Shown here: in pieces, positions 1 through 64,000 of the stretch
How positions within the stretch are numbered: the first letter of the stretch is position 1
Layout: each line of letters opens with the position of its first letter
Assembly (NCBI RefSeq): GCF_004343075.1
Contig: NZ_SLXP01000001.1
Coordinates: 426,474 to 490,473 of the forward strand
Length of the DNA: 64,000 nucleotides
From: Rhodovulum marinum
GTDB lineage: Bacteria > Pseudomonadota > Alphaproteobacteria > Rhodobacterales > Rhodobacteraceae
Direction of reading: 5' to 3'
Notes under the pieces: model-generated
What the model was told of the DNA's origin: nothing
Databases searched by the model: none
What the model saw: the letters and a program-made list of their open reading frames with translations, nothing else
Program-made: the position numbers and the translations under genes

Positions 1-1025
1 GCAACGGGCGGCAGGAAGAACCCCGCGATCAGCAGGAAGACGTTGATCGCCCCCATCAGCACCCAGCGGTTCACATCCAGCGTGCCGATCCATTCCGCGA
101 TCGACTGGGTGATGAACAGCGAGGACAGCATGTAGCTGAACACCCCCGCCGCGGCGATGATGAACAGGATCATCACCGATTCCTTGGTGCTGTCGCGCAG
201 CACCACCCAGATGTCGCGCGGGTTCCACAGCCGGTAGATCACCATCGCGATCAACAGGCACAGCAGCGCGCCGACCGCGGCGGTTTCCGACGGCGTGGCG
301 ACACCGCCATACATCGCGTAGAGCACACCGAGGATGATCGCGAGGAAGGGCAGGACGCGCGGGAGGATCTCGACCCTCTCGCGCCAGGAATAGCTGCCCG
401 CGCTCAGCAACGCGGTATTGCCCGACCGCCAGGTCGAATACAGCGACCAGGCCATGAACAGCGCCACCAGCAACAGCCCCGGGATCACGCCCGCCAGGAA
501 CAGCCGGCCGATCGAGGTTTCGGTGGCGATCCCGTAGACGATCATCGTGACCGAGGGCGGGATCAGGATGCCCAGCGTGCCACCCGCCGCGATGGACCCG
601 GCCGCCACCCCGTCGGGATAGCCGCGCTTGCGCATCTCGGGGATGCCCATCTTGCCGATGGCCGCGCAGGTCGCGGGGCTGGACCCGGACATCGCCGCGA
701 ACAGCGCGCAGGCGCCAAGGTTCGAGACGACCAGCCCGCCCGGCACCCGCGTCAGCCATCGTTCCAGCGCCTCGTAGAGGTCGGCACCCGCGCGGGTCGA
801 GGCGATGGAGGCGCCCATGATGATGAACATCGGGATCGACAGAAGCGCGAAATTGTCGAGCTTGCCGAAGAATATCTCGGGCATCAGTTCCAGAGACCGC
901 ATCCCGTCGAAGACGATCAGGAAGCCGGCCGAGACGATCAGCAGGCCTACCGCCACCGACACGCCGGAAAACAGCACGAGGATCGTGGCCAGCGCGACGA
1001 GACCGCCGAGGAGAAGCGGGTCCAT
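1..1025 (-). CDS. dctM: TRAP transporter large permease DctM, C-terminus cut by window edge
   Basis: Large membrane subunit of a tripartite ATP-independent periplasmic (TRAP) transporter, which takes up organic acids using a sodium gradient. Translation from the ATG at 1025 begins MDPLLLGGLVALATILVLF and shows TRAP-M hallmarks: FALLSIPMFIIMGA near residue 50, SGSSPATCAAIG near residue 105, and GTLGILIPPSVTMIVYG near residue 135, all in repeated hydrophobic helices. About 341 of an expected 425-430 residues are present; the gene runs off the left edge. Its ATG overlaps the TGA of dctQ by one base, so the two are translationally coupled. The substrate cannot be read from the sequence. Family assignment is secure. 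Confidence 0.93.
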   Translation of the reverse strand, partial: MDPLLLGGLVALATILVLFSGVSVAVGLLIVSAGFLIVFDGMRSLELMPEIFFGKLDNFALLSIPMFIIMGASIASTRAGADLYEALERWLTRVPGGLVVSNLGACALFAAMSGSSPATCAAIGKMGIPEMRKRGYPDGVAAGSIAAGGTLGILIPPSVTMIVYGIATETSIGRLFLAGVIPGLLLVALFMAWSLYSTWRSGNTALLSAGSYSWRERVEILPRVLPFLAIILGVLYAMYGGVATPSETAAVGALLCLLIAMVIYRLWNPRDIWVVLRDSTKESVMILFIIAAAGVFSYMLSSLFITQSIAEWIGTLDVNRWVLMGAINVFLLIAGFFLPPV

Positions 1026-1570
1026 CAGGCGTCCTCCAGTCCGAAGGGGCGGTCAGCGCCGATCAGGATCGCCACCAGATCGGCCACCAGTTGCAAGAGC
1101 AAAAGCCCGAAGCCCAGCGGCAGCGCCAGGTAGGGTATCCACAGTTTCGGCCCCCACACGGTATCGGACCGCCAGCCGCGGTCCCAGGCGAAGTGCCAGA
1201 ACTCGAACCCGTACCAGAACATCACGGCGACGATCAGGATCGAGACCGACAGGGTGACGACGGCAAGCCCCATGCGCGCGCGCCGCCCCAGCCAAAGCGG
1301 CACGAGGTCGACATTCACATGCCCCCTGAGCCGCTGCACGTAGGGCAGCCCGATCAGGGTGGCCGCGATCATCAGGTAGACGACCGCCTCGGTCTGCCAG
1401 ACGGTGGACCCGTTCAGAACGAAGCGGACGAAGATCATCTGGCAGGTGATCGCGACAGCCGTCACGATCATCGCGGCCGAACACCATCCCGCAAGCGTCG
1501 AGACGGCGGCGACGGCACGCAGGAACAGGTTCTTGCCGGCATGCGCAACGGCGGCGCTTTGAACCGTCAT
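1025..1570 (-). CDS. dctQ: TRAP transporter small permease DctQ
   Basis: Small four-helix membrane subunit (181 aa) that partners DctM in the TRAP transporter. Hydrophobic segments lie near residues 20-40, 60-80, 98-118 and 145-165. FVLNGSTVWQTEAVVYLMI around residue 55 and the RGHVNVDLV motif around residue 83 are typical of the DctQ family. The reading frame starts at an ATG just after the dctP stop, with a 62-base gap, and its stop overlaps the dctM start. It therefore sits in the middle of a dctP-dctQ-dctM operon on the minus strand. Length and topology match the family. Confidence 0.93.
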   Translation of the reverse strand: MTVQSAAVAHAGKNLFLRAVAAVSTLAGWCSAAMIVTAVAITCQMIFVRFVLNGSTVWQTEAVVYLMIAATLIGLPYVQRLRGHVNVDLVPLWLGRRARMGLAVVTLSVSILIVAVMFWYGFEFWHFAWDRGWRSDTVWGPKLWIPYLALPLGFGLLLLQLVADLVAILIGADRPFGLEDA

Positions 1571-1632
1571 CGTGGGCTCTCCAAGGATGTCCGTGCGAAA
1601 CGGGGCGGCGCGGGGACGCCGCCCCCGGCGCG

Positions 1633-2619
1633 TCAGTCGACGGCGAGCGCGAGGTCCAGAAGGGCCTGCCCGTCAGGGGTTTCCGCAACGAAGGCCTTGT
1701 ACGAGGTTTCCTTGGCCAGGTCGCGCCAGGCGTTGAACTCGGCCTCGGTCATGTCGGCGATCTCGACGCCGGCCTCTTCGAAGACGCGGCGCGATTCCGC
1801 GTCTTCTTTCTTGGCCTCTTCCAGGTAATAGGCCTGCGCCTTTTCGGCCGCGGCCATCAGCGCGGCCTGCTGCTCCTCGCTCAGCCCCTCGAAGGTCGAC
1901 TTGTTCATGATCAGCGGCTGGTACATGAACCACAGCGCATATTCGCCCGCGGGGGTATAGCAGGCGACCTGTTCGTAGATGCGGTAGCTGACGAAGGACG
2001 AGGACGAGGTATTCGCCGCGTCCAGAACGCCCGTCTGCATCGCGTTGTAGATTTCCGACGACGCCATCGAGGCGATGGACGCCCCGGCGCCGGCCAGCAT
2101 CTGTTCGAACGCCTTGCCGGCGGCACGCATCTGCTTGCCCGCGACATCCTCGGGCGCGGTGATGCAGTCGTCCTTGCCGGCGAAACCGCCCGCAAGATAG
2201 CCGTGGACCAGGACCATCACGTCGTCCTCGGCCATCTTGGCCTCGATCGCCTCCATGAAGGGGCTGTCGTTCATCCGCGCGGCGTGATCGTGGTTCTTCA
2301 CCAGCCCCGGCATCAGGGTCAGGTTATAGGCCGGCTGCTGGCCGCCGGCATAGGACAGCGGCAGAACCGTCATGTCGAGCTGCCCGCGCGACAGGGGCGT
2401 GTATTGCTCGCGCGCCTTGAACAGCGACTGGGTGGGGAAGATCTTGATTTCCAGATCGACACCCGCCGCGGCCACCTCGTCGGCGACGATCTTGGCCACC
2501 TGGTGGCGCACGTCCTTGTCGGACCATTGATGGGACAGGCGCAGTTCCGTCGCCGCGGCGGACAACGTGCCGGCAAAAAGCGCCAGCGACGCGACGGTCG
2601 CAGTGAGTTTCAGGTTCAT
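1633..2619 (-). CDS. dctP: TRAP transporter periplasmic solute-binding protein DctP
   Basis: Periplasmic binding protein (328 aa) that captures the carboxylate substrate and delivers it to DctQM. The ATG at 2619 is preferred over upstream codons because GGGAGG lies just before it and the protein then begins with a signal peptide, MNLKLTATVASLALFAG, cleaved near residue 24. The mature part starts ELRLSHQWSDKD and contains the DctP-type segments KIFPTQSLFKAREQYTPL and SSEIYNAMQTGVLDAAN. The latter contributes to the usual substrate-contact region. First gene of the operon, divergent from a GntR regulator 134 bases away that probably controls it. Substrate unknown. Confidence 0.92.
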   Translation of the reverse strand: MNLKLTATVASLALFAGTLSAAATELRLSHQWSDKDVRHQVAKIVADEVAAAGVDLEIKIFPTQSLFKAREQYTPLSRGQLDMTVLPLSYAGGQQPAYNLTLMPGLVKNHDHAARMNDSPFMEAIEAKMAEDDVMVLVHGYLAGGFAGKDDCITAPEDVAGKQMRAAGKAFEQMLAGAGASIASMASSEIYNAMQTGVLDAANTSSSSFVSYRIYEQVACYTPAGEYALWFMYQPLIMNKSTFEGLSEEQQAALMAAAEKAQAYYLEEAKKEDAESRRVFEEAGVEIADMTEAEFNAWRDLAKETSYKAFVAETPDGQALLDLALAVD

Positions 2620-2697
2620 TTTTTTCCTCCCTTGGCAGCCCGATTCGACACCGGGCCGCTGTCTCTGTCGCATCGGCTGTTTATCGAGTCAATATTT

Positions 2698-2707
2698 TTG
2701 TATACAA
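2698..2707. promoter_or_regulatory. Palindromic operator TTGTATACAA between dctP and gntR
   Basis: A perfect 10-base palindrome, TTGTATACAA, inside the only AT-rich stretch of the divergent spacer between dctP (start 2619) and the GntR gene (start 2754). GntR regulators of the FadR/FCD type commonly bind short palindromes of this form. The position would let the adjacent regulator control both itself and the TRAP operon. The palindrome is seen directly; its use as an operator is inferred. Confidence 0.6.
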
Positions 2708-2753
2708 GATGGATATTCTTGCGCGCAATTAACCGCCATGCTAGAGGCCGGAC

Positions 2754-3410
2754 ATGGAACGCAAACGCTCAGACCGGATCGCGGACAGCCTGGAGAGCCT
2801 GATCTTCGATGGCACCTTTTCCGATGGCGAGCGGCTGGACGAGGTGCAGCTGGCCAAGCGGTTTTCGGTGTCGCGCACCCCGATCCGCGAGGCGTTGCAA
2901 CGCCTGGCGATGTCCGGGCTGGTCGAGCAGATCCCGCGGCGCGGCGTGTTCGTGCGCCAGCCCGGCCTGGTCGAACTGGTCGAAATGTTCGAAGTCATGG
3001 CCGAGCTCGAGGCGGTATGCGCACGCCTGGCGGCGGTGCGGATCACCGACGATGCGCTGGATGACCTGCGCGCGACGAACCAGCGCTGCCAGCAGGCCGT
3101 CGCGGCGCAGGACGCCGACGGCTATTACCGTGAAAACGAGCGGTTCCACGCGATCCTCTACCGGCAGTCCGGCAACGGGTTCCTCGAACAGGAATGCCTG
3201 CGGCTGCATCGCCGGCTTCAGCCCTTCCGGCGGCTGCAACTGCGCCTGCGCGGCCGGCTGAAACAATCCATGGCCGAGCACGAAGCCGTGGTCGCCGCCC
3301 TCGAAGCCGGCGATGGCGACACCGCGGCCGCCACGATCCGCCAGCACGTCGCCGTGCAGGGCGAGAAATTCCACTACCTGATGTCGAGCCTGAAACCGGC
3401 TGCGGAATAG
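2754..3410 (+). CDS. GntR family (FCD-type) transcriptional regulator
   Basis: DNA-binding regulator of 218 aa. Residues 1-70 form a winged helix-turn-helix with the GntR signature (LAKRFSVSRTPIREALQRL, then GLVEQIPRRGVFVRQ). Residues 76-205 form an FCD effector domain. FCD domains bind a metal and a small carboxylate through histidines such as those seen in ENERFHAIL, EHEAVVAALEAGD and RQHVAVQ. It is divergent from dctPQM and is its likely local, carboxylate-responsive regulator. The ATG at 2754 gives a normal N-terminus for the family. The ligand is unknown. Confidence 0.9.
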   Translation: MERKRSDRIADSLESLIFDGTFSDGERLDEVQLAKRFSVSRTPIREALQRLAMSGLVEQIPRRGVFVRQPGLVELVEMFEVMAELEAVCARLAAVRITDDALDDLRATNQRCQQAVAAQDADGYYRENERFHAILYRQSGNGFLEQECLRLHRRLQPFRRLQLRLRGRLKQSMAEHEAVVAALEAGDGDTAAATIRQHVAVQGEKFHYLMSSLKPAAE

Positions 3411-3541
3411 CCGCGCGGCGGGTGAACGAGGCCTTTCCGACGGTGATCCCGGATACAGCAAGCACCGGTGCGATGACCGGATACGCCTGCGTTGCGACTG
3501 GACCCGATTTAGGGGCGGTCGGCTTTGCGCATCAGGCGTGA

Positions 3542-5629
<2,088 letters not shown>

Positions 5630-5639
5630 CGCGGGCCGA

Positions 5640-5670
5640 CCGGGGCGGGCCGCGCGGCGGCCCGCCCCGG
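5640..5670. terminator. Strong bidirectional hairpin between convergent thiC and the hydratase gene
   Basis: A perfect 12-base-pair stem (CCGGGGCGGGCC with GGCCCGCCCCGG) around a 7-base loop. It sits between the thiC stop at 5629 and the stop of the minus-strand hydratase at 5687. There is no T-tract on either side. Its position between convergent genes makes a shared terminator likely. Confidence 0.6.
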
Positions 5671-5686
5671 CCATGGCGTGCAGGTC

Positions 5687-6439
5687 CTAACCCCGGGATT
5701 CAAGGGCAAGTGCGACCGCGCCCACGCCCTCGATCCGGCCCTTGATGACGGTGCCGGGGCTCAGCCATGGCAGCCCGTTCAGCGACCCGGTGATCACCAC
5801 GTGACCCGGCCGCAGCCCACCGCAATGTTCCCCGACAAGCGCCTCGAGCACCTTGAAATTCTCGAACGCCCCGAAGCCGGGCACCTCGGCGGGGCCGTCC
5901 AAGAGCGTTCGGTTGCCCGCCGTCAACCGGGCCGTGACCCGCGACAGGTCGCGCCCCCGCCAATCCGGCAGGTCCGGCCCCACCACGAGCGCCCCGTTGA
6001 TCTGGTTGTCGGCAAGCTTGAGCATGGGCGCGGCCTCACCGGCGAGGCGCGTGCGGACGATCTCGATCACCGGGACCAGCGAAAGACAATCGGCGAGCCG
6101 CGCGTCGCGGTCCGGCACGTCGGCCGGGGGCAGCGGGGCGAGAACCCGGAAGCCCAGTTCCAGTTCGATCCCGATCCGTTCCGACGCCGGAACGGCCAGG
6201 TGCGCGGGCGTGCCCAAGATATCGCGGGCTAGGATCGGGGCCATGATGCGCGGATGACCGGGCTTGCAGGCGACCTTGAAGCCGCCGACCGGACCAAGGG
6301 TCTGCGCGACGAGGGCCTGCACCGCATAGGCATCGCTGTCTGTCAGGTCACCGCCCGGCACGGCATCGGCCGGAACAGGGACACCGGTGCGGCGCGCCGT
6401 TATCAGCCGACTGGCGAGGTCTGCGAGATCCGCCCTCAC
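5687..6439 (-). CDS. 2-keto-4-pentenoate hydratase / MhpD-type hydratase-decarboxylase family protein
   Basis: Cytosolic enzyme of the fumarylacetoacetate hydrolase-like superfamily, about 250 aa. Members hydrate 2-oxo-pent-4-enoate or decarboxylate/hydrate related 2-oxo acids. Metal-ligand motifs of MhpD are visible: IELELGFRVL with two Glu, and VPVIEIVRTR with a third. DNQINGALVVG and VVITGSLNGLPW match the C-terminal core. I start it at a GTG near 6439, because the upstream in-frame residues are an Arg/Pro-rich readthrough of the preceding CoA-transferase gene. It is the last gene of a seven-gene minus-strand run. Substrate unknown. Confidence 0.8.
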   Translation of the reverse strand: MRADLADLASRLITARRTGVPVPADAVPGGDLTDSDAYAVQALVAQTLGPVGGFKVACKPGHPRIMAPILARDILGTPAHLAVPASERIGIELELGFRVLAPLPPADVPDRDARLADCLSLVPVIEIVRTRLAGEAAPMLKLADNQINGALVVGPDLPDWRGRDLSRVTARLTAGNRTLLDGPAEVPGFGAFENFKVLEALVGEHCGGLRPGHVVITGSLNGLPWLSPGTVIKGRIEGVGAVALALESRG

Positions 6440-6485
6440 CGGTGTGTCCCCCGCCAGCCGCAGGCGTCGGGGCGCGCGATGCCGG

Positions 6486-7745
6486 TCATGGCGCAGTGCG
6501 CCGCGCGGCACGCGGCGCGGGTGACGTGGCCCGATCCGGGGCATCGGCGCCAACGATCAGCGCGCCGCTGGCGCGCAGCCGATCGACCGTTTCGGGCGGG
6601 TAGCCCAGTTCGGCCAGGATTTCCGGCCCGTGCTGGCCCAGAAGCGGCGCGGGCCGGTCGATGCCGCCCGGCGTTTCGGAAAACTTTACCGGCAGGCCGA
6701 TCGCCTTGACCCGCCCGGCCACGGGATGGTCCGTTTCGACGATCATCTCGCGGGCGATGGCCTGTGGATCGGCATGCATCTGGGGGATGGTCAGCACCGG
6801 ACCGGCGGGCAGGCCCACCGCCTCCATCCGCGCAAGCCAGTCGTCGGTGTCCCGGGTTTCGAGGTATCCGCCCAGCACCTCGACCAACGCGGGCAGGTTC
6901 TCCATCCGGTCGTGGTTGTTGGCAAAGCGCGGATCGTCGTTCAACTCGGGGGCGCCGATCACGTCGAGCAGCCGCAGCCAGTTCGCCTGGTTCGCCGCGC
7001 CCACGTTGATCCAGCCGTCACGGGTGCGGAACGCCTGGTAGGGCGCGTTCAGCGGGTGGGCCGAGCCCAGCGGTTCGGGCGCCTCTCCGGTGGCGAAGGC
7101 AATCGCGCTTTGCCAATAGGTCAAAGTGATCCCCGCCTCGAACAGCGAGGTGTCGACCTTCTGCCCCTGCCCTGTTTCCCGCGCCCGGGCATAGGCCGCG
7201 ATGCAGCCCATGGCGGCCAGGATCCCCGCGGTGATGTCGGTGATCGGGGCACCCGGTTTCACCGGCGGACGCCCCGGCCCCTCGCCGGTGATCGACATCA
7301 GCCCCGACATGCCCTGCGCGATCAGGTCGAAGCCCCCGCGATGGGCATAGGGCCCGGTGCGCCCGAACCCCGAGATCTCGCAATAGATCAGCCTTGGATT
7401 GATCTCGCGCAGGGTGTCATAGCCAAGGCCCAGCTTTTCCATCGTGCCTTTGCGGTAATTCTCGATCACCACGTCGGCCCCGGCCAGCAGGCGGCGCAAT
7501 ACCTCGACGGCGTCGGGGTCCTTGAGGTTCAGGGCGATGCCCCGCTTGTTGCGGTTCATCATCATGTAGGCGGCACTTTCGCCCTCGATGGCCGGGGGCA
7601 GAAATCTGCGGCTGTCGTCGCCATTGGGCTTTTCCACCTTGATCACGTCGGCGCCCATGTCGGCCAGCATCATCCCGCAGGCCGGACCGGCCATGATATG
7701 GGCGAGTTCCACGACCTTCAGCCCGGCAAGCGGTCCGGCGGTCAT
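6486..7745 (-). CDS. CaiB/BaiF family (class III) CoA-transferase
   Basis: Moves CoA between carboxylic acids. The 419-aa product starts at ATG 7745, overlapping the stop of the crotonase gene (ATGA). N-terminal LAGLKVVELAHIMAGPACG and DMGADVIKVEKPNGDDSRRF are the family signature. APITDITAG places an Asp at about residue 169, the position of the catalytic aspartate in formyl-CoA transferase. Homologues act on formate/oxalate, mesaconate, citramalate, itaconate or carnitine. In this operon it most likely activates the imported carboxylate or one of its breakdown products. Confidence 0.9.
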   Translation of the reverse strand: MTAGPLAGLKVVELAHIMAGPACGMMLADMGADVIKVEKPNGDDSRRFLPPAIEGESAAYMMMNRNKRGIALNLKDPDAVEVLRRLLAGADVVIENYRKGTMEKLGLGYDTLREINPRLIYCEISGFGRTGPYAHRGGFDLIAQGMSGLMSITGEGPGRPPVKPGAPITDITAGILAAMGCIAAYARARETGQGQKVDTSLFEAGITLTYWQSAIAFATGEAPEPLGSAHPLNAPYQAFRTRDGWINVGAANQANWLRLLDVIGAPELNDDPRFANNHDRMENLPALVEVLGGYLETRDTDDWLARMEAVGLPAGPVLTIPQMHADPQAIAREMIVETDHPVAGRVKAIGLPVKFSETPGGIDRPAPLLGQHGPEILAELGYPPETVDRLRASGALIVGADAPDRATSPAPRAARRTAP

Positions 7746-8518
7746 CGGCCGCTCCAGCGCGGTTTTTCCTTGGTCAGGAACGCCTCCATCCCGTGGCGGA
7801 AATCCTGGCTCATGTAGCACATGGTTATCAGGTCGGAATCCTCGACCGAAAGCGCCGCGCGGTTGCGGCGCATCGCCTCCTTGGTTGCGCGCAAGGTAAG
7901 GGGGGCCATCTGCGCCAGCGTTCCGGCCAGTTCGGCGGCGCGGGCCATCAGCGCGGGTTCGTCGGGCAGGATTTTGCTGACAAGGCCCACGGCGCGGGCC
8001 TCGTCGGCCTCGATCAGCCGGGCGGTGAAGATCATCTCGCGCACCCGCCCCGCGCCGAGGATTTCGGTCATGCGGGCCAGGTTCTCGGCCGCGAGGCAAT
8101 TGCCCAGCGTCCGCGCGATGGGAAAGCCGAATTTCAGGCTGGCACTGGCGATGCGGATGTCGCAGGCCACGGCGATAGACGCCCCGCCCCCGGTGCAGGC
8201 GCCGTTGATCGCGGCGACGGTGGGCAGGGGGCAGGTTTCGACCGCGGTCAGCACGCGGGCGATCTCGGCCTCATATTCCAGCGCGTCCTGCGCGGTTTCG
8301 AACCCGCGGAACTGGGTCATGTCGGTTCCGGCGGCGAAGGCCTTGCCGCCCGCGCCCGAGATCACCACCGCCTTGAGCGAGCCATCCGTCGGCGCATTGG
8401 CGCAAAGTTCGGCCAGCGTCTCGTACATGCCGAAGGTCAGCGCATTGCGCGCCTGGGGCCGGTTGAAGGTGATCCAGAGGGTTTCGCCCCGAACCTCGTG
8501 CAGCAATTCATCGGTCAT
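7742..8518 (-). CDS. Enoyl-CoA hydratase/isomerase (crotonase) family protein
   Basis: Crotonase-fold protein of 258 aa that should bind an acyl-CoA thioester. The oxyanion-hole segments are present: GGKAFAAGTDMTQF near residue 60 and CTGGGASIAVACDIRI near residue 105. The helix that in true enoyl-CoA hydratases carries the two catalytic glutamates reads FPIARTLGNCLAAENLARM here, with no Glu at the usual first position. Hydratase, dehydratase, hydrolase or isomerase activity therefore cannot be assumed. Its ATG overlaps the dctM stop, and its stop overlaps the CoA-transferase start. Confidence 0.87.
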   Translation of the reverse strand: MTDELLHEVRGETLWITFNRPQARNALTFGMYETLAELCANAPTDGSLKAVVISGAGGKAFAAGTDMTQFRGFETAQDALEYEAEIARVLTAVETCPLPTVAAINGACTGGGASIAVACDIRIASASLKFGFPIARTLGNCLAAENLARMTEILGAGRVREMIFTARLIEADEARAVGLVSKILPDEPALMARAAELAGTLAQMAPLTLRATKEAMRRNRAALSVEDSDLITMCYMSQDFRHGMEAFLTKEKPRWSGR

Positions 8519-9795
8519 CTATAGAAATACTCCACCAGGAAAAGCGGCACCGAGGGCACGTAGGTGCACAGCATCAACACGGCCAGCAGCACCGCCACGA
8601 ACCAGACATTGACCTTGGATACCTCCCAGATGTTCGCGCGCGCCACCGCGCAAGAGGTGATCAGCACCGAGGCGACGGGCGGCGTCTGTTGCCCGATGGC
8701 CAGGTTCAGCGTGACCACAAGGCCGAAATGCACCGGGTCGATGCCCGCAGCATTGATCAGCGGGATCACGATGGGCACGACCAGGATGATCGCGGCGGCC
8801 GAGTGCAGGAAGAACCCGATCACCAGGAAAAAGACATTCAGGATCAGCAGGATCAGCCATTGTTCCGAGGTGATCGACAGGATGCCCTCGGCGATCTGCT
8901 GGGGGATCTGGGCGCGGGTCAGGAACCCGCCCATCAGAACCGAGGCCGCCACCAGCAGCATCACCACCGCGGTCTGGATACCGCCGTCCAGCATCGCGGT
9001 GCGCAGGTGGCGCAGGTCGAGATTGCGATACCAGGCCGAGACCGCCAGCGCGGCCACCACCGCAAGCCCCGCCGCCTCGGTCGCGGTGACGAAGCCGCCG
9101 AAGATGCCCCCAAGTATGATCACCGGCAGGGCAAAGGCGGGCAGCGCCTCGACGAAGGTTTCCTTGAGGCGGGGGATGTTGAACGCCTCTTCTGTGGGCA
9201 GGTCGTAGCGCACCGCGAACCCGTAGGCGACCGCCATCAACCCCGCCGCCCCGATCAGGCCCGGCACGATCCCGGCGACGAAAAGCTGTTCGACCGAGGT
9301 ATTGGCCGAGGCGGCGTAAAGGATCATCGGGATCGACGGCGGAATGATGATGGCAAGCGAGGCCGAGGACGAGGTGACGGCGGCCGCGAAGGGCGCGGAA
9401 TAGCCACGCTTTTTCATCTGCGGGATCAGGATCGAGCCCATGGCGGCCACATCCGCCACCGCCGAGCCCGAGATCTCGGCGAAGAACAGCGAGACGCCGA
9501 TATTGATCATCGCAAGCCCGCCCCGCACGAACCCGATCAACGCCGACACGAAGTTGATCAGCCTATCGGTGATCCCGCCCGCGTTCATGATCGCGCCCGC
9601 CAGCACGAACATCGGGATCGCGATCAGCGAGAACTTGGTCGCGCCGTTATACATGTCGAGCGCGATAGTCACGAGCGAGGACATGCCCTCGGTCAGCACA
9701 AGGCCCAGCACACCCGCCATGGCCAGCGCCACCGCGATGGGCACGTTGATGCACATCATCGCGAGAAGCGCCACGAAGATCAGCAGCATCAACAT
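8515..9795 (-). CDS. dctM: TRAP transporter large permease DctM (second system)
   Basis: Large membrane subunit (426 aa) of the second TRAP transporter. It starts MLMLLIFVALLAMMCINVP at 9795, overlapping the dctQ stop by ATGA. TRAP-M landmarks are FSLIAIPMFVLAGAIMNAGG near residue 55, SGSAVADVAAMG near residue 105 and SLAIIIPPSIPMILYAA near residue 140. Full length, with about a dozen hydrophobic segments. It is coupled upstream to dctQ and downstream to the crotonase gene, so transport and catabolism are produced together. Confidence 0.94.
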   Translation of the reverse strand: MLMLLIFVALLAMMCINVPIAVALAMAGVLGLVLTEGMSSLVTIALDMYNGATKFSLIAIPMFVLAGAIMNAGGITDRLINFVSALIGFVRGGLAMINIGVSLFFAEISGSAVADVAAMGSILIPQMKKRGYSAPFAAAVTSSSASLAIIIPPSIPMILYAASANTSVEQLFVAGIVPGLIGAAGLMAVAYGFAVRYDLPTEEAFNIPRLKETFVEALPAFALPVIILGGIFGGFVTATEAAGLAVVAALAVSAWYRNLDLRHLRTAMLDGGIQTAVVMLLVAASVLMGGFLTRAQIPQQIAEGILSITSEQWLILLILNVFFLVIGFFLHSAAAIILVVPIVIPLINAAGIDPVHFGLVVTLNLAIGQQTPPVASVLITSCAVARANIWEVSKVNVWFVAVLLAVLMLCTYVPSVPLFLVEYFYR

Positions 9796-10364
9796 CAGCG
9801 GGGCTCCCCGGATCGGTGGGCCGCCTGGGCCTTTTGCAATTCGCGGTCCACCTCGACCTCGATCTCGGCATGTTCCAGCGACACGCCGCGCCGCGTCGCG
9901 CGCCAGTAATCGGGCAGGCTGAGCAACTGGCACAGAATGAACAGGCACGCCCCGATCGGGATCACCGACTGGGTGAACTGCACCGGCACCCAGGTCAGCG
10001 ACACGAGGTAGGAACCCTGCAAAACCTCCAGCACCCGGAACCCCGCCCAGGCCATCAGCGCGAAGAAGGTCAGAACGACCAGTTCCGCCACGACCACCGC
10101 CGCCATGCGGGCACGCCCGGGCAGCATCAACAGCACCGTGTCGAACCCGATATGGCGGCGCTTCAGCGCGGCAAGGCCCGAACCGTAATAGGTGATCCAG
10201 GCCAGCATGATCGCGGCCACCTCGTCATACCAGGAAAAGCTTTCGCCGATCAGGCGCGCCAGAACCGCGACGATCACCACGACCGTCAGCAGCACCATCA
10301 GGAAGATCGTGAACCATTCCAGCACCACGGCCAGAAGGCCGGATGCGGTCCTCAGCGCACGCAT
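9795..10364 (-). CDS. dctQ: TRAP transporter small permease DctQ (second system)
   Basis: Small membrane subunit, 189 aa, with four hydrophobic segments (about residues 12-35, 45-70, 90-112, 130-150). It carries the DctQ motif SWYDEVAAIMLAWITYYGSG and the basic KRRHIGFDTV loop. The C-terminal tail is charged and cytoplasmic. It lies between the binding protein (124 bases upstream) and dctM (4-base overlap). Confidence 0.92.
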   Translation of the reverse strand: MRALRTASGLLAVVLEWFTIFLMVLLTVVVIVAVLARLIGESFSWYDEVAAIMLAWITYYGSGLAALKRRHIGFDTVLLMLPGRARMAAVVVAELVVLTFFALMAWAGFRVLEVLQGSYLVSLTWVPVQFTQSVIPIGACLFILCQLLSLPDYWRATRRGVSLEHAEIEVEVDRELQKAQAAHRSGEPR

Positions 10365-10488
10365 GGGCGGGGCTTTCCTTTCGGCAAGAATGGAAACGGC
10401 GCGGAAACGGCCATTGCGACCTCGTGACGTTCGGGATGTTCGGATGCGGGAAGGGGCGCCCCAGCAGGGGCGCCCCGATGGAACGGGA

Positions 10489-11469
10489 TCAGCTTGCCGA
10501 GCCGAGGCCCAGCACCTTTTCGATCATCTCGCCTCCGCCCTCGACCTCGGCTGCGAAGGCGTCGTAGATCGGCTTCGAGGCCTCGATGAAGGCATCCTTG
10601 TCGGCCTCGTTCACCTCGACGCCCGCATCCTTGATCACCTGCAACAGCTCCACCTCAAGCTCTGCGGCCTTTTCATAGGTGAAATCCTGCGTCTCGGCGG
10701 CGCATTCGCCAAGGGCCGCACGCACATCATCCGGCAGCTTGTCGAAATGGCTCTTGGAGGCGAGGATATAGGCCGGCGTGTAGACGTGCCCGGTGATCGA
10801 GAGGTATTTCTGCACCTCCTGGAACTTGGCCGAGGCGATCTGGGCATAGGGGTTTTCCTGCCCGTCGATCACGCCCGTCTGCAGCGCGGTGAACACGTCC
10901 GAAAAGGCCATCGGCGTGGGGTTCGCGCCGTATTGCTGGAACATCTTGACCCGCCACGCGCCGTTCGGCGTGCGCAGCTTTACGCCCTCGAGGTCGGCAG
11001 GCACGGTGATCGGACGGACATTGTTGGTGATGTGGCGGAACCCGTTCTCGGCCAGCCCGACGATGGTATAGCCGTTCGCGTTCGCGGCCGCTTCGAAGGT
11101 GTCCATCATCTCGGCCTGTACGCGGCGCATGTGGTCGCGGTCCTTGATGATATAGGGCATTTCGAAGATGCCGAAGATGTCGTCCACCGACGACATCACC
11201 GAAGACGGCAGCGCGAACTGCACCTGGCCCAGCTTCAGCTTCTGCAACAGCTCCTGGTCCTTGCCCAGCTGCGAGGCGCCGAAGGTCTGCACCTCGGCCG
11301 CATCGCCCAGCTTGCCGTTCGCGCATTCGGCGAAATGGTTCACCGTCGCCTCGAACAGCGAGCCCGGGTTGCCCACATGGCCGAAGCGCAGCGTTATGTC
11401 GGCGGCCACGGCCTGCCCGGCCATCAACGCCGTCGCCGCGAGGGTCGCAAGAAGTCCCGTCCTGGTCAT
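10489..11469 (-). CDS. dctP: TRAP transporter solute-binding protein DctP (second system)
   Basis: Periplasmic binding protein of 326 aa with signal peptide MTRTGLLATLAATALMAG, cleaved after AVA near residue 22. The mature part begins DITLRFGHVGNPGSLFEAT. It contains the TRAP-P segment GVKLRTPNGAWRVKMFQQYG, whose Arg normally salt-bridges the substrate carboxylate, and DVFTALQTGVIDGQENPYAQ. These resemble the DctP/TAXI-independent family for C4-C6 carboxylates and sugar acids. Second gene of the catabolic run, 96 bases after the aminotransferase. A GGGAGGA ribosome site precedes the ATG. Confidence 0.93.
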   Translation of the reverse strand: MTRTGLLATLAATALMAGQAVAADITLRFGHVGNPGSLFEATVNHFAECANGKLGDAAEVQTFGASQLGKDQELLQKLKLGQVQFALPSSVMSSVDDIFGIFEMPYIIKDRDHMRRVQAEMMDTFEAAANANGYTIVGLAENGFRHITNNVRPITVPADLEGVKLRTPNGAWRVKMFQQYGANPTPMAFSDVFTALQTGVIDGQENPYAQIASAKFQEVQKYLSITGHVYTPAYILASKSHFDKLPDDVRAALGECAAETQDFTYEKAAELEVELLQVIKDAGVEVNEADKDAFIEASKPIYDAFAAEVEGGGEMIEKVLGLGSAS

Positions 11470-11565
11470 GTTTCATCCTCCCATTGGATTTGGCGCCAGT
11501 TTCTTGTGTCGTCCTTGTTCACGCCGGGGCGCCCGTTCCCGGCGCCGGTTCCGTTCACTCCGCTT

Positions 11566-12753
11566 TCATTCCGCCGCCGCGCGGCCGGTATCTGACGCGC
11601 GGCCGAGTTGGTTCATCGCCACCTGCACCCCGCCTGCCTTGTGCGGCACGCCCGCGTCGCGCAGGCCCATTTCCACACCGGCCAGCGTCGCGCACAGCAT
11701 CAGGTCGTTGAAATCCCCCAGATGCCCGATGCGGAACACCCGGTCGGTCACCTTGGACAGACCGTTGCCCAAGGACATGTCGTAATTCTTGAGCGTGACC
11801 GCCCGGAACGCGTCGGCGGAATGGCCCTCGGGCATCACCACCGCAGTCAGCACACCGGAATAGTGGTTCGGGTTCCGGCACAGCACCTCCAGCCCCCAGG
11901 CCCGCACCGCCGCCCGCGTCGCCGCGCCATGGCGGGCATGGCGCGCGAACACGTTCGAAAGCCCCTCTTCGCGCAGCATGGCGATGGCCTCGTTCAGGCC
12001 GTAAAGCATATTGGTCGCGGGCGTGTAGGGGAAATAACCCTTTTCGTTCGGGCCCAGCATGTGATCCCAGGCCCAGTAGGATTTCGGCAGCCGCGCCTGT
12101 TCGCTCGCCGCCAGTGCCTTGGCGCTGATCGCGTTGAAGGACAGGCCCGGCGGCAGCATCAGGCCCTTTTGCGAACCCGACACCGTGACATCCACGCCCC
12201 ATTCATCGTGGCGGTAATCGAGCGAGCCGAGGCTGGAAATCGTGTCGACCATCAACAGCGCGGGATGCCCCGCCGCGTCGATCGCCCGCCGGATCGCGGC
12301 GATGGGGGATACCGATCCGGTCGAGGTCTCGTTATGGACGACGCAGACCGCCTTGATCGCGTGGGCCTTGTCCTCTTTCAGCCGCGCCTCGATGGCGTCG
12401 GGGTCGGCACCGCTGCGCCAGTCGCCCTCGATGAACAGCGGGTTCAGGCCAAGGCGCTCGGCCAACTGCTTCCACAGGGTTGCGAAATGCCCGGTTTCAT
12501 ACATCAGAACCGCGTCGCCGGGCGAGAGCGTGTTGACCAGGGCGGCCTCCCATGCGCCGGTGCCCGAGGACGGGTAGATCACTACGGGGCCTTCGGTGCC
12601 GAACACCCATGTCATGCCGTCGAGCGCGGCGCGCCCGACCTCGGCGAACCCCGGCCCGCGGTGATCGATGGTCGGAAAATCAATAGCCCGCAGGATGCGG
12701 TCGGGCACGTTGGACGGCCCCGGAATCTGAAGAAAATGGCGCCCTGACGGCAT
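11566..12753 (-). CDS. Class V aminotransferase, serine-glyoxylate / aspartate-glyoxylate type
   Basis: PLP-dependent fold-type I aminotransferase, 395 aa. QIPGPSNVPDRILRAIDFP at the N-terminus and IDHRGPGFAEV are typical of alanine/serine-glyoxylate aminotransferases. SGSQKGLMLPPGLSF near residue 190 carries the PLP-binding lysine (about 194), and MVDTISSLGS holds the PLP-nitrogen Asp. Relatives convert glyoxylate to glycine with serine, alanine or aspartate as donor (BhcA of the beta-hydroxyaspartate cycle belongs here). No bhcB, bhcC or bhcD is nearby, so that cycle is not encoded at this locus. First gene of the minus-strand run, behind GGGAGGGGG. Confidence 0.87.
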   Translation of the reverse strand: MPSGRHFLQIPGPSNVPDRILRAIDFPTIDHRGPGFAEVGRAALDGMTWVFGTEGPVVIYPSSGTGAWEAALVNTLSPGDAVLMYETGHFATLWKQLAERLGLNPLFIEGDWRSGADPDAIEARLKEDKAHAIKAVCVVHNETSTGSVSPIAAIRRAIDAAGHPALLMVDTISSLGSLDYRHDEWGVDVTVSGSQKGLMLPPGLSFNAISAKALAASEQARLPKSYWAWDHMLGPNEKGYFPYTPATNMLYGLNEAIAMLREEGLSNVFARHARHGAATRAAVRAWGLEVLCRNPNHYSGVLTAVVMPEGHSADAFRAVTLKNYDMSLGNGLSKVTDRVFRIGHLGDFNDLMLCATLAGVEMGLRDAGVPHKAGGVQVAMNQLGRASDTGRAAAE

Positions 12754-12831
12754 CGTGCCCCCTCCCTTGCACGGCCTCGACCACCGGGGGGGTTACCCGC
12801 GCGCCGCCTCCCAACGATGCGCGCCCCTCGG

Positions 12832-12864
12832 TTGACAGAAATTGAATTATGAATTCATTATTCA
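12832..12864. promoter_or_regulatory. Promoter plus palindromic operator for the divergent catabolic genes
   Basis: A TTGACA box at 12832-12837 is followed after 18 bases by CATTAT (12856-12861), a plausible -35/-10 pair reading toward the FAD/Fe-S gene. Lying over the -10 is a perfect palindrome ATGAATTCAT (12849-12858), which extends to a 22-base imperfect palindrome at 12843-12864 with only two mismatched positions. The block is strikingly AT-rich for this genome. It is a good candidate operator for the GntR regulator encoded at 15827. Promoter strength and regulator identity are inferred. Confidence 0.6.
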
Positions 12865-12904
12865 TGTCAAGAAACAAATTCCGCAACGGTTCTGGGAGGG
12901 GCGC

Positions 12905-15817
12905 GTGCTGCGCGAAGGACTTGCGACGCGGCTGGCCCGCGAGTTTCGGGGGGAGGTGCTGTTCGACGCCTTTTCCCGAGGGCGCTACGCGACCGACGCG
13001 TCCCACTACCAGATGATGCCGGCGGGCGTGGCGCTGCCGAAATCGGCCGAGGATATCGCGGCGGCGCTGTCGGCGGCGCGCGAAGAGGGCGTGCCGGTCA
13101 CGATGCGGGGCGGCGGCACCTCGCAATGCGGGCAGACGATCAACAAGGGGCTGATTCTCGATTGCTCGAAGTTCCTGAATGGTCTCCTGGAGCTGGACGT
13201 CGAGGGGCGCCGCGCGGTGGTTGAGCCGGGGATCGTTCTGGACGATTTGAACCGGCAACTGAAACCCCACGGGCTCTGGTTTCCCGTCGATGTCTCGACC
13301 GCCTCGCGCGCCACCGTCGGCGGCATGGTCGGCAACAATTCCTGCGGGGCGCGGTCGCTGCGCTATGGCACGACGCGGGACAACGTGATCTCGATCCGGG
13401 GGCTCCTGGCCGATGGCACCCCGTTCGAGTTCGGGCCCCATGCGGGTAACCGGGTGCCCGAGGCGCTGCTCGCCACGCTGACGGGGCTGGGCGCGCGCGA
13501 GGCGGGCGAAGTGCTGCGCCGCTTTCCCAAGGTGCAGCGCCGCGTGGGGGGATATAACCTGGATGCGCTGATCCCGTCCGACCGGCCCCTGAACCTGGCG
13601 CATCTGCTGGTGGGGTCCGAGGGGACGCTGGCGGTGTCCACCGCCATCGAGATCCGCCTGTCGCCCCTGCCGCGTGCGGACCGGGTGCAGGGGGTCTGTC
13701 ATTTCCCGACCTTCCGGGCCGCGATGGAGGCCACGCAACACCTGGTCGCGCTGAACCCCACGCAGGTCGAGCTGGTGGACCGAACCATGCTGAACCTCGC
13801 GCGCGACATCCCGATCTTCGTGCCCACGCTGAAGGCGTTCGTCCGGGGCGATCCCGCCGCGCTGTTGTTCGTGGAATTCGCCGACAGCCCGGAGGAGAAC
13901 GAGAAAAACCTCACCCGCCTCAACGATACCATGGCCGGGCTGGGCTATGGCTTCGGCAAGGGCGGCGACCGCGAAGGCGGCGTGGTCGAGGTGCGCGACG
14001 GCAAGCTGATCGGGGATATCGGCGAACTCAGGAAATCCGGCCTCAACATCATGATGTCGATGAAGGAAGCGGGAAAACCCGTCTCCTTCGTCGAGGATGC
14101 GGCAGTGCCGCTGGAGCATCTGGCCGATTATACCGACCGGCTGACCGAGGTGTTCCGCAAGCACGGCACCGAGGGCACCTGGTATGCCCATGCCTCGGTC
14201 GGGTGCCTGCATGTGCGGCCCGTTCTGAACCTGCGGCTGGAACAGGACGTGAATGCCATGCGCGCCATCGCCGAAGAGGCGTTCGACATGGTGCGCGCCT
14301 ACAAGGGCTCGCATTCCGGGGAACATGGCGACGGGATCGTGCGCTCGGAGTTCCACGAAAAGATGTTCGGGGAGCGGATCGTGCGGGCCTTTGGCGAGGT
14401 CAAGGACGCGTTCGACCCCGGGCGTCACCTGAACCCCGGCAAGATCGTCGAGGCGCCGCGGATGGATGACCGCAGTCTGTTGCGCTATCCGCCGGAGTAT
14501 CGGTTCGACGATGTGCAGGCGGGGTTCGACTGGTCGGCCTGGTCGGGGGCCTCGGGCGGGTTCCAGGGCGCGGTCGAGATGTGCAACAACAACGGTGCCT
14601 GCCGCAAGATGGCGGGCGGCGTGATGTGCCCCAGCTACCGCGTGACGCGGAACGAGCGGGACGTGACGCGGGGGCGGGCCAACACGCTGCGCCTGGCGAT
14701 GTCGGGGCGGCTGGGGCGGGATGCGCTTTTCAGCGACGCGATGGCCGAGACGATGAAGCTTTGCGTCGGCTGCAAGGCCTGTCAGCGCGAATGCCCCACC
14801 GGCGTCGACATGGCGAAGATGAAGACCGAAGTTCTGTACCAGCGCGGGAAACGGATGGGATTTTCGCTGAAGGACCGGCTGGTGGCGCATCTGCCGCGCT
14901 ATGCCCGGCTGGCCCCGGTGCTGGGGCCGCTGGTGTCGCTGCGAAACCGCGTGCCTTTGATCGCACGGGCATTTGAGCGGATCACAGGGATATCCGCCCG
15001 TCGCTCGCTGCCGGCGTTTCGCCGCGATGCTTTCCGCGAGACCGAGATCGGGCGGGCGAACTGCGGCGAAACGGGGCGCGACGTGGTGCTCTTCACCGAC
15101 ACGCTCAACCGCTGGCTGGATCCTTCGATCCCCCGCGCGGCCCTGCGGGTGCTGACCCGGACGGGTTATACCGTTCACGCCGCCACGCCCGAAAACACGC
15201 GGCCCCTTTGCTGCGGTCGCACCTACCTGTCGGCGGGGATGGTCGACGAAGCCCGCGCCGAGGCGCGGCGCACGCTCGCCGCGCTTATGCCCCATGTGCG
15301 GGCAGGACGTCCCGTGATCGGGCTGGAGCCGTCCTGCCTGCTGACACTGCGGGACGAGTTCAAGGCGCTGCTGCCCGGCGACGAGGCCGAGGCGCTGGCG
15401 GGCAATGCCCTGCTGTTCGAGGAATTCCTCGCCCGCGAGGCCGAGGCCGGGCAACTGAACCTGCCGCTGCGGCCCGGCGTGGCCCGCGCCCATGTCCATG
15501 GCCATTGCCACCAGAAGGCGGCCGGCGCGATGGGAGACATGGGCAAGGCGCTAGAGCTGATCCCGGGGCTGGACGCGGAGGTGATCGAGTCTTCGTGCTG
15601 CGGCATGGCGGGCGCTTTCGGCTATGATGCCGAAACGATAGAGGTGTCGCTTGCCATGGGCGAGCTGTCTCTCTTGCCCGCGGTGCGGCAGGCCGAAACG
15701 GATGCGCTGATCGTGGCCAACGGCACGTCCTGCCGGCACCAGATCGCCGACGGTACGGGACGCCGGGCGCTGCACATCGCCGAGGTGTTCGACCGGATGC
15801 TTTGTGAGGACGGCTGA
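12905..15817 (+). CDS. FAD-linked and Fe-S 2-hydroxyacid dehydrogenase (YdiJ / D-lactate dehydrogenase / GlcDF-fusion type)
   Basis: Fusion flavoprotein of about 970 aa that oxidises a D-2-hydroxy acid and passes electrons to Fe-S clusters. The FAD_binding_4 domain is at about residues 30-270 (MRGGGTSQCGQTINKG near 70; GGMVGNNSCGARSLRYGTTR near 140). The FAD-oxidase C domain extends to about 520 (SHSGEHGDGIVRSEF). The ferredoxin motifs CNNNGACRKM near 559 and CVGCKACQRECPTGVDM near 620 follow. Two CCG cysteine motifs, PLCCGRTY near 768 and SSCCGMAGAFG near 897, complete the GlcF/HdrD-like part. I chose GTG 12905, behind GGGAGGGG; the frame is open upstream to a TTG at 12842, but that lies inside the promoter. 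Glycolate, D-lactate or D-2-hydroxyglutarate are possible substrates. Confidence 0.9.
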   Translation: MLREGLATRLAREFRGEVLFDAFSRGRYATDASHYQMMPAGVALPKSAEDIAAALSAAREEGVPVTMRGGGTSQCGQTINKGLILDCSKFLNGLLELDVEGRRAVVEPGIVLDDLNRQLKPHGLWFPVDVSTASRATVGGMVGNNSCGARSLRYGTTRDNVISIRGLLADGTPFEFGPHAGNRVPEALLATLTGLGAREAGEVLRRFPKVQRRVGGYNLDALIPSDRPLNLAHLLVGSEGTLAVSTAIEIRLSPLPRADRVQGVCHFPTFRAAMEATQHLVALNPTQVELVDRTMLNLARDIPIFVPTLKAFVRGDPAALLFVEFADSPEENEKNLTRLNDTMAGLGYGFGKGGDREGGVVEVRDGKLIGDIGELRKSGLNIMMSMKEAGKPVSFVEDAAVPLEHLADYTDRLTEVFRKHGTEGTWYAHASVGCLHVRPVLNLRLEQDVNAMRAIAEEAFDMVRAYKGSHSGEHGDGIVRSEFHEKMFGERIVRAFGEVKDAFDPGRHLNPGKIVEAPRMDDRSLLRYPPEYRFDDVQAGFDWSAWSGASGGFQGAVEMCNNNGACRKMAGGVMCPSYRVTRNERDVTRGRANTLRLAMSGRLGRDALFSDAMAETMKLCVGCKACQRECPTGVDMAKMKTEVLYQRGKRMGFSLKDRLVAHLPRYARLAPVLGPLVSLRNRVPLIARAFERITGISARRSLPAFRRDAFRETEIGRANCGETGRDVVLFTDTLNRWLDPSIPRAALRVLTRTGYTVHAATPENTRPLCCGRTYLSAGMVDEARAEARRTLAALMPHVRAGRPVIGLEPSCLLTLRDEFKALLPGDEAEALAGNALLFEEFLAREAEAGQLNLPLRPGVARAHVHGHCHQKAAGAMGDMGKALELIPGLDAEVIESSCCGMAGAFGYDAETIEVSLAMGELSLLPAVRQAETDALIVANGTSCRHQIADGTGRRALHIAEVFDRMLCEDG

Positions 15818-15826
15818 GGGAGCGCG

Positions 15827-16528
15827 ATGACCGAGTCCATTTCGAACGGCCGGCTGACAACGCCCGAGGCAGGCATGCTGGCCCGCCCCGCCCTTGCGGT
15901 GCAGGTCGCCGACGCGCTGCGTGAACTGATCCTCGAAGGCACGATACAGGGCGGAGAAAAGATCCGGGAAAAGGAACTGACCGAACGTTTCGGCGTGTCA
16001 CGCACCCCCCTGCGCGAAGCGATGAAGATCCTCGCCGCCGAAGGCTTGGTCGAGCTGATCCCCAATCGCGGCGCGATCATCAGCCAGCCGTCGGCGGCCG
16101 AACTGGCCGACGCCTTTCCGGTGCTGGCCGCGTTGGAGGCGATGGCCGGCGAACAGGCGGCAGAGCGCGCGACCGAGGTGGAGATGGCCGAAATCAGCCG
16201 ACTGACGGACCGGCTGCGCGCTTCGCTCGAAGCCAACGACCGGCCGGGCTATTTCGAGATCAACCAGGCGATCCACAACGCGATCCTTGCGGCCAGCCGC
16301 AACGAAACGCTGATCCGGACGCATGCCACGATTGCCCGCCTGGTCCACCGGGCGCGCTACCAGGCGAACCTGACCCGCAGCCGCTGGGAACAGGCGCTAA
16401 GCGAACACGAGAAGATCGCCGCGGCGCTGAACGCGCGCGACACCGACCAGGTGGGGCGGCTGCTCAAGGCACACATGATGGCGAAGCTGACCGCCATCTT
16501 GAAGGCGGGACAGGTTTCGCCACGCTGA
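15827..16528 (+). CDS. GntR family (FCD-type) transcriptional regulator
   Basis: Regulator of 233 aa. The winged helix at residues 22-90 contains LTERFGVSRTPLREAMKIL and GLVELIPNRGAIISQPS. The FCD domain at residues 98-225 has probable metal-binding histidines in EINQAIHNAIL, SEHEKIAAALNARD and LKAHMMAK. It begins 9 bases after the dehydrogenase stop, so it is cotranscribed with that gene. It is the obvious candidate to bind the palindrome at 12843-12864 and control both arms of the catabolic island. Confidence 0.9.
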   Translation: MTESISNGRLTTPEAGMLARPALAVQVADALRELILEGTIQGGEKIREKELTERFGVSRTPLREAMKILAAEGLVELIPNRGAIISQPSAAELADAFPVLAALEAMAGEQAAERATEVEMAEISRLTDRLRASLEANDRPGYFEINQAIHNAILAASRNETLIRTHATIARLVHRARYQANLTRSRWEQALSEHEKIAAALNARDTDQVGRLLKAHMMAKLTAILKAGQVSPR

Positions 16529-16564
16529 TCCCTTGCCGACGCGCATGCGGCCCGCAGGCTTGAC

Positions 16565-16583
16565 ACCGGCCGCCCTGGCCGGT
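16565..16583 (+). terminator. Hairpin after the GntR gene
   Basis: A perfect 7-base-pair stem ACCGGCC/GGCCGGT with a 5-base loop, 37 bases after the gntR stop, followed by TCCGTTCCCC. Further GC-rich inverted sequence follows before the DUF2478 gene. A factor-independent terminator is plausible, although the T content is low. Confidence 0.45.
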
Positions 16584-16635
16584 TCCGTTCCCCGTCAAGC
16601 GGGGGGCGCCGGGGCCGGCCCGTGGGGAGGGGTCC

Positions 16636-17151
16636 ATGCAGTTCGCCGTTCTAAGGGCCGCCGCGGGCGGGGATATCGACCGGACGATGACAGAGCTTGC
16701 CGACTGGCTGATCGCCGAAGGGCACATGCCGGTCGGCGTCGTGCGCGATGCCGCGCCGGGCACTGGGCGTCATCCTTGCGAGATGCGGCTGCGCGTGCTG
16801 CCCGATGGCCCGCGCATCGCCATCGACCAGCCGCTGGGACTGGGGTCGACCGGTTGCAGGCTGGACGCGGGCGCTTTGGAACAGGCCGTGGTCGAGGTCG
16901 AGCGCCGCCTGCCCGGGCGGGCCGACATTTTCCTGCTGAACAAGTTCGCCCGGCAAGAGGCCGAGGGGCACGGGTTCCGCGCCGCCATTGGCCATGCCTT
17001 GGATCGCGGGCTGCCGGTGCTTTTGGGGGTGGGGCGGTTCAGCGATGACGCGTTCGACGCTTTTGCCGGCGGGCTGGCCCAGACGCTGCCCTGCGACCGG
17101 GTAGTGCTGCGGGACTGGTGCCGTGCTGCCCTGAAGGTCACCACGCCCTGA
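16636..17151 (+). CDS. DUF2478 family protein
   Basis: Small cytosolic protein of 171 aa, recognised as DUF2478 from ADWLIAEGHMPVGVVRDAAP near residue 25, LGSTGCRLDAGALEQAV near residue 75 and ADIFLLNKFARQEAEGHGFR near residue 105. The family has a P-loop NTPase-like fold and often lies near molybdate-transport genes, but no such genes are seen here and no Walker A motif is obvious. A GGGGAGGGG ribosome site precedes the ATG. No function can be given from the sequence. Confidence 0.8.
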   Translation: MQFAVLRAAAGGDIDRTMTELADWLIAEGHMPVGVVRDAAPGTGRHPCEMRLRVLPDGPRIAIDQPLGLGSTGCRLDAGALEQAVVEVERRLPGRADIFLLNKFARQEAEGHGFRAAIGHALDRGLPVLLGVGRFSDDAFDAFAGGLAQTLPCDRVVLRDWCRAALKVTTP

Positions 17152-17271
17152 GCCGCACCGCTCGCACCGCCTCGCCATTCCGTGAGCCGCTGCGTAAGTG
17201 ACTTCGGCCGACACGCGCTATATCCTGCGTCATCGCCGCCCCGGCGCGGTGTGCTTTCGAAGGGACGCCCG

Positions 17272-18420
17272 ATGCTAAGGCAACTGCTTCTTTCCGCGGT
17301 CCTTTTGGCAGGAACGATCGCGCTTTGGGTGGCCTTCGTGCCCTCGGCGATGCCGGTGCTCGACCGGCTGGGCGTACTGGGGTTGCTGGGGATCGAGGCG
17401 ACCGCACCCGAAACCGCGGAAGGCGGCGGGGTTCGGCGCGGCGGCCCCGCGGCGGTCGTCGTGCAAGAGGTGAGCGAGGGCCGGATCAGCGACCGGGTCG
17501 CCGCGATCGGCGACGGGCAGGCGCTGAGAACGGTGAATGTGCGGGCCAAGGCCACGGGCGAGGTGATCGAGTTGCGGCTGGAGGACGGCCGGCCGGTCGA
17601 GGAAGGCAGCCTGATCCTGCGGCTGGAGGATGAGGCCGAGCGGATCGCGGTCGAACGCGCCCGCCTGGTGCTGGAGGATGCGCGTGACGAGGCCGAGCGG
17701 CTGGCCCGGCTGGAAAATACCGGCGCGGTGACCGAGGTCAGCCGGCGCGCGGCCGACCTGGCGCTGCGCAGCGCGGAACTGGCCCTGCGCGAGGCCGAGT
17801 TCGAACTGGACCGACGCAGCGTGCATGCGCCGATCTCGGGTTGGGCGGGGGTGATCGACCTGGCCAAGGGCGACAGCGTTTCGGCGCAGGACATGGTGGT
17901 GACGATCACCGACCGGTCGCAGATCCTGATAGATTTCCGCGTCCCCGAACGTGTCGCGACCCAGATCAGCCCCGGCATGCCGCTGGAGGCGCGGCCCCTG
18001 GCGATGCCCGAAACCGTTTTGCAGGGCACTGTTGACGCGCTGGACAACGTGGTGGACCCGGCCAGCCGCACCTTGCGCGTGCAGGGGCGCCTGGCCAACG
18101 AGGCCGACCTGCTGCGCGCGGGCATGGCCTTCGAGGTGGTGCTGCGCTTCCCGGGCGAGGCGCTGCCCGAGGTCGACCCGCTGGCGGTGCAATGGTCGGC
18201 CGAGGGGGCCTTTGTCTGGATCGTGCGCGAGGGCAAGGCGCAGCGCGTTCCGGTGACGATCCGCCAGCGCAACGCCGACAGCGTGCTGGTCGAGGCCGAC
18301 CTTGCGCCCGGCGACCAGGTGGTGACCGAGGGCGTGCAATCACTGCGCCCCGGCGCCGAGGTCAAGATCGTCGCGCCGCAGGCCGCGCTGTTCCCGGCCC
18401 GCGCGGCCGCCCAGTTATAG
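17272..18420 (+). CDS. Efflux RND transporter periplasmic adaptor (membrane fusion protein)
   Basis: Periplasmic adaptor of 382 aa linking an RND pump to an outer-membrane channel. The ATG at 17272 (behind AAGGGA) gives an N-terminal membrane anchor, LRQLLLSAVLLAGTIALWV. Then come a lipoyl/barrel-sandwich half (VNVRAKATGEVIELRLEDGR near residue 90), a coiled hairpin rich in Arg/Glu/Ala (residues about 120-180), the second lipoyl half (VHAPISGWAGVIDLAKGDSV) and a beta-barrel. It ends 10 bases before the RND permease gene, so the two form one operon. No outer-membrane factor is encoded nearby. Confidence 0.92.
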   Translation: MLRQLLLSAVLLAGTIALWVAFVPSAMPVLDRLGVLGLLGIEATAPETAEGGGVRRGGPAAVVVQEVSEGRISDRVAAIGDGQALRTVNVRAKATGEVIELRLEDGRPVEEGSLILRLEDEAERIAVERARLVLEDARDEAERLARLENTGAVTEVSRRAADLALRSAELALREAEFELDRRSVHAPISGWAGVIDLAKGDSVSAQDMVVTITDRSQILIDFRVPERVATQISPGMPLEARPLAMPETVLQGTVDALDNVVDPASRTLRVQGRLANEADLLRAGMAFEVVLRFPGEALPEVDPLAVQWSAEGAFVWIVREGKAQRVPVTIRQRNADSVLVEADLAPGDQVVTEGVQSLRPGAEVKIVAPQAALFPARAAAQL

Positions 18421-18430
18421 GAGGCCGCCC

Positions 18431-21400
18431 ATGCTGGAGGAAGCCACCCGCGCGGCCGAAGGCGGTGGCCCCGCCCTGTTCGTGCGCCGGCCGATCCTGG
18501 CGCTGGTCGTCAGCGCGCTGATCGTTCTGGCGGGGTTCGCGGCGCTGTTCGGCGTCGAGATCCGCGAATTGCCAAACGTGGACCGGCCCGTCGTCACCGT
18601 CACGACGGAATTCCCCGGCGCCTCGCCCGAAACCATCGACCAGGAGATCACCGGCCGCATCGAGGGCGCGGTGGGCCGGGTCGCGGGTGTGCGCTCGATC
18701 TCGTCGAACTCGCGCTTCGGGCGCAGCAGGGTGACGCTGGAATTCAGTGAAAGCGTCGATATCGACGTGGCCGCGACCGATACCCGCGACGCGGTGGCCC
18801 GGATCGAAGGGCAACTGCCCGACGGCGCCGAGGACCCCGAGATCGTCAAGGCCGATGCCGATGCGCAGCCGGTCCTGCGTGTCGCGGTCACCTCGCGCAG
18901 CCGCAGCGCACAGGATTTGACGCGGATCGTCGAGGAGCGGGTCGAGGACCGGCTGATCTCGGTCGAGGGGGTGGCCGACCTGCGGGTCTATGGCGACCGC
19001 GAGCCGATCTTTCGCGTCGATATCGACCAAGCGGCGCTGGCGAGCCGCGGATTGACCCTGGCGGACATGGCGCGCGCGCTGTCGGACGCGGGGTTCAACG
19101 CGGCCGCGGGCGATCTGGAGGGCGCGCGGCAGTCGATCAACGTGCGCACCACCGCCATGGTCGCCTCGCCCGAAGCGTTCGAGGACCTGCGGATCGCCCC
19201 GAATGTCGAGGTGCGCGACGTTGCCCGCGTGACGCTGGGACCCGCGCCGAACGAGACGGTCCTGCGGGCCAACGGCCAGACCGGCATCGGGCTGGGCGTG
19301 ATCCGGCAGGCGGGGTCCAACACGCTGGACATCTCGCGCGATGTGCGCGCGGTGGTGGCCGAACTCGATCGCACATTGCCGGACGATATCAACATCTTCG
19401 TCACTTCCGACGACGCGGTTTTCGTCAATGGGGCCATCGTCGAGGTGCTGAAAACCCTGGGGCTGGCGACCGCGATCGTGGTGCTGGTGATCTTCGTGTT
19501 CCTGCGCGACCTGCGGGCGACGCTGATCCCGGGGCTGACCATGCCCGTGGCGCTGATCGGCACGCTGGCCGCGATCTACATCGTGGGCTTTTCGGTGAAT
19601 ATCCTGACGCTGCTGGCGCTGGTGCTGGCGACGGGCCTTGTGGTGGATGACGCCATCGTGGTGCTGGAAAACATCGTGCGTCGCCGGGGCGAGGGCATGG
19701 GGCCGCGCGCGGCAGCCGTTCTGGGCACGAAACAGGTTTTCTTTGCCGTCGTGACGACCACCGCGACCCTCGCCGCCGTCTTCGTTCCGCTGTCCTTCCT
19801 GCCGGGGCAGGCGGGCGGGCTGTTCCGTGAATTCGGCTTTACGCTTGCAATGGCGGTCGCGATCTCGTCGGTGGTGGCACTGACGCTTTGCCCCGTCCTG
19901 GCCAGCCGGATGCTTGGCGCCGATGCCGGCGCAGGTGGCCGCGGCCCGATTGCCTGGGCCGGGCGGGCGCTGGCCGGGGCCTATGCGCGCACGCTGCGCG
20001 GCGCGCTGGCGATGCCCGCCGTTGTGGTTCTGGCCGCGGCGCTTTTCGCGCTGACGGCGGTGTTGGTTGCGGGTGGTATCCGTCAGGAACTGACGCCCCG
20101 CGAGGACCGGGCCGTTGCACTGCTTCGGGTCAGCGCGCCGCAAGGTGTGTCCCTCGACTATACGCAAGCCAAGATGCGCGCGATCGAGGATGCGGTGGCG
20201 CCGCTGCGCGAGGCGGGCGAAATCACGTCGGTCTTCGCGATCGCGGGGTTCGGCGCGGATAACAGCGGCTTCATGGTGTTCCGGCTGGCCGATTGGGGCG
20301 ACCGCGCCCGCAGCCAGGACGAGATCGTCGGCGAGATCAACGGCAAACTGAGGCAGATCGTGGGTGTCCGCGCCTTCGCCATCCAGCCCAATTCGCTGGG
20401 TATTCGCGGTGCGGGCCGCGGGTTGCGCTTTGCGATCACCGGGGACAGCTATGAACGCCTTGCAGAGATGTCCGAAGCCCTGGTCGCCCGGATGGAAGAA
20501 GACCCCGCCTTCGGCGACGTCGACCTCGAATACGAAACGACCCAGCCGCAGCTTTTCGTCGAGATCGACCGCACGCGCGCCTCGGACCTGGGCATCGACA
20601 TCACAGGGCTGGGCGATGCGCTGAGGGCGGTGCTGAACGGGCGGACGGTGGGGTCGGTCTTCATCGGCGACCAGAGCTTTGACATCCAGATGCTGTCGAG
20701 TTCGAACCCAGTGAACGACCCGAGCGACCTGCAGAACATCTTCGTCCAGACAGCCCGGGGACAGATGGTGCCGATGTCCACCTTCGTGCGGCTGGAGGAA
20801 CGTGCCGTCGCGCCCGAACTGGACCGCGAGGACCAGAGCCGATCGGTCGAGATCTCGGCCAGCCTGACACCCGAACTGGCACTGGGGGACGCGCTGGCCC
20901 GGGTCGAGCAACTGGCCGGAGGCATCCTGGAGGAACAGAACCGCATCGTGCCGCTGGGCGAAGCCGCGACGCTGAACCAGACGAATTCCGGGCTGGCCAT
21001 CATCTTCGGCTTTGCCATCGCGGTGGTGTTCCTGGTGCTGGCCGCGCAGTTCGAGAGCTTCGTCTCGGCCATCGTAGTAATGGCGACCGTGCCGCTGGGG
21101 CTGGCCTGCGCGGTCTTCGCGCTGTTGTTCACCGGGCTCAGCCTGAACGTCTATTCGCAGATCGGGCTGGTGATGCTGATCGGGATCATGGCCAAGAACG
21201 GCATCCTGATCGTCGAATTCGCCAACCAGCTGCGCGACGGCGGGGCCGAGATTCGCGACGCGATCTTCGACGCCTCGACGATCCGCCTGCGGCCGGTGAT
21301 GATGACCATGACCTCGACTGTGCTGGGCGGCGTGCCGCTGATCCTGTCCTCGGGCGCGGGTGCCGAGGCGCGCGAGGCTTTGGGCTGGGTCATCGTCGGC

Positions 21401-21535
21401 GGGCTGGGGCTTGCCACGCTGTCGACATTGTACCTGACCCCGGTGGCTTACCTGCTGCTCGCCCGGTTCTCCAAGCCGCGGGCAGAGGAAACCCGCCGGC
21501 TTGCACGCGAACTGGAAGAGGCGCTGGCCGGCTGA
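18431..21535 (+). CDS. Efflux RND transporter permease (AcrB/MexF-like, HAE1-type)
   Basis: Proton-driven inner-membrane efflux pump, 1034 aa. It has the RND topology: TM1 near residues 20-40, a large periplasmic loop, TM2-6 around 340-480, a second loop, and TM8-12 around 860-1020. TM4 contains LVVDDAIVVLENIVRR near residue 410, with the paired Asp of the proton relay. FPGASPETIDQEIT and GIMAKNGILIVEFANQLRDG are family motifs. It follows its adaptor by 10 bases. The substrate is not predictable from the sequence. Confidence 0.94.
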   Translation: MLEEATRAAEGGGPALFVRRPILALVVSALIVLAGFAALFGVEIRELPNVDRPVVTVTTEFPGASPETIDQEITGRIEGAVGRVAGVRSISSNSRFGRSRVTLEFSESVDIDVAATDTRDAVARIEGQLPDGAEDPEIVKADADAQPVLRVAVTSRSRSAQDLTRIVEERVEDRLISVEGVADLRVYGDREPIFRVDIDQAALASRGLTLADMARALSDAGFNAAAGDLEGARQSINVRTTAMVASPEAFEDLRIAPNVEVRDVARVTLGPAPNETVLRANGQTGIGLGVIRQAGSNTLDISRDVRAVVAELDRTLPDDINIFVTSDDAVFVNGAIVEVLKTLGLATAIVVLVIFVFLRDLRATLIPGLTMPVALIGTLAAIYIVGFSVNILTLLALVLATGLVVDDAIVVLENIVRRRGEGMGPRAAAVLGTKQVFFAVVTTTATLAAVFVPLSFLPGQAGGLFREFGFTLAMAVAISSVVALTLCPVLASRMLGADAGAGGRGPIAWAGRALAGAYARTLRGALAMPAVVVLAAALFALTAVLVAGGIRQELTPREDRAVALLRVSAPQGVSLDYTQAKMRAIEDAVAPLREAGEITSVFAIAGFGADNSGFMVFRLADWGDRARSQDEIVGEINGKLRQIVGVRAFAIQPNSLGIRGAGRGLRFAITGDSYERLAEMSEALVARMEEDPAFGDVDLEYETTQPQLFVEIDRTRASDLGIDITGLGDALRAVLNGRTVGSVFIGDQSFDIQMLSSSNPVNDPSDLQNIFVQTARGQMVPMSTFVRLEERAVAPELDREDQSRSVEISASLTPELALGDALARVEQLAGGILEEQNRIVPLGEAATLNQTNSGLAIIFGFAIAVVFLVLAAQFESFVSAIVVMATVPLGLACAVFALLFTGLSLNVYSQIGLVMLIGIMAKNGILIVEFANQLRDGGAEIRDAIFDASTIRLRPVMMTMTSTVLGGVPLILSSGAGAEAREALGWVIVGGLGLATLSTLYLTPVAYLLLARFSKPRAEETRRLARELEEALAG

Positions 21536-21628
21536 GGCACGGCCGGCACGGCGCATAAGCCGGCAAGCCCTCTTGGTGCGTTCTGGGGGGGGGACGCCGG
21601 GCGCGAGGCCGTCCGCATCTTGGGGCGA

Positions 21629-21649
21629 ACGGCCCGCCCGCTGGGCGGG
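21629..21649. terminator. Bidirectional hairpin between the RND permease and monooxygenase genes
   Basis: A perfect 9-base-pair stem GGCCCGCCC/GGGCGGGCC with a 3-base loop, in the 125-base gap between the convergent stops at 21535 and 21661. No T-tract follows. The position argues for a shared terminator. Confidence 0.55.
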
Positions 21650-21660
21650 CCGCTTGCCGC

Positions 21661-23460
21661 CTAGTTCAGGTGATGGGGCGGATGGAGCCCGTAGACCGGC
21701 GTGTCGATCCCCTCCATCCGCGCCTTGAGCTGCAGCGACAGGTACTGCGAGTAATGGCGCGACTGGTGCAGGTTACCGCCGTGGAACCACAGCGCCTCCT
21801 GGCAGGTCGGCTTCCACATGTTGCGCTGTTCGCCCTCCCATGGGCCGGGGTCCTTCGTGGTGTTCGAGCCGAGCCCCCAGCACTTGCCCACCTTGTCGGC
21901 CACGTCCTGTCCGATCAGGTCGGCCGCCCAGCCGTTCATCGACCCATAGCCCGTGGCCCAGACGATCACGTCGGCCGTCAGTTTCGTGCCATCCTCGAGG
22001 ATGACGCCGTCCTCGACCACCTCGGTGACCTGGCCATGGGCCAGCTTTATCTCGCCGTCGATGATCAGCTGGCTGGCGCCCACGTCGATGTAATAGCCCG
22101 AGCCACGGCGCAGATATTTCATGAACAGCCCCGAGCCGTCATCGCCCCAGTCGAGCCGGAACCCGGCCTTTTCCAGCCCATCGTAGAAGTCCTTGTCGAT
22201 CTCCTTCATCTGCTCGTAGAGCGGGATCTGGAACTCGTGCAGGATGGCATAGGGGATCGAGGCGAAGATCATGTCGGCCTTCTGGGTCGTCATGCCGTTC
22301 TGCACCGCTTCCTCGGAATAAAGCGCGCCCAGGCCGATCTCCATCAGCGTGTCGGACCGTACGATATGCGTCGTCGAGCGCTGCACCATTGTGACATCCG
22401 CCCCCGCCTCCCAAAGCGCGGCCGAGATGTCGTGGGCGGAGTTGTTGGACCCCACGACCACGGCCTTCTTGCCCGCATAGGCGTCCGGGCCGGGATGCTT
22501 CGAGGAATGGTGCTGGTCGCCCCTGAATTTCTCCATTCCGGGGATTTGGGGCATGTTGGCCTTGCCCGACATGCCGGTGGCCAGCACCAACTGTTTGGGC
22601 TTCAGCACGACCTCTTCGCCGTCGCGGTCCACGACGACGGTCCATTCTTTCTTGGTCTCGTCGTATCTCGCGGACTTGCAGGTGGTGCGCGTCCAGTAGT
22701 TCAGCTCCATCACCTTGGTATACATCTCCAGCCAGTCGCCGATCTTGTCCTTGGGGCTGAAGACCGGCCAGTTCGGCGGGAACGGCAGGTAGGGCAAGTG
22801 GTCGTACCAGACCGGGTCGTGCAGGCAGAGCGACTTGTACCGGTTCCGCCAGCTGTCGCCGGGGCGGTCGTTCCTTTCCACGATGATCGTGGGCACGCCC
22901 AGCTGGCGCAGCCGCGCGCCCAGCGCGATGCCGCCCTGCCCGCCGCCGACGATCACCACGTAGGGCTGTTTCGTGTAGCCGAGGGTGCGCGCCTCCTCCT
23001 CGCGCTCCTCCGCCCAGGTCTTGCGGTTCTTCGCCGCCCCATGCCTGGCGCCCAAGGGACGTTCGAAGCCCAGCGGTTCCTCGAACCCCTTGAGTTCGGT
23101 CATCGAGGTGAGCAGCGTCCAGATCTTGCCGTCCTTGAGACGGACAAGACCGTAACCGCGCGCCACGTCCGTTTCGAACTCGATCCAGGCGGTGATCAGG
23201 CCGTCGGCCTCTTCAGGCGTTTCGCCGGCGGCGATGGTCCAGCCGGTCGGGCGGATGGCAGAGAGCTGCGCCCCCAGCATGTCGCGGATCTGGTCCTTGC
23301 CCTCTAGCGTGGCGATGTTCCAGGTAAAGGTGACAAGGTCGCGCCAGTAGCAGTCGTCCTGGAACTGCGCGACGGCGCGCTCGATATCGCCTTTCTCCAG
23401 CGCGTCGCCGAACTCGGACAGGACATGCGTCACCGTATCGACAGTGGTCGTGTCGAGCAT
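21661..23460 (-). CDS. Flavin-containing monooxygenase-like protein with N-terminal NTF2-like domain
   Basis: NAD(P)H/FAD-dependent class B monooxygenase-like protein, 599 aa. Residues 1-125 resemble an NTF2/SnoaL-type alpha-beta cone (GDALEKGDIERAVAQFQDDC, YGLVRLKDGKIWTLLTSM). From about residue 168 comes the FAD Rossmann motif VVIVGGGQGGIALGARLRQLG. The FMO identity motif appears as FRGDQHHSSKH near 313, and the NADPH Rossmann motif VVVGSNNSAHDISAAL near 337. The last position of the FMO motif is His rather than the usual Trp/Tyr. DVIVWATGYGSMNGW matches the conserved ATG motif of these enzymes. GGGAGGAG precedes the ATG. The gene stands alone; the substrate is unknown. Confidence 0.85.
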   Translation of the reverse strand: MLDTTTVDTVTHVLSEFGDALEKGDIERAVAQFQDDCYWRDLVTFTWNIATLEGKDQIRDMLGAQLSAIRPTGWTIAAGETPEEADGLITAWIEFETDVARGYGLVRLKDGKIWTLLTSMTELKGFEEPLGFERPLGARHGAAKNRKTWAEEREEEARTLGYTKQPYVVIVGGGQGGIALGARLRQLGVPTIIVERNDRPGDSWRNRYKSLCLHDPVWYDHLPYLPFPPNWPVFSPKDKIGDWLEMYTKVMELNYWTRTTCKSARYDETKKEWTVVVDRDGEEVVLKPKQLVLATGMSGKANMPQIPGMEKFRGDQHHSSKHPGPDAYAGKKAVVVGSNNSAHDISAALWEAGADVTMVQRSTTHIVRSDTLMEIGLGALYSEEAVQNGMTTQKADMIFASIPYAILHEFQIPLYEQMKEIDKDFYDGLEKAGFRLDWGDDGSGLFMKYLRRGSGYYIDVGASQLIIDGEIKLAHGQVTEVVEDGVILEDGTKLTADVIVWATGYGSMNGWAADLIGQDVADKVGKCWGLGSNTTKDPGPWEGEQRNMWKPTCQEALWFHGGNLHQSRHYSQYLSLQLKARMEGIDTPVYGLHPPHHLN

Positions 23461-23604
23461 GGGTCTCCTCCCTTGATGGTTCCCGCTGGAAAGCGTGCAA
23501 CCAAGGGTGTGACCCTGCCAAGCGCGACCATGGTCGGACCCGGGGTTGGGCGGAACCCCGCGCGCCGGGATGTTCCGGCGAGAGGCGCCAGTGCCGGGCC
23601 AGGT

Positions 23605-24228
23605 TCAGGCGGTCTCGGCCAGCCCTCCGACCAGGCAAAGTTCGGCGGCGATCTCGTCCACGCCTTGCCCGTGACGTAACGCGGCAAAGATGAACTTGCC
23701 CTCGCCCCGCATCCGTTTCGCATCACGCTCCATCACCGACAGATCCGCGCCGACATGGGGGGCGAGGTCGGTCTTGTTGATGATCAGCAGATCGGATTTC
23801 GTGATCGCGGGGCCGCCCTTGCGGGGAATTTCCTCGCCCGCGGCGACGTCGATCACGTAAAGCGTCACGTCGGCCAGTTCGGGGCTGAACGTGGCCGACA
23901 GGTTGTCGCCGCCCGACTCGATCAGCACCACGTCGAGATCGGGAAACCTTTCGGTCAGCTCCGCGATGGCGGCGAGGTTGATCGAGGCATCCTCGCGGAT
24001 CGCCGTATGCGGGCAGCCGCCGGTTTCCACACCCTTGATCCGCTCGGCGGGCAGCACCTGCATCCGCATCAGCGCCTCGGCATCCTCTTGCGTGTAGATG
24101 TCGTTGGTGACGACGGCGACCGAGAAGCGCGGGGACAGCGCGCGGGCGAGTGCCGCGGTCAGCGTGGTCTTGCCGGCGCCCACCGGGCCGCCGATGCCCA
24201 CGCGGAGGGGGCCGTTGGGGGAAGTCAT
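23605..24228 (-). CDS. ureG: Urease accessory GTPase UreG
   Basis: SIMIBI GTPase of 207 aa that drives nickel delivery into apo-urease with UreD, UreE and UreF. The P-loop [19 protein letters not shown] is at residues 12-30, followed by [17 protein letters not shown], the nickel-binding CPH in [20 protein letters not shown], and the nucleotide motif IINKTD. ATG 24228 overlaps the ureF stop. Last gene of the urease operon. Confidence 0.97.
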
Positions 24229-24872
24229 GTGCGGAAAAGCCTCGAATACTGGGTTTCGTGATGCATCGACGCGATGTCGGCGAGAAAGGCGGTGCTGGAC
24301 AGATCGTCCGGCGTTTCGGCCGTCGCCGCCTCGGCCACGGTTTCGCAAAGCGGTGTCAGCGCGGTCAGGACCCGTTGCCCGTCGGTCTGGCCGATGGGGA
24401 TCAGCCGGATCGCCGCCGAAACAAGGTTCGACGTGAAGGCGTGAAGGTACATCCGCGCCGTCAGGACCAACGGCAGGTCGTGCAGCCGCGCGGCCCGGCC
24501 CAACGCGACCGGATAGGTCAGCGCGGGCAGGTCAGCGGGCCAGACATCGGCGGTGACCTTGGCGAAGGCGGCACCCTGGGCGGTGGTTTCCAGAAGCCGT
24601 TCGGCCGAGGGCTGGAAGGCGCGGGCCAGCGCGTCGACACCGGCCAGCGCCTCGGCCCCCGGCGCATTGAACGCCGCCGCGAGGAAGATCGCGTCTGCCC
24701 GGCCCGCCCCATGCGCCAGAACATCGGCCAGCCAGTCCCGCAAGGCGGCGGCATCCGCCACCTCGCCCGCCGCAACCGCCCATTCCAGCCCGTGGCTGTA
24801 GCTGAACGCCCCAACCGGGTAGGCGGGCGACAGCCACTGGGCCAGCTTCAGAACCTGTGCATCAGTGGGCAT
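24225..24872 (-). CDS. ureF: Urease accessory protein UreF
   Basis: All-helical chaperone (215 aa) that couples UreG to the urease-UreD complex. [22 protein letters not shown] near residue 12 is the family signature, and [14 protein letters not shown]-like text near residue 165 ([12 protein letters not shown]) is the C-terminal UreG-contact region. I start at ATG 24872. The in-frame extension further upstream is a Thr/Met-rich readthrough of the histidine tail of ureE. It overlaps ureE by 11 bases and ureG by 4. Confidence 0.95.
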
Positions 24873-25392
24873 GGTCGTGGTCATGGCCATGGTGATGGTG
24901 GCCGTGCCCGTGGTCGTGATCGTGCCCATGCTCGTGGTCGTGACCGTGCGAATGGCCATGCGTGCGCCCGTGCCCATAGGCCCCGCCCTCGGGCGTGAAG
25001 GGTTCGGTCACTTCGGCGACCGTCGCACCGATCTTTTCCAGCATGTCGCGCATGACGTGGTCGCGCTGGATCAACAGGCGCCGGGCGTCGATCTGACAGG
25101 GGGTGTGGCGGTTGCCGATATGCCAGGCGATCCGCGGCAGGTCGGGGCCGGAAACCTCGAGCAGCGGTTCGTCGGCGGCCTTGACCCTTATGGTCAGACC
25201 GTCCTCGAGGCACAGCACGTCCCCCTCGTTCAGCGAGGTTGTCTTGGGAAGGTCCAGAAGGAAGGCAAGACCGCCGTCGGTGACAAGACGTTTGCGCCGC
25301 AGGAACCGTTCGTCATAGGTCAGCGTCACGCAATCGTCGGCGCGCCCCGCGATGGCTGGGCGCAGTTCGCGGACCACGGGCAGCGTGCTCAT
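24862..25392 (-). CDS. ureE: Urease accessory nickel metallochaperone UreE with histidine-rich tail
   Basis: Nickel-binding metallochaperone, 176 aa. The N-terminal beta domain contains VTLTYDERFLRRKRLVTDGG. The central ferredoxin-like domain contains IAWHIGNRHTPCQIDARRLL, with the conserved dimer-interface nickel His. The last 40 residues are dominated by alternating His with Gly/Asp (for example [19 protein letters not shown]), a strong nickel-storage tail like that of Klebsiella UreE. The His codons produce a simple-sequence CATGG/CATCA pattern at 24870-24970. Confidence 0.96.
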   Translation of the reverse strand: MSTLPVVRELRPAIAGRADDCVTLTYDERFLRRKRLVTDGGLAFLLDLPKTTSLNEGDVLCLEDGLTIRVKAADEPLLEVSGPDLPRIAWHIGNRHTPCQIDARRLLIQRDHVMRDMLEKIGATVAEVTEPFTPEGGAYGHGRTHGHSHGHDHEHGHDHDHGHGHHHHGHDHDHAH

Positions 25393-25417
25393 GCGCGCCC
25401 CCCGGCCCCTGCGGGCC

Positions 25418-25642
25418 TCAGCAGAACAGGTCGCGGAAGACGTAGCCCGGGATGTCGTCCCGTGTCAGGCCCATGCGCGCCAGTTGCGCGTCGGAACAGG
25501 CATTCAGGGCCTGAATTTCGCGCATCCTCGATCGGCGCAGCGTGTAGGCGTTGACGCCCAGACCAAGCCCCGCAAAGAACAGGTCCAGTCGCTCGGACAT
25601 GCCACCTGGCGCGGTCTTGAGCGTCATGTACGGCGTTCCCAT
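25418..25642 (-). CDS. DUF1127 domain protein inside the urease operon
   Basis: Small basic protein of 74 aa whose second half fits DUF1127: REIQALNACSDAQLARMGLT followed by RDDIPGYVFRDLFC. DUF1127 proteins are short Arg-rich helical hairpins; some act in RNA turnover or phosphate and stress responses in alphaproteobacteria. GAGGAG lies just upstream of the ATG at 25642. The 146-base gap after ureC contains an AT-rich TATTTT box and a GCACA/TGTGC inverted repeat (25759-25770), so a separate promoter is possible. Its link to urease is only positional. Confidence 0.8.
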   Translation of the reverse strand: MGTPYMTLKTAPGGMSERLDLFFAGLGLGVNAYTLRRSRMREIQALNACSDAQLARMGLTRDDIPGYVFRDLFC

Positions 25643-25788
25643 CGGAAATCTCCTCGTGGTTCACAAGAAGTCTCCTCCCATGGGCGTTAAAATAGGGCTT
25701 ATGCCGCACACGGCCCAATGACAGCTTCGTATCGCCCCTACCTTGTTGCTGCGGTGCAGCACATTTGTGCGCCTGTCCCATTTTCCCC

Positions 25789-27498
<1,710 letters not shown>

Positions 27499-27511
27499 GG
27501 GCGGTTCCCTG

Positions 27512-27880
27512 TCAGTTCACGAGCGCGCGCAGGTCTTCGGTCCGGCGCTGGGTCAATCGGGTCAGGCAGTTGGAATAGACGAGGGGCGCGATGGAGCCCC
27601 CCTCGAACAGCGCGACCTCGGCGGCACAGGCCGCGTCGCGGAAGTCGATCCATTTGCGTTGCGCATCCAGCAGCCGGGCACCCACGCCGGCCGAGTCCAT
27701 CTGCGGCTTGACGACCGACCAGACGGCGTTCAGCTCGGCATCGGCGATGCCATGGGCCGCCGCCGCACAGTCGTTCATTTCAAGCTGGGTCTGGCCCGGG
27801 CAGGCCGCAACGGCCGACACGGGTGCCCCGGCCAGAACGGCAAGCATCGCCGCCAGTCGCCGGCCGGGCAGACGGCTCAT
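27512..27880 (-). CDS. DUF1311 (LprI-like) secreted protein in the urease operon
   Basis: Exported protein of 122 aa. An N-terminal signal peptide ([18 protein letters not shown]) is followed by a DUF1311/LprI-type domain: [21 protein letters not shown] and [19 protein letters not shown], with four cysteines that would form disulfides in the periplasm. Some LprI proteins inhibit lysozyme, but most are uncharacterised. It overlaps the preceding small gene by 4 bases and ends just before ureC, so it is cotranscribed with the urease genes. Confidence 0.8.
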
Positions 27881-28353
27881 TTCTTCGGCTCCTGGGACCC
27901 GCTGCCCGGCAGCGGCGGCGGCGCCGAGGGTTTGCGCCGGGCACGGCTGCCGCTGCGCGGGGCGCTGGCCGATGGCTTGCGCCGAGGCGCGGGCGTTGAC
28001 CGTTTGCGCACCCCGGCAGCCTTGGGCGCGGGGTCGGCTTCGGCCCTGGGCATCTCGGCTGGCTCGGGCACCGGTTTTGCAGCCACCACGACCTGCGGAC
28101 GCGCCCGCGGCACCTCTGCCTCGGCGCCACCGGCCTCCAGATCCAGTTCGCCCGCCTCATCGCCCTTGCCGATCGCCGCATCGGCGGTCAGCGGGTCGAT
28201 GCCACCGGCACGCAGCATCAACCCAAGCCAAGGGTTGGCGCGCAGCATGGCATCGGTGACGATCTGCACCATGCGGATCTGCTGGTCGACCATCCAGGAT
28301 GCCATCCAGAACGGCGCGGCAGGGGAATAAAGCGGCGGGGGCGAGCTTGTCAT
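27877..28353 (-). CDS. Hypothetical protein with helical N-terminus and Lys/Pro/Ala-rich tail, in the urease operon
   Basis: Protein of 158 aa that I do not recognise. Residues 10-50 form an amphipathic, Trp/Met-rich segment (PFWMASWMVDQQIRMVQIV, then RANPWLGLMLRAGG). Residues 85-158 are disordered and basic, with repeats such as RKPSAPP and RRKPSASAP. The N-terminus has a phasin-like or polymer-binding look, but this is only an impression. It lies between ureB and DUF1311, with a 4-base overlap to the latter, so it is translated with the operon. Confidence 0.7.
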   Translation of the reverse strand: MTSSPPPLYSPAAPFWMASWMVDQQIRMVQIVTDAMLRANPWLGLMLRAGGIDPLTADAAIGKGDEAGELDLEAGGAEAEVPRARPQVVVAAKPVPEPAEMPRAEADPAPKAAGVRKRSTPAPRRKPSASAPRSGSRARRKPSAPPPLPGSGSQEPKK

Positions 28354-28381
28354 CGGTCATCCTCCTTGGTCTGCGATTGGT

Positions 28382-28687
28382 CTAAAGATCGCCCATCACG
28401 TGACCGTTGAAGCCGAAGACACGGCGGGCGCCGGCGATGGGGATCAGCGCGACCTCACGTTTCTGCCCGGGTTCGAAGCGGACGGCGGTGCCCGCGGCGA
28501 TGTCCAGGCGCATGCCATGCGCCGCGGCCCGGTCGAAATCGAGCGCCGGATTCGTCTCGGCGAAATGGTAGTGGCTGCCGACCTGCACCGGCCGGTCGCC
28601 GGTATTCGCCACCATCAAGGTGATGGCCGCGCGGTCCGCGTTCAAGGCCAGGCTGCCTGCAGCGGGGAAAAGCGCTCCGGGAATCAT
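28382..28687 (-). CDS. ureB: Urease subunit beta UreB
   Basis: Structural beta subunit of urease, 101 aa, beginning [19 protein letters not shown], the usual UreB N-terminus. [21 protein letters not shown] and [18 protein letters not shown] are the family core. A GTG at 28702 overlaps the hupE stop but would add five residues not typical of UreB, so ATG 28687 is preferred. Separate from ureA, as in other alphaproteobacteria. Confidence 0.97.
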
Positions 28688-28698
28688 GGCGCGCGCCC

Positions 28699-29274
28699 TC
28701 ACCCGGCCAGCATCAGCGTCGAACCGGCCGCGGCGACGGCGACACCCGCGCCCCGGGCCAGCAGCCCGCCGCCAACCCGCGCCAGGGCCAGTCCAGCCAA
28801 AACGCCCACGCCGTGCAGCAGCGCGGTCGCCAAGGCAAAGCCGCCCATGTAACCCAGCGCCGCCGCGCCGCCCATCTCGGCGCCGTGGGCGTGACCATGG
28901 AACAGCGCCAGCACGCCAACCACCGCAGCCCCCGCCGGCAGGGGCATGCGGATCGCAAGCGCCACCAGAAGGCCGAGAACCAGCACCGAGGCGACGATCA
29001 TCGGCTCGACAAGCGGCAACGCCAGCCCCGCGAGTGCCAGCCCGAAGCCAAGCGTCATCGCCCCCACGAAGGCTACGGGTAGCGCCGAGAGTGCGCGCCC
29101 GCCCATCGTGACCGCCCAGAGGCCCACGGCCACCATGGCGAGGATGTGATCGGCGCCGAAGACCGGGTGGCTGAAGCCCGCGGCGAAAGAGCCGTGGGCG
29201 ACCGGATCGAGATGGGCCAGCGCAGGGTTTGCAGCGATCAGCGCGGGGACGAAGGCAAGGGCAAGGCGTTTCAT
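28699..29274 (-). CDS. hupE: HupE/UreJ family nickel-transport membrane protein
   Basis: Inner-membrane protein of 191 aa with a signal-like first helix and about six further hydrophobic segments. The HupE/UreJ signature [19 protein letters not shown] is at about residues 36-55. The histidine-rich [11 protein letters not shown] segment is near residue 125. HupE/UreJ proteins are secondary permeases that bring in nickel. Its position between ureA and ureB ties nickel supply to urease synthesis. Start and stop are coupled within the operon. Confidence 0.92.
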
Positions 29275-29298
29275 CGCTTGGGTCTCCTCGGGTGGTAT

Positions 29299-29601
29299 TC
29301 AGCGGATCGGGTTATGCACGGTCACAAGCTTGGTGCCGTCGGGGAAAGTGGCCTCGACCTGCACCTCGTGGATCATCTCGGGCACGCCCTCCATGCACTG
29401 GTCGCGGGTGATCACCTGGGCGCCCGCCTCCATCATGTCGGCCACGCTGCGGCCATCGCGGGCGCCTTCGACCACCGCATCGGTGATCAGCGCGATGGCC
29501 TCGGGGTGGTTCAGCTTGACGCCGCGCGCCAGCCGCTTGCGGGCGACCTCGGCGGCCATCGCGACCAGAAGCTTGTCCTTTTCGCGGGGGGTCAGTTGCA
29601 T
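29299..29601 (-). CDS. ureA: Urease subunit gamma UreA
   Basis: Gamma structural subunit of urease, 100 aa, normal length. [20 protein letters not shown] and [20 protein letters not shown] are the classical N-terminal signature, and [12 protein letters not shown] closes it. It begins one base after the ureD stop, so it is translationally linked to ureD. Confidence 0.98.
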
Positions 29602-29602
29602 G

Positions 29603-30472
29603 TCACGTCATCCATGATCTTGGCAGGGCGTTGTCGGTCAGGCATATCAAGGCCGGGACAAGCGCCCGGCGCAACGCGAAACTGTCGGGCGCAAGCAGGC
29701 GCATCACCAGCACGTCTTCGCGCAGAAGGCTGACACCGCCGGTCGGGGGCATCAAGGCGCGCAGGGGCTTCAGCTGGGACTCGGCTTCTGGCGCGACGAA
29801 AACCAGGCTGGCCATCGCGCCGGCCCCACCCGCCAGGGCAGGCCGGGCCAGGTGGGCGGCCAAGTCTCCGACCAGGCGCAGCGCATCCAGATAAAGCGGC
29901 ACACCCGCGCGGCGTATCTCGATCCGGTCGTGGAACAGGGCGTCATGCAGGACCTCGCCCATCGCGGCGCGGCCGAAGACCACTGGCTCGACCAGCAAGA
30001 GCCGGGCATCGGCGGCCAGATCGGCCACCAAGGTCCGCTCCAGCGCCGACCCATCGTAAAGAATGGTTTCCTGCGGCAGCCAGTCGAGCCGCGCACCAGG
30101 CCCGACGGACAGACGGTTCGTCACCCTTCCGCGTTCGCCCGGCTGCGCCCGATAGGCGCGCTCGGCCGCCTGCGTCGTTACCGAAAGGTGACTTTCCGCC
30201 TGCGCCTCGATCCGGGTGTCGAACCGGTCGCCCCCGGTAATGCCACCGGCCGTGTTGATCAGAATCGCCTCGACCGCGCCCCCCCTTGCGCGCGGGAAAA
30301 GCGCCTTGAAGGCACCGCTTTGCCGCAGCCCGGACAGCGCGGTGCGCCCGCCCAGCGACTTGACCGCCAACGCGATTTGACCGACCGCCCGCGGCTGGGC
30401 CGGTCGCGCAATGACCGCGCCATGTTTGACCTGGCAGGTAATCTGAACACCCCCGAAGAAGCCCGACCACAC
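29603..30472 (-). CDS. ureD: Urease accessory protein UreD
   Basis: Scaffold chaperone (about 289 aa) that docks UreF/UreG on apo-urease and channels nickel. [54 protein letters not shown] and [18 protein letters not shown] are family motifs. No ATG is available. The frame opens with a GTG at 30472, and alternative TTG/GTG starts nearer the conserved region cannot be excluded. First gene of the urease operon, divergent from urtA across a 358-base spacer. Confidence 0.93.
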
Positions 30473-30830
30473 TGCCCTGTTGTCCCGCAGACAAGTGGTA
30501 TCTGCCCAGCTTTTCGGCGGGGTTTGGATGATTCAGAAAGATTTCAGCATGTTTTTTAACCAGAACTGCGGCCATACGCCAAAAAATTAGACAGCTATCC
30601 GGAATCGCCACGCCAGCATGACGCTGGCGATTGCCACCTTGCCGCGGCGCAGAAAGCCTGACGCTGCCCGCGGGGACGGCTTCGGTCGATCGACGGGGTG
30701 TGTGACGGCCCACGACTTGGGACTTCGGAGAGGCCGACACACGGGTGCAACGTAAAGTTGCGGGGCTGAGGGTAGGCACCGCGCCGTGTGCGCGCAACCT
30801 GCCCGTTCCTGTCCCGCGCGGAGGGAATTC
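30473..30830. promoter_or_regulatory. Divergent spacer between urease operon and urtA
   Basis: No gene is supported in these 358 bases. They contain an AT-rich stretch at about 30535-30600 (with a run of six A), suitable for the ureD-side promoter. A perfect 7-base-pair hairpin CGCCAGC/GCTGGCG is at 30611-30629, and a small inverted repeat GCAAC/GTTGC is at 30747-30761 on the urtA side. The spacer must hold both promoters and their nitrogen or nickel control sites. I could not find a convincing sigma-54 box or NtrC site by eye. Confidence 0.5.
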
Positions 30831-32111
30831 ATGAAGACTCTCAAGACCATTCTCGCGGGCGCAGTCGCCTTTGGCGCGCTTGCCCTGCCGGCCTGGGCGC
30901 AGGACACGATCAAGGTGGGCGTGCTGCATTCGCTCTCGGGGACGATGGCGATTTCCGAGACGACCCTGAAAGACACGATGCTGATGCTCATCGAAGAGCA
31001 GAACAAGAAGGGCGGCGTGCTGGGCAAGCAACTTGAGGCGGTTGTCGTAGACCCGGCCTCGGACTGGCCGCTGTTTGCCGAAAAGGCACGTGAGTTGCTG
31101 ACCGTGCAGGACGTGGATGTGATGTTCGGCTGCTGGACGTCGGTCAGCCGGAAATCGGTCCTGCCGGTGATCGAGGAACTGAACGGGCTGCTGTTCTACC
31201 CGGTGCAATACGAGGGCGAGGAAAGCTCAAGGAACGTGTTCTACACCGGCGCCGCGCCGAACCAGCAGGCCATCCCGGCGACGGATTACTTCCTCGAGGA
31301 ACTGGGCGTCGAGAAGTTCGCGCTGCTGGGCACCGACTATGTCTATCCGCGCACCACGAACAACATCCTGGAATCCTATCTGAAATCGAAGGGCATCGCG
31401 GAAGAGGACATCTTCGTGAACTATACACCCTTCGGCCATTCCGACTGGTCCAAGATCGTGTCGGACGTCGTGGCGCTGGGGGCGGACGGCAAGAAGGTGG
31501 GCGTGATTTCCACCATCAACGGCGACGCCAATATCGGCTTTTACAAGGAACTGGCCGCGCAGGGCGTTTCGGCCGATGACATTCCCGTCGTCGCCTTCTC
31601 GGTGGGCGAAGAAGAACTTTCGGGCCTCGACACCACCAACCTTGTCGGGCATCTGGCGGCCTGGAACTATTTCATGTCCGCCGACACGCCGGAAAACGCC
31701 GCGTTCATCGAGACCTGGCACGCCTTCATCGGCGATGACGCCCGCGTGACCAACGACCCGATGGAGGCCCATTACATCGGCTTCAACATGTGGGTGAACG
31801 CGGTCGAGCAGGCCGGGACGACCGATGTCGACGCCGTGCGCGAGGCGATGTGGGGCCAGGAATTCCCGAACCTGACGGGCGGCACGGCCGTGATGGGCAC
31901 CAACCACCACCTGTCCAAGCCGGTGTTGATCGGCGAGATCCTCGAGGATGGCCAATTCGACATCATCTCGGAAACCGATCCGGTGCCGGGCGACGCCTGG
32001 ACCGATTTCCTGCCCGAGTCGGCCGTGCTGACCTCGGACTGGAAGGACCTCGAGTGCGGGATGTACAACACCGAAACATCGAGCTGCGTCCAGATCAAGT
32101 CGAACTACTGA
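30831..32111 (+). CDS. urtA: Urea ABC transporter substrate-binding protein UrtA
   Basis: Periplasmic urea-binding protein of the HAAT family, 426 aa. ATG 30831 follows GGAGGG and opens a signal peptide, MKTLKTILAGAVAFGALALP, cleaved after AWA. The mature core has IKVGVLHSLSGTMAISE, FGCWTSVSRKSVLPVIEE, LLFYPVQYEGEESS and NHHLSKPVLIGEILEDGQFD, which are specific to UrtA rather than to branched-chain amino-acid binding proteins. First of five genes, divergent from the urease operon. Confidence 0.97.
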   Translation: MKTLKTILAGAVAFGALALPAWAQDTIKVGVLHSLSGTMAISETTLKDTMLMLIEEQNKKGGVLGKQLEAVVVDPASDWPLFAEKARELLTVQDVDVMFGCWTSVSRKSVLPVIEELNGLLFYPVQYEGEESSRNVFYTGAAPNQQAIPATDYFLEELGVEKFALLGTDYVYPRTTNNILESYLKSKGIAEEDIFVNYTPFGHSDWSKIVSDVVALGADGKKVGVISTINGDANIGFYKELAAQGVSADDIPVVAFSVGEEELSGLDTTNLVGHLAAWNYFMSADTPENAAFIETWHAFIGDDARVTNDPMEAHYIGFNMWVNAVEQAGTTDVDAVREAMWGQEFPNLTGGTAVMGTNHHLSKPVLIGEILEDGQFDIISETDPVPGDAWTDFLPESAVLTSDWKDLECGMYNTETSSCVQIKSNY

Positions 32112-32166
32112 GCGACATGTGGGGGCGGGCGTGCCCGCCCCCTTTTCCCAGGACAGGCCCCAAACG

Positions 32167-34122
32167 ATGCGCATCCTTCTTGCCGCACTCTCTTTTCTCG
32201 TGCTGTTCACCCTGCCCGCCGCGGCGCAGGACAGCCCGATCCAGAAGCTCCTCCAGCAACACCGCGACCTGATCGAGCAAAGCTCGCGCCGGACCATCGC
32301 CCCGGCGATCGACGCGCTGCGCGACAGCGGTTTGCCCGCAGCCCAGGTGGTGCTTGAGAAATGGCAGGGCAAGGAGTTGTGGCAGCGCAAGGCGGACGGG
32401 CTTTTCTTCTTTGCCGAGCGGATCGACGCACAGACCTACCGGCTTGTCGACATCGCGACCGGCAACGAGACGGCAACCGCGGCCAAGGACGAAATCGAGC
32501 AACTCAAGCCCAACAGCGGCATCCGCGGCATGATCGGGGCCGCCCTGGTGCAATTCCAGCTGACCGACCCCGACCCCGCACGGCGGGCCGACGCGCTGAA
32601 CGCGATCTCGCGCGACGCCGAGCCTGCGCACCTGGCCGCGCTGCGCGCCAGCATCGGGGCAGAGACCGATCCGGACCTGAGGGCCCGAAAGGAGCGGTTG
32701 GAACGGCTGCTGACGATTTCCTACGACGAAGACCCGGCGGCCCGGATCGCCGCCATCCAGAGCTTTGCCGGCGATCTGGGCGTGGATGCCCGCGCCGCTT
32801 TGAACCCGCTGGTCGCGACCACACGGGCCGTCGTCTCGGGCAATCCGCCGGCGGCCGAGAACTTGGCCCGCGTGCTGGAACCCGGCAGCGAGGCCTTGCC
32901 GAAGGACGAGGCCTATGCGCTGCTGGTCGCGGCCGATCTTGCCCCGCCCCGGATCAACCGTGACGACATCCGCGCCGCGCTGGCTGCAAATATCCAGAAT
33001 GGCCGGGTGGGCAGCGTGCCGGTGGCCCAGCTGGACACCGACGCCGCGCGCGAACGCGCCTATGCCGAGCTAGCCGAGGCCGGGATCGTGCCAGCCACCG
33101 CGACCGAAGCCCAGGTCGCCGAGGCGCTGGCCTCCCATACCTTCTATGAGCGCTACGCCGAAACCGATCCCGAGATCACCGCAGCGGCCGCCGCCGCCCT
33201 GGACGACATCGCGCTGAAGGTGGGGCTGAACCAGGCCGCCGACCTGACGCTGGACGCGCTGTCGCTGGCCTCGATCTACTTCCTCGCGGCGATCGGGCTG
33301 GCCGTTACCTTCGGGGTGATGGGGGTCATCAACATGGCCCATGGCGAGTTCATCATGATGGGGGCCTATACTGGCTATGTCGTCCAGCAACTCGTGCCCG
33401 ACTATACGCTGTCGATCCTGATCGCGCTGCCGCTCGCCTTCGCGATCACCTTCGGCGCGGGCGTCGCGATGGAGCGGCTGGTGATCCGCTGGCTTTACAA
33501 CCGGCCGCTGGAAACGCTGCTGGCGACCTTCGGCATTTCCATAGCCCTGCAGCAGCTGGCCAAGAACATCTTCGGCACGCAGGCGCGCCCGCTGACATCG
33601 CCCGACTGGCTGGACGGCGCGCTGGTGATCAACGACGTGGTCTCGATCAGCTATATCCGCATCGCGATCTTCGTGCTGGCGCTGATCTTCCTTGGCCTGT
33701 TCCTGTTCATCATGCGCAAGACGCGGCTGGGGCTGGAGGTGCGGGCGGTGACGCAGAACCCGCGCATGGCCGCCTCGATGGGTATCAACCCCGAACGGAT
33801 CAACATGCTGGCCTTCGGGCTGGGCTCCGGCATCGCCGGCGTCGCCGGGGTCGCCATCGGCCTGTATGCCAAGGTCACCTCGGAACTGGGGCAGGACTAC
33901 ATCGTGCAAAGCTTCATGACCGTGGTCGTGGGCGGCGTCGGCAACATCTGGGGCACGCTTCTGGGCGCGACTCTCATCGGCTTCCTGCAAAAGGGGATCG
34001 AATGGCTGAACCCGTCCAACACGCTGGCCGCCCAGACCTACATGATCCTGTTCATCATTCTTTTCATCCAGTTCCGGCCGCGGGGCATCATCGCCCTGAG
34101 GGGCCGCGCGGCGGGGGATTGA
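32167..34122 (+). CDS. urtB: Urea ABC transporter permease UrtB with long N-terminal periplasmic region
   Basis: Inner-membrane permease, 651 aa. A signal peptide (MRILLAALSFLVLFTLP) leads into about 330 residues of alanine- and acid-rich helical sequence with HEAT-like repeats (ARRADALNAISRDAEPAHL, AARIAAIQSFAGDLG). The LivH-like membrane domain begins near residue 360: VTFGVMGVINMAHGEFIMMG, then GLEVRAVTQNPRMAASMGI. LivH proteins are about 300 aa; an N-terminal periplasmic extension is known for UrtB, and this one is long. It starts 56 bases after urtA. Confidence 0.95.
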   Translation: MRILLAALSFLVLFTLPAAAQDSPIQKLLQQHRDLIEQSSRRTIAPAIDALRDSGLPAAQVVLEKWQGKELWQRKADGLFFFAERIDAQTYRLVDIATGNETATAAKDEIEQLKPNSGIRGMIGAALVQFQLTDPDPARRADALNAISRDAEPAHLAALRASIGAETDPDLRARKERLERLLTISYDEDPAARIAAIQSFAGDLGVDARAALNPLVATTRAVVSGNPPAAENLARVLEPGSEALPKDEAYALLVAADLAPPRINRDDIRAALAANIQNGRVGSVPVAQLDTDAARERAYAELAEAGIVPATATEAQVAEALASHTFYERYAETDPEITAAAAAALDDIALKVGLNQAADLTLDALSLASIYFLAAIGLAVTFGVMGVINMAHGEFIMMGAYTGYVVQQLVPDYTLSILIALPLAFAITFGAGVAMERLVIRWLYNRPLETLLATFGISIALQQLAKNIFGTQARPLTSPDWLDGALVINDVVSISYIRIAIFVLALIFLGLFLFIMRKTRLGLEVRAVTQNPRMAASMGINPERINMLAFGLGSGIAGVAGVAIGLYAKVTSELGQDYIVQSFMTVVVGGVGNIWGTLLGATLIGFLQKGIEWLNPSNTLAAQTYMILFIILFIQFRPRGIIALRGRAAGD

Positions 34123-34125
34123 GCC

Positions 34126-35358
34126 ATGCGCAAGAGCTTTGTCGCCAGAAACCCCTCGGTGCTTATCTTCCTTGCCCTGCTGGGGGTCTTCACCCTGGCG
34201 GTGACGGTGTTAGGCGAGGGGTTGGGGGTCGGCCTGATCTCGACCAGCTTCGTCAAGACGCTGGGCAAGACGCTGTGCCTGTGCCTGGTCGCCATCGCGA
34301 TGGACCTCGTCTGGGGCTATACCGGCATCCTGTCACTGGGCCATTTCGCGTTTTTCGGTTTGGGCGGCTACATGATCGGCATGTGGCTGATGTATGCCCG
34401 CACGGAACTGATCGTCGCGGAATCGCTGGCCCAGGCGGAAATCCCGCCCACGCCGGACGAAATACGCGATGCCATCGGCACGCAGATCTTCGGCGTCGTC
34501 GGCGGGTCGGACTTCCCGGCGGTGTGGACATTTGCCCATTCGCTGCCGATCCAGCTGGCGCTGGTGGTGCTGGTCCCCGGCCTGTTGGCCCTTGTCTTCG
34601 GCTGGCTTGCCTTCCGTTCGCGCGTGACGGGCGTCTATCTTTCGATCCTGACGCAGGCGATGACGCTGGCCCTTGCCCTGTACCTGTTCCAGAACGACAG
34701 CGGGCTGAGGGGCAACAACGGTCTGTCCGGCCTTCAGAACCTGCCCGGCGCCGCTGACGTGCCGCAATCCATGGTCTCGATCTGGTTCTTCTGGGCCTCT
34801 GCCGCGGCACTTGCCATCGGTTACGTCGTCGCGGCCTTCGTGGTCTCGGGCAAGTTCGGTAGCGTGATCCGCGGCATCCGCGACGACGAGGCACGGGTGC
34901 GGTTCCTGGGCTACTCCGTCGAGGGCTACAAGCTGTTCGTGTTCACCCTGACCGCCGTGATCGCGGGGATCGCGGGGGCGCTTTATTACCCGCAGGCGGG
35001 CATAATCAACCCCGCCGAGATCGCCCCCATCGCGTCGATCTACCTGGCCGTCTGGGTGGCGATCGGCGGGCGCGGGCGGCTTTACGGCGCGGTGATCGGG
35101 GCGGCTTTCGTTTCGCTTCTGTCCACATGGTTCACCGGCGGGCAGGTACCCGACCTGCCGCTGGGCATCTACACGGTGAAATGGGTCGACTGGTGGCTGG
35201 TGCTTCTGGGATTCAGCTTCGTCCTCGTCACGCTCTTCGCGCCCAAGGGCATCGGCGGGTTGTTCGACCTGTTGACCGGCCGGCACGGCCCCGACCGCCA
35301 CGGCGCCGCCCTTGGGCCAGACCAGGGTTCGCTTCGCGAGAAGGAGGCCGAGCAATGA
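34126..35358 (+). CDS. urtC: Urea ABC transporter permease UrtC
   Basis: Second LivM-like permease of the urea importer, 410 aa with about ten hydrophobic segments. DLVWGYTGILSLGHFAFFGL near residue 62 is the LivM/UrtC signature. FQNDSGLRGNNGLSGLQNLP and FGSVIRGIRDDEARVRFLGY are also typical, the latter being the coupling loop to the ATPases. It starts 3 bases after the urtB stop, and its stop overlaps the urtD start (ATGA). Confidence 0.96.
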   Translation: MRKSFVARNPSVLIFLALLGVFTLAVTVLGEGLGVGLISTSFVKTLGKTLCLCLVAIAMDLVWGYTGILSLGHFAFFGLGGYMIGMWLMYARTELIVAESLAQAEIPPTPDEIRDAIGTQIFGVVGGSDFPAVWTFAHSLPIQLALVVLVPGLLALVFGWLAFRSRVTGVYLSILTQAMTLALALYLFQNDSGLRGNNGLSGLQNLPGAADVPQSMVSIWFFWASAAALAIGYVVAAFVVSGKFGSVIRGIRDDEARVRFLGYSVEGYKLFVFTLTAVIAGIAGALYYPQAGIINPAEIAPIASIYLAVWVAIGGRGRLYGAVIGAAFVSLLSTWFTGGQVPDLPLGIYTVKWVDWWLVLLGFSFVLVTLFAPKGIGGLFDLLTGRHGPDRHGAALGPDQGSLREKEAEQ

Positions 35359-36095
35359 CAACGCTTCTGGAAGTTTCGGGCGTCTCGGTCAGCTTCGACG
35401 GGTTCAAGGCCATCAACAACCTGTCCTTTGATATCGGCCCGGCAGAGTTGCGGGCGATCATCGGTCCGAATGGTGCGGGCAAGACCACCTTCATGGACAT
35501 CGTCACCGGCAAGACCAAGCCCGATTCCGGCGAGGTGCTTTGGGGCGAGATGAGCCGGTCGCTTCTGAAGATGAACGAAAGCCAGATCGCGCGGGCCGGG
35601 ATTGGCCGCAAGTTCCAGCGCCCGACCGTGTTCGAGGACCAGTCGGTGTTCGACAACCTGCTGATGGCCCTGAAAAAGGACCGCGCACCGTGGAAGGTTC
35701 TGTTCTACCGCGAAACCACGGCGGACAAGGCGCGCGTCGAGGAACTGGCCGAGGAAATCGGTCTGGCCGACCAGTTGCAACGCAAGTCGGGCGAGCTGAG
35801 CCACGGCCAGAAGCAATGGCTGGAAATCGGCATGCTGCTGGCGCAGGAGCCGCGGCTGCTGTTGGTGGACGAACCCGCCGCGGGCATGACGCTGGCCGAA
35901 CGCGAGCACACCACCGACCTCTTGAAAGAGGCCGCCAAGACACGCGCCGTCGTTGTCGTCGAGCATGACATGGAATTCGTCCGGCGATTGGAGTGCCGGG
36001 TGACGGTGCTGCACGAAGGGTCCGTTCTGGCTGAGGGCAGCCTGGACCATGTCACGAAGAATCAACAGGTGATCGATGTCTATCTGGGGCGCTGA
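35355..36095 (+). CDS. urtD: Urea ABC transporter ATP-binding protein UrtD
   Basis: LivG-like ATPase of the urea importer, 246 aa. Walker A IIGPNGAGKTTFMDIVTGK is near residue 37, the signature region LSHGQKQWLEIGMLL near residue 152, Walker B LLLVDEPAAGM near 172 and the switch His in VVVVEHDMEFVRRL. The His in LSHGQ (instead of LSGGQ) is usual for UrtD. Translationally coupled to urtC and followed 3 bases later by urtE. Confidence 0.97.
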   Translation: MTTLLEVSGVSVSFDGFKAINNLSFDIGPAELRAIIGPNGAGKTTFMDIVTGKTKPDSGEVLWGEMSRSLLKMNESQIARAGIGRKFQRPTVFEDQSVFDNLLMALKKDRAPWKVLFYRETTADKARVEELAEEIGLADQLQRKSGELSHGQKQWLEIGMLLAQEPRLLLVDEPAAGMTLAEREHTTDLLKEAAKTRAVVVVEHDMEFVRRLECRVTVLHEGSVLAEGSLDHVTKNQQVIDVYLGR

Positions 36096-36098
36096 AAG

Positions 36099-36794
36099 AT
36101 GCTGAAGACCGAAGGTTTGACGCTGCATTACGGCGGCTCGCAGATCCTCCACGGGATCGACCTGCAGGCGCGAGCGGGCGAGGTGACCTGCGTGATGGGC
36201 ACCAATGGCGTTGGCAAGACGAGCCTGCTGAAGGCGATCTCGGGCACGCATGCGCGGTCGGCCGGCCGGTTGGAGCTTGACGGCGAGGACGTGCCGCGGG
36301 TGTCCGCCCAGGCGATGGCGCATCGCGGCGTGGGCTATGTGCCGCAGGGACGCATGATCTTCCCTCTGCTGACCGTACGCGAGAACCTGGAAACCGGCTT
36401 TGCCTGCCTGCCGAAATCAGAGCGTTTCGTACCCGACGAGATTTACGAACTTTTCCCGGTGCTCAAGGACATGGCCGGCCGCCGCGGTGGCGACCTGTCG
36501 GGCGGTCAGCAGCAGCAACTGGCCATCGCCCGGGCGATGATCACCAAGCCCAAGCTTTTGCTGCTGGACGAACCGACCGAAGGCATCCAGCCCAACATCA
36601 TCCAGCAGATCGGCCGCGTGATCGAATACCTGCGCGACCAGGGGCGCATGGCCATCATCCTGGTCGAACAGTATTTCGACTTCGCCTACGGGCTTGCCGA
36701 CCGGTTCTACGTCATGGAACGCGGCGCGGTGACGGTGCAGGGCACCAAGGCCGAACTTTCCCGCGATCGGCTGGTGGCGGCGGTGTCGGTCTGA
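36099..36794 (+). CDS. urtE: Urea ABC transporter ATP-binding protein UrtE
   Basis: LivF-like second ATPase of the urea importer, 231 aa. Walker A MGTNGVGKTSLLKAISG is near residue 33, the ABC signature LSGGQQQQLAIARAM near 133, and Walker B LLLLDEPTEGIQPNIIQQ near 154. The GIQPNI after Walker B distinguishes UrtE/LivF. Last gene of urtABCDE. A small CCCGG/CCGGG hairpin at 36819-36834 may end the transcript. Confidence 0.97.
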   Translation: MLKTEGLTLHYGGSQILHGIDLQARAGEVTCVMGTNGVGKTSLLKAISGTHARSAGRLELDGEDVPRVSAQAMAHRGVGYVPQGRMIFPLLTVRENLETGFACLPKSERFVPDEIYELFPVLKDMAGRRGGDLSGGQQQQLAIARAMITKPKLLLLDEPTEGIQPNIIQQIGRVIEYLRDQGRMAIILVEQYFDFAYGLADRFYVMERGAVTVQGTKAELSRDRLVAAVSV

Positions 36795-37154
36795 CGGGTC
36801 GCAGCCGCGAACTCTTCACCCGGATATGCCCGGGATTGGCGGAGCGCGTTCCATTCGGGTCCAGAATCCTTGAATTTCGATGCCAGAACAAGACGATGGC
36901 TGCGAGAACCTTGGCGGAGGAGTATATTCAGGGGCACCGCGCTTATCGGGTGGCGACGCGCCGCCGGGGTGAACCGCCCACCCCCCAGGTCGCCTGAACA
37001 TCCTTCCCGTGATCTTTGACGCACCGGCCCTGACGGGCGTCCAGCGCGCACCGTCAGGCGTGATGGGTTTCGGGCAGCCCCTTCGGACCATGCGAAGTGG
37101 AGAGGTTAGTCGATGCTGATTGATTTCAATCAAACGATTGATTAACCTGTTCCC
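36795..37154. other. Intergenic region between urtE and the TetR gene
   Basis: About 360 bases without a supported gene. From left to right it holds a short CCCGG/CCGGG hairpin (36819-36834), sequence with no structure I can name, a 33-codon open frame from 36896 that lacks a ribosome site and is not called, and the AT-rich TetR operator block at 37120-37143. Confidence 0.5.
37120..37143. promoter_or_regulatory. Inverted-repeat operator for the CecR-like TetR regulator
   Basis: Two overlapping inverted repeats share the centre arm: TTGATT-TC-AATCAA (37120-37133) and AATCAA-ACGA-TTGATT (37128-37143). The block ends 11 bases before the TetR start codon and is the only AT-rich stretch there. 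TetR proteins bind such inverted repeats and usually repress their own operon. The repeats are directly visible; the regulator assignment is inferred. Confidence 0.65.
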
Positions 37155-37793
37155 ATGGGTACCGAGTCCGCTCCGCTTCAGACCCGCAACAGCCTCGTCG
37201 AGGCCGCGATTCACCTTTTCGGGCACCGCGGGTTCGGCCAGACGTCGACCCGCGAGCTGGCGGCACGGGCAGGCACCAACATCGCCTCCATCGCGTACCA
37301 TTTCGGCGGCAAGGCCGGGCTGCACGCGGCCTCGGCCCGCGAAGTTGCCGCCCGGATCGGGGCCGTGCTCGGATCGCCGGAAAACATATCGCCCACCAAC
37401 CCCACCGAAGCCGCGGCGCAACTCGAAGCGATGCTCCGCCGGTTCGTGGCGTTCCTCGTTGCCGCGCCCGAGGCCCCCGACATCGCCGCATTCATGCTGC
37501 GCGAACTGACCGACCCGGGCGAGGTCGCCGACCTGATCTATGCCGAGTTCCTGGAACCGCGCCACCGCATGCTGTGCCAGCTTTGGGGCGTAGCCACCGG
37601 CCGTTCGCCCGAAAGCGAAGAGGTCAAGCTGGCCGTCTTCGCGATGCTGGGCCAGGTGCTGTATTTCCGGATCGGGCAACCCTATGTCCTGCGCCGGATC
37701 GGCTGGGCGGGGATCGGCCCGGACGAGGCCGGCCGGATCGCCGACCTGCTGTCGGCCAATCTTCATGCGATGATCGAAAGGCACCGGACATGA
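37155..37793 (+). CDS. TetR family regulator, CecR/DUF1956-like
   Basis: TetR-type regulator, 212 aa. The helix-turn-helix spans about residues 10-55 (RNSLVEAAIHLFGHRGFGQT, TRELAARAGTNIASIAYHFG). The C-terminal ligand domain has the DUF1956/CecR look, with FMLRELTDPGEVADLIYAEF and LGQVLYFRIGQPYVLRRIG. Gene order TetR, HlyD-like, ABC ATPase, ABC permease mirrors E. coli cecR-ybhGFSR, a drug-efflux-associated operon. Its stop overlaps the HlyD start by ATGA. It probably represses the operon through the repeats at 37120-37143. Confidence 0.87.
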   Translation: MGTESAPLQTRNSLVEAAIHLFGHRGFGQTSTRELAARAGTNIASIAYHFGGKAGLHAASAREVAARIGAVLGSPENISPTNPTEAAAQLEAMLRRFVAFLVAAPEAPDIAAFMLRELTDPGEVADLIYAEFLEPRHRMLCQLWGVATGRSPESEEVKLAVFAMLGQVLYFRIGQPYVLRRIGWAGIGPDEAGRIADLLSANLHAMIERHRT

Positions 37794-38743
37794 TCGGGTT
37801 TCTCTGCGCCCTGCCGCTTGCCGCCGCAATGTTTTCCGCCTGCGCTGCACCTCCGCCCTTCGCGACGGGCTATGTCGAAGGGGAATTCACGCTGGTCGCC
37901 CCCGTCGCCACCGCGCAGATCCGCGAGGTCCGCGTCGCCCGCGGCGACCGTGTCCCAGCGGGAACGGTACTGGTCGAGATGGAACGCCGCGATGCCGAAA
38001 TCGCGCTGGCCGAGGCCGAGGCAGTGCTGGCGCAGGCACGCAGCCATCTGGCCGATTTGAGGGAAGGCAAGCGCCCCGAGGAAATCCGCGTGATCGAGGC
38101 GGCGCTCACCTCGGCTGTCGCCCAGGCAAACGAGGCCCGGCGCCAGCGCGAACGGATGACCAACCTCGCCGCCCGCGGCGTGGTGACCGACGCCCAGCGC
38201 GATGACGCGATCACCGCCGCCGAGGTCGCAGAGGCGCGGGTTGCCGAGATCGAGGCCGACCTTGCCGTTGCCCGCCTGCCCGCCCGGCCCGAGGCCATCG
38301 CCGAAGCCGAGGCCGCCGTAGACGGGGCGCGCGCGGCACGTGATCGGGCGGAATGGAACCTGGATCAACGCACACTGACGCTGGACGCGCCAGTGACCGT
38401 GTTCGACGTGATCCGAACACCGGGAGAAATCGCAGGCCCCTCGGCCCCCGTGCTGTCGGTGCTGGGCGAGGGGGCGGTGAAACTGCGCCTCTACATACCC
38501 GAGACGGCATTCTCGGCCGTCGGCATCGGCACACTGCTCGCGCTACGCTGCGACGGTTGCACCGATGGCCTGAAGGCCCGGGTCACCTATGTCGCGGACA
38601 AGGCGGAATTCACGCCCCCGGTCATCTACTCGCTCGAGAACCGGCAAAAGCTGGTCTACCTGGTCGAGGCACGCCCCCTCGACCAAGGCGACCTGAAACC
38701 CGGTCAGATCGTCGACGTCTTCCTTTCGGGCGCCCAGGAATGA
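37790..38743 (+). CDS. HlyD/YbhG-like membrane fusion protein of an ABC exporter
   Basis: Periplasmic adaptor of 317 aa. The N-terminal hydrophobic segment ends in FSAC at Cys 18, a possible but imperfect lipobox. Then follow a short lipoyl half (AQIREVRVARGDRVPAGTVL), a long Ala/Glu/Arg coiled-coil hairpin at residues 60-190 (IALAEAEAVLAQARSHLADL), and a barrel with LTLDAPVTVFDVIRTPGEIA. The arrangement equals E. coli YbhG. It is coupled to the TetR gene upstream and the ATPase gene downstream by ATGA overlaps. Confidence 0.85.
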   Translation: MIGFLCALPLAAAMFSACAAPPPFATGYVEGEFTLVAPVATAQIREVRVARGDRVPAGTVLVEMERRDAEIALAEAEAVLAQARSHLADLREGKRPEEIRVIEAALTSAVAQANEARRQRERMTNLAARGVVTDAQRDDAITAAEVAEARVAEIEADLAVARLPARPEAIAEAEAAVDGARAARDRAEWNLDQRTLTLDAPVTVFDVIRTPGEIAGPSAPVLSVLGEGAVKLRLYIPETAFSAVGIGTLLALRCDGCTDGLKARVTYVADKAEFTPPVIYSLENRQKLVYLVEARPLDQGDLKPGQIVDVFLSGAQE

Positions 38744-39657
38744 CCCTGCCGGCGATCTCGGTCACCGGCCTGACCAAGCGGTTCGGCGACAAGACGGTGG
38801 TTAACCGGGTGACGCTGTCGGTCGAGCGTGGCGAGATCGCCGGGTTCCTGGGACCGAACGGATCAGGAAAAACGACGACCATACGGATGATTTGCGGGCT
38901 TTTGGAACCCGATGGCGGCGAGGGGCGCGTTCTGGGCCATGACATCCGCAGCGAGCGCCGCGCGATTAATCGCAAGGTCGGCTACATGACCCAGCGTTTT
39001 TCATTCTACGAGGATCTGACGATCGAGGAAAACCTGCGCTTCGTCGCCGGGCTTTACGGGATGGTACCGGTGGGCCGCATCGTGCGCGACACGCTGGCGG
39101 ATCTTGGTCTGACGGCACGGCGGGGCCAGTTGGCCGGCGACCTTTCAGGGGGATGGAAACAGCGGCTGGCACTGGCCGCCTGCATCATGCACCGGCCGGA
39201 TCTCTTGTTGCTGGACGAGCCCACCGCCGGGGTCGACCCAAAGGCACGGCGCGAGTTCTGGGACGAGATCCACCGGCTGGCCGCGGACGGGATGACGGTG
39301 CTGGTCTCGACCCATTACATGGACGAGGCCGAGCGGTGTCACCGGATCAACTATATCTCGTTCGGGCATCTGGTGGCGCAGGGCACCGTCGAAGAGGTGG
39401 TGCGTGATGCCGGACTGACAACGCTGGTATTGACCGGCACGAACACGCCCCAGGCCGCCCGGCGACTTGCCGGCGCACCGGGGGTCGAGCAGATCGCACC
39501 CTTCGGCAATGCGCTGCACGTCGTGGGCCGCGACGCCGCGGCGTTGCGGGCTTCAGTGGAACGCGTGGCGCGGGAAACCGGCACCCGGGCCGCCCCCGCC
39601 GACACCAGCCTGGAAGACGTGTTCATCAAGCTGATGAATGACGGAACCGCGGCATGA
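38740..39657 (+). CDS. ABC exporter ATP-binding protein (YbhF-like, single domain)
   Basis: ATPase of an ABC-2 exporter, 305 aa. Walker A GPNGSGKTTTIRMICGL is near residue 38, the signature LSGGWKQRLALAACI near 136, Walker B LLLLDEPTAGVDPKARREF near 158, and the switch His in LVSTHYMDEAERC. E. coli YbhF carries two ATPase domains in about 578 aa; here there is one, so the pump probably uses a homodimer. Start ATG 38740 overlaps the adaptor stop. Confidence 0.93.
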   Translation: MTLPAISVTGLTKRFGDKTVVNRVTLSVERGEIAGFLGPNGSGKTTTIRMICGLLEPDGGEGRVLGHDIRSERRAINRKVGYMTQRFSFYEDLTIEENLRFVAGLYGMVPVGRIVRDTLADLGLTARRGQLAGDLSGGWKQRLALAACIMHRPDLLLLDEPTAGVDPKARREFWDEIHRLAADGMTVLVSTHYMDEAERCHRINYISFGHLVAQGTVEEVVRDAGLTTLVLTGTNTPQAARRLAGAPGVEQIAPFGNALHVVGRDAAALRASVERVARETGTRAAPADTSLEDVFIKLMNDGTAA

Positions 39658-40793
39658 GCGGCCGCTTTCTTTCCCTTGCACGGCTCTGGGCGCTTCTGAC
39701 CAAGGAAACGATCCAGATGCGCCGCGACCGGCTGACCTTCGGGATGATGCTGGGCATCCCGCTGCTGCAGTTGATGCTGTTCGGCTTTGCGATCAACACC
39801 GACCCCAAGGAACTGCCCGCGGCGCTGGTGGCGCCTACGCAGGACCGGTTCACCCGGGCGATGGTGTCGGCGCTTGAGTTGACCGGCTATTACCGCTTCG
39901 TGGCGCCGGACGCGACGGCGGCGGAGGCCGAGGCGATGATCACCAGGGGCGACGTCGCCTTCGTGGTCACGGTGCCGTCCGATTTCGGCCGCCGGGTGGC
40001 ACGCGGTGAGGCGCCCACGATCCTGATCGAGGCGGACGCGACCGACCCCTCGGTCGCTTCGGGCGCGGTGTCGACGCTGGGCACGGTCGCCGCCGAAGCG
40101 TTGCTGCGCGAGTCCGGGGGCGAAGCAGCGGCCGAGGACGAGGCGGCAAGGCGCCTTTCGGTCATCGTGCACCGCCGATACAACCCCGAGGGGATCACGC
40201 AATACAACATCGTGCCGGGCCTTCTGGGCGTGATCCTGCAGCTGACGATGGTGATGATGACAGCGATGGCGCTGACGCGGGAAACCGAACGCGGCACGAT
40301 GGAGAACCTGTTGTCGATGCCCGCGACGCCACTGGAGATCATGCTGGGCAAGGTGGTGCCCTATCTCGCGGTGGGCGCGGTGCAGGTGGTCGTCGTGCTG
40401 GTCGCGGCCAGGACGCTTTTCTCGATCCCCTTCGTCGGCAGCCTGCCGCTGCTCCTGGTCGGGGTCCTGGTCTTCGTGCTGGCGCTGGTGATCCTGGGCT
40501 ACCTGATCTCGACGGTGGCCCGGACCCAGATGCAGGCGATGCAGCTGACGTTCTTCTTCTTTTTGCCGTCGCTGATGCTCTCGGGGTTCATGTTCCCGTT
40601 CCGGGGCATGCCGGGCTGGGCGCAGACGCTGGGCGAGATTTTTCCGCTGACCCATTTCCTGCGGCTGATCCGGGCGGTGATGCTGAAGGGGGCGGATGCG
40701 GCCACGGTGGCGGGGCCGATGGCGGCACTGGGCCTCTTCGTACTTCTGCTGTCCGGTGCCGCGCTGCTCAGGTTCCGGCGCACCCTGGACTGA
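39654..40793 (+). CDS. ABC-2 type exporter permease (YbhS/YbhR-like)
   Basis: Membrane permease of 379 aa with the YhiN/YbhS layout. TM1 is at about residues 28-48 (FGMMLGIPLLQLMLFGFAIN), followed by a 150-residue periplasmic domain, then five TM helices from about 180 on (PGLLGVILQLTMVMMTAMAL). ETERGTMENLLSMPATPLEIM is the ABC-2 coupling helix. Only one permease is encoded where E. coli has YbhS and YbhR, so a homodimer is likely. Last gene of the operon. Confidence 0.92.
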   Translation: MSGRFLSLARLWALLTKETIQMRRDRLTFGMMLGIPLLQLMLFGFAINTDPKELPAALVAPTQDRFTRAMVSALELTGYYRFVAPDATAAEAEAMITRGDVAFVVTVPSDFGRRVARGEAPTILIEADATDPSVASGAVSTLGTVAAEALLRESGGEAAAEDEAARRLSVIVHRRYNPEGITQYNIVPGLLGVILQLTMVMMTAMALTRETERGTMENLLSMPATPLEIMLGKVVPYLAVGAVQVVVVLVAARTLFSIPFVGSLPLLLVGVLVFVLALVILGYLISTVARTQMQAMQLTFFFFLPSLMLSGFMFPFRGMPGWAQTLGEIFPLTHFLRLIRAVMLKGADAATVAGPMAALGLFVLLLSGAALLRFRRTLD

Positions 40794-40897
40794 GGACGGG
40801 CGGGGGGGCCAGCCCCCGTGCTTCGGACTCCCCCTGGGATATTTACGGCCAGAAGAAGGCCCGCGGTCCTTTTTCTTGGTACAAATACCCCGGGTGT

Positions 40898-40916
40898 CCG
40901 GGGGCGGAGCCCCCGG
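40898..40916. terminator. Hairpin between convergent ABC permease and RND permease genes
   Basis: A perfect 8-base-pair stem CCGGGGGC/GCCCCCGG with loop GGA. The same gap also holds CGGGGG/CCCCCG at 40801-40818 and a weaker GGCC/GTCC hairpin followed by five T at 40858-40874, which could end the ABC operon. Bidirectional termination is likely. Confidence 0.55.
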
Positions 40917-40957
40917 CGGGTCGCCCCGGCGACAGCCGGCGCGAAACTCGAAACCCT

Positions 40958-43900
40958 TCAGGTCCGGAAGATGCGGTAGATCGCCGGGATCACCAGCACC
41001 GTCAGCGCGGTCGAGGACGCGAGCCCGAAGAGAAGCGACAGCGCCAGCCCCTGGAAGATCGGGTCGGCCAGGATCACCGCCGCCCCGATCATGGCCGCAA
41101 GCGCGGTCAACAGGATCGGCTTGAACCGGGTCGCGCCCGCCTCGACAAGCGTTTCCACCGTCACCGGCCCGCCGGAATGGCGGATGAAATCGACCAGCAG
41201 GATCGAGTTCCGCACGATGATGCCCGCCAGCGCGATGAACCCGATCATCGATGTCGCGGTGAAGGGCGCCGAGAACAGCCAATGCCCCAGCATGATGCCG
41301 AGGAATGTCAGCGGCACGGGGGTCAGCACCACCAGCGGCAGCTTGAACGAGCCGAACTGCGCCACCACGAGGATATAGATCCCCACCAGCGCCACGCCGA
41401 AGGCCGCGCCCATGTCGCGGAAGGTGACGTAGGTGACCTCCCACTCGCCATCCCAGAGCAGCACCGGGTCTTTCTCAGACAGGGGCTGGCCGTGCAGGCT
41501 GATCGTGGGCTTGGGCAGGTCGCCCCAGTCCATCTCGTCGATGCGGTTCTGGACGGCGAGCATCCCGTAGAGCGGGGCCTCGAATTCGCCCGCCAATTCG
41601 GCCGTGACCATCTCGGCATAGCGGCCGTTATGGCGGAAGATCGTGTAGGACGCCGCTTCCTCGGACAGGGTCACCACGTCGCCCAGTTCCACCACGCCGC
41701 GCCCGCCCGGCAGCGCGTTGGCGGGCACCGGGGTGGCGAGCGTGGTCTCGTCCATCACGCGATCGGAGCGGTCGCGGGCGACCACGATGGGGATCGGCAC
41801 GCGGCCCTCGCCCCGGTGCGAATAGCCCACGGTCGAGGTGCCATTGAGCAGCCGCATGGTGTGCAGCGCGTCGGCCTCCTGCACGTTGAAGAAGGCAAGG
41901 TCCGAGGGGCTCAGTTCGGCCCGGATGCGCCGGGGCTGGGTGCCATAGCTGTCATCGACATCGACGATGAAGGGGATATCCTCGAACGCCTCGCGCACCT
42001 TGGCCGCGACCGCGCGGCGGGTGTCGCCGTCGGGGCCGTAGATCTCGGCCAGCAGCGTCGAGATCACCGGGGGACCCGGGGGCGGTTCGACCACCTTGAG
42101 CACCGTGCCCATCGGCACGTCGAGCTGGTGCAGCCGCTCGCGCAGGTCCAGCGCGATGGCGTGGCTGGGGCGGTCGCGGGCGTCCTTGCCGGTCAGGTTC
42201 AGCTGCACGTCACCGAGGTTCGGCGCCTCGCGCAGGAAGTAGTGGCGCACCAGCCCGTTGAAGTTGAAGGGCTGCGCGGTGCCCGCGTAGGTCTGGATCG
42301 AGATCACCTCGGGCAGGTCGAACGCGATCCGGGCCACGTCCTGCGCGACGGCGTCGGTGGCCTCGACCGACGCGCCCTCGGGCAGGTCGATGATGACCGA
42401 AAGCTCGGGCTTGTTGTCGAAGGGCAGGAGCTTGACCGTCACATCCTTGGTATAAAGCGCGCCCATCGAGCCGAAGGAGACGACGACCACGGCCAAGAGG
42501 AAGGTCAGGCTGATCCATTTGCGGGCCAGGATCGGGCGGACGACACCGGCGTAAAGCCGCCCCAGGCGGCCGCCGGGATGGCCGTGGCCGTCATGGTCGT
42601 GCAAGGGCGCGCGCCCTGCGATTTTCAGCATCAGCCAGGGCGTGATCATCACCGCCACGAAGAAGGAGAAGATCATCGCGGCGGAGGCATTCGCGGGGAT
42701 CGGGCTCATGTACGGGCCCATGAGGCCGCTGACAAAGAGCATCGGCAGGAGCGCGACGACCACGGTCAGGGTGGCGACGATGGTGGGGTTGCCGACCTCG
42801 GCCACGGCCTCGATGGCCGCTTGCGTGCGGCTTTTGCCCTTTTCCTGCATGGCCCAGTGGCGGGCGATGTTCTCGATCACCACGATGGCGTCGTCCACGA
42901 GAATCCCGATGGAGAAGATCAGCGCGAACAGCGAGACGCGGTTGAGCGTATAGCCCATGACATAGGCAGCAAAGAGAGTGAGCAGGATCGTGACCGGGAT
43001 CACGATGGCGACCACGATGGCCTCGCGCCAGCCGATGGCGAAGAGCACGAGCGCCACGATGGAAACGGTGGCGAGGCCAAGGTGGAACAGCAGTTCGTTG
43101 GCCTTTTCGCTGGCGGTTTCGCCGTAGTCGCGGGTGATCTCGACCGCGACGCTGTCGGGGATCAGGTCGCCTTCCATCTCGTGCAGGCGGTGGAGCACTT
43201 CCTCGGCCACCACCACGGCGTTCGCGCCCGCGCGTTTGGCCAGCGCCAGCGTAACGGCGGGGCGGCGGGTGACGGTGCCGTCCGCGTCGCGCGTCAGGCT
43301 GGCGACGTGGTGTTCGTCGAGGTCGTGGACGAAGCCGACCTGGGCCACGTCGCGGACATAGACGGTGCGCCCGTCGCGGGCGGTCAGTTCGAGGTTGCCG
43401 ATCTCGGCGGGCGTGGCAAGCGTCTTGCCGAGTTCCAGCGCGACCTGCTGGCCGCCGTCGCGGACCATGCCAGCGGGGGCGGCGGAATTGGCGCCCTCGA
43501 TCTTGGCGGCGAGCTGTTGCAGCGTGATGCCGTAAAGCGCCAGTTTCTCGGGGTCGGGGGCGACACGGAGCGCCTCTTCGGTCTTGCCGACCAGATAGGT
43601 GAGACCCACGTTCTCGATCTTGACGAGTTCGGTTTCGACCTCGCGCGCGATGCGGGTCAGGTCGGCGGCGGTGATCTCGGTCTGGCCGGGCGCGGGCGCG
43701 AAGGTCAGCGCGACGATGGCCACGTCGTTGATGCCGCGGCCCACGACCAGCGGTTCGGGAATGCCCACGGGGATGCGGTCGAGATTGGCGAGGATCTTGT
43801 CGCGGACGCGCAGGATCGCGGTGTCCTGGGACAGGCCAACCTCGAACCTGGCGGTGACCATGACCTGGTCGTCATTGGTCTGGGAATAGACGTGCTCGAC

Positions 43901-44182
43901 CTGGTCGATGCCCTTGACGATGATTTCCAGCGGTTCGGTCACCAGTTTCACCGCGTCGACGGCGCGCAGCCCATCGGCCTGGACATGGATGTCCACCAGC
44001 GGCACGGAGATCTGGGGTTCCTCTTCGCGCGGCAGGCTGATGAGCGCGATCAGGCCCATGGCGAGCGCGGCCAGCAGCAGGAGCGGCGTCAGCGGCGAGG
44101 CGATGAAGCCGCGGGTCAGGTTGCCTGCGATGCCGAGTGGCGTCTTGTGGCCGCCTTCGGGCGTTTCGGGCGTGTCAGTCAT
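40958..44182 (-). CDS. Efflux RND transporter permease (second pump)
   Basis: Proton-driven efflux pump, 1074 aa. Opening residues LGIAGNLTRGFIASPLTPLL lead into TM1. TM4 holds SIGILVDDAIVVIENIARH near residue 420, with the paired Asp. GIIVRNSILLVDFIRHSGG near residue 990 is the second-half repeat. A cytoplasmic loop near residue 530 carries APLHDHDGHGHPGG, an unusual His/Asp cluster. Otherwise the protein resembles the hydrophobe/amphiphile efflux (HAE) class. Its start overlaps the adaptor stop (8 bases). The substrate is unknown. Confidence 0.93.
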   Translation of the reverse strand: MTDTPETPEGGHKTPLGIAGNLTRGFIASPLTPLLLLAALAMGLIALISLPREEEPQISVPLVDIHVQADGLRAVDAVKLVTEPLEIIVKGIDQVEHVYSQTNDDQVMVTARFEVGLSQDTAILRVRDKILANLDRIPVGIPEPLVVGRGINDVAIVALTFAPAPGQTEITAADLTRIAREVETELVKIENVGLTYLVGKTEEALRVAPDPEKLALYGITLQQLAAKIEGANSAAPAGMVRDGGQQVALELGKTLATPAEIGNLELTARDGRTVYVRDVAQVGFVHDLDEHHVASLTRDADGTVTRRPAVTLALAKRAGANAVVVAEEVLHRLHEMEGDLIPDSVAVEITRDYGETASEKANELLFHLGLATVSIVALVLFAIGWREAIVVAIVIPVTILLTLFAAYVMGYTLNRVSLFALIFSIGILVDDAIVVIENIARHWAMQEKGKSRTQAAIEAVAEVGNPTIVATLTVVVALLPMLFVSGLMGPYMSPIPANASAAMIFSFFVAVMITPWLMLKIAGRAPLHDHDGHGHPGGRLGRLYAGVVRPILARKWISLTFLLAVVVVSFGSMGALYTKDVTVKLLPFDNKPELSVIIDLPEGASVEATDAVAQDVARIAFDLPEVISIQTYAGTAQPFNFNGLVRHYFLREAPNLGDVQLNLTGKDARDRPSHAIALDLRERLHQLDVPMGTVLKVVEPPPGPPVISTLLAEIYGPDGDTRRAVAAKVREAFEDIPFIVDVDDSYGTQPRRIRAELSPSDLAFFNVQEADALHTMRLLNGTSTVGYSHRGEGRVPIPIVVARDRSDRVMDETTLATPVPANALPGGRGVVELGDVVTLSEEAASYTIFRHNGRYAEMVTAELAGEFEAPLYGMLAVQNRIDEMDWGDLPKPTISLHGQPLSEKDPVLLWDGEWEVTYVTFRDMGAAFGVALVGIYILVVAQFGSFKLPLVVLTPVPLTFLGIMLGHWLFSAPFTATSMIGFIALAGIIVRNSILLVDFIRHSGGPVTVETLVEAGATRFKPILLTALAAMIGAAVILADPIFQGLALSLLFGLASSTALTVLVIPAIYRIFRT

Positions 44183-45152
44183 TGCCGGTCACCACGGCAT
44201 CGCCAGCCTTGAGGCCGGACAGGATTTCCAGCATTTCGCCGCCCTCCGTACGGACCGGCTCACCGGGCACGACGGCGCGGCGGACAGGGCCATCGGGACC
44301 CTGAACGGTCACGAAATCAAGACCGCTTTCGCGGATCAGCGCGTCGACGGGCACGAGAATCGCCTGGCGCGTGCCCACGGGCAGGCGAACGGGGATGCGG
44401 CGGCCGACGAAGCGGCCGTCCAGGCCGTCGACCTCGACATCGGCCAGAACGCGGCCGCCCTCGATCTGGGGATAGACCTTGGCCAGCCGACCGGTTTCGC
44501 CATCCATGCCGGACCCCGCGCCAAGGGTGATTTCATCCCCTTCGCGCAGCGCGGTGGCGTGGCGTTCGGGGATCGAGAGGCGCAGGAACACGCCGCCGCC
44601 GCCGATCTCGGCCACGGTTTCGCCGGGCGTGATGACGGAGCCGAGCGAGATCGGCACCGAGAGCACCACGCCGTTGTCGGGCGAGAGCACCGCGCCCTCG
44701 GTCACCTGCTGTTCCACGACCCGGCGTTCGGCACGGGTGGAGTCGATGTTTCCCTTGAGGACGTCGACCTGCGTGCGCAACTGGTCCAGCCGCTGCTGGG
44801 TGATCACGCCGCGTTCGCGCAGCGCCTCGCCCCGGTTCAGGTCGGTCGTGGCGGTGTCGAGCTGGGTTTCCAGCGAACTCAGTTGCGCATCGATGGCGCG
44901 CAGCTGGAAGGTCAGCTTGTCATCCTCGACCCGCGCGATTTCCTGGCCCGCCTCGACACGGTCGCCCTCGGTCACCTTCAACTCGACCAGCGTGCCGCCG
45001 ATACGGGCGCGGGCGGGCACACGGTCACGCGTTTCGACCTGGCCATAAACCGCCTTCCATTCGGTGATTTCTGTCGGCTGAAGTGTAATCTCGGCGGCCA
45101 TCGCGGGCAGCGCCGCCAGCATCGCGAGGATCGCAAGGATAGGTCTCGGCAT
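44175..45152 (-). CDS. Efflux RND transporter periplasmic adaptor (second pump)
   Basis: Adaptor of 325 aa with a signal peptide, MPRPILAILAMLAALPAMAAE. It has a lipoyl half (RIGGTLVELKVTEGDRVEAG), a coiled hairpin at about residues 75-140 (LSSLETQLDTATTDLNRGEA), the second lipoyl half (VLSPDNGVVLSVPISLGSVI) and a beta barrel ending IRESGLDFVTVQGPDG. It is first in the minus-strand pair with the RND pump. The AcrR-like inverted repeat about 90 bases upstream is its likely control site. Confidence 0.92.
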   Translation of the reverse strand: MPRPILAILAMLAALPAMAAEITLQPTEITEWKAVYGQVETRDRVPARARIGGTLVELKVTEGDRVEAGQEIARVEDDKLTFQLRAIDAQLSSLETQLDTATTDLNRGEALRERGVITQQRLDQLRTQVDVLKGNIDSTRAERRVVEQQVTEGAVLSPDNGVVLSVPISLGSVITPGETVAEIGGGGVFLRLSIPERHATALREGDEITLGAGSGMDGETGRLAKVYPQIEGGRVLADVEVDGLDGRFVGRRIPVRLPVGTRQAILVPVDALIRESGLDFVTVQGPDGPVRRAVVPGEPVRTEGGEMLEILSGLKAGDAVVTGND

Positions 45153-45631
45153 CGGTTTCGTCCTCCCGTGGCGGCGACCGGATCGCGGCGCATCGCATCC
45201 ACCTGTTGCGGACCCGGAATCGGCACAACCCGGGAACTACACATGCATATTTTTGAATGTATGCGCCAGTTGGACAGTATTTTCAAGGAAAAGCTTGATT
45301 GCCGAACGCATGAATCTGCAAAGTCTCGAAGTCAGCAGGTGACAGATTCCGCGTCAATCCGGGTCACCAGATGCCGGGACTGAACACCTGGGGCGCGATT
45401 TCAGGAAATTGGCCGCGCCTGTCGCAAGCGCAGGGGCGGGATCGCAGGGCCGGGGGCTGTTGCCGGCGGCGTTACTGGTCATCGGGCATGACATCGCATC
45501 CATCACTTTGCGTGTCGATTACATCGAAACCGCGTCAAGCTTTCTGTCCGAACTTCTTGTCCGGACTCACTCGGCACCCTATTCTGGGTGGACCGGGGGT
45601 GCCCCCGCGCTAGCGGTCCCGAACCGTTCCG
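45153..45631. other. Intergenic region upstream of the second RND operon
   Basis: About 480 bases without a supported gene. It holds the RND operon promoter region with an AT-rich block near 45239-45300, several weak open frames without coding character, and a CGGGGG/CCCCCG hairpin at 45594-45607 just before the next gene. Confidence 0.5.
45239..45265. promoter_or_regulatory. AcrR-like inverted repeat upstream of the RND adaptor
   Basis: The stretch ATGCATATTTTTGAATGTAT followed by GC forms an imperfect inverted repeat with arms GCATA and TATGC. It closely resembles the E. coli AcrR operator, whose right arm GAATGTATG is present here. It is 87-113 bases upstream of the adaptor ATG on the minus strand. 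A TetR-family repressor probably binds it; none is encoded next to it. Confidence 0.5.
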
Positions 45632-46090
45632 ATGGCCGAGTATTACAGAGTGGCATTTTCTTTTGGTCGGGGCGCGGAGACCCGGCGCGGAGTTACAGAT
45701 TTCATCATGGTCCATCCCACAGCCGCAGTTTTCACAAGCAACGGTTCCGCCGGGTCAGAGGACGACCCGGACGGCCTGACCGAATTCGCGCTTGAAACGC
45801 TGTTGTCCAGCCCCGATGGATGGCGTCGATTCGCGCGTGAGGCAGCGGCGCGTTGGTCGGCTTCGCCGCCGCTTGCGATCGTCTTCGCCCTGGTGAATGC
45901 CTCGGCCCAGATCGAGGCGATCTTTTCCGCCGGCAGCCCCGCGCGCGACGCCGCCCAGCACGGGTTTCGCATCGCCGGGCTGATTTCGGCCGATCTTTAC
46001 GCGATGGATACGCTGGGCCTGCCGCGCGCCCGGGCGGTCGATCTGACCGCCTATTGGCGGGCGCATGACGACTATTTCCTGACGCTCTGA
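45632..46090 (+). CDS. Hypothetical protein
   Basis: Protein of up to 152 aa that I do not recognise. The last 110 residues look coding (high GC at third positions; acidic-to-helical composition, LTEFALETLLSSPDGWRRFA, LPRARAVDLTAYWRAHDDYF). The N-terminal part does not, and no ribosome site precedes the ATG at 45632 or the internal ATG at 45707. The true start may therefore be 45707 or later. It is mostly helical, with no signal peptide or membrane segment. It could be a small cytosolic orphan or the remnant of a longer gene. Confidence 0.5.
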   Translation: MAEYYRVAFSFGRGAETRRGVTDFIMVHPTAAVFTSNGSAGSEDDPDGLTEFALETLLSSPDGWRRFAREAAARWSASPPLAIVFALVNASAQIEAIFSAGSPARDAAQHGFRIAGLISADLYAMDTLGLPRARAVDLTAYWRAHDDYFLTL

Positions 46091-46135
46091 CAACAGGCGC
46101 CAGCGCTTGCCAAGCCACGCCGTGACGTGCGACCA

Positions 46136-47182
46136 ATGGCCCACCCCGCGAAAGGTGGCCAGAGCGAACCCGTGCCCCGAACCCAGACTCAAGCGCCAGC
46201 CGAAACTCGTCAGGGTACCGCCGCCCTGCCCCAGCTCAGCCATGCGCGCAATCCCGGCATGCCCCTCGACCTGGGTTGGGTGCGCGCGCTGCGCGTGAAC
46301 CGGTCCGCCGCCGAGCGGCGCACCTCCACCCTGCCCGGCCGCCGGTCCGTCAAGAACACGCACCAGGCCGCGTGGCTGCTGCGTGCGGTTTCGATGATCG
46401 ACCTTACCACGCTGGCTGGCGACGACACGCCGGGACGGGTGCACCGCCTTTGCGCCAAGGCCCGCCAGCCGGTCCGCGCCGACCTGCTGGACGCGCTGGG
46501 GGTGGCGCGTCTGACCACCGGCGCGGTCTGCGTCTATCACGAGATGATCGCCCCCGCCCTCGCCGCCCTGCAAGGAACGGGCATTCCCGTGGCGGCAGTC
46601 TCGACCGGCTTCCCCGCCGGGCTGTCGCCCTTTGCCACGCGGCTGGCCGAGATCGAGGCCTCGGTCGCGGCGGGCGCACAGGAGATCGACATCGTGATTT
46701 CGCGCCGCCACGTGCTGACCGGCGACTGGGGGGCGCTTTACGACGAGGTGGCGGCGTTTCGCGCAGCCTGCGGCCCCGCGCACCTTAAGACGATCCTGGC
46801 CACGGGCGAACTGGGCACCTTGACCAATGTCGCCCGCGCCAGCCTTGTCTGCATGATGGCCGGCGCCGATTTCATCAAGACCTCGACCGGCAAGGAACCG
46901 GTGAATGCCACCCTGCCCGTGGGCCTGACCATGGTCCGCGCGATCCGCGCCTATCATGCCGCGACCGGCCACCGGGTGGGTTTCAAACCGGCGGGCGGCA
47001 TTTCGGCGGCCAAGGATGCGCTGGTCTGGCTAGCATTGATCAAGGAAGAACTGGGCGACCGCTGGCTTGCCCCCGACCTGTTCCGCTTCGGCGCCTCGTC
47101 GCTCTTGGGCGACATAGAGCGCCAGATCGAACACCACGTCACGGGCGCCTATTCCGCCGCGTGGCGTCACCCGATGGGATAG
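46136..47182 (+). CDS. deoC: Deoxyribose-phosphate aldolase DeoC
   Basis: Class I aldolase that splits 2-deoxyribose-5-phosphate into acetaldehyde and glyceraldehyde-3-phosphate. About 348 aa from ATG 46136; GTG codons at 46127 and 46172 are alternatives. RNPGMPLDLGWVRALRVN, then SMIDLTTLAGDDTPGRV, mark the long alphaproteobacterial form. The Schiff-base Lys lies in FIKTSTGKEPVNATLPVG near residue 245, and the second Lys in GFKPAGGISAAKDAL near 283. The downstream aldehyde dehydrogenase can oxidise the acetaldehyde produced. Together they form a deoxyribonucleoside salvage unit. Confidence 0.95.
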   Translation: MAHPAKGGQSEPVPRTQTQAPAETRQGTAALPQLSHARNPGMPLDLGWVRALRVNRSAAERRTSTLPGRRSVKNTHQAAWLLRAVSMIDLTTLAGDDTPGRVHRLCAKARQPVRADLLDALGVARLTTGAVCVYHEMIAPALAALQGTGIPVAAVSTGFPAGLSPFATRLAEIEASVAAGAQEIDIVISRRHVLTGDWGALYDEVAAFRAACGPAHLKTILATGELGTLTNVARASLVCMMAGADFIKTSTGKEPVNATLPVGLTMVRAIRAYHAATGHRVGFKPAGGISAAKDALVWLALIKEELGDRWLAPDLFRFGASSLLGDIERQIEHHVTGAYSAAWRHPMG

Positions 47183-47212
47183 CCGCTAAAGATACGCGGA
47201 GGAATTTTAGCA

Positions 47213-47443
47213 ATGGCTGACAAAAGTGATTTGCAAGAATGGGTCTTCGAAGCAGTCCACGATCTCGGCGGGGAAGCAACGGTTGCAGAGGTCGCCAAGT
47301 ACGTCTGGAACAAATACGAACCTGAACTGAAACGCTCAGGCGACCTGTTTTTCACGTGGCAATACGACATGCGATGGGCAGCCGATCGACTTAGAAAGGC
47401 AAAAAAGCTGACTCTGGCTGGACGGAAGTGGGCAATCAAGTGA
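47213..47443 (+). CDS. Small winged-helix-like hypothetical protein between deoC and the aldehyde dehydrogenase gene
   Basis: Basic protein of 76 aa preceded by GGAGGA. The pattern LQEWVFEAVHDLGGEATVAE, then VAKYVWNKYEPELKRSGD and MRWAADRLRKAKKLTLAGRK, predicts three helices and a short wing, like the small winged-helix modules on restriction and regulatory proteins. Its base composition is clearly lower in GC (near 50 percent) and its codon use differs from both neighbours, suggesting later arrival. Its stop overlaps the following GTG start (GTGA). It could be a stand-alone DNA-binding protein; its function is unknown. Confidence 0.75.
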   Translation: MADKSDLQEWVFEAVHDLGGEATVAEVAKYVWNKYEPELKRSGDLFFTWQYDMRWAADRLRKAKKLTLAGRKWAIK

Positions 47444-49803
47444 CCGTTTCCGATCTGATGGACAGCATGGAATACGGCCCCGCCACGGAAAGCGCGGCCG
47501 AAGCGCTGGCCTGGCTGGTGGACCGGGGCGACCGGTTCGGCCACTTCATCGCCGGGCAGTTCACAGAACCCGGCGACGGGTTCGAAGCGAAGAACCCCGC
47601 CACCGGCGAGGTGCTGGCGACGCTGACGCAAGCCACCCCCGCCGAGGTGGACGCCGCCGTCGACGCCGCCCGCAAGGCGCAACCGAAATGGACCGGGCTG
47701 TCGGGCCATGCCCGGGCGCGTGCCCTTTACGCCCTCGCCCGGCTGATCCAGAAGCATGCGCGCCTGATCGCGGTGCTGGAAACGCTGGACAACGGCAAGC
47801 CGATCCGGGAAAGCCGCGACATCGACGTACCGCTGGCCGCGCGGCATTTCTATTACCACGCGGGGCTGGCGCAGCTTCTGGACAAGGACCTGGCGGAGCA
47901 CGTGCCCCTTGGTGTCTGTGGCCAGATCATCCCGTGGAATTTCCCGTTCCTGATGCTCGCCTGGAAGATCGCCCCGGCGCTGGCCGCGGGCAACACGGTG
48001 GTGTTGAAACCCGCCGAACAAACGTCGTTGACGGCGCTTTTGTTCGCCGAACTGACGAGCGAGGCCGGGCTGCCCGCGGGCGTGGTGAACATCGTGACCG
48101 GCGACGGGGCGGTGGGCGAAAGAATCGTCACGCATCCCGGTATCGACAAGATCGCCTTTACCGGCTCGACCGAGGTGGGGCGGAAAATCCGCACAGCGAC
48201 CGCCGGCAGCGGCAAGGCGCTGTCGCTCGAGCTGGGCGGCAAGTCGCCTTACATCGTGTTCGAGGACGCCGACCTGGACTCGGCGGTCGAGGGGCTGGTC
48301 GACGCGATCTGGTTCAACCAGGGGCAGGTCTGCTGCGCCGGGTCACGGCTGATTGTGCAAGAGGGCATCGCGGACGCCTTCCATGATCGGCTGCGGGCGC
48401 GGATGGCGGCGCTGCGCCTTGGCGATCCGCTGGACAAGTGCATCGACATCGGCGCGATCGTGGACGAAACGCAATTGTCCCGGATCGAGGGGATGGTCGC
48501 GGCAGGCGCCGGCGAGGGCGCGCTTTTCCAACCCGACTGCCACATGCCCGGTCGGGGCTGTTTCTACCCACCGACGCTGATCACGGGCCTGTCCCCCGCA
48601 TCGACCCTGATGCAAGAGGAAATTTTCGGCCCCGTCCTCGTATCGACCACATTTCGCACCCCCGCCGAGGCTGTGCAACTGGCCAACGACACAAGATATG
48701 GTCTGGCTGCCAGCGTCTGGAGCGAGACCATCGGCGTGGCACTAGACGTCGCCCCCAAGCTGACCGCCGGGGTGATCTGGGTGAACGGGTCCAACATGTT
48801 CGACGCGGCGGCCGGTTTCGGCGGCCTGCGCGAAAGCGGCTTTGGTCGCGAGGGCGGCTGGGAAGGGTTGATGGAATACCTCCGCCCAAAGGGTACGGCG
48901 AAACCGCTGAAACCGCTCGCACTGGCGGAAAGGGCGGACAAACCGGCGCCCGCCGACCCGCTGGACCGCACCGCAAAGCTTTATATCGGGGGCAAGCAGG
49001 CCCGGCCCGATAGCGGTTATTGCCGCACCGTTTACGGCGCGCGCGGGCGCATCGTCGGCCATGTCGGCCTTGGCAACCGCAAGGACATCCGCAACGCGGT
49101 CGAGGCCGCGCGCAAGGCCCAAGGAGCCTGGGCCGCGGCCAGCGCCCATAACCGCGCGCAAATCCTGTATTATATCGCCGAGAACCTGTCGACACGGGCC
49201 GGAGAGTTCGCCGATCGGCTGCACGCGATGACCGGCGGGCCAAAGGCCAAGGCCGCGGCCGAGGTCGAAGCCACCATCGACCGGCTGTTCACCTGGGCCG
49301 CCCGTGCCGACAAGGCCGCGGGCGAAATCAAGGCCGTGCCGATCCGGGGCACGGCGCTCGCCATGAACACGCCGGTGGGCGTCATCGGTGCGCTTTGCCC
49401 CGACGAGGTGCCGCTTCTGGGGCTTGTCTCGGTACTGGCGCCCGCCATCGCGATGGGAAACGCGGTCGTTTTGGTTCCCTCGGACCCCTTCCCGCTGATC
49501 GCGACCGATTTCTACCAGGTGCTTGACACATCGGACGTGCCCGGGGGCGTGGTGAACATCGTCACCGGGTCGCACACGACACTGGCCGCGACGCTGGCCG
49601 CGCATATGGACGTGGACGCGGTCTGGTCGTTCTCGTCATCAGACATCTCCGCAGAGATCGAACGCGCCGCCGCGGGCAACCTGAAGCGGACCTGGGTCAA
49701 CCACGGCCGAGCCTGCGACTGGACCGGCGAAGACGGTGAAGGCCGCGCGTTCCTTCGCGCGGCCACCGAGGTCAAGACGGTCTGGATTCCCTGGGGCGCA
49801 TGA
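47440..49803 (+). CDS. Two-domain aldehyde dehydrogenase (ALDH16-like)
   Basis: NAD-dependent aldehyde dehydrogenase of about 787 aa with two ALDH units. The first (residues 1-490) is catalytic: GQIIPWNFPFLMLAWKIAPA, Glu in LELGGKSPYIVFEDAD near 263, and the nucleophile in NQGQVCCAGSRLIVQE near 296. The second (from about 507, KLYIGGKQARPDSGY) is shorter and lacks a Cys nucleophile, the ALDH16 arrangement known from Roseobacter relatives. GTG 47440 overlaps the preceding stop; ATG 47458 is an alternative. Next to deoC it likely oxidises acetaldehyde. Confidence 0.92.
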   Translation: MTVSDLMDSMEYGPATESAAEALAWLVDRGDRFGHFIAGQFTEPGDGFEAKNPATGEVLATLTQATPAEVDAAVDAARKAQPKWTGLSGHARARALYALARLIQKHARLIAVLETLDNGKPIRESRDIDVPLAARHFYYHAGLAQLLDKDLAEHVPLGVCGQIIPWNFPFLMLAWKIAPALAAGNTVVLKPAEQTSLTALLFAELTSEAGLPAGVVNIVTGDGAVGERIVTHPGIDKIAFTGSTEVGRKIRTATAGSGKALSLELGGKSPYIVFEDADLDSAVEGLVDAIWFNQGQVCCAGSRLIVQEGIADAFHDRLRARMAALRLGDPLDKCIDIGAIVDETQLSRIEGMVAAGAGEGALFQPDCHMPGRGCFYPPTLITGLSPASTLMQEEIFGPVLVSTTFRTPAEAVQLANDTRYGLAASVWSETIGVALDVAPKLTAGVIWVNGSNMFDAAAGFGGLRESGFGREGGWEGLMEYLRPKGTAKPLKPLALAERADKPAPADPLDRTAKLYIGGKQARPDSGYCRTVYGARGRIVGHVGLGNRKDIRNAVEAARKAQGAWAAASAHNRAQILYYIAENLSTRAGEFADRLHAMTGGPKAKAAAEVEATIDRLFTWAARADKAAGEIKAVPIRGTALAMNTPVGVIGALCPDEVPLLGLVSVLAPAIAMGNAVVLVPSDPFPLIATDFYQVLDTSDVPGGVVNIVTGSHTTLAATLAAHMDVDAVWSFSSSDISAEIERAAAGNLKRTWVNHGRACDWTGEDGEGRAFLRAATEVKTVWIPWGA

Positions 49804-49805
49804 CC

Positions 49806-50438
49806 CTAGTGCCCGCCGCGCCCGAAGAGCCGCCGCCAGACACTTTCGGCGCGGTCGTCCACACTTTCGATGAACTCGCCTGCATCGTCGATAAGGGGTT
49901 CGATCCGGTCTTCCTTGAACCTGGCCAGCACGCGCCAGATCCACAGCACGACAAGGCCCAGGATCGAGAGCAGCACGATGTTGAACCAAGGAATGATCCG
50001 CTCGTCCGGCCCCTCGGCCGGGCGTACGCCGACTGCGTTCGGGTAGATCGAAAGATACTCGTTGCGCCAGCCATAATGCGTGACCACGACCCATTGCGGC
50101 GCATCCTTGGTCGAGACCAAGTCGCGCGCCTCGGCCTGCAGGTTCGAGGTATCGACCTTGAAATAGGGCGGCCAGCCCCAGCCGGTATCCTCGTTGCGAT
50201 AGACGATGGGCTTGCCGTTCGGCCGGAACGCCTCGATGAAGTGTACATCACGACCAACGGTGCCCTCGGCGGTGCCCGGCGCCGGGTTCGCCCAGAAGAT
50301 CGAATTATCGCCGAAGTCGATCCGGCGGATATCCGTGTTTGTGATCCGCACGATGTCATGCTGGGGCAGCGTGTAGTGGAAGAAGGAAAAGACCAGGGCG
50401 GCGATCACCGCAAGGAAGGTCCATTTGACGTAAACCAT
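49806..50438 (-). CDS. DUF1523 family membrane protein
   Basis: Protein of 210 aa with TM segments at residues 5-23 (VKWTFLAVIAALVFSFFHY) and about 150-172 (IIPWFNIVLLSILGLVVLWI). The 125-residue domain between them faces the periplasm. RNEDTGWGWPPYFKVDTSNL and APQWVVVTHYGWRNEYLSIY are conserved DUF1523 text. The charged C-terminus is cytoplasmic. Function unknown. It is convergent with the aldehyde dehydrogenase gene (2-base gap) and follows a small membrane protein by 7 bases. Confidence 0.85.
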   Translation of the reverse strand: MVYVKWTFLAVIAALVFSFFHYTLPQHDIVRITNTDIRRIDFGDNSIFWANPAPGTAEGTVGRDVHFIEAFRPNGKPIVYRNEDTGWGWPPYFKVDTSNLQAEARDLVSTKDAPQWVVVTHYGWRNEYLSIYPNAVGVRPAEGPDERIIPWFNIVLLSILGLVVLWIWRVLARFKEDRIEPLIDDAGEFIESVDDRAESVWRRLFGRGGH

Positions 50439-50445
50439 CGCAGCC

Positions 50446-50712
50446 TCACGTGTAGTTGACGATGTAGATGATCGTCGCGACGACGATCATCGGAATGACA
50501 TAGACCCCGAGGATCAGCTTGCGCCTGAGCGAGCCATCATATTCCTCAAGCCCCTCGCGGATGAAGGCGTCGCGGTCGCCCTCGCGGATGTCCTCGTCCC
50601 ATTCCCGTTCCAGCTTTTCCCGGCGGACCGCACGCGAATAGAATGACACGCAGACATAGACCACTGTCAGTACCACGATGCCAAGCAGAAGAAATCGCAG
50701 CAAGGCGATCAT
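50446..50712 (-). CDS. Small membrane protein of unknown function
   Basis: Protein of 88 aa with two TM helices: residues 4-24 (LLRFLLLGIVVLTVVYVCVS) and 65-86 (KLILGVYVIPMIVVATIIYI). Between them is a charged loop with the acidic DEDIREGDRDAFIREGLEEY. It lies 7 bases before the DUF1523 gene, so the two probably form one unit and may act together at the inner membrane. Confidence 0.75.
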   Translation of the reverse strand: MIALLRFLLLGIVVLTVVYVCVSFYSRAVRREKLEREWDEDIREGDRDAFIREGLEEYDGSLRRKLILGVYVIPMIVVATIIYIVNYT

Positions 50713-50869
50713 CGGAATCCCCTCGGGGGTGCAGAAACGGGCATACGGGTCATGGTGCCTCGGGTCAGCCGCCTTTCGTCAGATATAGGGAGATAGGGCG
50801 CGAATTGCACCCTGCTCCGACGCCGCGGCGCGATTGCTGTGGCGCTTTGCGCGCGCTAGTCTGCGCGCG

Positions 50870-52156
50870 ATGGATGAAGGGACATGGCACAGGCTGGAGG
50901 CGGCGGTCGCCGCGCGGCGCGGCGCGTTGGTGGCGCTGACACAGGACCTGATCCGCATCCCCACGTTGAACCCGCCGGGGCGCAATTACCGGGACATCTG
51001 CGACTATCTCGCCGCGCGGCTGGCGGCAAACGGCTTCGGGGTGGAACTGATCCGCGCCCACGGAGCACCCGCCGACAGCGACACCTATCCCCGATGGAAC
51101 CTCGTCGCCCGGCACGAGGGCACGGGCCCGGGCGAGTGTGTCCATTTCAACGGCCATCACGACGTGGTCGAGGTGGGCCACGGCTGGAGCGTCGATCCCT
51201 TTGGCGGAGAGGTGAAGGACGGCCGGGTTTACGGGCGCGGGGCCTGCGACATGAAGGGCGGGCTGGCGGCCGCCGTGATCGCGGCCGAAGCGTTTGTCGA
51301 AACCTGCCCCGACTATTGCGGCGCGGTCGAGATCAGTGCGACGGCGGACGAGGAATCGGGCGGATATGGGGGCGTGGCATATCTGGCGGAACGCGGCTGG
51401 TTCGATCCCGCACGCGTTCAGCATGTGATCATCCCGGAACCTTTGAACAAGCACCGCATCTGCCTCGGCCATCGCGGAGTCTGGTGGGCCGAGATCGAGA
51501 CCAAGGGGCGGATCGCGCACGGGTCGATGCCGTTTCTCGGCGATTGCGCGGTACGGCACATGGGGGCGGTGCTGGCCGAGATGGAGGAAACGCTGTTCCC
51601 GCTGCTGGCGGGCAAGCGGACCGACATGCCGGTGGTCCCCGAGGGCGCACGGAACTCTACCCTGAACATCAACGCGATCCACGGCGGCGAACCCGAACAG
51701 GACCCGGATTACACCGGCCTACCCGTGCCCTGCGTGCCTGACCGCTGCCGCATCACCATCGACCGCCGTTTCCTGATCGAGGAGGACATCGCCGAGGTGA
51801 AGGCCGAGGTCCACACGATGCTGGAGCGGGTGAAGGCACGGCGCCCCGGGTTCGACTACGAAATCCACGAGCTGTTCGAAGTACTGCCCACGATGGCCGA
51901 GCGCGATGCGCCGGTGGTCACGGCCGTCGCCGCGGCGATCGAGCGGGTGCTGGGCCGCGTTCCCGATTTCGTGGTCTCACCGGGCACATACGACCAGAAG
52001 CATATCGACCGGATCGGCCGACTGAAGAACTGCATCGCCTACGGCCCCGGGGTTCTCGATTTGGCGCATCAGCCCGACGAATGGGTGGGAATCGATGACA
52101 TGGTCGACTCGTCACGGGTGATGGCGCTGACATTGGGGGAATTGCTGTTGCGGTGA
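50870..52156 (+). CDS. M20 family deacylase (ArgE/DapE-like)
   Basis: Zinc-dependent amidohydrolase, 428 aa, of the acetylornithine deacetylase / succinyl-diaminopimelate desuccinylase group. Metal-site motifs are in order: HFNGHHDVVEVG near residue 94, GRGACDMKGGLAAAV near 127, the general base in TADEESGGYG near 160, and a C-terminal His in DLAHQPDEW near 400. ATG 50870 is preferred over an upstream codon, which would add a non-family N-terminus. True argE or dapE cannot be claimed, because many N-acyl amino-acid deacylases share this form. Confidence 0.9.
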   Translation: MDEGTWHRLEAAVAARRGALVALTQDLIRIPTLNPPGRNYRDICDYLAARLAANGFGVELIRAHGAPADSDTYPRWNLVARHEGTGPGECVHFNGHHDVVEVGHGWSVDPFGGEVKDGRVYGRGACDMKGGLAAAVIAAEAFVETCPDYCGAVEISATADEESGGYGGVAYLAERGWFDPARVQHVIIPEPLNKHRICLGHRGVWWAEIETKGRIAHGSMPFLGDCAVRHMGAVLAEMEETLFPLLAGKRTDMPVVPEGARNSTLNINAIHGGEPEQDPDYTGLPVPCVPDRCRITIDRRFLIEEDIAEVKAEVHTMLERVKARRPGFDYEIHELFEVLPTMAERDAPVVTAVAAAIERVLGRVPDFVVSPGTYDQKHIDRIGRLKNCIAYGPGVLDLAHQPDEWVGIDDMVDSSRVMALTLGELLLR

Positions 52157-52466
52157 AGGCGCTTGCCCGCAAGGCCCGCGTTTCGGCCGATGAGATAAGG
52201 GCCGCGCCCAAGCCCTGGCAATTGCTCGGCTGACGCGCGGGCCGCATTGCGACTCGACGCGCCCGGAAGACGGCAATCCGGTTCAGGACATCGCCAGAGC
52301 GCCCTTCCCGGTTTGCGGGCCAGTGGGGACCCGGCTGTTCGCCAGTGCCGAGCGATGCGGCAAGCCGCAAACGCATTCGAACGCGGCCGCTTCTGGCAAG
52401 GGCATCTCGTCTACCGCCGGGGGCGCAGCCCCCGGCGCCGGTCGCCTTGCGCAAGCAAGGCGAAAT
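52157..52466. other. Intergenic region between convergent M20 and panC genes
   Basis: About 310 bases with no gene supported. The right half carries the strong hairpin at 52416-52436; the rest shows no clear repeat, promoter or coding sequence. Confidence 0.45.
52416..52436. terminator. Hairpin upstream of panC stop, shared terminator
   Basis: A perfect 9-base-pair stem GCCGGGGGC/GCCCCCGGC with loop GCA, followed by GCCGG. It lies 30 bases beyond the panC stop on the minus strand. The core CCGGGGGC/GCCCCCGG is the same as in the hairpin at 40898-40916. Confidence 0.6.
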
Positions 52467-53318
52467 TCAAATCGTACACAGGGCCACGTTGTCGATCAGC
52501 CGCACGCCGTCCAGATGCGCGGCCACCAAAAGGCGCGCGGGTTCGGTCGGCGCATCCAGCGGGGCCAGCGTCGTCGACGACCGCAGTTCGAGATACTCGA
52601 CATCCGAATAGCCGCCCGCCAACACCGCGGCCCGTGCCGCCGCAAGCGCCCGTGCAACAGGCGTTCCGTCCGCGATCGCCCCCGCCGCCTCTGTCAGCGA
52701 CGCGTACAGCGCCGGGGCCTTGGACCGCGCCACATCCGACAGCCGCACGTTTCGCGAAGAGAGCGCCAGGCCATCCGGCTCGCGCACGGTGGGGCAACCG
52801 ACGATCTCCACCGGGATATCGAGGTCACTGACCAGGCGCCGCACCACCATCAACTGCTGGAAATCCTTCTCGCCGAAATAGGCGCGGTCAGCCTGCGTTT
52901 GCAGCAAGAGCTTGGTCACGACGGTCGCCACCCCGTCGAAATGGCCCGGCCGGTGCGCGCCGCACAGCCCCTCGCTGACGCCCGAGACCGAAACGGTCGT
53001 CGCGAAGCCATCCGGATAGACCTGGTCGGGATCGGGCACATAGATCGCATCGACCGCGAAGGGCGCAAGCTTGGCGGCATCGCTCTCCTCTGTCCGGGGG
53101 TAGTTCGCCAGATCGTCGGGATTATTGAATTGCTTGGGATTCACGAAAATCGTGACGATCACCCGGTCGGCGCCCGTCTTGGCGGCCTCGACAAGACTGA
53201 GATGCCCCACGTGAAGCGCGCCCATCGTGGGCACGACACCGATCCGTGCGCCTTCGGCCCGCCAGCGCGCGGTCAAATTGCGCAGATCGGCCAGTCGCCG
53301 AATGATCGGCGCGGTCAT
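52467..53318 (-). CDS. panC: Pantothenate synthetase PanC
   Basis: Ligates pantoate and beta-alanine with ATP to give pantothenate, 283 aa. The HIGH-like [19 protein letters not shown] is near residue 28. [39 protein letters not shown] and the KMSKS-equivalent [11 protein letters not shown] are intact. It overlaps panB by 4 bases and is the second gene of a panB-panC unit. Confidence 0.98.
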
Positions 53319-54133
53319 TTCGCATCTCCGAAGATATGTTCAGGCGCGGGAAAACGGCGGGAACGGACATCTTCGGCATAGGCCGCGATGGCGGCGCGCG
53401 CACTCTCGCCAAGCTCGGCATAGCGCTTCGCGAATTTCGGTTTGAACTCGGTGAAAAGGCCCAGCATGTCATCGACGACCAGCACCTGCCCGTCGCAGCC
53501 AGAAGAGGCCCCGATGCCGATGGTGGGGATCGGAACCTCTGCGGTGATCCGGTCCGCAAGGCTTGCGGGGACCTTTTCCAGGACCACGGAAAACGCACCC
53601 GCCTCGGCCACGGTATGGGCATCGGCCAGAACGCGGGCGGCGTCGTCGCCGCGTCCCTGCACCTTGTAGCCCCCCAGCGTATTGATTGCCTGTGGCGTCA
53701 GCCCGACATGGGCCATCACGGGGATCGAGCGAGCGGTCAGGAACCGGATCGTGTCGGCCATCGCGGTTCCGCCTTCCAGCTTGACCGCCCCCGCCCCGGT
53801 TTCGGCCATGATCCGCGCGGCATTGCGAAACGCCTGTTCGGGGCTTTCCTCGTAGCTGCCAAAAGGCATGTCGACCACCATCAGGGCCCGCTGCAACCCG
53901 CGCGCGACCGCCTGGCCGTGCAGGATCATCATCTCCATCGTCACGCCAAGTGTCGAGGGCAGTCCATGCAGCACCATGCCGACGCTGTCGCCGACCAGAA
54001 CAAGGTCGCATTCCGCATCGACGAGACGCGCGACGGGCGTGGTATAGGCGGTCAGGCAGACCAGGGGCGTATCACCCTTTCGTGCCCTGAACGCACTGGG
54101 CGTGATCCGGCGGACCTGTCCGGTTGCGCTCAT
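53315..54133 (-). CDS. panB: 3-methyl-2-oxobutanoate hydroxymethyltransferase PanB
   Basis: First step of pantothenate synthesis: transfers hydroxymethyl from 5,10-methylene-THF to ketoisovalerate to make ketopantoate. The 272-aa protein has [20 protein letters not shown] near residue 46 (metal site), [18 protein letters not shown] and the C-terminal [25 protein letters not shown] precedes ATG 54133. Coupled to panC. Confidence 0.98.
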
Positions 54134-54286
54134 CCTCTCCTCACTCGGCTATTACCAGGTTGCGCGCTTATACAATGCTGCAACGCAGACTCCAGCCCGT
54201 TGCGGCCATGTTGCCACGCCTCGGCCCTTGCCTTGGGCTGCCCTGCGCCGTCAGATGGGGTCATGAGTTGCAAGGGAGAACGCAGA

Positions 54287-55756
54287 ATGCGCCTCGTTCC
54301 GACCGCCGCCCTCTGCCTCGCGCTCGGCGCGGGCCAGACCCTCGCCGCCGAAGACACGATCACGCTGGGCATGGTGCTGGAACCGCCCAACCTGGACCCC
54401 ACCGCCGGGGCCGCGGCCGCCATCGACGAGGTGGTTTACGCGAATATCTTCGAGGGGCTGACCCGGTTCGCCCCGGACGGGTCTGTCATTCCCGCCCTTG
54501 CCGAAAGCTGGGAGGCGAATGCCGAGGCCACCGAGTACACTTTCCACCTGCACGATGGCGTCACCTTCCATGACGGCACGACGATGGATGCCGAAGATGT
54601 CAGGTTCAGTCTCGATCGCGCGCGGGCCGAGGATTCGACCAATGCGCAAAAGGCGCTGTTCGCCGGGATAGCAGGCGTCGAGGTGGTGGACGCGCTGACC
54701 GTGCGCGTGACGCTGAAGGCGCCCGACGGCAACTTCCCGTTCAAGCTGGCCTGGGGAGACGCTGTGATCCTGGCGCCCGAAAGCGTCGAGAGCGCGGCAA
54801 CGGCACCCGTGGGCACCGGCCCCTTCCGGTTCGACCGTTGGGTGCAGGGCGACCGGGTCGAGATCATCCGGAACGACGCCTATTGGGGCGATGCGCCGTC
54901 GCTGGCCCGCGCGACCTTCAAGTTCATATCGGACCCCAACGCGGCCTTCGCCGCGATGATGGCCGGCGATGTCGACGCTTTCCCGAACTTCCCTGCGCCC
55001 GAAACCCTGGCGCAGTTCCAGGCCGATCCGCGGTTCCGCGTGATCGTGGGATCGACCGAAGGCGAGACGATCCTTGCGATGAACAACCGCCAGCCGCCGC
55101 TGGACGATGTGCGGGTGCGCGCGGCGATTGCCCATGCGATCAACCGCCAGGACATCATCGACGGGGCGATGTTCGGCTATGGTACGCCCATCGGCACCCA
55201 TTTCGCGCCGCACAATCCCGACTATGCCGATCTCACCGAACTGTCAGCCTACGATCCCGAGAGGTCGAAGGCGTTGCTGGCCGAGGCCGGGCAAACGGAC
55301 CTCAGGCTGCGTCTTGCGTTGCCGCCCCCCGCTTACGCCCGGCGCAGCGGGGAAATCGTGGCCGCCCAACTGCGCGCGGTCGGGATCGAGACCGAGATCA
55401 CCAACCTGGAATGGGCGCAGTGGCTGGAACAAGTGTTCAAGGGCCATGATTTCGACCTGAGCATCGTCAGCCATACGGAACCGGCGGACATCAACATCTA
55501 TGCGAGGCCGGACTATTATTTCGGCTATGGCAAATCCAACTTCGTGGCGCTGATCGACCGACTGACAGGCACGACCGATCCAGCAGCCCGGTCGGCCCTT
55601 CTGCAGGAGGCGCAGGCAATGATCGCCGGGGATTATGTCAACGGGTTCCTGTTCCAGTTGGCCAAGACCGGCGTCGCGAATGCGAGGATCGAAGGGCTTT
55701 GGGAAAATGCGCCGACCCAGGCCAATGACCTGACCGCCGTGCGCTGGACCGAATGA
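54287..55756 (+). CDS. ABC transporter substrate-binding protein (DppA/OppA family), orphan
   Basis: Periplasmic binding protein of family 5 (peptides, nickel, glutathione, opines), 489 aa. A signal peptide, MRLVPTAALCLALGAGQTLA, is followed by ITLGMVLEPPNLDPTAGAAA. The SBP_bac_5 core is VYANIFEGLTRFAPDGSVIP, TFHDGTTMDAEDVRFSLDRA and VGTGPFRFDRWVQGDRVEII. AGGGAG lies before ATG 54287. No permease or ATPase genes are adjacent: the gene faces panB on one side and ybbP on the other. It therefore probably serves a transporter encoded elsewhere. Confidence 0.9.
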   Translation: MRLVPTAALCLALGAGQTLAAEDTITLGMVLEPPNLDPTAGAAAAIDEVVYANIFEGLTRFAPDGSVIPALAESWEANAEATEYTFHLHDGVTFHDGTTMDAEDVRFSLDRARAEDSTNAQKALFAGIAGVEVVDALTVRVTLKAPDGNFPFKLAWGDAVILAPESVESAATAPVGTGPFRFDRWVQGDRVEIIRNDAYWGDAPSLARATFKFISDPNAAFAAMMAGDVDAFPNFPAPETLAQFQADPRFRVIVGSTEGETILAMNNRQPPLDDVRVRAAIAHAINRQDIIDGAMFGYGTPIGTHFAPHNPDYADLTELSAYDPERSKALLAEAGQTDLRLRLALPPPAYARRSGEIVAAQLRAVGIETEITNLEWAQWLEQVFKGHDFDLSIVSHTEPADINIYARPDYYFGYGKSNFVALIDRLTGTTDPAARSALLQEAQAMIAGDYVNGFLFQLAKTGVANARIEGLWENAPTQANDLTAVRWTE

Positions 55757-55844
55757 ACCGGCCGTGATCCAAAAGAGCGCCTGCGGCGCGCGCCAAGGCC
55801 AAGCCGACCCAACGCGCCGTGCGGGCCAGGGACACGAGCTCCCC

Positions 55845-58367
55845 CTATTCCCGTGCGCGCAGGACCCGCGCGGGTCGCGCCGCAAGTGGCCGCCAGGCGA
55901 AGGCAAGCCCGGCAAGCAGGGTGGCAAGGGCACCGCCCAGCACGATCGCCACGGCAGAGCCCGGTTCGAACTCGTAGCCCCCCATCATCACGAATTCCAT
56001 GACGGCCCAGCCGGCCACTCCGCCCGCAACGATGGCCACCGCGCCGGCCGCAGCCCCCAGCATGGCCGAGCGCAGTGCGAAATAGGCCAGCACCTGCCCC
56101 CGGACAGCGCCCACGGTCTTCAGCACGGCTGACTCGAAGATGCGCGCCCGTTCGCCCGCCGCCGCCGCGCCGATCAGCACGATCACCCCCGTAACCAGCG
56201 TCGCAGATGCGCCGTAGCCGATCGCCGCAGCCAGCGAGCCCAGCACCTCGGCCACCCGGTCGATGGCATCCCGCACCCGGATCGCGGTGATGTTCGGATA
56301 GGCCGAGGCGAGGTCGCGCAGAATCGCCGCCTCTGCCTCGGGTTCGGCATAGATCGTGGCGATATGGGTGTGCGGCGCCCCCATCAGCGCCGCGGGGTTC
56401 ATCGCCATCACGAAACCGATCCCGGCCGTCGAGAAATCCACCGCACGAAAGCTTGTGACCGTTGCGGTGATGTCGCGCCCCAGGATGTTCACCGTCACCT
56501 CGTCGCCGAGCTTCAGCCCGATTTCCTCTGCCTCCTCGTCGGCAAAGCTCATCTGCGGCGGTCCGTCATAGCCTTCGGGCCACCATTGACCGGCGTTGAC
56601 GATCGTGCCCTCGGGCGGGGCGGCGGAATAGGTCACGCCGCGGTCGCCCCTTATGACCCAGTGATCGCCCGCGACCTCCTTGGCCGGGCGGCCGTTGATC
56701 CGGGTTATGACCCCGCGCAGCATGGGCGCGGTCTCGACCTTGCTAACGCCCGGGTCACCGGTCAGCCGCGTCAGCACCCCATCCAGCTGCTCGGGCTGAA
56801 TATCGACCACGAAATAGGACGGCGCGCGCTCGGGCAATTCCTGCTGGATCGCGCTGCGCAGGTTGGCGTCGATCTGGCCGATTGCGGCAAGAATCGACAA
56901 CCCCAACCCCAAGGACAAAACAACTGACGTGGTCTCGCCCGCCGGTCCCCCCACTGCGCCCAGCGCCAACCTGACGGACGTCCGACCGCGCAAAAACCGC
57001 GCGCGGGCCAACCGGCGCGCCAGACGCCGGAGCCCCACCGCGGCCAGTGCCAGCAGGCCCAGCGCGGCGACGATACCAAAGGCCGACCACAGCGCCAGTT
57101 TCGGCACACCCGAGAACCAGGCCGCCACCCCGATCAGCAGAGCAGCAAGTGCCCCGGTTGCGGCCACATAGATCGGGCGCGGCCAGACCCGCACCCGTCC
57201 CGACACGTCGCGGAACAGCGCCGCGGCGCGCACCTCTTCCGTCCGGGCGAGGGGCCAAAGCGTGAAGAGCAGCGCAGTGAGAATGCCGTAAAGCGCCGCC
57301 TCGGCCAGCGGCCCGGGATGGACCTGGACCTCGACCGGCACGGGCAGCTGCGCCTGGATGAAGGGTGCCGCCAAGATCGGCGCCAGTGCCCCAAGCACAA
57401 GGCCGACAGCGATCCCCAGGCCCGCCAGCGTGCCAATCTGGATCAGGTAGGCCAGCAGGATCGTCCGCCCTTCGGCCCCAAGCGTCTTGAGCGTGGCGAT
57501 CACCTCGGTCTTGCCGTCCAGATAGGCGCGCACCGCCGCCGACACGCCCACGCCGCCGACCGCAAGCCCGGCCAACCCCACCAGCACCAGGAACGATCCC
57601 ATCCGGTCGACAAAACGCGTCATCCCGGGCGCGCCGTTTCGCGCATCGCGCCAGCGCATGCCCCTGTCGGCAAAGCGGGCATCGGCGCGGGCCTCGAGCG
57701 CGGCCATATCGGCGCCCTCGGGCAATGCGAGGCGGTATTTCGTCTCGAACAGCGTGCCGGGCGCCAGCAATCCCGACCCTTCCAACGCCTCGGTACGGAT
57801 CAACAATCTCGGACCAAGGCCAAACCCGTCCCCCGCCCCATCCGGTTCGCGCGTCAGGATCGCGCTCAACCTGTATTCGGCCGTACCCAGGCGAAAGTCA
57901 TCACCGGGCGTCAAGCCCAACCGGTCGGCCAGAACCCGTTCCATCACAGCGCCATTGCCTGCAAGCGCCTCGTCCAATGGGATCGGCGGATCAAGTTCGA
58001 CCCGGCCATACAGCGGATAGGCGCCGTCGACCCCCTTGACCTGGGTCAGCCCCCGTTCGGTGACGGCGCCGCGCTCGACCACCACCATGGACCGGAAATC
58101 GACGATCTCGGACACACGCGTTGCAGTCGCGTCCATCCACGCCCGTTCCTCGGGTTCGGCATAGCGATAGGTCAGCGACATCTCGGCATCCCCGCCGAGC
58201 AGCACCGCCCCCTCGCGCTTCAGCCCGCCCTCGATGCTTTCACGCACGGAGCCCACCGCGGCGATGGCCGCAACGCCAAGGGCAAGACAGGCCAGAAAGA
58301 CATAGAACCCGCGCAATCCCCCGCGCAACTCCCGCCGGGCGATGCGAATAGCGACGGGCAGGCTCAT
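55845..58367 (-). CDS. ABC transporter permease, YbbP/FtsX type
   Basis: Large MacB/FtsX-like permease, 840 aa, with about ten TM helices in two FtsX units. TM1 is at residues 20-42 (LRGFYVFLACLALGVAAIAA), followed by a 200-residue periplasmic domain, a first TM block near 260-420, a second periplasmic domain, and a C-terminal TM block from about 720. The order ATPase-permease beside a tesA-like gene is the conserved ybbA-ybbP-tesA arrangement. Its ATG overlaps the ATPase stop. Confidence 0.92.
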   Translation of the reverse strand: MSLPVAIRIARRELRGGLRGFYVFLACLALGVAAIAAVGSVRESIEGGLKREGAVLLGGDAEMSLTYRYAEPEERAWMDATATRVSEIVDFRSMVVVERGAVTERGLTQVKGVDGAYPLYGRVELDPPIPLDEALAGNGAVMERVLADRLGLTPGDDFRLGTAEYRLSAILTREPDGAGDGFGLGPRLLIRTEALEGSGLLAPGTLFETKYRLALPEGADMAALEARADARFADRGMRWRDARNGAPGMTRFVDRMGSFLVLVGLAGLAVGGVGVSAAVRAYLDGKTEVIATLKTLGAEGRTILLAYLIQIGTLAGLGIAVGLVLGALAPILAAPFIQAQLPVPVEVQVHPGPLAEAALYGILTALLFTLWPLARTEEVRAAALFRDVSGRVRVWPRPIYVAATGALAALLIGVAAWFSGVPKLALWSAFGIVAALGLLALAAVGLRRLARRLARARFLRGRTSVRLALGAVGGPAGETTSVVLSLGLGLSILAAIGQIDANLRSAIQQELPERAPSYFVVDIQPEQLDGVLTRLTGDPGVSKVETAPMLRGVITRINGRPAKEVAGDHWVIRGDRGVTYSAAPPEGTIVNAGQWWPEGYDGPPQMSFADEEAEEIGLKLGDEVTVNILGRDITATVTSFRAVDFSTAGIGFVMAMNPAALMGAPHTHIATIYAEPEAEAAILRDLASAYPNITAIRVRDAIDRVAEVLGSLAAAIGYGASATLVTGVIVLIGAAAAGERARIFESAVLKTVGAVRGQVLAYFALRSAMLGAAAGAVAIVAGGVAGWAVMEFVMMGGYEFEPGSAVAIVLGGALATLLAGLAFAWRPLAARPARVLRARE

Positions 58368-59059
58368 TCCGCCGCCCTCCGCGCCTCTTCGCCCGCGATT
58401 CGACCATCGGCCAGGCGCACCACGCGATCACAGCGCGCCGCAAGATCGGCGGCGTGGGTCACCAGCACCAGCGTCGCGCCATGCCGGTCGCGCAGCCCGA
58501 ACAACAGGTCCATGATCGCCGCGCCATTGGCCCCGTCGAGATTCCCGGTCGGTTCGTCGGCCAACAGGATATGAGGGCGCGGCGCGGCGGCCCGGGCCAA
58601 CGCCACGCGCTGTTGTTCGCCACCCGACATCTGGTTGGGATAATGGTCCATGCGCGCGCCCAGCCCCACCGTGCGCAACTCCTCGGCCGCCCGGTCGAAC
58701 GCATCGCGATGCCCGGCCAGTTCCAGCGGCGTCGCCACGTTTTCCAGCGCGGTCATCGTCGGGATCAGGTGGAAAGACTGGAAGACGACGCCCATATGAT
58801 CCCTGCGGAACCGGGCAAGCTGGTCCTCGTTCATCGCGGTCAGGTCGTGGCCCAGCGCCGTCACCCGGCCCGAACTGGCCCGTTCGAGCCCGCCCATAAG
58901 CATGAGGAGAGACGATTTGCCCGACCCCGACGGCCCGATCAGCCCCAGCGTTTCGCCCGGCGTCACGTCAAGCGTGATCCCGTGCAGGATTTCCACCGGG
59001 CCGGCATTTCCGGCCAGGGTCAGGGTAACATCGGCGAGAGATAGGATCGGGTCTGCCAT
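58364..59059 (-). CDS. ABC transporter ATP-binding protein, YbbA/LolD type
   Basis: ATPase of 231 aa for the adjacent FtsX-type permease. Walker [18 protein letters not shown] is near residue 42, the signature [14 protein letters not shown] near 150, and Walker [17 protein letters not shown] near 170, of the MacB/LolD/YbbA subfamily. ATG 59059 is the right start; further upstream the frame crosses the divergent esterase promoter. The system's substrate is unknown in most bacteria. Confidence 0.95.
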
Positions 59060-59138
59060 TGGGGGCCTTCTGCGAACGGGGCGTGGTTGTGCATATGGGG
59101 CATGTGGCCACGCGCTCAAGCTTTTCGCCGCGAAGGCG

Positions 59139-59762
59139 GTGGTGTTGGCCGGCCTCACGACAACGGCATCGGCCGAGGTGACGATCGCAGCGCTGGGCGA
59201 CAGCCTGACCCAGGGCTACGGGCTGGCGCAGGGCGACGGGTTCGTCCCGCAACTTCAGGACTGGTTGCGCGATCACGGCGCCGAGGCGACGGTTCTGAAC
59301 GCCGGTGTCTCGGGCGACACCACCGCGGGCGGGCTGTCGCGCGTGGCCTGGACGCTGACGCCCGATGTCGACGCGATGATCGTGGCGCTTGGCGGCAACG
59401 ACCTGCTCAGGGGGATCGACCCGGCCGCGTCGCGGGCCAATCTCGAAGGCATCCTGAAGGCCGCCCGCGAGGCCGGAGTCGAGGTGCTGCTCGTTGGCCT
59501 CAGCGCACCGGGCAATTACGGCCCCGAGTACAAGGCCGCCTTCGACGCGATGTATCCCGACCTCGCACAGACCTATGGCACCCTCTATTTTGAAAGCTTC
59601 CTCAAGGGACTGACGGATCTGCCAGACCGCGGAACGGCGATGCGCGACTACATGCAGCAGGACGGCATCCACCCCTCGGCCGCCGGCGTGGCGCGAATCG
59701 TCGAGGCAATGGGACCCGCGGTTCTGGACCTCGTCGAACGCGCGAACGGGTCAGGCTCATAG
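59139..59762 (+). CDS. TesA-like GDSL arylesterase / lysophospholipase, start uncertain
   Basis: SGNH hydrolase of about 205 residues. AALGDSLTQGYGLAQGDGFV holds the nucleophile Ser, NAGVSGDTTAGGLSRVAW the oxyanion Gly, VALGGNDLLRGIDP the Asn, and DGIHPSAAGVARIV the catalytic Asp-His. A periplasmic signal peptide is expected: in-frame LKLFAAKAVVLAGLTTTASA fits well, but it has no ATG, GTG or TTG before it. The only usual start codons are GTG 59139 and 59142, which leave a shortened leader. A CTG at 59070 or an ATT at 59058 could be used instead. Divergent from ybbA. Confidence 0.82.
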   Translation: MVLAGLTTTASAEVTIAALGDSLTQGYGLAQGDGFVPQLQDWLRDHGAEATVLNAGVSGDTTAGGLSRVAWTLTPDVDAMIVALGGNDLLRGIDPAASRANLEGILKAAREAGVEVLLVGLSAPGNYGPEYKAAFDAMYPDLAQTYGTLYFESFLKGLTDLPDRGTAMRDYMQQDGIHPSAAGVARIVEAMGPAVLDLVERANGSGS

Positions 59763-59822
59763 ACGCACCACCCTGCCCGGTTCGAACGCTCTTGCACCGA
59801 TAGTCACCTTGCACCCGTCCGA

Positions 59823-59846
59823 GGGACCGGCCGAAGGGCCGGCCCC
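59823..59846. terminator. Hairpin between convergent esterase and flavin oxidoreductase genes
   Basis: A 10-base-pair stem GGGACCGGCC/GGCCGGCCCC, with one A-C mismatch and a GAAG tetraloop, in the gap between the stops at 59762 and 59889. It probably terminates both transcripts. Confidence 0.55.
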
Positions 59847-59888
59847 GAGAGGAAAGGCTTGCGCCGCAGGCGCGCAATCTGATCGGGG

Positions 59889-61925
59889 CTACCAGCGCAG
59901 CCCATGGCGGAGCGCATCATATATGCCGGCATGGATATTGCGCGACGCGATGGCGTCACCGATCCGGTAAAGCACGAAACGGCCATCAGGGTTCCTCGTC
60001 GGGAACGGGTCGCCCGAACCGATCAGCGCAGGGTAATCGATCGTGCCAAGATTGATGCTGACGCCCCTGAGCGCATGATACAGTTCATCGAGCGCGGCGG
60101 TACCGTGTTCCACCACCACCTGGTCGACCCTGCGTTCATCGGACCAGCCGCGCGCGTGATCGCTGCCCAGCGTCGCCACCAGTTCGTTGCCTTCGCGGCG
60201 AATCGCGACCAAGCGGGTATTGATCGTGACCCGCACGTTCGTTTCGGCAAAACTCGTGGCATAGGGCGCGTGGTTCATGCCACCCATCTCGGGGGCGAAG
60301 AACCGTTCGGGGCTGACCAGTTCCACTTCCGCGCCCGCGCGGCCCAGAACCTCGGCCGCGCTCATCCCCGGGTGTCCGCCGTTGTCGTCATAGACCAAAA
60401 CCCGCGCCGCCGGTTTCACCGCGCCCGAAAGGACATCCCAGCTCGAAACGGTCAACTCCACTCCCTCCATCTCGGGGGGCTGCGGCAAGCCACCCGTGGC
60501 GATCACCACCACCTCGGGGTTCAGCGCCAGCACGTCTTCGGGCTCGGCCCAGGTGTTATAGCGGATCTCGACGCCCAGCCGCTCGAGTTCCGCCACGCGC
60601 CAGTCAACGATCCCCGCCATCTCGCGCCGCCGTGGATTCGCGGTCAACAGGTTGATCTGCCCGCCCGCACGATTCGCAGCTTCCAAGACGGTCACCCGGT
60701 GCCCCCGTTCGGCAGCCACGCGCGCAGCCTCCAGCCCCGCGGGCCCCGCCCCCACAATCACCGCGCGGCGGGGGTTTGCGGCACGCGGGATCTCGTGCGG
60801 CATCCAGCCCTCGCGGCCCGTAGCGGCGTTGTGGACGCACAGCGCCTCGCCCCCTTCGTAGATGCGGTCGAGGCAATAGGTGGCGCCGACGCAAGGCCTG
60901 ATGCGGGTTTCCTGGCCGGCAGCGAGCTTGCGGCCGATATGCGGGTCGGCCATGTGGGCGCGGGTCATGCCCACCATGTCGAGCTTGCCAGCCGCCACCG
61001 CGTGGCGCGCGGTCGCCACATCGGAAATCTTGGCGGCATGGAACATCGCGATCCCGGTTTCCGCACGCACCTCGCCTGCGAAATCCAGGTGCGGGGCCGA
61101 GGGCATGCCCTGCACCGGGATGACGCCGGTCAGTTCGGCATCTGTCGTGATCCGGCCGCGGATAAGGTTCAGGAAATCCACCTTGCCGCTGCCCGCAAGG
61201 CGGCGACAGATCTCGACACCATCGGTCCGCGTGATCCCCTTGTCGAACTGCTCGTCGGCGACCAGCCGCAGTCCCACGATGAAATCGGGGCCAACGGTGC
61301 CCCGCACCGCGTCCAGGACCGCCCAGGTAAACCGCAGCCGGTTGTCGAGCGATCCGCCCCACTCATCCTCGCGCCGGTTCTGGTATGGCGACCAGAAGGC
61401 ATCCATAAGGTGGCCATAAGCCTCGATCTCGATGCCATCCAGCCCCGCCGCCTGCATCCGTTGCGCCGCCGCCGCGTAATCGGCCACGATCCGCGCGATG
61501 TCCCAGTCCTCCATTTCCTTGGAAAAGGCACGGTGGGCGGGTTCGCGCATGGCCGATGGCGCAAGGACCGGCAGCCAGTCGCCCTTGTTCCACCCCGTGC
61601 GCCAACCCAGGTGGGTCAGTTGGATCATCACCGCCGTGCCGTGTTCGTGGCAGGCATCCGCCAGTTCGGCCATCCAGGGCACGATCTCGTCGCGATAGGC
61701 CAAGAGGTTCCCGAACGCCTCGGGACTGTCGGGCGATACGACGGCGGATCCCGCAGTCATCGTCAGCGCAATGCCCCCCTTGGCCTTCTCGACATGGTAA
61801 AGCCGATACCGCTCCTTCGGCATCCCGTCCTCGGAATAGGCGGGTTCGTGCGCGGTGGACATCAGCCGGTTGCGCAATGTCAGATGCTTCAGGCGATAGG
61901 GTGTCAGCAGCGGATCGGTGGACAT
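59889..61925 (-). CDS. NADH:flavin oxidoreductase, 2,4-dienoyl-CoA reductase / dimethylglycine demethylase-like
   Basis: FMN, FAD and probably Fe-S oxidoreductase, 678 aa. The N-terminal TIM barrel has LTPYRLKHLTLRNRLMST and IEIEAYGHLMDAFWSPYQN. The cluster region is RPCVGATYCLDRIYEGGEAL followed by CVHN near residue 343. A Rossmann domain follows: AVIVGAGPAGLEAARVAAER near 388. In E. coli FadH the cluster has four Cys in CxxCxxxC-x11-C; here the second Cys is Ala. Relatives demethylate dimethylglycine or stachydrine, or reduce dienoyl-CoA; the substrate cannot be chosen from sequence. It stands alone on the minus strand. Confidence 0.85.
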   Translation of the reverse strand: MSTDPLLTPYRLKHLTLRNRLMSTAHEPAYSEDGMPKERYRLYHVEKAKGGIALTMTAGSAVVSPDSPEAFGNLLAYRDEIVPWMAELADACHEHGTAVMIQLTHLGWRTGWNKGDWLPVLAPSAMREPAHRAFSKEMEDWDIARIVADYAAAAQRMQAAGLDGIEIEAYGHLMDAFWSPYQNRREDEWGGSLDNRLRFTWAVLDAVRGTVGPDFIVGLRLVADEQFDKGITRTDGVEICRRLAGSGKVDFLNLIRGRITTDAELTGVIPVQGMPSAPHLDFAGEVRAETGIAMFHAAKISDVATARHAVAAGKLDMVGMTRAHMADPHIGRKLAAGQETRIRPCVGATYCLDRIYEGGEALCVHNAATGREGWMPHEIPRAANPRRAVIVGAGPAGLEAARVAAERGHRVTVLEAANRAGGQINLLTANPRRREMAGIVDWRVAELERLGVEIRYNTWAEPEDVLALNPEVVVIATGGLPQPPEMEGVELTVSSWDVLSGAVKPAARVLVYDDNGGHPGMSAAEVLGRAGAEVELVSPERFFAPEMGGMNHAPYATSFAETNVRVTINTRLVAIRREGNELVATLGSDHARGWSDERRVDQVVVEHGTAALDELYHALRGVSINLGTIDYPALIGSGDPFPTRNPDGRFVLYRIGDAIASRNIHAGIYDALRHGLRW

Positions 61926-62036
61926 GGGCGGGCTCCTTCCCGATCAAACTAAGGGAGCCGTGCCGGCACCTCTGGTCAAGGCGCGACCCGTACGGGGGGC
62001 AGGGGCGACACGGCGGTCGCCCTGGAAAGCCGACGA

Positions 62037-62276
62037 ATGCAGATGGCGCTTTGCGCGGTCCTGCAGGACCAGTTGTCTGACCGTATTGCAGAGATGGAAG
62101 AGGTCATGCACGGGGTCGACGCCGACTCCGCCACGGCCCTCGAGGACAACCTTGCGACGGCACGACGCCTGATGGAGGTCGTAACCGAACGCAATGCGGA
62201 ATCCGCGGGAACGCGGACCGACTTCAAGACCGCCCGCGAGGCGGCGTTGGCCCGGGTCAGGGCCGCGGAGGGCTAA
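62037..62276 (+). CDS. Small helical hypothetical protein
   Basis: Protein of 79 aa preceded by GGAAAG. Codon usage is GC-rich at third positions and looks coding. The sequence is almost entirely helical and acidic (RIAEMEEVMHGVDADSATAL, NLATARRLMEVVTERN), with no signal peptide. It lies between the divergent oxidoreductase and the convergent hemC. I do not recognise a family; a short coiled-coil or partner protein is possible. Confidence 0.6.
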   Translation: MQMALCAVLQDQLSDRIAEMEEVMHGVDADSATALEDNLATARRLMEVVTERNAESAGTRTDFKTAREAALARVRAAEG

Positions 62277-62296
62277 CCCACCGCGGCCCGAAAAGA

Positions 62297-63247
62297 TCAG
62301 TCGTCGAGCCAGTCGAAGAAGCCTTCGCCCGCTTGCTCGCGCAGCTTCTTTCCAAGGGCCCAGCCCATCTCGGCGGCGTCCTCGATGGGGGCGCGGTCCT
62401 CGCCCTTGATGGATTCGGACCCGTCGGGCCGCAGGATCTCGCCGCGCAGCCAGATCTGGCCGCCCTCGTGCCGGGCCAGCCCGCCGATCGGGGTTTCGCA
62501 CGACCCGTCCAGTGCCGCAAGGAAGGCACGTTCACAGGCCATTTGCTCACCCGTTGCCTTGTCGTGCAGGGCTTCCAGCATGTGGATGGCCTGGGAGTCG
62601 TCCACCCGATGCTCGATCCCGATGGCACCCTGGGCGACGGCCGGCAGCATTTCCTCGGGCTCGATGGTCGATTGCGCGACCTCCTGCATGCCCAGGCGGT
62701 TCAACCCGGCCATCGCCAGGAAGGTGGCCTCGGCCACGCCATCGTCGAGCTTTTTCAGCCGGGTCTGCACGTTACCGCGGAATTCCACCACCTTCAGGTC
62801 CGGGCGATAGTTCAACAGCTGCGCGCGTCGGCGCAGGGACGAGGTGCCAACGACCGCCCCCTCCGCCAGGTCCTTGATCCCCTTGGCCTTGGGCGAAATG
62901 AAGGCGTCGCGGAAATCCTCCCGCGGCAGGAAGGTGTCCAGCACCAGCCCCTCGGGCTGTTCGACGCCCATGTCCTTGGTGGAATGCACCGCGATGTCGA
63001 TGCGCCCCTCCAGCATGGCATCCTCGATTTCCTTGGTGAACAGGCCCTTGCCGCCGATCTCCTTCAAGGCGCGGTCCAGCACCCGGTCGGCGATCGTGTT
63101 GATCACCACGATCTCGAACGCCTCTTCGGGCAGATCGAACGCGGCCATCAGACGGGCACGGGTTTCATGGGCCTGCGCCAGCGCCAGCGGAGACCCGCGG
63201 GTGCCGATCTTGAGGGGTGAAGCGGGGGAGGGAAGTGTGATAGCCAT
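62297..63247 (-). CDS. hemC: Hydroxymethylbilane synthase (porphobilinogen deaminase) HemC
   Basis: Polymerises four porphobilinogens into hydroxymethylbilane for haem and bacteriochlorophyll. The 316-aa protein has LKIGTRGSPLALAQAHETRA at the start, HSTKDMGVEQPEGLVLD near residue 80 with the catalytic Asp, GTSSLRRRAQLLNYRPDL, and the dipyrromethane-cofactor Cys in LDGSCETPIGGLA near residue 247. GAGG precedes ATG 63247. It is divergent from hemE, with 104 bases between them for both promoters. Confidence 0.97.
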   Translation of the reverse strand: MAITLPSPASPLKIGTRGSPLALAQAHETRARLMAAFDLPEEAFEIVVINTIADRVLDRALKEIGGKGLFTKEIEDAMLEGRIDIAVHSTKDMGVEQPEGLVLDTFLPREDFRDAFISPKAKGIKDLAEGAVVGTSSLRRRAQLLNYRPDLKVVEFRGNVQTRLKKLDDGVAEATFLAMAGLNRLGMQEVAQSTIEPEEMLPAVAQGAIGIEHRVDDSQAIHMLEALHDKATGEQMACERAFLAALDGSCETPIGGLARHEGGQIWLRGEILRPDGSESIKGEDRAPIEDAAEMGWALGKKLREQAGEGFFDWLDD

Positions 63248-63351
63248 GCGCCAAACCTCTAATCGCGTCACGTCGTCCTGACAACTCGGCCCGTCTTGAC
63301 ATGCTGACGCAAGCAGGGGACGACAGGCCGCACCAATAAACGGGGAAGACG

Positions 63352-64000
63352 ATGGCGGAAACCAAAAAACTTCTGAGGTCGCTGGCGGGGGAAACGCAGG
63401 CGGTGCCGCCGGTCTGGCTGATGCGCCAGGCGGGCCGTTACCTGCCCGAATATCGGGCCACCCGGGCCGAGGCAGGGGATTTCCTGTCGCTGTGCTACAA
63501 TTCCGACCTGGCCGCCGAGGTGACGCTTCAACCGATCCGCCGTTACGGTTTCGACGCGGCGATCCTGTTCGCCGATATCCTGCTGCTGCCGCAGGCGCTG
63601 GGGGCCGAACTGTGGTTCGTTACCGGCGAGGGGCCGCGGCTTTCGACCATCACCGGCCCCGAGGGGCTTGCCCCGCTCAAGGGCAAGGACGACATCCACG
63701 ACCACATGGCGCCGGTTTATGAAACCGTGCGGATCCTGTCGCGCGAACTTCCCTCCGAGACCACGTTGATCGGCTTTGCCGGCGCGCCCTGGACCGTCGC
63801 CACCTACATGATTGCCGGGCGCGGCACCCCCGACCAGGGCCCGGCACATGCGCTCAAGGCGGCGGATCGGGCGACGTTCGAGGCGCTGATCGACCTCTTG
63901 ACGGAGTCCACCATCGAGTACCTGTCCAAACAGGTCGAGGCCGGCGCCGAGGTCGTGAAGATCTTCGACAGCTGGGCCGGGTCGCTGAAGGGCGACGATT
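63352..64000 (+). CDS. hemE: Uroporphyrinogen decarboxylase HemE, C-terminus cut by window edge
   Basis: Decarboxylates uroporphyrinogen III to coproporphyrinogen III. The first 216 of about 345 residues are present. The signature [20 protein letters not shown] is near residue 20, followed by [20 protein letters not shown] and [17 protein letters not shown]. The start is ATG 63352 behind GGGGAAGA. A TTGACA box at 63296-63301 could belong to its promoter, but no clear -10 follows. The gene is open to the right window edge. Confidence 0.96.

Follow-up and report, generated by a model that had tools for sequence, protein, structure and literature searches.

Several described systems share parts with the gene cluster analyzed here, which lies in a 64,000-nucleotide stretch of Rhodovulum marinum DNA (the window). 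Escherichia coli YdiJ resembles the cluster's dehydrogenase (DH) in being a single fused chain of similar length with the same catalytic and metal residues, and differs in that DH is encoded within an uptake cassette that also specifies an aminotransferase (AT). GlcDEF glycolate oxidase needs separate GlcE and GlcF subunits, whereas DH is one fused chain. The carnitine pair CaiB/CaiD and E. coli ScpC/ScpB each combine a CoA-transferase with a crotonase-fold enzyme, as the cassette does; ScpB, a crotonase-fold decarboxylase, is 28% identical to the cassette crotonase over 193 residues, while ScpC is not a type III CoA-transferase and the cassette enzyme is. Tartrate oxidation in Rhizobium leguminosarum relies on a soluble NAD-type dehydrogenase, unlike DH. 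The genes for the tartrate MFS transporter (RL0996) and tartrate dehydrogenase (RL0995) of that organism are close by number to matABC (RL0990 to RL0992), according to the portion of PMC3333776 available. A description of the cassette itself was not found in the literature searched, of which subscription papers formed only a small part, and the accessible sections of the Micromonas/Ruegeria and Paracoccus glycolate papers contained nothing on it.

Results

Gene layout. Frame listing and profile matches recovered all nine open frames of the original prediction, in the places and families it had given (Table 1). It had also described four ATGA couplings; two of these stand (DctM to crotonase and crotonase to CoA-transferase). 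DctQ and DctM are joined by a TGATG overlap, and the CoA-transferase gene ends in an ATGA whose ATG does not share the reading frame of the hydratase. The GTG listed for the latter is its likely start, the product being 245 to 260 aa long in six relatives. The length of 970 residues proposed for DH holds from GTG 12905, which is preceded by GGGAGGGG; the open frame starts earlier, at TTG 12842, beside a palindrome. DctP, DctQ, and DctM occur together, with Pfam scores (283, 73, and 384 bits) all over the cut-offs, and thus constitute a TRAP importer.

Table 1. Features of the cassette, numbered by position in the window
Feature	Position	Strand	Remarks
MhpD-type hydratase/decarboxylase fold protein	5687..6439	-	250 aa from GTG 6439; frame extends to 6553; optional
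Type III (CaiB/BaiF) CoA-transferase	6486..7745	-	419 aa
Crotonase-family protein, PRK06144 subfamily	7742..8518	-	258 aa
TRAP large permease (DctM)	8515..9798	-	ATG 9795 is the start if the TGATG overlap is used
TRAP small permease (DctQ)	9795..10364	-	
TRAP substrate-binding protein (DctP)	10489..11469	-	326 aa
Class V aminotransferase (AT), BhcA/AGT1-like	11566..12753	-	395 aa; core
18-base near-perfect palindrome AATTATGAATTCATTATT	12845..12862		likely GntR operator
Sigma-70-like promoter TTGACA-18-CATTAT for DH	12832..12861	+	overlapped by the palindrome
Fused FAD/Fe-S (R)-2-hydroxyacid dehydrogenase (DH)	12905..15817	+	970 aa from GTG 12905; core
GntR/FCD regulator	15827..16528	+	233 aa

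Recurrence of the cassette. Conserved synteny had been proposed as a check on the grouping, and the gene set was indeed found collinear in other genomes, so that the grouping exceeds chance. A contig of Roseovarius sp. EGI FJ00037 (L053) carries all nine genes in the same order, with identities of 53 to 90%, and a Limimaricola plasmid has eight of the nine together. Within the family, DH was detected at E ≤ 1e-150 in 21 of 149 genomes, our own genome counted; AT adjoins DH in 19 of them, and the remaining two have TRAP and DH without AT. An in-frame TAA was reported in one of the 19 (G137). Beyond the family, the AT-DH core occurs in alpha-, beta-, and gammaproteobacteria and in Nonomuraea, with AT identities of 64 to 82% to 11 relatives across classes, and the DctP proteins of seven cassette-bearing relatives are 72 to 82% identical to that of the window, with 82% for Limimaricola. 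Among the best 80 contig loci found by AT match, 15 show no DH, of which 10 lie in stretches of at least 19 kb. The importer adjoining AT and DH differs between loci (TRAP, TTT, ABC, MFS), five types having been observed in all, and because of this variation AT and DH probably define the chemistry. The cluster is real and nonaccidental, and recurs in many bacteria with rearrangement and importer swaps. Twenty neighbor proteins compared with Pfam (an M20 peptidase, an amidase, and two xylose-isomerase-like proteins, among others) had no common theme.

Other members come and go. Within a 20-kb stretch, Tateyamaria has importer, AT, DH, and GntR without CoA-transferase, crotonase, or hydratase. 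Neither CoA-transferase (at least 55% identity) nor crotonase (at least 33%) was seen at 51 of the best 80 contig loci, short contigs counted; 37 of these have DH, and 28 are at least 19 kb long. Since importer, AT, DH, and GntR occur without them, the three genes look like optional additions to the AT-DH core. The linear sequence originally envisaged, running from CoA activation through a crotonase step, hydration, and oxidation to transamination, is consequently unsupported. The broader proposal of a single catabolic unit of importer, 2-hydroxyacid dehydrogenase, and glyoxylate-type aminotransferase is backed by the synteny and by the conservation of a palindrome within the promoter region that the two gene arms share.

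Promoter region and regulator. The 18-base near-palindrome at 12845..12862, which overlaps the DH promoter, is conserved in relatives: at up to three mismatches it was found at 25 of 105 loci (window included), against none for any of 100 control palindromes. It is likely the GntR operator. The sigma-70-like pattern is weak evidence alone, with two sites in 11.5 kb versus 1.3 expected. A genome search with a 16-base pattern, allowing one mismatch, returned a single site, the cassette's own, and the reversed pattern had no site in the genome. This regulon search yielded no second operator and hence no pointer to the substrate.

CoA-transferase, crotonase, and MhpD-like protein. The CoA-transferase matches Pfam CoA_transf_3 with 451 bits, in keeping with type III, and falls below the cut-off of each of seven listed acceptor models, including the nearest, succinate-glutarate CoA-transferase, and that for L-carnitine (156.5 bits; cut-off, 413). 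The crotonase scores 374.7 bits (cut-off, 272) against PRK06144 (NCBIfam NF004796), a model named enoyl-CoA hydratase, and belongs to that subfamily. It has Ile at 144 and Glu at 164, by alignment to an approximate rat reference stretch, and so lacks one of the two glutamates that we take to be the hydratase catalytic pair in rat numbering. Two divergent crotonase types occur at the loci; the first hydratase Glu is missing from both, and the second is mostly retained.

These features bear on a reading in which the CoA-transferase activates the acid at the outset, the crotonase splits off glyoxylate or a different oxo or hydroxy acid to leave an acyl-CoA, and DH and AT only clean up the products. 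The crotonase types lacking the first Glu are in line with this, as is the clustering of CoA-transferase (at least 55%) and crotonase (at least 44%) with TRAP and DH at 7 of 20 family loci and 8 of the best 80 contig loci. The Tateyamaria stretch and the 51 contig loci showing neither gene, 37 of them with DH, nevertheless make it distinctly unlikely.

The name MhpD given to the remaining optional protein is weak by sequence, with 24.2 bits against Pfam FAA_hydrolase (cut-off, 23.9) and 26.4 bits against the 2-keto-4-pentenoate hydratase model NCBIfam NF008461 (cut-off, 350), whereas structure prediction gives a fold of the MhpD type. It aligns with MhpD 1sv6 (Z 25.2, rmsd 2.8, 240 aligned) and with the decarboxylase 5d2i (Z 24.4, rmsd 2.8, 237 aligned); as these scores are tied, the fold is equally compatible with a hydratase and a decarboxylase.

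The fused dehydrogenase. The best curated model for DH, YdiJ (NCBIfam NF049975), scores 505.5 bits against a cut-off of 1350, and by that cut-off DH is not a D-2-hydroxyglutarate dehydrogenase; NCBIfam glcD gives 190 bits (cut-off, 567.9). Among 84 DHs over 850 aa, the residues of VAO/PCMH-class (R)-2-hydroxyacid dehydrogenases R397, H450, H457, E494, and H495 are identical in all 84. Mapped by pairwise alignment from human D-2-HGDH, whose residue roles were taken from the available parts of PMC7801405 and PMC10589216, the C1-carboxylate Arg, the metal His/His/Glu, and the base His are all present. The distal pocket (Leu401, Val/Ile417, Tyr448, Arg459) is also fixed across the 84 DHs. YdiJ has the Arg459 equivalent in common with DH and V, A, and F where DH has the larger Leu/Val/Tyr, whereas the GlcD pocket is Phe/Cys/Val/Leu, with Leu in place of the Arg. 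The larger residues together with the distal Arg suggest that the acid is shorter and charged at its distal end. As a mark of the DH clade Arg459 is weakened, since seven of seven other fused homologues carry Arg as well, five of them without AT in the available stretch.

Uptake of D-malate or D-2-hydroxyglutarate, with DH acting like YdiJ and AT contributing a side activity, appears quite improbable. YdiJ is the best curated model and shares Arg459 and the catalytic set, but DH scores far under its cut-off, three of the four distal positions differ, and the products would be central metabolites that do not call for a dedicated, highly conserved AT.

The aminotransferase and the beta-hydroxyaspartate cycle. 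AT was originally called a glyoxylate aminotransferase, which holds by homology, its nearest curated and solved relatives being BhcA and serine--glyoxylate aminotransferase, but not as BhcA itself: with 452.5 bits against NCBIfam NF045640 (cut-off, 650), the model of the L-aspartate--glyoxylate aminotransferase BhcA, AT is not BhcA by the curated cut-off. It is 44% identical to BhcA of Tateyamaria and shares with it His31, which is Tyr in AGT1. At Gln9, Gly33, Ser63, Arg113, Phe206, Trp227, and Arg317, kept in at least 97% of 95 ATs, AT differs from both BhcA and AGT1.

The reported absence of bhcBCD is correct for the window and the cassette, in which bhcA, B, C, and D are not found together, but not for the genome, where bhcRABCD lies 65 kb from the cassette. 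In Tateyamaria, the whole bhc cluster adjoins the cassette, and AT occurs next to an annotated bhcA. Salipiger has AT, TTT, and DH immediately ahead of bhcBCD, separated from these genes by no more than a C-terminal remnant of bhcA; a replacement of bhcA by AT there is made less likely by a complete bhcA (81%) elsewhere in that genome. A bhcC-like gene was present in 17 of 21 cassette genomes versus 61 of 128 others (P = 0.004; genomes nonindependent). This first impression of an association fades under a strict count, bhcC at 70% identity or more being present in 12 of 21 versus 52 of 128 (P = 0.12; genomes again nonindependent); bhcA at 60% or more occurs in the same 12 cassette genomes.

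Such proximity invites the explanation that the cassette is a second high-affinity glycolate route, with TRAP import, oxidation by DH to glyoxylate, conversion by AT to glycine, and the remainder passing to the beta-hydroxyaspartate cycle. The relatedness of AT to BhcA and serine--glyoxylate aminotransferase and the nearby or adjoining bhc genes (own genome, Tateyamaria, Salipiger) argue for it, as do the bhcA-like genes (66% and 52%) in both family genomes without AT and a GlcG-like gene (at least 50%) at 6 of 20 family loci, glcG lying in E. coli glc. We nonetheless consider this route unlikely, given that DH is without the GlcD pocket and scores far below the GlcD cut-off, that the genome carries another, closer GlcD homologue (49%), and that the CoA-transferase and crotonase would be left without a role.

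Ligand hints from the importer. The best and third-best sequence matches of DctP are 4nq8 and 4p9k, presumably modeled with pantoate/erythronate. Ligand-bound TRAP proteins of the same broad group had co-purified with pantoate or erythronate, as described in the part of PMC11668362 available; both are nondicarboxylates. TTT, which can replace TRAP beside the core, has sulfolactate among its substrates (Table 1 of PMC5812351, accessible in part). Sulfolactate, pantoate, erythronate, or some other (R)-2-hydroxy acid that carries an anionic or polar group at its distal end would fit these hints, but no sulfolactate lyase or pantoate enzyme was recognized among the recurrent neighbor families (partly sorted by eye) or the 20 Pfam-searched neighbors, and we regard it as decidedly improbable. 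The TRAP literature, as far as accessible, gave ligand hints only; the azelate TRAP cluster was set aside, its regulator and CoA ligase being unlike the cassette in the portion of PMC10945470 available, as was a DctP structure prediction (mean pLDDT, 67).

Discussion

Gene content, synteny, the palindrome, and the conserved active-site residues were observed directly. The cluster probably serves to import and oxidize a small hydroxy acid. Our tentatively favored reading, held with less than even confidence, is that of a utilization cassette under local regulation whose substrate is a small (R)-2-hydroxy acid, C3-C4 hydroxydicarboxylates of the tartrate/tartronate class being the most likely candidates. 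From these data we infer the substrate, the step order, the roles of the optional genes, the electron acceptor, GntR binding, and the sign of regulation, as follows. The TRAP system would bring in the hydroxy acid and DH would convert the 2-hydroxyl to the 2-oxo acid, passing electrons towards the quinone pool. AT would then swap the oxo for an amino group, or turn downstream glyoxylate into glycine, and the carbon would enter glycine/glyoxylate/aspartate metabolism and, in our genome, the beta-hydroxyaspartate cycle. An optional alternative route for this acid may be provided by the CoA-transferase and crotonase: CoA is moved onto it, the crotonase dehydrates, decarboxylates, or cleaves it, and the CoA is recycled; the MhpD-type protein may act on a 2-oxo/enol intermediate. 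The GntR protein, bound to the palindrome between AT and DH, would keep both arms repressed as long as neither the acid nor a product is available.

Two hints are consistent with tartrate: a tartrate-dehydrogenase-like gene in the wider neighborhood of two loci and a DSD1-family PLP enzyme at one. The nearest curated enzyme, YdiJ, speaks against it, being strict for D-2-hydroxyglutarate and inactive on tartrate and malate according to the accessible part of PMC9504171. The neighboring bhc genes count in favor of the preferred reading as well; counting against it are the presence of Arg459 in other fused homologues, the fading of the bhc association, the loci where AT and DH are not paired, the nondicarboxylate ligands of related TRAP proteins, and the other GlcD homologue in the genome. 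In this genome, as in G107, Tateyamaria, and Thalassococcus, the cassette has a malonyl-CoA synthase gene nearby, a likeness to the R. leguminosarum arrangement. The malonate link is weak, because all 21 cassette genomes have the gene and only 2 of them have it no more than 20 kb from the cassette.

A single known pathway was not recovered by curated models, no equivalog cut-off having been reached by DH, AT, the CoA-transferase, or the hydratase. It is possible, though doubtful, that the cassette encodes an undescribed hydroxydicarboxylate route combining membrane-linked FAD/Fe-S oxidation, transamination into the beta-hydroxyaspartate cycle by way of an amino product of the hydroxyaspartate or aminomalonate type, and a CoA-transferase/crotonase bypass that dehydrates or decarboxylates this acid at the CoA level.

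The AT-DH module, seen next to five types of importer and spread over many species of proteobacteria, marks a substrate taken up from the environment by many bacteria. Knowledge of its identity would at once supply ligands for several binding proteins of the TRAP, TTT, and ABC types, and both a distinct aminotransferase and a distinct family of fused dehydrogenases would gain an assignment. In addition to glycolate, a second substrate could then be linked to the beta-hydroxyaspartate cycle.

Conservation and gene content of the cassette

The nine-gene cassette (5687-16528) is a real, conserved uptake-and-oxidation module, neither an artefact nor a new kind of system. All nine frames proved present and intact in an open-frame check, and each has a Pfam family: FAA_hydrolase-like, CoA-transferase III, crotonase, DctM, DctQ, DctP, class V aminotransferase (AT), the 2-hydroxyacid dehydrogenase fusion (DH; FAD_binding_4/FAD-oxidase_C/Fer4/CCG) and GntR-FCD. 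The predicted DH length of 970 residues agrees with its most likely start, GTG 12905. The minus-strand genes are indeed tightly packed, but instead of the four ATGA-coupled genes originally proposed there is an ATGA overlap at two junctions and TGATG at a third; the hydratase does not start at the ATGA closing the CoA-transferase frame, and GTG 6439 is its likely start.

Features of the window and of compared loci
Feature	Position	Strand	Remark
Neighboring GntR gene and TRAP operon	1-3410		divergent; operon runs towards malonyl-CoA synthase gene
Palindrome TTTTTGTATACAAGAT	2695-2710		before neighboring GntR gene and TRAP operon; related to, yet different from, AATTATGAATTCATTATT
ThiC-like thiamine biosynthesis gene	3587-5629	+	just past cassette, convergent with it (by eye from translation)
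AT	11566-12753	-	BhcA-like
Palindrome AATTATGAATTCATTATT	12845-12862		between AT and DH; one base short of perfect; overlaps promoter
Predicted promoter TTGACA-18-CATTAT			overlapped by AATTATGAATTCATTATT
DH	12905-15817	+	
GntR	15827-16528	+	
bhcR, A, B, C, D (L135)	G000:C1:361641-367115		same genome, about 65 kb from cassette
Malonyl-CoA synthase MatB	G000:C1:423418-424926		just upstream of window
L074, Salipiger thiooxidans	9101-20992		GntR, AT, TTT importer, DH, bhcBCD
L146, Nonomuraea	3862-4983; 5001-7739		AT; DH
L147, Halorussus	5911-11497		fused FAD/Fe-S dehydrogenase, aldolase/citrate lyase family protein, PLP enzyme

The gene order recurs in relatives. All nine genes are collinear in Roseovarius sp. 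EGI FJ00037 (locus L053; 58, 74, 82, 78, 71, 90, 77, 78, and 53% identity from GntR to hydratase), and a Limimaricola plasmid carries eight of the nine in the same order, the hydratase missing. Among 149 genomes of the same family, 21 (the window's own included) have a DH match at E≤1e-150. AT lies beside DH in 18 of the 20 other loci (19/21 overall); L042 and L050 have TRAP genes and DH without AT, and AT was absent at E≤1e-130 from both genomes. Within flanks of at most about 8.5 kb aimed at per side, several stopping at a contig edge, the 20 loci contained GntR (≥35%) in 16, TRAP genes in 13, crotonase (≥44%) in 9, CoA-transferase (≥55%) in 8, a GlcG-like gene (≥50%) in 6, and an MhpD-like gene (≥40%) in 3.

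A search of genome contigs with an AT alignment gave at least 594 pattern matches, 589 of them relatives. In the best 80 of these 589 loci, DH (≥45%) was found in 65, CoA-transferase (≥55%) in 14, and crotonase in 29 (≥44% in 12, a more distant form of 33 to 44% in 18), all lower bounds because short contigs were included. Outside the proteobacteria, AT (65% identical) adjoins DH (about 40%) in Nonomuraea; judged by these identities, AT is the more conserved partner in this actinomycete.

Varying importers and probably optional genes

AT and DH are kept, whereas the importer beside them varies: the same 80 loci included 19 with TRAP, 15 with TTT, 6 with Dpp-type ABC, and 5 with MFS systems, and Rhizobium NXC24 has an amino-acid ABC system. 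In Tateyamaria, CoA-transferase, crotonase, and hydratase were not seen in 20 kb, the record starting soon after the cassette. Since its DctP is nevertheless 72% identical to that of the window, cassettes with and without these three genes probably import the same acid, and the genes look like optional branches.

A few loci (L027, L096, L119, L120, L131, L129) have an M20 peptidase or an amidase close to AT, which suggests that some hosts may enter the pathway from an amide. In the Achromobacter loci L119, L120, and L131, a Dpp-type ABC importer and an M20 peptidase lie in the neighborhood of AT and GntR, and L119 also has a beta-lactamase-family hydrolase; DH was not seen within the stretch examined. 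The Halorussus locus is possibly a different haloarchaeal route with a related DH.

Enzymes of the cassette

AT forms a separate group between BhcA and AGT1 in sequence comparison. Compared with rat hydratase, the crotonase has Ile in place of Glu144 and keeps Glu164. Escherichia coli ScpB, an annotated decarboxylase, also lacks the first Glu, so reactions other than hydration may be possible for the crotonase. The MhpD-like protein is predicted to have the MhpD fold, with hydratase and decarboxylase matches tied; Lys55, Glu92-x-Glu94, Glu126, and Asp144 are the same in all seven aligned sequences.

Substrate residues of human D-2-HGDH and mouse LDHD, from PMC7801405 and PMC10589216, were mapped onto DH through an LDHD alignment. 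The C1-carboxylate, metal, and base positions so defined are identical in 84/84 DHs over 850 residues. The distal pocket consists of Leu401, Val or Ile417, Tyr448, and Arg459, in contrast to Val, Ala, Phe, and Arg in the D-2-hydroxyglutarate dehydrogenase YdiJ and Phe, Cys, Val, and Leu in the glycolate oxidase subunit GlcD. From these residues we infer that DH would act on an (R)-2-hydroxy acid that bears a distal charge and has a shorter chain than 2-hydroxyglutarate. Two observations count against this reading: Arg459 also occurs in each of seven other fused homologues compared, five of which show no AT within the sequence examined, and YdiJ, according to PMC9504171, does not accept malate or tartrate.

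A putative operator

With 2 promoter-like sites in 11.5 kb versus 1.3 expected, the promoter call between AT and DH is weak by itself. A 16-base pattern from the overlapping palindrome has a single site in the 3.9-Mb genome at ≤1 mismatch, and its reverse none. The 18-base palindrome occurs at ≤3 mismatches within 400 bases upstream of AT in 25 of 105 loci (window included; 80 lack it), among them 12 of the 18 family loci that have AT, while 0/100 control palindromes match any locus at ≤3 mismatches. The simplest reading is a putative operator through which the cassette GntR would regulate itself locally.

The neighboring TRAP operon, with its own palindrome, and MatB (818 bits versus a cut-off of 558) probably form a malonate operon; a malonyl-CoA decarboxylase gene was not found in the one frame checked.

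Possible link to the beta-hydroxyaspartate cycle

The noted absence of bhcBCD does not extend to the genome, where a bhcRABCD cluster is present (bhcR to bhcD 55, 70, 81, 85, and 73% identical to those of Tateyamaria). The entire Tateyamaria bhc cluster adjoins the cassette. In S. thiooxidans, the cassette core directly precedes bhcBCD (81 to 88%), separated from it only by the C-terminal 105 residues of a bhcA-like frame, and a whole bhcA (81%) is on a different contig; the cassette has possibly taken over the place of bhcA. Across genomes, a bhcC-like gene is present in 17/21 with the cassette and 61/128 others (one-sided Fisher P = 0.004). At a 70% identity floor the counts are 12/21 and 52/128 (P = 0.12), which is preferable because bhcA at ≥60% occurs in the same 12 cassette genomes; the association can be taken as a hint at most. 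A bhcA-like gene is also found in the two family genomes that lack AT (66% in G083, 52% in G008). Taken together, the adjacency, the co-occurrence, and bhcA in AT-less genomes suggest that the cassette may yield glyoxylate, glycine, or a hydroxyaspartate. Among hydroxy acids, our best guess at the substrate, on circumstantial grounds, would be tartrate or tartronate.
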